Origin: Acaryochloris sp. IP29b_bin.176
GTDB lineage: Bacteria > Cyanobacteriota > Cyanobacteriia > Thermosynechococcales > Thermosynechococcaceae
Reading direction: 5' to 3'
DNA length: 32,048 bases
NCBI GenBank assembly: GCA_028285315.1
Contig: JANQPU010000379.1
Coordinates: 1 to 32,048, forward strand
Positions 1 through 32,048 of the stretch are shown piece after piece. Both the position numbers and the translations under genes were made by a program. The stretch's first letter is position 1. Every line of letters begins with the position of its first letter. The notes below the pieces were generated by a model. It did not search any database. It saw only the letters and a program-made list of their open reading frames with translations, and was not told where the DNA came from.

Positions 1-2
1 GA

Positions 3-1319
3 ATGGGTCTGGACCCAACCCATGCCCGACGACTGACGGGGCATGATAATGAGCGATCCTTTCGACGGTATACAGTGGCGGCAGAACAAGAGGCTGCGAT
101 CTCTGCGTTTTACCGGGCGGAAGCGGAGGGGAAACCCTTAGTCTTTGCCAAGACGTTGGACCGGAAGCAGCGTCAGTTGCTGGAGGCATTAGCAGAGATG
201 ACGGGGAAGTCTCCCCTGTACCAAGATGATTTTGAAGAAGGGATCATTGATTTTGCTCAGCTCTGGGAGGAAAACTTACGGGAACTTGAGCGGTTTGTGG
301 CAGATGTGCGGGCTTTGCCAGAAAAGCTGAGTATGAAGGGTTTTGTGAAAAATGAGAGGCAGTCGATGTCGCTAGAAGAACGGGTTCTGCGTGGCGAAAT
401 ACCGACCGATGATGCGATACAGCTAGATGCTGTCGTCGAAGAGCCCTTGGACTGGCCCCTGGCAAGGTCTGTGGAGAGTTCCCTGAATGCCGTTCACTTG
501 GGCATGAAGCTCTGGGTGAAGGGTAAGAAGAAAGGCAAAGTCAGGAAAGCGATTGAGGAGCGAGTGCTCTGTCAGTTTCAGATGATTAAGCCAAAACCCA
601 GGGGAATTCAGTATGAGCTGATGTTCGTCTTTGATAAAGAGGATGACCTTTCGCAGATTATTGCTCAGATGCGCTGGGATATGGATTTGCTGGCGGAGTT
701 AGATGACTGCTCAGTGGAGGTGAAGTGGTTGGATGATGTTCCTTGGCAGACGGGACAACAGGCTATTGATACTGGGATTGGGACACCACTGAATGGTATC
801 CCTAGTGTCTACCAACTGAAAATCACGCTGCTGGGAGTGCGGTCTCAAGTCTGGCGTTGCTTTCAAGTCTCAGAAACGACGACGTTGGCCCAACTCCATT
901 CCGTGATACAAGCCGTAATGGGATGGGAAGGCTACCACCTTCACGAGTTTCCGATCAGTGAGGACGAGAGCATCACTTTAGTGGAGCTGCTTGGAGATGA
1001 CTTATTCCCTTTCACCTATCTGTATGATTTTGGCGATAGGTGGCAACATGAAATCGAGGTGGAGAAAAGGCTAGCGAGGGAGCCTGGAAAAACCTACCCC
1101 GTATGTCTGGCCGGGAAGCGGGCCTGTCCACCGGAAGACTGTGGTGGCGACTGGGGATACGCTCATCTGTTGAAGGTTCTGAAGAACCCCCGACATCCTG
1201 AGTACAGAGAGCGGAAGGAGTGGGTTGGGAGTGATTTTGACCCGAAAGTGTTTGACCTGGAGGAGGTGAATCAAGCCTTGGGGGAGCTTGAGGTTGATAT
1301 GGTAGGTTACGTCGATTAG
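3..1319 (+). CDS. pRiA4b ORF-3-domain protein with a recombinase-like N-terminal end, probably 5'-partial
   Basis: The C-terminal part (about residues 268-426) is a clear plasmid pRiA4b ORF-3-like domain (PF07929 type). It shows YQLKITLLGV, QVWR, TTLAQLH, YHLHEF, FTYLYDFGD, CLAGKRACPPEDCGG and FDLEEVN. The biochemical role of this family is not established; it often occurs near plasmid and mobile-element genes. Residues 10-24 (RLTGHDNERSFRRYT) resemble the GH...Y end of a tyrosine recombinase, with His to Tyr spaced by nine residues. The reading frame is open to the window edge, so the ATG at position 3 may be internal and the real protein longer. Residues 45-260 match nothing I recognise. 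It lies upstream of the metallophore locus and shows no functional link to it. Confidence 0.7.
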   Translation: MGLDPTHARRLTGHDNERSFRRYTVAAEQEAAISAFYRAEAEGKPLVFAKTLDRKQRQLLEALAEMTGKSPLYQDDFEEGIIDFAQLWEENLRELERFVADVRALPEKLSMKGFVKNERQSMSLEERVLRGEIPTDDAIQLDAVVEEPLDWPLARSVESSLNAVHLGMKLWVKGKKKGKVRKAIEERVLCQFQMIKPKPRGIQYELMFVFDKEDDLSQIIAQMRWDMDLLAELDDCSVEVKWLDDVPWQTGQQAIDTGIGTPLNGIPSVYQLKITLLGVRSQVWRCFQVSETTTLAQLHSVIQAVMGWEGYHLHEFPISEDESITLVELLGDDLFPFTYLYDFGDRWQHEIEVEKRLAREPGKTYPVCLAGKRACPPEDCGGDWGYAHLLKVLKNPRHPEYRERKEWVGSDFDPKVFDLEEVNQALGELEVDMVGYVD

Positions 1320-1343
1320 ACGTTGGGGATGACTGGAAATTAG

Positions 1344-1505
1344 AGTGCGATCACACTGGGGGTGTGGCTAACAACTCGAAAGCAGTTAGAGGAGGATGAC
1401 CCCCTGATCGTGGCCCAGGATATCGTCCATTGGGGTCAGCGATTATCAACAACTTCTCAAGGATATTTTCAAAGTTCATTAATTCTAGGTGGTAGAAAAT
1501 CTTAA
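1344..1505 (+). pseudogene. Possible gene remnant, 53 open codons without an ATG start
   Basis: After an in-frame TAG at 1341, 53 codons stay open to TAA at 1503-1505. They read like real protein (containing QLEEDDPLIVAQDIVHWGQR) rather than random sequence, but there is no ATG start and no clear ribosome binding site. I do not recognise the family. It could be the tail of a gene deleted by rearrangement, or chance. The rest of 1320-1588 holds only the operator described separately. Confidence 0.2.
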
Positions 1506-1512
1506 AAATACA

Positions 1513-1531
1513 GATAATGATTATCATTATC
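1513..1531. promoter_or_regulatory. Fur/Zur-type operator palindrome
   Basis: GATAATGATTATCATTATC matches the classical Fur box (GATAATGATAATCATTATC) at 18 of 19 positions and is palindromic apart from its central base. A further GATAATG follows at 1533-1539, so repressor dimers could stack. The 7-1-7 window at 1518-1532 (TGATTAT-C-ATTATCT) is also close to the TGATAAT-N-ATTATCA pattern described for cyanobacterial Zur (FurB), so the metal sensed is not certain. The site lies about 60 bp before the truncated leader ORF and about 580 bp before the receptor gene, and presumably controls the receptor and binding-protein genes. No convincing -35/-10 pair was identified around it. Confidence 0.85.
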
Positions 1532-1588
1532 TGATAATGTTTATGGTGTTTTCTAGCTATCCAACAGTCAACCCCTGTATTCAACTAA

Positions 1589-1777
1589 ATGTGTGTGAAG
1601 ATGAACATGAAAAATATTCATTTGCTAGCCAGCACAACTGGACTATCAAGTGCGTTATGGGTTTCTAGCATGGCAAGTGCGAGCACCCTATCTTCAGACA
1701 GACTAAAGATCACAAATGGATCTTCAGACAGTACTCAGGAACATAACTTGTTCTTTCGGATTTTGTGGTTTAAATAA
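1589..1777 (+). pseudogene. Truncated signal-peptide ORF, likely a decapitated receptor leader
   Basis: This 62-codon ORF begins just after the Fur/Zur operator. An internal Met (MKNIHLLAS...) opens a good Sec signal peptide ending near ASA, like the leaders of cyanobacterial TonB-dependent receptors. The last codons, from about position 1750 (FFRILWFK), are read from the terminal repeat of the MITE-like element, which supplies the stop. The simplest view is that this was the original start of a receptor gene, cut off by the insertion, and that the downstream receptor now starts from its own signal peptide at 2112. It may still be translated as a leader peptide. This is inference; no homolog comparison was possible. 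Confidence 0.45.
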
Positions 1778-2082
1778 GGTTAAGACAGTTGCAATCTCTT
1801 CAATCCCTCTACCTACAGTATTTTCAGGGAAATGTACTCCCAAACAGTTTCTTGAGTAACTAAGCTTATTCTCGATTGAGATACCTTTATCTCGATTGAG
1901 ATACCTTTATCTAAGACTTCTGCTCAAATTTCTTAGCTAATATCAGTAACTTAGTAGATGTTAATTTATCACGTAAAACGTATGCTTATTCAGGCTTCTA
2001 CGGATCAGTACTGGATATGTTGTTAGCTAAATAATAATTGAAGATACCTTCACCTAATTTAAACCACAAAATCCGAAAGAAC
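1750..2082. mobile_element. MITE-like non-coding element with 26-bp perfect terminal inverted repeats
   Basis: Positions 1750-1775 (beginning GTTCTTTCGGATTTTGTGG) are repeated as a perfect reverse complement at 2057-2082. The match continues imperfectly inwards to about 1784. The 333-bp interior has no credible ORF, so this looks like a miniature inverted-repeat element mobilised in trans by a transposase elsewhere. Outside the ends, GTACTCAGGA (left) and GTACTGAGGA (right) form a near-direct repeat, which may be a decayed target duplication or an older duplication. The parent IS family is not identified. It separates the operator and leader ORF from the receptor start codon. Confidence 0.75.
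1871..1910. repeat. 20-bp tandem duplication inside the MITE-like element
   Basis: CTCGATTGAGATACCTTTAT occurs twice in direct tandem with no mismatch. Each unit holds a small inverted motif, CTC-GATT-GAG. There are only two copies, so this is most simply a slippage duplication. Confidence 0.85.
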
Positions 2083-2111
2083 CAGTTTTGTTCTGTACTG
2101 AGGAGTGAGTC

Positions 2112-4715
2112 ATGATCAATCGTCCTTGTAATGAGGCGCTGCTGTTGCTGGCCAGCGCGGCTCTGGTGAGTATGCAACCGGCTGCGGCTGAGGAAGTGGC
2201 TGATGCCACAACGGCCTTGACTGTAGAAACCGAGGCCATAATCGAAATTGCCTCTCCTCCAATCCCCCACTCTCCCCTCTCCCACTCCTCTACTCCCCTA
2301 CCCGCCACCTCAGTAGACGAATGGTTGAGCCAAATCGCCCAGGCAGAGCGGGTCGAGATTACCAACATTCAGGTAGAAGCAACGGCTGATGGGTTTACGC
2401 TGCGCCTGGAAACTACAGGAGAGCTGGCGACACCCACAACCTCAGTGACAGGCAATGTCGCGATCGCTGACATCCCCAACGCGGTGCTGCAACTGCCGGA
2501 TGAGGAGGAATTCTTTGCCAGCAACCCGGCTGAGGGCATTTCGCAGATCAACGTCACCAACCTGCCGGATAATCAGGTACGGATTGCCATCACGGGCACC
2601 GATGCGCCCCCCGCCGTTGACATCCGCGTTGGCCCGGCGGGTCTGACGGTGAGCGGTACGCTTGGCGACCCCACGGTGCAAGTGCCGGATGATGAGACGA
2701 TTGAGGTGGTGGTGACGGCGGAGAAGGAAGACGATGATTACTTTGTGCCCGAAGCCAGCACCGCCACCCGCACCGATACGCCAATTTTGGAAACACCGCG
2801 ATCAATCCAGGTCATACCCAGACAAGTGTTGGAAGATCAGCAGGTGACGGAATTGGATGAGGCTTTGCGAAACGTAAGTGGTGTGATTGATAACGGCACT
2901 GATACAGCCAGCAATGTGCGATTTAGCATTCGGGGTTTTGATAATGCCCCCGTTTTGCAAGACGGGTTCAGGCAGTTTGGCGACAATGCAGACATTCCCG
3001 ACGTTGCCATCATCGAGCGAATTGAAGTCCTTAGAGGTCCAGCTTCCATCCTGTACGGCGAAATTCAACCCGGTGGTGTAATTAATCTCGCCACAAAACA
3101 ACCTTTACGAGAGCCGTTTTATGAAGTGAAATTTCAAGCGGGCAGCTTTGGTTTGCTCCGACCTCAGATTGATCTATCAGGACCTTTAACGTCCGATGGT
3201 CGTTTGCGGTATCGTCTGAATGCTTTGTATGAACGTGAGGACGGGTTTCGAAACTCAGATCAAGATTTTGAGCGATTCTTTGTAGCACCGATTGTCAGTT
3301 GGGACATTAGCGATCGCACTCAACTCACTCTAGAACTACAGGTCTCCGATCAAGAAGAATTCACCGATAGAGGCACATTAGCCTTTGGCGACGGCGTGAT
3401 TAATACGCCGCGCGATCGTATCTTCAATGAACCCGATGACTTCATTGAACGCGATTTCTTGAACGTTGGCTATACGCTCGAACATCAGTTCAGCGATAAC
3501 TGGACTCTCCGCAATGCTTTTCGCTTTTCAGACGCCAGCGTCTTCTCTGATAGATTAACGTTTCCGATCGCCTTTGATGAGAGTACTGGCATCTTGACGC
3601 GGTCGTTTGCATTTGATGATTTTGATTCCCAAAATTACTCGTTGCAAACCAATATTGTCGGTAAATTTTCGACAGGTTCCATTGGCCATACCTTGCTCTT
3701 TGGAGTTGACTTGAATCGAAATGTTAGTAGCAGTTTCGCCCGAGTAAATTTCTTCGCACCGTCTCTACTGAATGTGTTTGATCCAGTTTACGGAGTTGAT
3801 CGACCAGACCTGGATACCGTGTTTCTAAATAGTGAAACCCAGACAGACAGATTAGGAGTATATTTACAGGATCAAGTTCAGCTTTTAGATAATTTGAAGG
3901 TACTACTGGGCTTACGCTATGACACCATTAGTCAAGAAGTCATTAGCGGTCCCTCGTTTTTTAATCCGGATAGAACTGAAGAGACTCAAAATGATGATGC
4001 CCTGACACCACAAATCGGTATTTTATATCAACCAATTGACAAACTGTCGCTCTATGCCAGCTATTCTCAATCGTTCACTCCCAACGATGGTACGACAGTA
4101 GATGGCGATACCCTAGAACCGGAGCGAGGTGAGGGGTTTGAAGTGGGAATTAAGACCGAATTACTCGATGGCAATCTGCTCGCAACGCTAAGCTATTTCG
4201 ACATCACTAAACAGAACGTGGAAACCACTGATCCAAATAATGTGTTTTTCTCAGTTGCCACAGGGGAACAGCAGAGTCGGGGTATTGAGTTTGATGTGAT
4301 TGGGAAAATCCTACCGGGTTGGAATATTTTGGCATCCTATACCTACACGGATGCAGAGGTGACTGAAGACAACACCATTCCAGCAGGCAATCGGCTTGCA
4401 GGAATTCCCCAACACAGCGCCAGCTTATGGACAAGCTATCAGATCCAGAGCGGCAATCTTCAAGGATTAGGCTTCGGAGTTGGGTTCAATTACCTGAGCG
4501 ATCGCCAAGGCGACTTAGATAATAGCTTTGAGCTAGACGGCTACTTCCTCACCAACGCGGCTGTCTTTTATCGTCGAGACAATTGGCGATTCGCACTCAA
4601 CTTCAACAATATATTTGATGTCAATTACATTGATGGCACACCCTTCAGCAGACTCATCGGTGCAATTCCAGGAAAACCGTTCAATGTCATTGGCTCAATT
4701 TCAGTTCGATTTTGA
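2112..4715 (+). CDS. TonB-dependent outer-membrane metallophore receptor with AMIN domain
   Basis: An 867-residue outer-membrane receptor that would import the metal-loaded peptide using TonB energy. In order: signal peptide about 1-26 (cleavage near PAAAEE); low-complexity Pro/Ser linker 48-65; AMIN domain about 68-185 (VEITNIQVEAT, then VRIAITGTDAPP), a cyanobacterial addition thought to bind the cell wall; TonB-box-like ETIEVVVTA at 195-203; plug about 218-328 (ETPRSIQVIP, LRNVSGV, IERIEVLRGPASILYG, PGGVINLATKQP); and a 22-strand-type barrel ending in the expected C-terminal Phe (ISVRF). GGAG lies 9 bases before the ATG. The gene heads a two-gene unit with the binding protein 12 bp downstream. 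It is probably controlled by the operator at 1513 across the inserted element. The substrate cannot be read from sequence; FecA/FhuA-like ferric siderophore uptake is the default. Confidence 0.93.
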   Translation: MINRPCNEALLLLASAALVSMQPAAAEEVADATTALTVETEAIIEIASPPIPHSPLSHSSTPLPATSVDEWLSQIAQAERVEITNIQVEATADGFTLRLETTGELATPTTSVTGNVAIADIPNAVLQLPDEEEFFASNPAEGISQINVTNLPDNQVRIAITGTDAPPAVDIRVGPAGLTVSGTLGDPTVQVPDDETIEVVVTAEKEDDDYFVPEASTATRTDTPILETPRSIQVIPRQVLEDQQVTELDEALRNVSGVIDNGTDTASNVRFSIRGFDNAPVLQDGFRQFGDNADIPDVAIIERIEVLRGPASILYGEIQPGGVINLATKQPLREPFYEVKFQAGSFGLLRPQIDLSGPLTSDGRLRYRLNALYEREDGFRNSDQDFERFFVAPIVSWDISDRTQLTLELQVSDQEEFTDRGTLAFGDGVINTPRDRIFNEPDDFIERDFLNVGYTLEHQFSDNWTLRNAFRFSDASVFSDRLTFPIAFDESTGILTRSFAFDDFDSQNYSLQTNIVGKFSTGSIGHTLLFGVDLNRNVSSSFARVNFFAPSLLNVFDPVYGVDRPDLDTVFLNSETQTDRLGVYLQDQVQLLDNLKVLLGLRYDTISQEVISGPSFFNPDRTEETQNDDALTPQIGILYQPIDKLSLYASYSQSFTPNDGTTVDGDTLEPERGEGFEVGIKTELLDGNLLATLSYFDITKQNVETTDPNNVFFSVATGEQQSRGIEFDVIGKILPGWNILASYTYTDAEVTEDNTIPAGNRLAGIPQHSASLWTSYQIQSGNLQGLGFGVGFNYLSDRQGDLDNSFELDGYFLTNAAVFYRRDNWRFALNFNNIFDVNYIDGTPFSRLIGAIPGKPFNVIGSISVRF

Positions 4716-4727
4716 CAGGGGTGAATC

Positions 4728-5783
4728 ATGAGGAGATATAGAACAATCCAGTTGCTGCTAGTCGCGATCACCACTAGTTTCATGATTTTCGCTTGCAATC
4801 GGGTCAACCATACTTCGACTGATAGCGCATCTGAGCCAGTCACAGCCGCAGACGACTGTCGCATGGTTCAGCACCAAATGGGCGAAACCGAAGTTTGCGG
4901 TCGTCCACAACGAATTGTGGCACTGAGTCCATTTATGCTGGAACTACTACTGGCACTTGACGTTCAGCCCATTGCCTATGCCGACGTTGGTGCCTTCCAT
5001 CAAGGTGACTATGATAATCCCTCCGAACAAATTCCCTACCTGGGCGATCGCATTACGACGCAGCCTATTAATGTTGGGCTACACCATAGCCCTTCTGCTG
5101 AGAAACTGCTTGAAGCTAAACCTGACTTGATTGTGGCGACTGAATTTAGCAAATCTCACTATGAAACGCTCTCAAACATTGCTCCAACGCTCATCTTCCA
5201 GGCGCAAGAAGCTGAAACAAATTTACGAGCAATCGCCCAGGCAGTTGATCAAGCCGATCGGGCAGAGCAGCGTCTCAATCAGAAGGAACAGCTAATCACT
5301 GCCAGCCGCCAAGAGTTTGCTCCAATTGTGGCCTCCTATCCTGAGATAACGCTGCTGTCGTCATTTGAGGCTCAGCAGCTTAATCTAAACACCCATTACA
5401 CCAGTATGTGTAGTGCGCTTGTGAAGGAGTTAGGGTTTCAACTGGTCTATCCCGCTGGCATGGACGAAGCAGCGTTGAGTAAGCCGACCATCCCCATATC
5501 AATGGAGACGTTACCACAACTGAATGATGCAGACTCGATTCTTTTGTTGGGGGTCAACTTTGAGTCAAATCAATCCGGTCAAAATTTTCGTGAAGGACAA
5601 CTGCGACAGGTGCAGCAGAAATGGGAGAAAAGCGCGATCGCTCAGTCTTTGACAGCCAGTAAGAATGAGCGGGTGTACTTTGTCCCTGCTTATATTTGTT
5701 ATGGATTACCAGGTCCGATTGGCACTGAACTGTATCTGGAGGAACTCAAAGAGCAGCTGCTATCGCAGGAGGAAGACGAATGA
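4728..5783 (+). CDS. Metallophore ABC transporter substrate-binding lipoprotein (FecB/FepB type)
   Basis: A 351-residue periplasmic binding protein that would collect the metal-peptide complex after the receptor and hand it to the FecCD-type permease encoded at 14135-16200. The N-terminus has a short hydrophobic stretch ending in FAC, a lipobox with Cys23 as the likely lipidated residue. The body shows the type III binding-protein signatures PQRIVALSPFMLELLLALDVQPIAYADV and LEAKPDLIVATEF, with the long central helix region (about 160-205) expected between two lobes. It begins 12 bp after the receptor stop, with AGGGG before the ATG, so the two are co-transcribed. Its operon lacks permease genes; the only matching permease in the window is the separate FecCDE operon about 8 kb away. 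Confidence 0.9.
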   Translation: MRRYRTIQLLLVAITTSFMIFACNRVNHTSTDSASEPVTAADDCRMVQHQMGETEVCGRPQRIVALSPFMLELLLALDVQPIAYADVGAFHQGDYDNPSEQIPYLGDRITTQPINVGLHHSPSAEKLLEAKPDLIVATEFSKSHYETLSNIAPTLIFQAQEAETNLRAIAQAVDQADRAEQRLNQKEQLITASRQEFAPIVASYPEITLLSSFEAQQLNLNTHYTSMCSALVKELGFQLVYPAGMDEAALSKPTIPISMETLPQLNDADSILLLGVNFESNQSGQNFREGQLRQVQQKWEKSAIAQSLTASKNERVYFVPAYICYGLPGPIGTELYLEELKEQLLSQEEDE

Positions 5784-5819
5784 GGGCGCTGCTAGGGGGT
5801 GTGGAAGCAAGCCCTGACT

Positions 5820-6599
5820 CTACCTCAATCGGTCTACCTCACAGACTAGTCTGTGCAGGTCTTGGGAAAGGAGCTTTAGCAGGAGTGACTGAGCGGAGTG
5901 TAGAAAGAAGTGATTACCAGGAAGCATATGTAGTGAGAATGCAGCATTTGTCTGCTCTTGCCAAGCGTTCAACTGGTCATAGCTGACTTCTCGATCCTGC
6001 AAACCTCCGAAAGTAGCGATCGGACAATCTAGCGGTGGCTCGGCAGTATAAGCGTATGTTTCGATAACGGTAAAGTCTGCCCGTAGGGTGGGAAGGAGTA
6101 GTTGCATCAGTTCCACATTCTCTAACACCTCCTGAGGTGTTCCCCCAAGCTCGCGCAGTTCATCCAGGAATTCGTGTTCTGGTAGGTTGTGGATCGATGG
6201 CTCTGGATTGGGAAGCTGAGGAGCGCGACGAGCGGACACAAACAGATGAACTGGATTCAAGTTGTATTTGCTGCGGAGTAGGCGGGTCAATTCAAAGCTA
6301 ACCAGTCCACCCATGCTGTGTCCGAAGAAGGCAAATGGCTTGTCTAGACGTGGAATGAGGGCATCGGCGATCGCTTGAACTAAGGGATCGAGGCTCGTAA
6401 ACGCCGCCTCCATCAATCGGAATCCGCGTCCGGGTAGTTCAACAGAACAAACCTCCACAGATAATGGTAAATTATCTGACCAATTGCGAAAACTCGATGC
6501 TCCTCCACCGGCGTAGTGAAAGCAGAAGAGTCGCAGCTTGGCTTGAGAATTGGGCTTAGGACAGATAACCCAGGATTTTAAGGTTTGTGCTGTTGCCAT
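5820..6599 (-). CDS. Type II (stand-alone) thioesterase
   Basis: A 259-residue alpha/beta hydrolase of the GrsT/RifR type, which normally removes misprimed acyl groups from NRPS carrier proteins. Visible features: LFCFHYAGGGASSFRNW near the N-terminus (oxyanion region), the nucleophile elbow GHSMGG with Ser95, Asp202 in GGLQDREV, and His230 in PGNHFF. I start it at ATG 6599; a TTG two codons upstream is possible. It follows the MbtH gene by 56 bp on the same strand, so both serve the NRPSs at 17438-31740. Neither NRPS has its own TE domain, so this enzyme may also release the product, although that is not its usual role. It converges with the binding-protein gene; the stop codons are 36 bp apart. 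Confidence 0.9.
   Translation of the reverse strand: MATAQTLKSWVICPKPNSQAKLRLFCFHYAGGGASSFRNWSDNLPLSVEVCSVELPGRGFRLMEAAFTSLDPLVQAIADALIPRLDKPFAFFGHSMGGLVSFELTRLLRSKYNLNPVHLFVSARRAPQLPNPEPSIHNLPEHEFLDELRELGGTPQEVLENVELMQLLLPTLRADFTVIETYAYTAEPPLDCPIATFGGLQDREVSYDQLNAWQEQTNAAFSLHMLPGNHFFLHSAQSLLLKLLSQDLHRLVCEVDRLR
5840..5855. repeat. 16-bp perfect palindrome at the convergent gene ends
   Basis: CACAGACTAGTCTGTG lies within the last codons of the thioesterase gene, close to the converging binding-protein stop. It could form a short hairpin in both transcripts, but no T-tract follows on either strand, so I do not call it a terminator. Confidence 0.4.
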
Positions 6600-6655
6600 T
6601 GTCAACTATTATATAGTCTTCACAAATTAGCAATGTTTGGAACAGAGCAAGAGCA

Positions 6656-6880
6656 TCAAGTTTGAGCAGCAGATTCTTGCATCTTTTTCCGTAAACTGAG
6701 TGGTCGCATATCCGTCCATACTTCCTTGATGTAATCCAAGCATTCCTGCTTGAGACCGCTTTTAACTGCATCCTTCCAGCCCAACGGGATTTCCTTGTAC
6801 ACAGGCCAGATAGAATACTGCTCCTCATGATTGACTACGACTTTATACGTTCTATTGTCTTCTTTGTTGTCTTGATTCAT
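6656..6880 (-). CDS. mbtH: MbtH-like NRPS chaperone
   Basis: A 74-residue protein with the full MbtH signature: [10 protein letters not shown], then PLGW, then [19 protein letters not shown]. MbtH proteins bind A domains and are often needed for their folding or activity, so this one probably serves one or more of the four A domains encoded downstream in the window. I choose ATG 6880 because it gives the usual family length and has GGAGA ten bases upstream; a GTG at 6925 would add 15 residues but lies inside the IS1 end. The thioesterase gene follows directly. The IS1-family element begins only 20 bp upstream of the start codon, so the native promoter has been replaced. Confidence 0.95.
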
Positions 6881-6933
6881 GAATTTACTTTCTCCAGGCG
6901 GTAATGTTACATATCCATTGATCACCTATTTTC

Positions 6934-6961
6934 TTACTAAGAGATGACAGTCTAATTTCAA
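6934..6961 (-). promoter_or_regulatory. Possible outward-facing promoter in the IS1 left end
   Basis: On the minus strand, TTGAAA (6961-6956) and TAGTAA (6939-6934) are separated by 16 bases, an acceptable sigma-70-type pair. It points out of the element into mbtH, giving a leader of about 45 bases. It could now drive mbtH and the thioesterase. It was identified by eye only; such matches are common in AT-rich DNA. Confidence 0.3.
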
Positions 6962-6982
6962 CTTGTCTCTTGGAGAAATTAA

Positions 6983-7755
6983 ATGGCCGTTTGGATTCCG
7001 GTTCAATGCATTCTCTGTCACAGCATTGAAGTGGTGAAAAACGGGCAGTCTGCTGAGGGGAAACAACAGATGCCGCTGTCAGAATGAAGCGTGTCCCTAC
7101 ATATACCTTTCTCCTTAATTACTCATAACTCGGACGATTGAAAGGAGTCAAACAACAAATTGTGGAAACGTGACTCAATGGTAGCGGCATTAGAGATATC
7201 TCGCGGGTGCTGCATGTGAGTACATCAACCGTCATTAACGAACTAAAAAAAGGCCCTCATCTGAACCAGGTCAACCACAAATGTTTTGAAACCCTACACC
7301 ATGAGGAGGTAGAGATAGAATCTATCCGAGTTGAGGAGCTTGAAGACTCGGATATTGAAGAAGCAGAACTTGACGATCTGTGGAGTTTTGTCGGCAGCAA
7401 GCGAAATCAGAGGTGGCTCTGGCATGCAGTGGATCGTAGAAATTAAAAAGTCTTGGCTTATGCATTTGGTCGTCGTACTGACGAAAGCTTTCTCCAACTC
7501 AAAGATTTACTGGAACCGTTTGGGATTCAGGCCTACAGTACGGATGGGTGGGGTGCTTATGAACACCATATCCCTGAGGAACAACATGAAGTTGGGAAGT
7601 GGGAAACCCAGTAGTTCGAGTGTAAGCACTTGGGATTTAGGACACGAATCAAACGGTTAGCTCGCAGGACAATTTGTTTTTCTCGAAGTGAGGATATGCA
7701 CGACATTGTGATTGGTCTATGCATCAATCGATATGAGTTTGGTTTGGCAGTTTAA
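6983..7755 (+). pseudogene. IS1-family transposase (InsA/InsB type), multiply disrupted
   Basis: It begins at ATG 6983 with a Shine-Dalgarno-like GGAGA and reads CILCHSIEVVKNGQSAEGKQQ, the zinc-finger start of InsA. It then continues in different frames through [88 protein letters not shown] and the InsB end MHDIVIGLCINRYEFGLAV. Stops interrupt it near 7086, 7123, 7170, 7443 and 7612, with at least two frameshifts. It cannot encode active transposase, so the copy is old. Confidence 0.9.
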
Positions 7756-7784
7756 GAGGCAATCAACAGATCAACAACATTACC

Positions 7785-8884
7785 TACGACTTAAACAAGT
7801 TGTGTAGAGTTCTTGCCTATAATTTTCCTTTTGCTAAGCAACTCAACTCTATGGCTCGGCAGGCAAGTGCTGAAAGAGCCTGGAGTTCAATCAGCCGTTT
7901 CTACGAGAATTGCAAACAGTGTATAAGGCCCGTTGGCTTTCCAAAGTTTAAGAAGCACTCCAGATCGGTTGAATATAAAACCAGTGGCTGGAAACTTCTG
8001 AGTCCTAAAAAGATTAAATTCACAGATGGTTTTAACATTGGTGAGCTGCATTTAATCGGGACGTATGACCTGGCAAGCTATGACGAAAGTCAAATCAAGC
8101 GAGTCACGTTAGTTCGTAGAGCAGATGGCTACTATGTGCAATTCTGCATCAGCGTTGATGTCAAGATTAAGCTAGAACCCACAGGCAAGACCATTGGCTT
8201 AGATGTGGGCTTAGAGTCCTTCTACACCGATAGCAACGGCTATAAAGAACCTATTCAAAAGTTCTACCATAGTTCTCAGCAGAAACGTAAACGGCTACAA
8301 AGACGATTAAGCAGGACTCAGACGGGTTCAGCTAATCGATTAAAAGCCATCAATCGCCTGGCGAGGCATGATCTAAAGGTCAGTAGACAGCGTAAAGAGA
8401 GGGCCAAAAGACTGGCTCTCTGCGTCATTCAATCTAACGATTTAATTGCCTACGAAGACTTAAGGATTCGGAATCTGGTGAAAAACCATTGTCTTGCTAA
8501 GTCGATTCAAGATGCAGGCTGGTATCAGTTCAGATTGTGGCTGGAGTACTTTGGCAAGAAGTACGGGAAAGTCACGGTTGCAGTGGATCCTGCCTACACC
8601 TCTCAAGAATGCTCTGATTGTGGTGCCATTGTTAAAATAAAAAGTCTCTTTCCACTCGGACTCATGCTTGTGCATGTGGCTGTGAGTTAGATAGAGACGA
8701 GAATGCAGCCATCAATATCTTGAGAAAAGGAATCGCTACCGCAGGGCATGTGGGAAGCTGGCTACTTGATAGTCAAAACGCTTCTGGAGATGAGGCCGCT
8801 ACAGTGTTGAACTCAGGTTTAATGCAGCAAGTCACGTCGCAGAAAGAAGAATCTCCTGCAATATCCGTAGGGTTAGCGGGATGA
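7785..8884 (+). pseudogene. tnpB: TnpB (IS200/IS605 OrfB) remnant, 5'-truncated and frameshifted
   Basis: Reading starts exactly at the IS1 right end, in frame, as YDLNKLCRVLAYNFPFAKQLNSMARQASAERAW, so the N-terminal part of tnpB is missing. The RuvC-like nuclease motifs remain: LDVGLESFYTDSNG, YEDLRIRNL, and later LDRDENAAINILR. The zinc-finger region starts with CSDCG. A frameshift at the A-rich run near 8635 moves the rest (STRTHACACGCELDRDEN... to the TGA at 8882) into another frame. Intact TnpB is an RNA-guided nuclease of IS605-type elements; this copy is dead. No companion tnpA is seen. I saw no clear right-end hairpin in 8885-8987. Confidence 0.9.
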
Positions 8885-8987
8885 GTGTCAATCTGCACAC
8901 CTCTGATAGATCAACGGTTTCGGACAAATTTCCCATAATCATATATCAGTCAGCAAGATACTGTTAAGATAACCTCCATCGTCCACT

Positions 8988-9578
8988 TCAATCTGGGCCA
9001 CGAGATAGGATAGGCTTATAGATGCTCTGCCAAGCTTTTACGGTTTTTTGGCCAATTTTGCTATCAACCGAAGCTCCACTCTCTGTGACTAAGCGAATTT
9101 GAACATCCTGTTCCGGGGCACCACGAAGGGCATCAGCCAGTTCTGCATTGATGGGGAAAGTGTTGTGCTGACCTGGTATCAGATAGATCTCCTCATCAAT
9201 CTTGACGAACAATTTGATGATGCTTTTCGTGTTAATCACTTCGCTGCAATAGGATGACGATAAAAAGCCGTGGTAACCATAACAGTCACGATCTTTTGCT
9301 GTGAGTAGCAGGCGGACATAATCTTGGGTCCACAGACTTTGAACTTCGATCCGCACATAGGCATTCAAAAAGCGATCGCTAAACCGATGCCGATCAAACA
9401 CAGCAATAAATTTCCCCTCAAAGGGATCTTCGACATTTACGGGTTTCGACCAGGGTGGATTCTTGCCAACACCCAAGGCAGCAGATTCTACGACTGGAAG
9501 CTAAGATGCCTGACTAACTAGCGGACTCATGGCGACTACTAGCAATACACTCAAGCCCATTAGGTGTTGTTTTAACAT
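8988..9578 (-). pseudogene. Secreted protein of unknown function interrupted by a TAG codon
   Basis: ATG 9578, preceded by a strong GGAGGAG, opens a textbook signal peptide (MLKQHLMGLSVLLVVAMSPL, then VSQAS). The next codon is TAG (9503-9501). Beyond it the same frame stays open for 170 more codons of credible protein to TGA at 8988. I do not recognise the mature part: mixed alpha/beta content, two Cys (in DRDCYG and SYCSEV), no membrane segment. A TTG at 9476 could restart a version without the signal peptide. It follows the exporter gene by 88 bp on the same strand, so it may have belonged to that operon. A sequencing error at one base would also explain the stop. Confidence 0.6.
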
Positions 9579-9666
9579 CTTGACTCCTCCGGTAGTGTAT
9601 CTTGATGCTTTCACGATAGCGTATCTCTTCAGAGGCTTTGCTCTCTGTACAGAGGCTAGTTCAGTG

Positions 9667-10989
9667 TTAAGGAGCTGGATGAAAATGGAGGTGGTTGTGT
9701 TGATCGGCTGGGTGAGCATGATGTTGATGGGATGGGTCACTATGGTCGTGATCATGCTGATGCCACAATCCACGTCTTAGTTGCATAAGGTGATAGGGTT
9801 TGAAGATGATGAACACACCAACGAATAGTCCTACACTGAGCAAGCTACTGTAGAAAAAATAGCTAGCAAGATGGCTGCCCATCCAGCCTGCAAGCGGATA
9901 TGCAAAGGCCCACCATAGATGGCTCAATGCAAAATGTGCGCCATAGACGCGGCCTTGGACCTCAACCGCGACTCGATCCGCAATTAAGGTTTGGGTGGTG
10001 ACGTTGACAAGGGTTTGGCCAATACCTGCCATAGCCCAGAGCAACAATAATCCACTGAGAAGAACTTGATGAGCGGGTAAGAGAGCTAAGGTGACCAAAA
10101 GGGTTCCTAGACTCATCAGCACAATGGGATGGTGTTTATTTCTGAAATGCCCTAAACCAATGGATGCTAAGGTTGCCCCTAGTCCTAAAGCGGCCATTGC
10201 CCATCCATATTCTGGTTTGCCAAGCTGTAGGATGCTTTGAATGTGACCTACTGTATTGACGAGAATTTGTGCCCCTAGGATCGCAGCAATGAATTGGAGG
10301 GCAAGCGCATAGCGAATCAGTGGATCCAGCCAAAGACAGGTCAATCCCGTTTGCATGTCCTGCCACATTCTAGAAGGGGTTTGAGTCGATGGCTGAGCGT
10401 TGACCACCATTCGTCCAGGTAGGGTGATGATCAGTATCGCTGCCAGGAGAAAGGTGATGCTGTCAAGAAAAAAGACCTGTCGGGTGCCAACCCAGGCGGC
10501 GATACTGCCAGCGATGCCTGGCCCTAAAACCCCCAATAATTGGCTAGTGGCACTGGATAGGGCAATGGCTTGTGGACGTTGTTGTTCAGTGGTGACCAGG
10601 GGAATGGTGGCAATGTAAGTGGGGGTAAAGATGGCATAGAAAATGTTGAGGGCCAAGACAATGGCGTAAATTTGCCAAATCTGCGTAACCCAAGGCAATA
10701 GACAAACAATGCCCATGCGCATGATATGATTGGCAACCATCAAGCGTTTACGATCCATGCGATCTGCGATAACGCCCGCGATAGGTGACAGTAGAACAAA
10801 TGCCGTGACTCGCAACGTTAATGCTCCGGCCAAAATGGTGCTCGACTGTTCTCCAGCTAGTTCGAAGGCCAAGAGCGCTAAGCCCAGCCAGGTTAGGGCA
10901 TCCCCCATAAGATTGATGGTCTGTGCGAGGTAGAGTCTAGCAAATACTGGATTTTCTAGTCCTTGCAGCCATCGGGGCAGTCGAGTCAT
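9667..10989 (-). CDS. MFS exporter with a His-rich C-terminal tail, likely metallophore export
   Basis: A 440-residue major-facilitator permease of the EntS/enterobactin-exporter-like (DHA3) type, with about 12 hydrophobic helices. Near the N-terminus it shows FARLYLAQTINLMGDALTWLGLALLAFEL and the motif-A-like loop GVIADRMDRKRLM. The last 36 residues form a hydrophilic tail with 12 His among Asp, Gln and Pro (encoded at about 9670-9777), suited to binding Zn, Ni, Co or Cu. I start at ATG 10989; a TTG two codons upstream is possible and no strong Shine-Dalgarno sequence is present. It lies 198 bp downstream of tonB on the same strand. By position it probably exports the peptide made by the NRPSs. 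Confidence 0.85.
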   Translation of the reverse strand: MTRLPRWLQGLENPVFARLYLAQTINLMGDALTWLGLALLAFELAGEQSSTILAGALTLRVTAFVLLSPIAGVIADRMDRKRLMVANHIMRMGIVCLLPWVTQIWQIYAIVLALNIFYAIFTPTYIATIPLVTTEQQRPQAIALSSATSQLLGVLGPGIAGSIAAWVGTRQVFFLDSITFLLAAILIITLPGRMVVNAQPSTQTPSRMWQDMQTGLTCLWLDPLIRYALALQFIAAILGAQILVNTVGHIQSILQLGKPEYGWAMAALGLGATLASIGLGHFRNKHHPIVLMSLGTLLVTLALLPAHQVLLSGLLLLWAMAGIGQTLVNVTTQTLIADRVAVEVQGRVYGAHFALSHLWWAFAYPLAGWMGSHLASYFFYSSLLSVGLFVGVFIIFKPYHLMQLRRGLWHQHDHDHSDPSHQHHAHPADQHNHLHFHPAP

Positions 10990-11187
10990 AGCCAAAAAGT
11001 GAATACTGCTTGAACGGGAGATGAGCAGTCCATTTCATTGAGAATAGAACAACTGTTTCTCTACCATCCATCTTTATATATTACAATTGCCCCCCTTGAA
11101 TGAAGACTCTACGCCAAAATGCTTGCCCTACTTCCTGAAAACTCAGTTTAACAGGATGCATTAAGCATTCTGTGCTTATATATGTCT

Positions 11188-12627
11188 TTATTCCAGCGTT
11201 GGTGGAGGTGCAATTGGGGGTAGGGGTGCAGGGGCCGGGGCCGGAGCTGGGGGAGGAACATATACGGGTGCTGGCGCGGGTGCAGGCATTGGAACGGGTG
11301 CAGGGGCAGGCATTGGAGCGGGTGCAGGTGTCGGAGCTGGAGTGGGGGCCGGAGCTGGGACTGGAGCTGGAGGTGATGGAGGTACTAGTACTGGGGTTGG
11401 AGTTGGAGTAGACAACAAATCATCAAGTGAAGAGGGAGACGGGGCTGGACTTGGTGCTGGAGACGAAGTTGAGGTTGGAGTTGGCAACGGCTCATTAATG
11501 GGAGAAGACGGGGTCGAAGCTGGTGCCGGAGTTGATCTAGATGGAGAGGTAGGAGGAGGATTTGGGGGTAAGTCTACCCCACCAATTGGTTTAGGTGCTG
11601 GAGTCGGGGTCTGTTTGGCTCTACGGGCTCTAGCTGCCGCTCGCTCTTGTGCCCGTTGCTGAGAAAGAGCCCGATTCTTCCGCGCTTGCTCTCGTTCTTT
11701 GGCCGTTAGATCATTGGCTTCAAACCGAATTTTGATGGGTCTGTTGCGTCTACCTTCTGGAACAGATTTAAGCTGCTTTTTGACTTGCTTGAAGAACTTT
11801 TTCTTATCCTTTTCAATCGCTTTATCCAGGGCAGGATCACCCGTAGACCGCTCTAGCTTCAGGTCAACGAGCTTACCTTCTTCGTAAACGGGGATAAACC
11901 GTTCGGCTAAGCCCGCTGTTGTTTTGGAATTTGCATCCTTTCTATAGCCAATCCCAAGCTTGGAGCGTCCTCTCTGTTTAGATTTCTTAGGCTTTTGGGG
12001 AAGCTTGGGTTGAGTATTGGCCGCTGTTTTTTGCTGTTTCTTCGAGGATTTGTGCTTAGGTGAAGACGTTTTAGCCTTAGTTTTTCCTAGCTTCTTAGCA
12101 GTTGATGGTTTCGTCGTTTTGGACTTGTTAGAGGTGGCAATGGGTTGATCGTTCCCTGCCTTCACAGGTGTCTCAGTAGACGTAGCTTCAGGTTGCTCAT
12201 CGGCAGATTTTTCTTCACTGGGGGCACTCGGCTCTGTCTCCTCAGAGGGTTCAGATGGTTCGGTTTCCTCGGGAATATCAGGGATGTCCACAGGTTGAGG
12301 GACTGGGTTGATCGCTACAGGTTCTGGTATATCTTCCACAAACTCGGTGGTGTCAGGCTCTTCAAGCTCTTCCACCAGCTCAGGTTCTATTTCTTCTTCT
12401 AAAGGAATGAGATCTTCTTCGACAATCTCTTCTTCTGGAGCATCTACCACTGCAATTTCAATGGCATCTTCGGACAGATCGACCTCCTCCGCAGAGGGAA
12501 GTCCCAAGCTGATACCAAAAAATAACGAGTGTAGGACCAGAGAGCCCGGCAATGTGAACGCCAAAATCGTGCGCACTAGCTGCTCTTCTTGCTCTCGATG
12601 AGAGTTTGGGGAGGCGTTTAAACTCAT
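11188..12627 (-). CDS. tonB: TonB-like energy transducer with an internal C-terminal-type domain and a long Pro-Ala tail
   Basis: A 479-residue protein expected to span the periplasm and couple ExbB-ExbD to the outer-membrane receptor. In order: one membrane anchor about 18-42; an acidic region 47-160 with Glu-Pro runs; a Lys-rich region 165-225; a TonB C-terminal-domain-like segment about 236-304 ([35 protein letters not shown]); a charged helix 306-338 rich in Arg/Ala; then a Pro/Ala/Thr-rich tail 340-479 made of PAP and PTP units. In typical TonB the folded domain ends the protein, so the 140-residue tail is unusual. The gene diverges from exbB across 420 bp, which supports the assignment. 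The repetitive GC-rich 3' end also creates long meaningless ORFs on the other strand. Confidence 0.82.
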
Positions 12628-13047
12628 TCACTTACTGAGAATAGATTGTTTTAAACCATATACAATAAATTTGTCTGATGAAAGCGTACTAAGCATATGA
12701 GTGAAAATCAATCTGACTGGAGTTGACCATTTTTAGACCTTAATGGCCTGTATTCTGAAATTTCAAGAGATTGCTACTCTCACAAAAATATTTTGGTATA
12801 AGTGAATACATTCTCATTGTTTGACAATGGATTCTATTAAGAGATACGGTCTCGTTTATGGCTTATCGTAACGAGACTTCGGCATCTTTTGCGTTGCTTA
12901 GCTGACAGTTAGGGGGGAATCGCAGTCAGCTTTGTTTCTATCCAAGTCCGTTGATACTGAGTTATCTCTGCGTATGATTAATCGGTTGCAGTTTTGATAG
13001 GGGCTAACTTGATTTTCTTTTTCACTGTGATTCTTGGAGTGACGTAA
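12628..13047. other. Divergent intergenic region between tonB and exbB
   Basis: No gene is seen in these 420 bp. It should hold the promoters of both divergent operons. Two degenerate Fur-like sites are visible: 12697-12715 (GAGTGAAAATCAATC core, 11 of 19 matches to the Fur box) and the imperfect inverted motif TGAATACATTCTCA at 12803-12816. A TTGACA lies at 12821-12826 but has no good -10 partner at 16-18 bases. Neither operator is as convincing as the one at 1513. Confidence 0.3.
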
Positions 13048-13701
13048 ATGCAGTTAGGCCAAATAATTTCCGATGGGGGAGTGGTGATGATCCCGCTCAT
13101 GGTGTTTTCGTTAATAGTGATTGCACTGGTCATCGAACGCCTGATCTTCTGGTCGAGGCTGAAACGCAACCAATTATCAATCGTTAAACAAGTTTTCAGA
13201 CTCTACCGTCAGGACAATGTATATGACGCCTTAGGCTACTTGAAAGAGCAGGCAAAGTTTCCCATTGCTCGCATCTTTTTGGCAGCTCTTGCTTTAGAAA
13301 ATCCCACCCCGGAAGAATTCCGATTGGCGCTGGAAAGTGAAGCACAGGCTGAGCTACCAATCCTGAGACGATTCAGTACGATGTTCGATACGGTAATCAG
13401 TATTGCTCCCTTGCTTGGACTATTGGGAACTGTGTTGGGACTCATCAACTCTTTTTCTTCACTGGACATGAGCAATATCGGCGGTAGTGAATCAGCCGAC
13501 GTCACCGGGGGAATAAGTACCGCCCTAATTTCAACGGCTGCGGGATTGATTGTCGCCATTTCAACCCTAATTTTTGCCAATATGTTTCGCAGTTTATATC
13601 AACGCCAGTTGGCCTTTATTCAAGAGTATGGAGGACAGTTGGAGTTGATGTACCGTCATCGCTATGAACGAGGAGGGGCAACCTATGCGTCTACCCGATG
13701 A
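13048..13701 (+). CDS. exbB: ExbB-type proton-channel subunit
   Basis: A 217-residue MotA/TolQ/ExbB-family membrane protein that harvests the proton-motive force for TonB. Three membrane segments are visible: about 12-32 (VMIPLMVFSLIVIALVIERL), about 112-135 (SIAPLLGLLGTVLGLINSF) and about 150-178 (STALISTAAGLIVAISTLIFANMF). The family signatures APLLGLLGTV and TAAGL are present. GGAG precedes ATG 13048 by nine bases. It is the first gene of a five-gene plus-strand unit (exbB, exbD, two permeases, ATPase) and overlaps exbD by 17 bp. Confidence 0.95.
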   Translation: MQLGQIISDGGVVMIPLMVFSLIVIALVIERLIFWSRLKRNQLSIVKQVFRLYRQDNVYDALGYLKEQAKFPIARIFLAALALENPTPEEFRLALESEAQAELPILRRFSTMFDTVISIAPLLGLLGTVLGLINSFSSLDMSNIGGSESADVTGGISTALISTAAGLIVAISTLIFANMFRSLYQRQLAFIQEYGGQLELMYRHRYERGGATYASTR

Positions 13702-14089
13702 TCCCAATCCACGGGCTCAAATCAATATTGTGCCGATGATCGACGTTATTTTTGCCATTTTGTCTTTTTTCATTATTGCCACCCTATTCCTCAACCGCAG
13801 TGATGCCTTGCCCGTCAATTTGCCCCAAGCTAAAACGGTGAAGCCCCAGATCTCCACCAAGGTAACAGTCACGGTGGATGCCGAAGGGGATTTAGCCCTC
13901 AATCGCGAACCCATTGAACTGGACGCGTTGGAGCAGGAAGTCAGGGACCTAACCGACACTGCAGAAAAGGTGGTGGTGGTGATCCATGCGGATGAAGAGG
14001 TGAGTCATGGACGAGTCATCACGGTCATGGATCGCATCCGAGAAATTGAAGGAGCAAAACTTGCCATTGCTGCTCAGAAAAAGCAGTAA
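13685..14089 (+). CDS. exbD: ExbD-type proton-channel subunit
   Basis: A 134-residue ExbD/TolR-family protein, the partner of ExbB in driving TonB. Next to the short cytoplasmic N-terminus is INIVPMIDVIFAILSFFIIAT, with the conserved membrane Asp (Asp27) used in proton transfer. The periplasmic domain follows (LPVNLPQAK, VVVVIHADEEVSHGRVITVMD). I choose ATG 13685 because AGGAGG lies eight bases upstream; an in-frame ATG at 13664 would extend further into exbB and lacks such a site. The overlap with exbB implies translational coupling. Confidence 0.95.
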   Translation: MRLPDDPNPRAQINIVPMIDVIFAILSFFIIATLFLNRSDALPVNLPQAKTVKPQISTKVTVTVDAEGDLALNREPIELDALEQEVRDLTDTAEKVVVVIHADEEVSHGRVITVMDRIREIEGAKLAIAAQKKQ

Positions 14090-14134
14090 TCAACTGGAAG
14101 CATTTTTTGATCCTTATTTCATTCGTTCTCTAAG

Positions 14135-15160
14135 GTGTCTACAATTTCCCGCCAACGTCCATCGCTTCGGTCCACTATCCCGCTAGGATTGGGCCTAATT
14201 CTAGGATTAGGTCTATTATTAGTTTGCTTTATGGCCAGTGTGGGGTTGGGGGTTGCTGATATCAGCCTCAAGACGGTGTATGAAGCCCTAACGGCCTTTG
14301 ATGGATCAACGGATCAACTGATTATTCGGACGGTTCGGATTCCTCGCTCCATTACCGCTCTGCTTGTGGGTGGAGCTGTTGCAGTGGCAGGAGCCATGAT
14401 GCAAGGACTCACTCGCAACCCCCTAGCTGACCCCGGTATTTTGGGGATTAATGCTGGAGCTGCACTGGCTGTTGTGGGGTCAGTGTTTTGGTTGGGAACG
14501 ACTTCCCTCAGCATATATGCGGGGTTTGCCCTGCTGGGAGCTGCGATTGCAGCCATCACGGTTTATGCCCTCGGTTCCCTGGGACGAGGTGGGTTGACGC
14601 CTCTAAACCTGACGATTGCTGGGGCTGCGTTTACGGCGTTGGTGTCGTCCATTACCACGGGGGTTCTGATCCTGAGTCAGCGAACCTTGGAAGAGATCCG
14701 CTTTTGGTTAGCGGGGTCGGTCGCAGGACGAGATTTAGACTTAGTAGTTCAGGTTCTACCATATCTGGTGGTGGGGATGGTGATTGCTCTGGCGATAGGT
14801 AAACAGCTCACCACCCTGAGCTTGGGCGAGGATATTGCCCAAGGTTTAGGTCAGAATACTGCTTGGATCAAGGTGGCTGCAGCGGTGAGTATTATTTTGC
14901 TAGCGGGTGGATCGGTTGCGATCGCAGGTCCGATTAGTTTCATTGGCCTGATTGTTCCCCATATTGTTCGCTTTTGGGTGGGGGTGGATTATCGCTGGAT
15001 TTTACCCTATGCTGCCATTGCCGGAGCCACTTTATTGCTCGTCGCCGATATTGGGGCCAGGTTGATTATTCAGCCCCAGGAGCTGCCCGTGGGTTTGGTG
15101 ATGCCTCTGCTGGGTGCGCCGTTCTTTATCTACTTAACCCGTTGGCAGGTGCGACGATGA
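14135..15160 (+). CDS. fecC: FecCD-family metallophore ABC permease, first subunit
   Basis: A 341-residue inner-membrane permease of the BtuC/FecC type, with about ten hydrophobic helices. Motifs: [56 protein letters not shown], and the coupling-helix region [19 protein letters not shown]. It probably forms a heterodimer with the next gene product and uses the ATPase at 16197. The start is GTG 14135, which is the only initiation codon giving the usual N-terminus; no strong Shine-Dalgarno sequence is visible. It begins 45 bp after exbD and its TGA overlaps the next ATG. Confidence 0.93.
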
Positions 15161-16200
15161 AGCAATGGCTGATTATCCGGTCTTCGTGGTCACCGATTTC
15201 GTTTCACATTGACAGACGGGTGCCTGCTATCTTAGGAGGACTCATTCTAGCGACTCTGGTGGCGATGGTCCTGAGTGTCGGTCAGGGCGAATATCGCGTC
15301 CCTCCCCTGGATGTCATTAAAACTATTTTGGGGTTGGAAACGAACAATTCAGACTTTGTATTTATTGTCATGGCACTACGTCTGCCCCGAACCTTGGTGG
15401 CTTGGGGAGTGGGTGTGGGACTGGCAATTGCAGGCACAATCACCCAAGGTATCACCCGCAATCCCTTAGCCTCTCCAGATATTATTGGAGTCAGTGACGG
15501 CGCTTCCCTTGCAGCTGTGGCTTTGATTGTCCTGTATCCCGAACTGCCGACAGCTCTAATTCCGCTTGCAGCGTTTGGGGGTGCCCTTACCGTTGCAGTG
15601 CTCATTTACCTCTTAGCCTGGAAGGGGAGCAGCTCCTCCGTGCGATTGATTTTAGTCGGCGTGGGTTTCAGTTTGATTGCGAGTGCCCTGACAAATTTGA
15701 TGGTGACCTTTGGCAATATCTACAACGTCAGTCAGGCACTAGTGTGGCTAGCAGGTAGTATCTATGGCCGCAGTTGGGAGCAATTAAATGTGTTTGCCCC
15801 TTGGCTCATCGGATTTGGAATACTGAGCTTGTTAATGAGTCGAGAACTGAATGCGCTACAGCTAGGCGATGAGGTGGCTCGTAGTTTAGGTAGTCGTTTA
15901 GAACTCCAGCGCGGCCTGCTGTTACTGAGCACTGTGGCCCTGTCTGGATCTGCTGTGGCTACCGCAGGCAACCTTCGCTTTGTGGGTTTGATGGCCCCCC
16001 ACCTGGGACGGCAAATGGTAGGTCCCTCTCATGAAGGGCTACTCCCCGTGGCAGCGTTAACCGGAGGATTCACGGTGGTGGTAGCCGACTTATTGGGTCG
16101 GCTACTTTTTGCTCCCATTGAACTGCCCTGTGGCATTATTACGGCTATCGTGGGGGCTCCCTATTTTCTGTATTTATTGATTCGAGATCGCAACTCATGA
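15157..16200 (+). CDS. fecD: FecCD-family metallophore ABC permease, second subunit
   Basis: A 347-residue permease paralogous to the preceding one, with the same marker motifs: [53 protein letters not shown] and [19 protein letters not shown] 15157 overlaps the previous stop in an ATGA junction, which decides the start over in-frame upstream alternatives that would run deep into the first permease gene. Together the two should form the channel that receives cargo from the lipoprotein encoded at 4728. Confidence 0.94.
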
Positions 16201-17024
16201 TCAATGACACTTTTGCCTCCTATGCCCTCACGACTCGAAAGCTGACCCTAGCCTACGAGGGCAAAGTCGTGATTGACTCCCTCGATCTGGCCATCCCCAC
16301 AGGCAAAATCACAGTGTTGGTTGGACCCAATGGTTGTGGCAAATCTACCTTACTCAAGGGATTAGGGCGGTTATTAAAGCCTAAGCATGGCGTAGTATAT
16401 CTGGGCTGTGATTCCATTGCCAAACTCTCGACCAAAGCGATTGCTAAACGGTTAGGGTTGCTCCCTCAAGGACCAACGGCCCCAGAAGGATTGACCGTAA
16501 GGGATCTGGTGGCTCAAGGTCGCTATCCTCACCAAGGCTGGTTGCAGCAATGGTCTAAAGAAGATGAGAAGCAAGTAAATTGGGCGTTGTCCATTACCCA
16601 GATGCAGGAGTTTGCCCATTGTGCTTTGGACAATCTTTCCGGTGGACAGCGGCAACGAGCCTGGATTGCCATGACCTTGGCTCAGGATACGGACATCTTG
16701 CTACTGGATGAACCTACGACCTATCTTGATCTAGCGCACCAGATGGAAGTGCTCGATCTGCTCTATGACCTCAACCAAGAACAAAGCCGAACCATTGTGA
16801 TGGTGTTGCATGATTTGAATCAGGCTTGCCGATATGGAGATTATCTAGTGGCGCTTAAGGATGGCATTGTTTACAAGCAGGGCTATCCTAACCAGGTGAT
16901 GACAGAAACGATGGTGCAGGACGTATTTGGTTTGGAAAGTCAGATTGTCAGTGATCCAGTGGCGGGAACACCATTATGTATTCCTATCGGTCGAAAGATA
17001 TCTATTAAAGCGCCTATCCGCTGA
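16197..17024 (+). CDS. fecE: FecE-type metallophore ABC transporter ATPase
   Basis: A 275-residue ABC ATPase that powers the FecCD-type importer. Walker A is GPNGCGKST (43-51), the signature LSGGQ is at 147-151, Walker B with catalytic Glu is ILLLDE (167-172) followed by PTTYLDL, and the H-loop is VLHD (His205). ATG 16197 overlaps the previous stop (ATGA), so the two are translationally coupled. The gene ends the plus-strand unit. No clear terminator hairpin with a T-tract is seen after it. Confidence 0.95.
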
Positions 17025-17437
17025 GTCATGGAAGCGTAGAGATGAAACTGTTTTCTTCGATTATTTGAATTGTGAAATGCATATGAAATGATTGCAATAT
17101 AAAAGTGAAAACAAAAATTATTATTTGATTCTGTAAATGATTCAATTTTCAAAGAAACAACTTTTGTATATTGCTAGTATGGCCAAGTTCATTGCAAGTT
17201 TAATATTAGCGAAGAGGAGTAGCTTAGGGTTAAATTCTGGAGTCTAGCAAGTTTCATCAAAGTTTAGTCTTACTTTATTGCCGCTAGAACGAGAGGCAAC
17301 CTACTCCGAAGTGAATAGCACCTCTTCAGGAACATTGCAACGCAAGCGAACCTCTTGCAGCGGCGCTTCGCTTACGCCTTCAACCCAGAGCTTGATATCC
17401 AGACGAGAAAGGTCAGATAATAATTCCTAAATATTTT
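17025..17437. other. Intergenic region between converging fecE and the second NRPS gene
   Basis: These 413 bp hold no gene I can support. The first part is AT-rich (17070-17200). A GC-rich block at 17361-17378 carries a repeat-like motif described separately. No confident terminator was seen, although the two transcripts converge here. Confidence 0.5.
17361..17378 (-). repeat. Short interspersed palindromic-type repeat (GGCGTAAGCGAAGCGCCG)
   Basis: Read on the minus strand, GGCGTAAGCGAAGCGCCG shares the core GGCGT-AGCGAAGCG with a second copy at 28451-28479 inside the large NRPS gene. Such GC-rich, repeat-like blocks are typical dispersed repeats of cyanobacterial genomes. Confidence 0.5.
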
Positions 17438-20400
17438 TCATAATTCTATTTCCTTTCGACCGTTTCCAACCGCAATGGAAGGCTGCGAACCTTGAGTGAG
17501 AGTTAAATGCAAGGTTTCAATGCGATCGCTCAAAAGCGCCACAGTCGGGTTCTCAAACAAACTCCGTAGAGGCAACTCCATCTGGAACGCCTCACGTATG
17601 CGAGAAATCGCTCGGGTGGCCAAGAGAGAATGTCCACCTAACTCGAAGAAATTGTCATGGATTCCTACATTTTGTACGCCAAGAACTGAAACAAAGATAT
17701 TGGTGATGGTTTCTTCAGTTTGATTGCGTGGTGCCACATATTCATGTTCTGGGTTGATTTCTCCATCTGTTGCTATTAATGCTTGCCTGTCTACTTTGCC
17801 ACTGGGTGTTAACGGGAGGGTGCCTAATGCAACAAAAGCACTAGGCATCATGTATTCTGGTAACTTCTGTTTGAGGAAATCACGCAGTTGGTTGGGGGTG
17901 AGTGATTCATCAAAAACTACATAGGCAACTAAGCGTTTGTTACCAGGAATATCTTCTCTTGCAATGACTACAGCTTGTTGGATTTGGGGGTGGGTGTTGA
18001 GAACGGCTTCAATTTCCCCGAGTTCGATGCGGAAACCGCGAATCTTCACCTGATGGTCTATGCGACCGAGAAATTCGATGTTACCATCACGACCGTAGCA
18101 GGCGAGGTCACCTGTTTTGTAAAGGCGTTCGGATTTTGAAGGAGAGAAGGGGTTTGGAATGAATTTTTCTGAAGTTAGTTCTGGGAGGTTGAGATAACCT
18201 CGGGCTAAGCCATCACCTCCAATGTAGAGTTCTCCAGCTACGCCTATGGGTACTTCTTGGAGGTGTTTGTCTAAGATGTAGATTTGGGTGTTACTTATGG
18301 GATGACCAATAGAAGGTGGCTCAGTTGTTCCCTTTTCTAGCAAAGCAAATGTGGAGTAGGTTGTATCTTCTGAAGGACCGTAGAGATTATAAACTCTTTC
18401 AATATTCTGATGCTGGTAGAGCTGTTCTACTATTTTATTTTGCAGGGGTTCACCTGCTAAATTTACAGTTGTAACCTGTTCAGGTATACCCCCAATACTT
18501 AAAAGTTCAGCGATCGCTGAAGGAACCGTATTAATTAAAGTAATTTCCTCTGATGTAGTTAGGTTAGGTATATCCAGAGCATTTTGGATAACAATTACTT
18601 TCCCCCCCAAGCACAGAGTAATAAATAACTCAAAAACGGATAAATCAAAACAGATAGAAGTAGCCGCCAAAACTCCACTCAGTTGCTCAGTGGTAAATGT
18701 TTGTTGTGCCCAATGACATAAAGCTACTGGACTTTGATGTTCAATTGCAACTCCCTTCGGCTTTCCAGTAGAACCCGAAGTGTAGATCACATAAGCCAAA
18801 CTATCAGAAGATACCCCAGCATACAGATTCTCCTTAGAGTTTTTCTCAATTGCATCCCAATCAGTATCTAAACATACCACCCGTGCTTGGTGTTCCGGCA
18901 AAGATTCGAGCAACGAACTGTGAATCAGCAGCACTTCGACACCCGAATCAGCTAATACATAACTGAGCCGTTCTTGGGGATACTTGGGGTCGAGGGGGAC
19001 ATAAGCTCCACCCGCCTTGTGTATCCCCAGCAGTCCCACCACCATTTCCAGGGAACGCTCGATGCAGATACCAACGAGTACCTCGGCTTTAACTCCCAAG
19101 CTTTGCAAGTGATGTGCCAGTTGGTTGGCTCTTTGATTTAATTGTTGGTAGGTTAGCTGTTGCTCTTCAAACACCACCGCTACTGCATCGGGGTTTTTCT
19201 CTACTTGAGCTTCAAATAGCTGATGGATACATTGATCTGAGGAATATTCACTCTGGGTATCATTCCACTCTACCAATAACTGATACTGTTCAGCTTCACT
19301 CAACAAGGGGAATTCAGCTACTGAAAATTGAGGATTTTCCACAACGGCTAACAACAAGTTCTGAAAATGAGCTGTCATTCGCTCAATGGTTGTCCCATCA
19401 AACAAGTCAGTGTTGTACTCCCATTCCCCCACCAATCCTTGGTCTGTTTCAGTCATTGATACGGTTAAATCAAACTTAGCAATTGTGCTTTGCCGCTCTA
19501 AGGGAGTCAATGTCACACTGGGTAATTCTACGTCACCCATCGGTGCATTCTGCAAGATAAACATCACCTGGAACAGGGGCGAATGACTCAAAGAGCGTTG
19601 GGGTTGCAAGGCTTCTACTACCTGCTCAAAAGGCACATCCTGATGTGCGTAGGCTTTGAGTGTAGTTTCTCTCACTTGTGCCAGTAAGTCCTTGATACTG
19701 GGATTATCTTCAAAACGGATTCTCAACACCAAAGTATTCACAAAAAAGCCAATCAATGATTCAATGTCTTCGCGGTTGCGATTGGCTATAGGAGAACCAA
19801 TTGAAATATCTTCCTGGCCACTGTAACGATGGAGCAAGGTGGCAAACGCTGCCAACAGGGTCATATATAAAGTCGTCCCTGACTCCCGAGACAGGGTTTG
19901 CAACTTTTGGGTTAATTCAGTATCTAAACTAAAACTGTGACTCTTACCCTGGTACGTTTGCACGCTTGGACGAGGACGGTCGGTGGGTAATTGTAACAAG
20001 TCTGGCGCACCCTGCAATTGAGAAAGCCAGTAATTGAGTTGAGTTTTTAGTACCTCTCCACTCAACCACTGTCTTTGCCAAACGGCAAAGTCGGCATACT
20101 GGATTGGTAATTCGGCTAAAGGAGATGATTCTCTTTTGCCAAAAGCTTGATATAAGCTCGAGAGTTCTTGGATAAATACCCCAATTGACCAACCATCAGA
20201 AACAATGTGGTGCATTGTGAGTAACAAAACATATTCTGTTGCTGATAAGTGCAACAGAATACACCGGATTAAGGGTGCTTTTTCTAGGTCAAAGGGGGTA
20301 ATGGCTTCAAGTTGTACTTGTTGGTGTAAGACAGTTTCACGTTCAGTTACTTCTACTGGTTCTAAGTCCACTACCTTGATCTTCAAGGTGGCTTCTGGGT

Positions 20401-20740
20401 GAATTACCTGTATGGGTGTGCCGTTAGCCGTGGGGAAGCTAGTGCGAAGTACTTCATGCCGACGTACTATTTCTAATAAGGCTTGTTGCAGGACTTGTAG
20501 GTTGAGGTTCCCCTGTAAAAGGACTGCCCCAAATAGATTGTAAAGGGGGTTATTGGGTTCTAGTTGATCTAAAAACCACAACCGTTCTTGGGCAAAGGAC
20601 AGAGGAACTGAGTCATCCTTGCTTCTTTGGGGTATTTCCTGATATATGGGAGTCTTAGTATTCTTATTTTTAAGTTTTAGTTCTAATAAAGCTCGCTTTT
20701 CTGCTGAAAGATTAGCAATTTTTTTTTTAATTTCATTCAT
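17438..20740 (-). CDS. NRPS, single module C-A-PCP, predicted Ala, no release domain
   Basis: An 1100-residue module. Residues 1-40 are a docking-type helix (LSAEKRALLELKLK) that should receive the chain from the large NRPS. Condensation domain about 45-480 has an intact HHIVSDG at 177-183. Adenylation domain about 500-990 has A3 YTSGSTGKPKG, A5 NLYGPSEDT, A7 YKTGDLA, A8 GRIDHQVKIRGFRIELGEIE and A10 SGKVDRQAL. The pocket residues, aligned by eye to GrsA, are D699 L700 F703 N737 N760 A762 L786 T794 Y795 K982 (DLFNNALTYK), which is the alanine code known from microcystin synthetase McyA. Carrier domain about 1000-1075 with LGGHS, phosphopantetheine Ser1038. Only about 25 residues follow; no TE, reductase or epimerase. 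It begins 89 bp after the larger NRPS gene on the same strand. No strong Shine-Dalgarno sequence is seen. Confidence 0.93.
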   Translation of the reverse strand: MNEIKKKIANLSAEKRALLELKLKNKNTKTPIYQEIPQRSKDDSVPLSFAQERLWFLDQLEPNNPLYNLFGAVLLQGNLNLQVLQQALLEIVRRHEVLRTSFPTANGTPIQVIHPEATLKIKVVDLEPVEVTERETVLHQQVQLEAITPFDLEKAPLIRCILLHLSATEYVLLLTMHHIVSDGWSIGVFIQELSSLYQAFGKRESSPLAELPIQYADFAVWQRQWLSGEVLKTQLNYWLSQLQGAPDLLQLPTDRPRPSVQTYQGKSHSFSLDTELTQKLQTLSRESGTTLYMTLLAAFATLLHRYSGQEDISIGSPIANRNREDIESLIGFFVNTLVLRIRFEDNPSIKDLLAQVRETTLKAYAHQDVPFEQVVEALQPQRSLSHSPLFQVMFILQNAPMGDVELPSVTLTPLERQSTIAKFDLTVSMTETDQGLVGEWEYNTDLFDGTTIERMTAHFQNLLLAVVENPQFSVAEFPLLSEAEQYQLLVEWNDTQSEYSSDQCIHQLFEAQVEKNPDAVAVVFEEQQLTYQQLNQRANQLAHHLQSLGVKAEVLVGICIERSLEMVVGLLGIHKAGGAYVPLDPKYPQERLSYVLADSGVEVLLIHSSLLESLPEHQARVVCLDTDWDAIEKNSKENLYAGVSSDSLAYVIYTSGSTGKPKGVAIEHQSPVALCHWAQQTFTTEQLSGVLAATSICFDLSVFELFITLCLGGKVIVIQNALDIPNLTTSEEITLINTVPSAIAELLSIGGIPEQVTTVNLAGEPLQNKIVEQLYQHQNIERVYNLYGPSEDTTYSTFALLEKGTTEPPSIGHPISNTQIYILDKHLQEVPIGVAGELYIGGDGLARGYLNLPELTSEKFIPNPFSPSKSERLYKTGDLACYGRDGNIEFLGRIDHQVKIRGFRIELGEIEAVLNTHPQIQQAVVIAREDIPGNKRLVAYVVFDESLTPNQLRDFLKQKLPEYMMPSAFVALGTLPLTPSGKVDRQALIATDGEINPEHEYVAPRNQTEETITNIFVSVLGVQNVGIHDNFFELGGHSLLATRAISRIREAFQMELPLRSLFENPTVALLSDRIETLHLTLTQGSQPSIAVGNGRKEIEL

Positions 20741-20829
20741 GGTGAGTCAGGATGTAATTTCAAGACGCCCGTTGATTCAAGAAAAATAGATGCTGCTAAT
20801 TGCTTTTGCCACTAAGAATTAATCGCCGC

Positions 20830-23800
20830 CTATTTGTTATGCCTGGATGAGTGCATTTCTTCGGCTAAGAGTTTTTGTACCTCTTCACTTGATAGTCCTT
20901 CTAACTCAACTAGCAGATGATTGATTTCTTCGTCCTCTGTATTTTGAAGCTGAAAATCAGTGACAGCTTCAGCTAATACTGCTACAGTAGGTTTTTCAAA
21001 TATTTGCCGCAAAGAGAGTTCCGTCGAGAATGTTTGGTTTAGACGAGAAATCACCTGGGTTGCAAGTAGAGAATGTCCACCCAACTCAAAGAAGTTGTCG
21101 TGGATTCCTACATTTTGCACGCCGAGAACTGAAGCAAAGATGTTGGCGATGATTTCTTCACTTGGCGTTCGGGGTGCCACGTATTCATGTTCTGGGCTGA
21201 TTTCTCCATCTTGTGCTGGTAATGCTTTTCTGTCTACTTTACCGTTGGGTGTTAAGGGTAGGGTGTCTAAGGTGACAAAGGTATTTGGCACCATATATTC
21301 GGGTAGCTTTGACAAGAGGAATTCACGCAGTTTGTTGGTAGTGAGGGATTCATTTCTAGTAACGAGATAGGCAACTAAGCGCTTGTTTCCAGTATCGTCC
21401 TCTCTTGCAATGACTACAGCTTGTTGAGTTTGGGGGTGGGTGTTGAGGACGGCTTCAATTTCTCCGAGTTCGATGCGGAAACCGCGAATCTTCACTTGAT
21501 GGTCTATACGACCGAGGAATTCGATATTACCATCTGGCAGCCAGCGAGCTAAATCTCCAGTCCTATACAATCTTTCTTCTTCTGCCTTTTTACTTTTTCC
21601 GACTTCCTTTGCAAACGGGTTGGGGATAAACTTTTCCTGCGTTAACTCGGGCAGATTCAGATACCCTTGTGCTAATCCATCACCACCTGCATATAGCTCA
21701 CCCGGAACACCTGGAGGTAGAAGATTGCCAGACTTATCCAGGATGTAAATTTGCGTGTTTGAAATTGGTTTTCCTATTGGAATTGTATTTTTTTTCAGAT
21801 AGTCTTCTAGAGCTTCTTGTAAATCTGCTTTTGGATTGTTCGCCAACTGCAAATGTATCGCTTCTTTATAGACAGCATCAGTTGTATCAATTGAGCCATT
21901 TCTTGCTTCAATTTGCTTTGCGATTATCAGTTGATTCTCAAGAACACTCTGTAAATCTGCAGTGGTTGTATTCGGATTGGACAATACAGCCCGAAATACG
22001 ACTATTTCTTTATCTTTACCATAAGTAGTGTCAATCAGAGTGGTCTTAGATACAAAGGTCAGTCCTTGTTCAAATTGTTCTCTTTGTATCTGTATATTGA
22101 GTTGATTAATTTTTTGGATGTCATTATCACTCAACGATTTTTGTTGGGCTTTTGATCTTAACCTCTCAGGAATATATCGATAATTAACGATATTCAAAAT
22201 TGGTTCCATTATCAGTTCAAATGGTTCCAATAGGTCAATGAGTCTGGAAAAATATTGAGCCTTCTCTATGCCATCGTCAATTAGAAACTCGTATCCTCTT
22301 TTGCCAATAATGTGAAGTGCTCCGTGTAAGCATAACGATAGTGCCGAGCGTGACCCTTCAATCGTGAATCGTCCCACGTCGAATGTATCTCGCTGAGCCT
22401 GATAACGGGCTGTGGTTTCGGCAAAGTTTAACATTTGCGGATCTTTAAACAGACAAACACTAATACCCTGAGGTAGGTATAACTGTTTATGCCCACAAAT
22501 CGTTAGAGAATCAGCTTTGTTAATTCCATTCAATTTTCCTTTGTGCTTGTCGGAAAATATTGTTGCACCACCCCAAGCAGCATCCACATGAAAATGAATG
22601 CCGAATTCCTGTGCAATATCGCCTAGTTCAAATAAGGGATCGATTTCACCACTTTCTGTTGTTCCAGCGATGCCTACAAGGGCGAGGATGTATAGCTTAT
22701 TTCTCCTGCATTCGCGGATTTTTTCTTTGAGCAGATTGAGGTCTAACTTCCCGTCATCATTACTGTCAATAAAAACAATGTTGTCTGTCCCCAGACCTAA
22801 CATGGAAGCTGCTTTATTGAGAGAGTAATGCATTAGCCGAGAGCCAATGATAACGATATCATGATATCCCTTTTTGCTCAGAACCTTGTAAAGGCTTTCT
22901 TTTGATAGCTGAGCGGAATTTTCTTGGCTTAATAATCCCGAATTTCGCGCACACAATAAAGCACTGATGTTTGCCGTTGTCCCACCGGTTGTTATAAGAC
23001 CAAGACTTCTATTTTTTTGCTGAATATTTTCTTTGTAAAATTCATTTGAAAAGTTATAAACAAGACGATGCAATATAGCTATCGCTTCCCGCTCTAAAAA
23101 TATCAAAGACTTTGATGTCTCGATTTTCACCAGATTTTGGTTCAGTTGCGAAATCATCTTGCTCATATCATGCATAAAGTCGGGCAAAGCCGATGTCATA
23201 TGCCCAATGAATGTAGGAGACCCCGTATTAATCGCATATGGAAGCACCTCCTGGGACAATTTATCGTAATAGTCTTCAACTGTTAGAGGATATGAGGGCA
23301 ACTCGCTCCGTTGAAATTTTGTAGCCAGCATTTCTGGACTCACACCAGGCTGCGTAAACGGTTTCTGGTGAACTCCAAGAACCTGGTTTTCGGTTGTATC
23401 ATGAGCAACTTCTGGCTTGAAATATTGCAGTATTCGTTGGCGTGTTTCCCAAAAATTGACTTCAAAGCAGGTCACGTCAGCGGCAACTTCTGAAGAGCCG
23501 TAGAGATTGAACAATCTGGCAGAACTGAGTTTCTGGTGAAATGCCTCAGCCAACTTTAGTGACAGGGCTTCACCGCTACAAAAGACATATTTGAGATATC
23601 GAAGTATTGTCAATTGTTGGGGTTCATTGTCCAGCATCGCTTTAAGTAGCGATGGAACGACAACAATTCTAGTTATCTTTTTATCGCTCAACAGGTTCAT
23701 TAGCCTGGGAATATCGCCCCGTATGTTATCTGGAACAATTACCAACGGTATTCCCTTGAGAAGGGGCAAAAATATTTCCGCTACGTGATCGACGAAATTA

Positions 23801-26800
23801 ATGGACGTTTTTTGACAACAAACCTCATCTGCCCTAAAGGGTAAGGTTTCCCACATCCAATGCAAGCGATTGACAATGCCCCGTATCGTTCCCAGAACTG
23901 CTTTAGGTCTTCCAGTGGAGCCGGAGGTATAGATGGCGTAAGCGAGATCATCCAGTGTGGTTTGACAATCCAGATTTTCAACGCTTTCTATAGTAATGGT
24001 ATCTCTATCTCTTTCTAGACAGACTAGCTGGGTATTTTGAGGAGGAATCTTCTCAATTAAATACTCCTGGGTCAATAGGACATGCACGTTAGCATCTTCG
24101 AGCATGAACGCTAGTCGTTCTGGCGGATAGTTAGGATCTAACGGTACGTATGCACCACCAGCTTTGAGAGTACCCAGCAAACTCACTACGAGATCTAAGG
24201 ATGGCTCAAAAGAGATTCCTACCCGCACTCCCGAACCAACTTCGAGAGAGAGTAAATAATGCGCCAGTTGATTGGCCTGTTGGTTCAACTGCCGATAGGT
24301 TAGCTGTTGGTTTTCAAAAACGACCGCGATCACATTTGGAGTAAGTTTCACCTGCTCCTCAAATAACTGATGGATACATTTATCTGAGGGATATTCACGC
24401 TCGGTCTTATTCCACTTAGTCAACAACTGATGGCGTTCTGCTTCACTCAACAAAGATAATTCAGCTACAGTTTGTTGAGGATTTATCACAATGGCTGACA
24501 ACAAGTTCTGGAAATGAGCCGTCATTCGCTCAATAGTTGCCCCATCAAACAAGTCACTGTTGTACTCCCATTCCCCCACCAATCCTTGGGCTGTTTCAGT
24601 CATTGACACGGTTAAATCAAACTTAGCAGTGGTTTTTTCTTGCTCTATCTGAGTCAAAGTCACACCGGGTAACTCTACTTCCCCCATCGGTGCATTCTGC
24701 AAGATAAACATCACCTGGAACAGGGGAGAATAACTCAAAGAGCGTTGGGGTTGCAGGGCTTCTACTAATTGCTCAAAAGGCACGTCCTGATATTCATAAG
24801 CTTTGAGTGTGGTTTCCCTAACTCGTGCCAGTAAGTCCTTGATACTGGGATTATCTTCAAAACGGGTTCTCAACACCAAAGTATTCACAAAAAAGCCAAT
24901 CAATGATTCAATGTCTTTGCGGTTGCGATTGGCTATAGGAGAACCTATTGAAATATCTTCCTGGCCACTGTAACGATGGAGTAAGGTGGCAAACGCTGCC
25001 AACAGGGTCATAAATAAAGTAGTACCCGACTCCCGAGACAGGGTTTGCAACTTTCGGGTTAATTCAGTATCTAAACTAAAACTGTGACTCTTACCCTGGT
25101 ACGTTTGCACACTTGGACGAGGACGGTCGGTGGGTAATTGTAACAAGTCTGGCGCACCCTGCAATTGAGAAAGCCAGTAATTGAGTTGAGTTTCTAGTAC
25201 CTCTCCACTCAACCACTGTCTTTGCCAAACGGCAAAGTCGGCATACTGGATCGGTAATTCTGGTAGCGACGAAGGGTTTCCACTAGAAAAGGCTTCGTAG
25301 AGTGTTGCCAATTCGCGAACCAGTATCCCCAGAGACCAAGCGTCGGAGATAATGTGGTGCATCGTGCATATCAACACATGCTCTGTCTCCCCTAACCGTA
25401 TGAGAGTGCATCGCAGCAATAGTTCCTCAGCTAGGTTGAAAGACCACTGGGCTTCCTCAGTAGATAGACGCAGAACCTCACTCTCTGCTTCAGGGAGTTC
25501 CCGTAGGTCAACAACTGGCAGCGTCAAGGTTAGGTTTGGAGCAATTACTTGAACTGGCTGCCCGTCTACTACAGTAAAAGTAGTGCGAAAGACTTCGTGG
25601 CGACGCACGATTTCATTGAAGCTTCGCTCTAGTGCAGCTACGTTCAGTAGTCCTGTTATACGCATAGCTGCCGATTGGTTATAGGAGGGGTTCTCAGGTT
25701 CGAACCGATCTAAGAACCACAACCGCTGCTGGGCAAAGGACAAGGGGAAAGTCCTAGAATTGCGACTTTGAGGTATGATTTTTGTCTGGGAGCCATTCTC
25801 TTCTGCTAGCCTTTGTGTGATAATAACTGCCAATTCAGCTATTGTGGGAGCCTCAAAAAAGTCACTCACAGGCAATTCTATTTCAAAAACGTCTCGCAAA
25901 CGAGACACAACTTGAGTGACTAGGAGGGAATGCCCACCTAAATCGAAGAAGTTGTCGTGGATACCAACTCGCTCAATTTTTAGCAGTTCAGCCCAGATTT
26001 TAACGAGTTTTTCTTCAACAGAGCTACGGGGGGCAACAAAGACTCCGGCAAATTCTGGTCGTACTTGTTCTGGTGCAGGTAATCCTCGTCGATCTAACTT
26101 ACCATTGGGGGTTAGGGGGAATTCTTTAAGCAATACAAAAACTGATGGCACCATGTACTCAGGCAGTCTCTCCTTGAGTAAGTCACGCAGTTGAGGAATG
26201 GTGGGGATTGATTCTCGATTCGGCACAATATAGGCAACCAAACGTTTGTCCCCTGGTACATCGTCTCGTGCCAGAACTACGCTTTCTCGCACCTGTGGAT
26301 GCTGGTTCAGCGCTGTCTCAATTTCACCTAATTCAATTCGGAAACCGCGAATTTTTACTTGGTTATCAATCCGCCCAATAAACTCAATGTTTCCATCGGG
26401 GAGGTAACGAGCTAAATCTCCAGTCTTGTATAAAACCCTCCTGGACTTGTTATTAAAGGGGTTAGGAATAAACCGCTGGGTTGTCATTTCAGGTTGATTC
26501 AGATAGCCTCTGGCTAAGCCATCACCGCTGATATAGAGTTCGCCAACTATGCCAACGGGAACTGGATGCAAATGAGAATCGAGGAGATAAATTTGTGTGT
26601 TGGCAATGGGACACCCTATCGGTACTGGGGTTCCCACCTCCGGGTCCTGGCAATGGTATACACTGCTCCAAACAGTTCCTTCTGTGGGTCCATATTCATT
26701 AAACAGAGAGGTTTCCGATTGCAACTCTAGGTGACGTTGTACCAACTCACTTGGACAAGCCTCTCCTGCAATAATTATTGTGCGAAGTGAGGTTAACTGT

Positions 26801-29800
26801 TCGGGTTTTGCCAGTTCTAGGAGTTGGGAATATAACGAAGGAAGGCTTAATAAATGTGAGACTTGATGTTGAGTAATTAACTCAATGAGTTTTGGCACAT
26901 CCCGTTGTACACCCTCTAGCGGCAGGTAAAGCATTCCGCCTTGGCAGAGTGTCCAAAAGATACCTGCTACGGAACTATCGAAGGCAAAGGAAGATAGTAA
27001 TAAGAAGCTGGTTACTGATTCTTTATAGTAAGCAATACGAGCGCTAGTGGAGTGTACAAGATTTCGATGGGTAATTTGTACTCCCTTGGGTTTGCCTGTC
27101 GAACCAGAGGTGTAGATGACATAGGCTAAATTTTCGGCAGTAATTTCAGGGGTAGGATTTTCCTGGTTTTCTGGCGGAATGGCTTCCCAGTCACTGTCTA
27201 GGCAAATAGTATGAGCATTATGTTGGGGTAAATGTTCGACTAGTCGCTGCTGAGTCAACAACACTGAGGTTTGGGTATCCTCTAAAACGAAGGTTAAACG
27301 CTCTTGGGGATAGGTGGGATCTATGGGTACATACGCTCCGCCAGCTTTAAGAATACCGAGGATGCCAATAACCAATTCAAGCGATCGCTCTACGCAAATT
27401 CCCACCAGTACCTCTGGTTTTACTCCCAAGCTTTGCAGATGACGTGCTAGTTGATTAGCTCTTTGATTTAATTGTTGGTAAGTTAATTGCTGATTTTCAA
27501 ACACCACTGCCACAGCATCCGGCGTTCTCTTTGCCTGCTCTTCAAATAAATGATGGATACATTGATCTGAGGAATATTCACGCTCGGTCTCATTCCACTT
27601 CACCAATAACTGATGGCGTTCTGTTTCACTCAGCAGTGGCAACTCCTGAAGTTGCCGATCAGGATTGGTGATTATGCCTGCTAGTAAAGTCTTAAAGTGC
27701 TCCGCTATCCGTTCAATGGTGGATGCCTCAAACAAGTCTGTGCTGTACTCAAACGTACCCAGTAGTCCTTCAGATGTCTCTTCCATCGACAAAGTCAAAT
27801 CAAACTGGGCAGTACCACTGTGGCTTTTCAAGAAGCTCAAGTTTAAACCAGATAAAGCCATCTCCGACATTGGTGCATTCTGCAAGATAAACATTACCTG
27901 GAACAGTGGTGTATGGCTTAACGCTCGCTGCGGATGAAGTTCCTCGACTAGTTGCTCAAAGGGCAAATCCTGATGAGAATACGCCCCTAGTGCCACTTCG
28001 CGCACCCGAGTTAGCAACTCCCTAAAACTGGGATTGCCGGATAGGTCTGTCCGCAGCACTAAGGTATTGACAAAAAATCCAATTAACCCTTCTATCTCGG
28101 CTCGGTTGCGATTAGCGATGGGGGTTCCTACCACAATATCTTCACTGCCTGTGTAGCGCCCTAGCAGAATTTTGAAGGCTGCCAGCAAGGTCATAAACAA
28201 GGTGCTTCCTGCTTGCTGGCTCAATTGATTCAAGGCAACGGATAACGCCTTCGATAGCGTGAAGGAACAGGTGGCACCTCGAAAAGTTTGAACGGCAGGT
28301 CGAGGATGGTCAGTGGGTAACTCCAGCAGGGCTGGTGCATCCTCTAATTGCTTGCGCCAGTATGATATCTGAGAGGCTAGTACCTCTCCCTGTAACCATT
28401 GTCGCTGCCAAGCGGCGAAGTCAGCGTACTGAATTGGCAGTTCAGGCAGTGGCGTTAGCGAAGCGAGCCGGAGGCTAGGTTGCTCTTCACAGCAAGCTTG
28501 ATAAAGGGTTGACATCTCATGTACCAACACGCCAATCGACCAACCATCGGAGGCAATGTGGTGCACAGTGATTAGTAAGATGTGTTCTTGCTCCCCAAGG
28601 CGCAGTAGTTTTACCCGCAGTAGCAGGTCTGTATTAAGGTCAAAGGGGTGTCTCGATTCTTCCGATACCAGTTGATTGACTTCGGTTTCGCGTCGAGCGA
28701 TCGGTAATTCACTAAAGTCGAGAAGCGGTAACGGTAGCGGTATGACTGGTGAAATGACTGCAACGGGTTGTCCCTCAACTGTCTCGAAATTCGTTCGCAA
28801 GGCTTCGTGGCGGCGTAGAATCTCGTTAAAGGTCTGCTCTAGAGCACTCTGGTTGAGCTGCCCCTGTAGACGTATAGCAGCCGATAGGTTGTAGAGGGGG
28901 TTTTGTGGTTCTAACTGGGAAAGGAACCATAACCGCTGTTGTGCAAAGGATAGGGTTAATTTTCCATTCCTGGAAATGCGCTGGATGGGAGGTGCTTCCA
29001 GCCCAAGTCCAGCCGAAATTGCTTTTTCGATGTGTCTAGCGAACTTACTGATTGTAGGTGCCTCAAACAAACCGCGCAGAGGCAGTTCTATCTCAAAGGC
29101 TTGGCGCATTTGAGAAATGACCTGAGTCGCCAGCAGGGAGTGTCCTCCTAACTCAAAAAAGTTATCGTGTATGCCTACTTTCTCAAGTTTAAGAACCTTT
29201 GCCCAAATGCTAGCTAGTATTTCCTCGATCGGGGTGGAAGGTGCAACATAGATGCCGTTGCTTTGCAGTTTCCAGTCCGGTGCAGGTAGCGCACGGCGAT
29301 CGACTTTACCGCTTGGAGCAATGGGCAGACTCTTCAGCAACACAAAAGCAGACGGTATCATGTGCTGCGGCAGTCTTTCTTGCAAAAAGTGTCGCAACTG
29401 CGACACCAATTCATTATTGATTGCGGAATTTTTATGCAGATCTCGATCCTCAAGTTTCGGAACTACATAAGCCACCAAACACTTGTCGTCAGAACTATCT
29501 TCCCTGACAATAACTACATTCTCCAGCACAGATGGATGCTGACCCAACTGTGCCTCAATTTCTCCAAGTTCAATGCGGAATCCACGAATTTTTACTTGGC
29601 CATCTATGCGTCCTAAAAACTCAATATTCCCATCGGGCAGCCACCTTCCTAAATCTCCAGTTTTGTAGATTAAATCTCTGTTGCTTTCTGGTAAATTCTT
29701 TCGAGTATCAGGATACGGGTTAGGAACAAAGCACGATCTGGTTTTCTCTTCATTTTTCCAATATCCATTCCCTACACCAATTCCCGATACGCAAATCTCA

Positions 29801-31740
29801 CCAGGAACTCCTATGGGTACTAACTGCATCTGATAATCGAGAATATAGAGATTTAAGTTAGCTAATGGCTTGCCAATAGGAACTGTTCGCTGGTTGTCTG
29901 GAAAAGGCTTTTCAACGATGAATTGAGTGATATCATCAGCCGCTTCAGTTGGACCGTAAGCATTCGCGACTCGGATTGAGGGGTATATACTCAACCACTG
30001 ATTCACCCGTTTTACCGATACGGGTTCTCCGACTACCATCATCCACTTCAGAGCGGATAACGATCTTCGCTCGGTAGATAGCTTAGAAATATATTCTAGT
30101 AACCCATTGAATACAGCTGGTACTAGTTCTACGACAGTAATTTTTTTTTCTTGAAGTACTCGAAATAGTTTTTCAGGAATACAAGCTGTTTCTAAGTCTA
30201 CAATAATTGCCTTACCGCCAATGAGAAGTGGAGCTAAAAATTGCCAAACAGAGATATCCGTTGAAGAAGGAGCGCTTTGTAGAAAACAAAAATCTTCTGT
30301 CAGCTCTAGCTCATCGAATTGGGCATAAATATGATTGATGGCACCGTCATGCCTAACAATCGCACCTTTAGGTAATCCAGTGGAGCCCGATGTATAAAGC
30401 ATATAGGCTGGATCGATACCTTGATTGATTTCTTCTAGATTCTCCTCTAGTAAATTATTAAAGTCGCCAGAATCGTAAATATGAATTTCTAATGATTTTG
30501 TGTTTAGTTTATTTTTAGAGTTGACATCCAAAGAGATTAGAGATCGTAGGTGAGGGCAAGATTCTAATAAATTTGTCAAACTGTCTAAGCATACAGAATC
30601 TGTTAATAAAATCCGAACTTCGCTATTAGATAGCATATACTTAATTCGATTTGGTGGATAGTTATTATCAATCGGAATGTATGCCCCACCTGCTTTCAAT
30701 ATAGCTATTAATGCTATTAAAAAATTTGTGTCTCGGTCTTTAAATATTCCAACAAATTCTCCTTTTTCAACTCCTAAGCTTCGTAAAAGTCTAGCTAGTT
30801 TATTGGCTTTTTTGTTAAGTTCTTGATAAGTTAATTGAGTTTCTCCACAAACTACAACTATTTTGTTGGGTGTTTGAGATACTTGTTCTTCAAACAAACT
30901 GTGGATTGTCCGATTTAGGGGATAATTTTTACTATTATCATTAAATAATTTTAATAATTGCTGTTTGTCAGCTTCCTTTAATAAATTAATATCTGCAACG
31001 TTCGAGTAAAGATTTTGGAAAATACCTTCAAGAAGATTGACATAGGATCTTGTCATTAAATAGATTGTCCGATCTTGAAAAATAGATTCTTTATACTCTA
31101 CTTTTCCCGTAATTAACTTTTTATCTTTATTTACATCAAAAGATATGGTTATATCATTGTTTAAGAATAATATATCTTTTTGCTGGTGAATGTTTTTCAA
31201 TAAAACAACAATGTCAAAAAGCGAACAACGATTTTCAATCTGTGGCAGCTTTAAGAACTGAACTAATTGCTTGTAAGGATAATTTTGATGAGTGTATGCA
31301 CTAATAGTAGTATCTTTGACTTGAAGAAGTAAATCTTTGAATGTCAGGTGATCGCTCACGCTAAACCGAAGAGGAACAATCTTATTATCTGAATCCTCAC
31401 CATTCCCTTTCTTATAAGTAGGAGAGCCTACAATAACATCACTATTGCCCGTATACTTATGAAGCAATATACTTAATGCCGACAAAAGTACTAAGTAAAT
31501 AGAAAAGTAAGATCCTTGTGTAACTTTAATAATAGCCTCAGCCAAATCCTCTGATAACTCAAAGCTTATAAATTGATTTTTTTTATTGTATTTTATCGGT
31601 CTTATATAGTCCGGCAAGAGATTAGTTTCTGGTAGTTCGCCGGATAGATTATTTAACCAATAAATCTTTTGATAAAAGAAATTAGTTGGTTGTTCAAAAA
31701 AATGATGAATATCGCTTTTTATTTTTACTGGAAAATCCAT
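20830..31740 (-). CDS. Three-module NRPS containing an A domain interrupted by a PanP-type decarboxylase
   Basis: A 3636-residue synthetase. Domains: truncated C about 20-265, lacking the HHxxxDG half; A1 280-820; PCP1 830-905 (Ser868); C2 925-1370 (HHIASDG 1060-1066); A2 1390-1890; PCP2 1900-1975 (Ser1938); C3 1995-2435 (HHIISDA 2128-2134, Gly replaced by Ala); A3 first half 2450-2761; PLP decarboxylase about 2762-3318; A3 second half 3319-3510; PCP3 3518-3592 (Ser3557); docking tail to 3636 (LLVELEGLSSEEVQKLL). Pocket codes read by eye: A1 DIWEMVADDK (no match I know; Glu278 hints at a basic side chain); A2 DSALIAEVWK, 7 of 10 to the histidine code DSELTAEVCK; A3 VDAVFSLADK, 8 of 10 to the beta-alanine code VDWVISLADK. 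ATG 31740 has GAGG about eight bases upstream, so the short first C domain is a real start. The whole frame is uninterrupted. Confidence 0.95.
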   Translation of the reverse strand: MDFPVKIKSDIHHFFEQPTNFFYQKIYWLNNLSGELPETNLLPDYIRPIKYNKKNQFISFELSEDLAEAIIKVTQGSYFSIYLVLLSALSILLHKYTGNSDVIVGSPTYKKGNGEDSDNKIVPLRFSVSDHLTFKDLLLQVKDTTISAYTHQNYPYKQLVQFLKLPQIENRCSLFDIVVLLKNIHQQKDILFLNNDITISFDVNKDKKLITGKVEYKESIFQDRTIYLMTRSYVNLLEGIFQNLYSNVADINLLKEADKQQLLKLFNDNSKNYPLNRTIHSLFEEQVSQTPNKIVVVCGETQLTYQELNKKANKLARLLRSLGVEKGEFVGIFKDRDTNFLIALIAILKAGGAYIPIDNNYPPNRIKYMLSNSEVRILLTDSVCLDSLTNLLESCPHLRSLISLDVNSKNKLNTKSLEIHIYDSGDFNNLLEENLEEINQGIDPAYMLYTSGSTGLPKGAIVRHDGAINHIYAQFDELELTEDFCFLQSAPSSTDISVWQFLAPLLIGGKAIIVDLETACIPEKLFRVLQEKKITVVELVPAVFNGLLEYISKLSTERRSLSALKWMMVVGEPVSVKRVNQWLSIYPSIRVANAYGPTEAADDITQFIVEKPFPDNQRTVPIGKPLANLNLYILDYQMQLVPIGVPGEICVSGIGVGNGYWKNEEKTRSCFVPNPYPDTRKNLPESNRDLIYKTGDLGRWLPDGNIEFLGRIDGQVKIRGFRIELGEIEAQLGQHPSVLENVVIVREDSSDDKCLVAYVVPKLEDRDLHKNSAINNELVSQLRHFLQERLPQHMIPSAFVLLKSLPIAPSGKVDRRALPAPDWKLQSNGIYVAPSTPIEEILASIWAKVLKLEKVGIHDNFFELGGHSLLATQVISQMRQAFEIELPLRGLFEAPTISKFARHIEKAISAGLGLEAPPIQRISRNGKLTLSFAQQRLWFLSQLEPQNPLYNLSAAIRLQGQLNQSALEQTFNEILRRHEALRTNFETVEGQPVAVISPVIPLPLPLLDFSELPIARRETEVNQLVSEESRHPFDLNTDLLLRVKLLRLGEQEHILLITVHHIASDGWSIGVLVHEMSTLYQACCEEQPSLRLASLTPLPELPIQYADFAAWQRQWLQGEVLASQISYWRKQLEDAPALLELPTDHPRPAVQTFRGATCSFTLSKALSVALNQLSQQAGSTLFMTLLAAFKILLGRYTGSEDIVVGTPIANRNRAEIEGLIGFFVNTLVLRTDLSGNPSFRELLTRVREVALGAYSHQDLPFEQLVEELHPQRALSHTPLFQVMFILQNAPMSEMALSGLNLSFLKSHSGTAQFDLTLSMEETSEGLLGTFEYSTDLFEASTIERIAEHFKTLLAGIITNPDRQLQELPLLSETERHQLLVKWNETEREYSSDQCIHHLFEEQAKRTPDAVAVVFENQQLTYQQLNQRANQLARHLQSLGVKPEVLVGICVERSLELVIGILGILKAGGAYVPIDPTYPQERLTFVLEDTQTSVLLTQQRLVEHLPQHNAHTICLDSDWEAIPPENQENPTPEITAENLAYVIYTSGSTGKPKGVQITHRNLVHSTSARIAYYKESVTSFLLLSSFAFDSSVAGIFWTLCQGGMLYLPLEGVQRDVPKLIELITQHQVSHLLSLPSLYSQLLELAKPEQLTSLRTIIIAGEACPSELVQRHLELQSETSLFNEYGPTEGTVWSSVYHCQDPEVGTPVPIGCPIANTQIYLLDSHLHPVPVGIVGELYISGDGLARGYLNQPEMTTQRFIPNPFNNKSRRVLYKTGDLARYLPDGNIEFIGRIDNQVKIRGFRIELGEIETALNQHPQVRESVVLARDDVPGDKRLVAYIVPNRESIPTIPQLRDLLKERLPEYMVPSVFVLLKEFPLTPNGKLDRRGLPAPEQVRPEFAGVFVAPRSSVEEKLVKIWAELLKIERVGIHDNFFDLGGHSLLVTQVVSRLRDVFEIELPVSDFFEAPTIAELAVIITQRLAEENGSQTKIIPQSRNSRTFPLSFAQQRLWFLDRFEPENPSYNQSAAMRITGLLNVAALERSFNEIVRRHEVFRTTFTVVDGQPVQVIAPNLTLTLPVVDLRELPEAESEVLRLSTEEAQWSFNLAEELLLRCTLIRLGETEHVLICTMHHIISDAWSLGILVRELATLYEAFSSGNPSSLPELPIQYADFAVWQRQWLSGEVLETQLNYWLSQLQGAPDLLQLPTDRPRPSVQTYQGKSHSFSLDTELTRKLQTLSRESGTTLFMTLLAAFATLLHRYSGQEDISIGSPIANRNRKDIESLIGFFVNTLVLRTRFEDNPSIKDLLARVRETTLKAYEYQDVPFEQLVEALQPQRSLSYSPLFQVMFILQNAPMGEVELPGVTLTQIEQEKTTAKFDLTVSMTETAQGLVGEWEYNSDLFDGATIERMTAHFQNLLSAIVINPQQTVAELSLLSEAERHQLLTKWNKTEREYPSDKCIHQLFEEQVKLTPNVIAVVFENQQLTYRQLNQQANQLAHYLLSLEVGSGVRVGISFEPSLDLVVSLLGTLKAGGAYVPLDPNYPPERLAFMLEDANVHVLLTQEYLIEKIPPQNTQLVCLERDRDTITIESVENLDCQTTLDDLAYAIYTSGSTGRPKAVLGTIRGIVNRLHWMWETLPFRADEVCCQKTSINFVDHVAEIFLPLLKGIPLVIVPDNIRGDIPRLMNLLSDKKITRIVVVPSLLKAMLDNEPQQLTILRYLKYVFCSGEALSLKLAEAFHQKLSSARLFNLYGSSEVAADVTCFEVNFWETRQRILQYFKPEVAHDTTENQVLGVHQKPFTQPGVSPEMLATKFQRSELPSYPLTVEDYYDKLSQEVLPYAINTGSPTFIGHMTSALPDFMHDMSKMISQLNQNLVKIETSKSLIFLEREAIAILHRLVYNFSNEFYKENIQQKNRSLGLITTGGTTANISALLCARNSGLLSQENSAQLSKESLYKVLSKKGYHDIVIIGSRLMHYSLNKAASMLGLGTDNIVFIDSNDDGKLDLNLLKEKIRECRRNKLYILALVGIAGTTESGEIDPLFELGDIAQEFGIHFHVDAAWGGATIFSDKHKGKLNGINKADSLTICGHKQLYLPQGISVCLFKDPQMLNFAETTARYQAQRDTFDVGRFTIEGSRSALSLCLHGALHIIGKRGYEFLIDDGIEKAQYFSRLIDLLEPFELIMEPILNIVNYRYIPERLRSKAQQKSLSDNDIQKINQLNIQIQREQFEQGLTFVSKTTLIDTTYGKDKEIVVFRAVLSNPNTTTADLQSVLENQLIIAKQIEARNGSIDTTDAVYKEAIHLQLANNPKADLQEALEDYLKKNTIPIGKPISNTQIYILDKSGNLLPPGVPGELYAGGDGLAQGYLNLPELTQEKFIPNPFAKEVGKSKKAEEERLYRTGDLARWLPDGNIEFLGRIDHQVKIRGFRIELGEIEAVLNTHPQTQQAVVIAREDDTGNKRLVAYLVTRNESLTTNKLREFLLSKLPEYMVPNTFVTLDTLPLTPNGKVDRKALPAQDGEISPEHEYVAPRTPSEEIIANIFASVLGVQNVGIHDNFFELGGHSLLATQVISRLNQTFSTELSLRQIFEKPTVAVLAEAVTDFQLQNTEDEEINHLLVELEGLSSEEVQKLLAEEMHSSRHNK
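21787..23457 (-). other. PLP-dependent aspartate 1-decarboxylase (PanP-type) domain embedded in A3 between motifs A5 and A6
   Basis: About 557 in-frame residues (2762-3318 of the NRPS) between NLYGSSEVAADVTCFEV (A5) and IPIGKPISNTQIYILD, which leads into A6 GELYAGGDGLAQGYL. Group II decarboxylase landmarks: SPTFIGHMTSALP (2841-2853), LNQNLVKIETSKS (2866-2878), TTGGTTANISAL (2917-2928), GIAGTTESGEIDPL, HVDAAWGG (3051-3058; Asp3053 pairs with the PLP ring nitrogen) and TICGHKQLYLPQG with the Schiff-base Lys3085, then TIEGSRSA. These match the Vibrio PanP (PLP-type aspartate 1-decarboxylase) family, about 550 residues long, so the insert is full length. The expected reaction is L-Asp to beta-alanine plus CO2. 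All catalytic residues are present, and the split A domain keeps A1-A10 on both sides. Confidence 0.9.
28451..28479 (+). repeat. Dispersed repeat inserted in frame within the C2 coding region
   Basis: GGCGTTAGCGAAGCGAGCCG followed by GAGGCTAGG resembles the GC-rich interspersed repeats of cyanobacteria and shares its core with the copy at 17361. On the coding strand it encodes about residues 1088-1097 (around SLRLASLTPL), extra relative to the same loop in the other two full C domains, which run almost directly from the helix into LPELPIQYADF. Confidence 0.6.
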
Positions 31741-32048
31741 ACTATTCCTCTTTTACTTATTTTCAGGTGAATTACGATTTTTTGTGAATAAATTTAAGTA
31801 GCCAAGGCTAGAAAAACTCATATATGTCACGCTTTACGAAGCTGCCAGTCTGGACGGGAATCTGAATCGTTGTGATTGGCATCCTTCTCTATCGGCCCTC
31901 GCCTCAACGCTATCAATGACCGCATAAGCTGAATCGAGCTCATACTCAAACTGAAGTGAACCCCTGATCTTGGACAGTAAAATCAGGCATAAGAGAGAAC
32001 CACACTACATTTATCACACCTGAATATTCTCCTGTTCATACCTCCACT
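31741..32048. other. Region upstream of the large NRPS gene
   Basis: In these 308 bp I find no gene, no Fur/Zur box and no convincing promoter. In particular, no frame holds the missing N-terminal half of the starter condensation domain. A possible IS end lies at 31952-31976. Confidence 0.5.
31952..31976 (-). mobile_element. Possible IS3-type inverted-repeat end
   Basis: On the minus strand this reads TGTCCAAGATCAGGGGTTCA and continues CTTCA, close to the TGTCCA...GGGGT-CA...CA pattern of IS3-family ends. The partner end and any transposase would lie outside the window, so only a similarity in pattern is claimed. Confidence 0.3.

Follow-up and report, generated by a model that had tools for sequence, protein, structure and literature searches.

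A group II PLP decarboxylase domain inserted between motifs A5 and A6 of a cyanobacterial NRPS adenylation domain

Introduction

Interrupted adenylation (A) domains such as those of TioS, TioN, KtzH and indigoidine synthetase carry a whole tailoring enzyme in frame, with A-domain motifs on both sides of it. The accessible literature, in the parts available to us, places the insertion sites at A8-A9, A2-A3 and A4-A5, lists methyltransferases, oxidases, monooxygenases and ketoreductases among the inserted domains, and presents them as enzymes that decorate an amino acid already chosen. By its described function, a further system comes close to the one reported here: in AFC-BC11 biosynthesis, the PLP decarboxylase AfcP and the A domain AfcQ jointly yield carrier-bound beta-alanine units or analogues, as separate proteins and with aspartate activated first, and the accessible part of the same report names fluvirucin and vicenistatin as similar (PMC12186527). 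In cryptophycin biosynthesis, the beta-methylaspartate alpha-decarboxylase CrpG likewise supplies a beta-amino acid to a cyanobacterial pathway by an aspartate-type alpha-decarboxylation; it is a stand-alone enzyme and is described, in the part of the source available, as PanD-like (pyruvoyl), for which reason we dropped it as a candidate homologue of the domain reported here (PMC7459860).

Here we report an NRPS whose third A domain shares the in-frame architecture of TioS, TioN, KtzH and indigoidine synthetase but differs from them in both insert and site: in place of a methyltransferase, oxidase, ketoreductase or monooxygenase, it contains a PLP-dependent group II decarboxylase, located between motifs A5 and A6. 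Unlike the inserts of the TioS type, which act on a chosen amino acid, this enzyme would produce the monomer itself, making or converting an amino acid inside the domain that chooses it. The searchable literature, to which most subscription papers and a catalogue of such interrupted domains from 2020 (PMC8341866) do not belong, yielded no earlier description of a decarboxylase inside an A domain.

Results and Discussion

The interrupted third module

The window, by which we mean the whole 32,048-nucleotide stretch analysed, lies on contig 84 of a draft genome of 5.35 Mb in 438 contigs that is 87% complete (G000). The NRPS gene and the parts of its last module are as follows.

20830..31740, reverse strand: NRPS gene, 3636 aa in a single open frame, partial C - A1 - PCP - C - A2 - PCP - C - A3 (interrupted) - PCP
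24421..25758, reverse strand: condensation domain of the interrupted module, residues 1995-2440 (PF00668)
23470..24363, reverse strand: N-terminal part of the A domain, A1-A5, residues 2460-2757 (aligned code VDAVFSLADK)
21790..23436, reverse strand: inserted PLP decarboxylase with linkers, residues 2769-3317, 549 residues (from alignment)
21211..21789, reverse strand: C-terminal part of the A domain, A6-A10, residues 3318-3510 (PF13193 at 3427-3501, and motifs)
20959..21183, reverse strand: carrier (PCP) domain of the interrupted module, residues 3520-3594 (carrier motif GGHS at 3554)

The original prediction, made from the letters of the window, was of a complete decarboxylase domain within an otherwise complete A domain and in a continuous frame, and both points hold. 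Core motifs of the A domain flank the insert on both sides within the one open frame: A3 YTSGSTGRPKAV at residue 2604, the A4 region at 2649 and A5 (NLYGSSE) at 2745 precede it, and IPIGKP at 3320, A6 at 3347, A7 at 3392, A8 at 3410, A9 at 3479 and A10 at 3498 follow. The insertion thus lies in frame between A5 and A6, where an uninterrupted relative (L117), compared by eye, has a loop of about 10 residues. The insert itself, predicted at 21787-23457, is real, although alignment of eight inserts with seven stand-alone homologues set its boundaries slightly narrower, at 21790-23436. The site had also been called unusual, and it does differ from the A2-A3, A4-A5 and A8-A9 sites, with their other types of insert, in the portion of the literature accessible to us. 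A5-A6 would be a further loop that tolerates an enzyme of 550 residues and could be usable in NRPS engineering.

Of its first C domain, the gene encodes only the C-terminal half (30952-31740, residues 1-263) ahead of A1, whose code is DIWLMVADDK, and no HHxxxD motif was found in those 263 residues. A comparably short C match (235 aa, 24-26%) precedes an A domain coded DIWLMVADDK at L114, L120 and L126.

Recurrence in other cyanobacterial genomes

The search for other A domains split by PF00282 that the original prediction had proposed was productive: the insertion is present in eight cyanobacterial genomes, namely that of the window and seven others (78-86% identity). A contig scan returned five named cyanobacteria, each of which has A domain, insert and A domain arranged as in the window and 74-79% identical across ~1150 aa (Plectonema cf. 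radiosum LEGE 06105, Mastigocoleus testarum BC008, Richelia sp. SL_2_1, Moorena sp. SIO3H5 and Hyella patelloides LEGE 07179), and the insert occurs at 80-83% identity in another two genomes, G635 and G521. The insert was also searched against whole genomes, in overlapping sets of 388 from the class, 291 from one order, and 217, 27 and 29 from three families; these searches returned the window genome, G635, G521 and four of the five named carriers, the Moorena genome lying outside the searched sets. The N-side boundary of the insert is identical at all eight loci and the C-side boundary at seven. In G521 (locus L089), the exception on the C side, the reading frame is disrupted on both sides of the insert, and in the sequence as assembled the interrupted A domain, at 8183-11393, is split across several frames; the other seven loci are intact. 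The Mastigocoleus assembly is listed at 38% contamination, and its locus agrees with the others. Since the same arrangement is found in seven other genomes, it is due neither to chance nor to an assembly join or chimeric contig at the junctions, the possibility on which the original prediction might have foundered.

Family assignment and conserved residues

PF00282 matches residues 2830-3189 (22174-23253) with an E-value of 7.2e-45 and a score of 153.8 bits, against a gathering score of 27, which places the insert among the group II PLP decarboxylases. The match spans profile positions 27-374 of 375, and the insert aligns nearly end to end with stand-alone enzymes, with a shorter N-terminal arm; it is a complete enzyme domain. 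Among the closest known systems is PanP (TIGR03799), including the stand-alone copies in NRPS/PKS clusters, with which it shares family and catalytic residues. We compared it with 47 stand-alone homologues, two of them identical in sequence, four PanP-like proteins of other phyla and an outgroup of eight, a ninth selected locus having yielded no usable frame. Aeromonas PanP was left out of the comparison, since its match was not covered by a single open frame. Seven positions stand out.

22486..22488, reverse strand: Lys3085 (GHK), PLP Schiff-base lysine; Lys in 8/8 inserts, 47/47 stand-alone, 8/8 outgroup
22582..22584, reverse strand: Asp3053 (HVDAAWGG), partner of PLP N1; Asp in 8/8 inserts, 47/47 stand-alone, 8/8 outgroup
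22828..22830, reverse strand: His2971, PLP-stacking histidine; His in 8/8 inserts, 47/47 stand-alone, 8/8 outgroup
22402..22404, reverse strand: Tyr3113, catalytic-loop tyrosine; Tyr in 8/8 inserts, 47/47 stand-alone, 8/8 outgroup
22348..22350, reverse strand: Arg3131 (EGSR), presumed alpha-carboxylate arginine; Arg in 8/8 inserts, 47/47 stand-alone, 7/8 outgroup
22393..22395, reverse strand: Gln3116, catalytic loop; all 8 inserts have Gln, whereas the 47 stand-alone proteins and the 4 from other phyla all have Arg
22495..22497, reverse strand: Cys3082, preceding GHK; all 8 inserts have Cys, whereas the 47 stand-alone proteins and the 4 from other phyla all have Asp

Lys3085 and Asp3053, the two residues singled out in the original prediction, are thus conserved as claimed, and His3084 is kept in all eight inserts and all 47 stand-alone homologues. 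The accompanying statement that the domain bears every landmark of PanP holds for the catalytic residues but is otherwise overstated: both inserts scanned fall below the TIGR03799 equivalog cut-off of 606.1 bits (521.5 for the window, 529 for Mastigocoleus), which all three stand-alone PanP-like proteins scanned exceed (643.1, 632.4 and, barely, 606.2). The loop arginine of the stand-alone proteins is moreover glutamine in every insert, and together Cys3082 and Gln3116 separate the inserts from all 51 other PanP-like proteins compared (47 stand-alone and four from other phyla). With arginine replaced by glutamine and aspartate by cysteine, the substrate or the mode of action may differ from that of the stand-alone enzyme. 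The insert is further set apart from PanP by being embedded and by presumably serving a purpose other than pantothenate synthesis; PanD is present in all nine genomes tested, including that of the window, so that the insert should be dispensable for pantothenate and a role in making it is unlikely.

The insert looks functional, to judge from its retained catalytic residues and from signs of purifying selection. Its dN/dS lies between 0.10 and 0.23 in all 21 pairs among the seven intact loci (Nei-Gojobori; the broken L089 excluded), similar to the range of 0.08-0.31 for the two A-domain parts. Synonymous divergence between the window NRPS and L003, L004 and L005 is uneven along the gene, at 0.43-0.45 in the insert, 0.60-0.68 in the N-terminal part of the A domain and 1.02-1.04 in the C-terminal part, a pattern suggestive of recombination or of transfer among distant cyanobacteria.

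Stand-alone relatives and A-domain specificity

The other matches to the insert (E-value 1e-89 or better, 44-50% identity) are open frames of 333-621 aa, representing stand-alone genes or pieces, in 91 genomes. Among these, the stand-alone PanP-like proteins of NRPS clusters are likewise 44-50% identical to the insert, and we examined 46 stand-alone loci, drawn from 45 of these 91 genomes. Each of the eight loci inspected first has NRPS domains flanking the gene, and in 13 of 14 later loci its same-strand neighbours are an A- or PKS-domain gene on one side and a KS or C domain on the other, the exception being L119. At L105, L110, L114, L120 and L126 it lies between two PKS modules with no neighbouring A domain, so that an adjacent A domain is not obligatory in every cluster. 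Similar genes adjoin NRPS genes outside the cyanobacteria, on a Paenibacillus polymyxa M1 plasmid and in Mycetohabitans and Halomonas. In a decarboxylase tree of 63 rows the eight inserts form one clade with support of 100/100. One cluster, L106, holds in its assembled form two PanP-like genes about 6 kb apart (9359-10792 and 15354-16787) that encode identical protein sequences.

Specificity codes were read in columns located through the motifs, under GrsA numbering, and the final K517 was assumed for every domain; for the window, nine positions come from alignment and K517 is assumed from A10. The interrupted A domains read VDA[VL]FS[LF]ADK at all eight loci. The window code, VDAVFSLADK, equals VDWVISLADK, which we take to be the beta-alanine code, at eight of ten positions (K517 assumed). 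A text search of the searchable literature did not find the code VDWVISLADK, and none of the 42 distinct solved-structure sequences that match an uninterrupted A domain of this code is named for beta-alanine. At 21 of the 46 stand-alone loci, a VDW[LV][VI]SLADK A domain has its A3 motif within ~2 kb upstream of the PanP-like gene, and at L117 the A domain directly before that gene has exactly the code VDWVISLADK.

With ANK variants counted, a VD-code A domain was present in the first stretch at 28 of the 46 stand-alone loci, and at 41 after a downstream extension that covered 16 of the 18 loci without one. These 41 loci divide into 12 with ADK codes only, 9 with both, and 20 with only the [VI]DWLISLANK variant, the last of which count against the beta-alanine reading. 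The five loci without a VD code are L101 and L102, both unextended and on contigs that stop close to the gene; L119, where the A domain is coded VDAMFSLIEK and lies on the opposite strand; L043, with no VD-code A domain within ~40 kb; and L045, counted as a miss because the A3 regular expression overlooked some A domains, and where a 65% identical A domain lies ~2 kb before the PanP-like gene (G282). The second VD-type A domain, [VI]DWLISLANK (L003 12106, L004 19369, L040 17156 and others), forms a clade of 18 of its own, has asparagine and not aspartate at position 331, and occurs in 29 of the 46 stand-alone PanP-like clusters.

Among 217 genomes, 73 have a PanP-like match, and these include all 28 with a VD-type A-domain match of at least 604.8 bits, a threshold picked after the list had been viewed, with at most seven candidate A domains scored per genome and the codes of the hits unread. 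G670, which comes next with 597 bits, lacks a PanP-like match. An A-domain search at 1e-158 was too lax, matching 101 of the 217 genomes, and VDW and other A types overlap below ~600 bits.

In a quick-method, midpoint-rooted tree of 123 rows, which omits three A domains with short or broken upstream sequence (L089 among the omitted loci), the seven interrupted A domains form a single clade (100) next to the full set of 39 uninterrupted A domains with ?DW codes (97), and the 46 group together (99). Three changes in the pocket region, W239A, W298V and S237H, are present in all seven interrupted domains and in none of the 39 uninterrupted relatives. In the clusters of other phyla, the Paenibacillus code VDAMSSIADK and the Mycetohabitans code VDTIISFGDK fit the pattern, and one Halomonas domain, IVLFLASTCK, does not.

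Proposed function and alternative explanations

The insert most likely yields beta-alanine from aspartate, either before loading or on the carrier. Overall, the best explanation in our view, to which we would give an even chance, is that it is an active tailoring domain that forms beta-alanine by alpha-decarboxylation of free L-aspartate; the A domain around it would then adenylate this product and load it on the next carrier, so that the module would bring its own precursor supply. The coupling of precursor synthesis to activation that had been predicted is in this respect made plausible by the beta-alanine-like host code and by the stand-alone relatives beside such modules, and made less so by the score below the PanP cut-off and by Gln3116. 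As group II PLP decarboxylases form dimers that share their active sites, we would predict that the NRPS dimerises through the insert; an NRPS module bearing an inserted epimerase domain is dimeric according to the accessible part of one report (PMC8807600). Because a PanP-like gene often lies beside a beta-alanine-type module, and the inserts and their host A domains are kin to those genes and modules, we infer a single origin, in which a PanP-like gene moved into the A5-A6 loop of such a module. The family would then preserve a likely evolutionary route from neighbouring gene to internal domain, with the separate-gene state persisting in many genomes.

The order of the steps could also be reversed, the A domain loading L-aspartate through its beta-carboxylate and the insert removing the alpha-carboxylate to leave beta-alanyl-S-PCP. 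Both active sites would then have been retuned after fusion, and one module would derive a beta-amino-acid unit from a proteinogenic amino acid; we regard this as a tentative alternative. Glutamine in place of Arg3116 in 8/8 inserts (arginine in 47/47 and 4/4 others) looks as if a free side-chain carboxylate need not be held, and the loss of Trp239 and Trp298 with the gain of His237 (7/7 against 0/39) looks as if the pocket region accommodated something bulkier. The replacement of Asp3082 by cysteine points the same way. There is precedent in AfcQ, which activates aspartate for decarboxylation on the carrier by AfcP (PMC12186527), and in inserted methyltransferases that refuse the free substrate and act on the loaded amino acid (PMC11355689), each as given in the accessible part of its source. 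The host code, however, retains Asp236 and Asp331 and has no arginine for an alpha-carboxylate, and it still matches the presumed beta-alanine code at eight of ten positions. Alanine at position 239 is independent of fusion, since the Paenibacillus NRPS cluster pairs VDAMSSIADK with a stand-alone enzyme of the arginine type.

Preparation of a different monomer is unlikely, namely that the insert decarboxylates another amino acid, such as glutamate, a substituted aspartate or cysteine sulfinate, for use by the A domain. The sub-threshold PanP score and the departure from 51/51 compared proteins at C3082 and Q3116 would fit such a shift, and glutamate and cysteine-sulfinate decarboxylases presumably have glutamine near the loop position of residue 3116; the VD..S.ADK-type code speaks against it, as does the kinship of the host with A domains beside PanP-like genes, of which all three products scanned exceed the PanP cut-off. 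It is very improbable that the insert is catalytically dead and serves only structure or dimerisation, a reading to which the long stem branch of the insert clade and the broken frame at one of eight loci (L089) might lend themselves, but against which stand catalytic residues intact in 8/8 and purifying selection comparable to that on the A-domain parts. The chance of an assembly artefact or chimeric contig is practically negligible: the draft state of the genome (438 contigs, 87% complete) would allow it, and the same insertion in seven other genomes opposes it.

Gene neighbourhood and product

Returning to the preferred reading, the beta-alanine unit would enter a siderophore-like peptide or hybrid, and the presence of the insert could let beta-alanine units be predicted in cyanobacterial siderophore-like clusters. 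The neighbours of the NRPS gene in the window are the following.

17438..20740, reverse strand: next NRPS, 1100 aa, C-A(DLFTNALTYK)-PCP, following the 3636-aa NRPS
5820..6605, reverse strand: thioesterase gene, probably type II (PF00975)
2112..4715, forward strand: TonB-dependent siderophore receptor (TIGR01783, 450.5 bits, cut-off 223.5)
4728..5783, forward strand: periplasmic iron-chelate binding protein (PF01497)
14135..15160, forward strand: FecCD-type permease (PF01032)
16197..17024, forward strand: FecE-like ABC ATPase (FecE is the top NCBIfam hit at 332 bits, below the cut-off of 375)

Siderophore uptake genes lie near the cluster at three of the eight loci (window, Mastigocoleus and Richelia) and were not found at the other five in the stretches examined, several of which are short. 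A KS follows the interrupted module at five of the eight loci, and a C domain follows it in the window and in Hyella; at the Moorena locus neither was found within the sequence examined. An IS605 OrfB/TnpB-type gene is located at 7800-8690 of the window, amid the siderophore genes.
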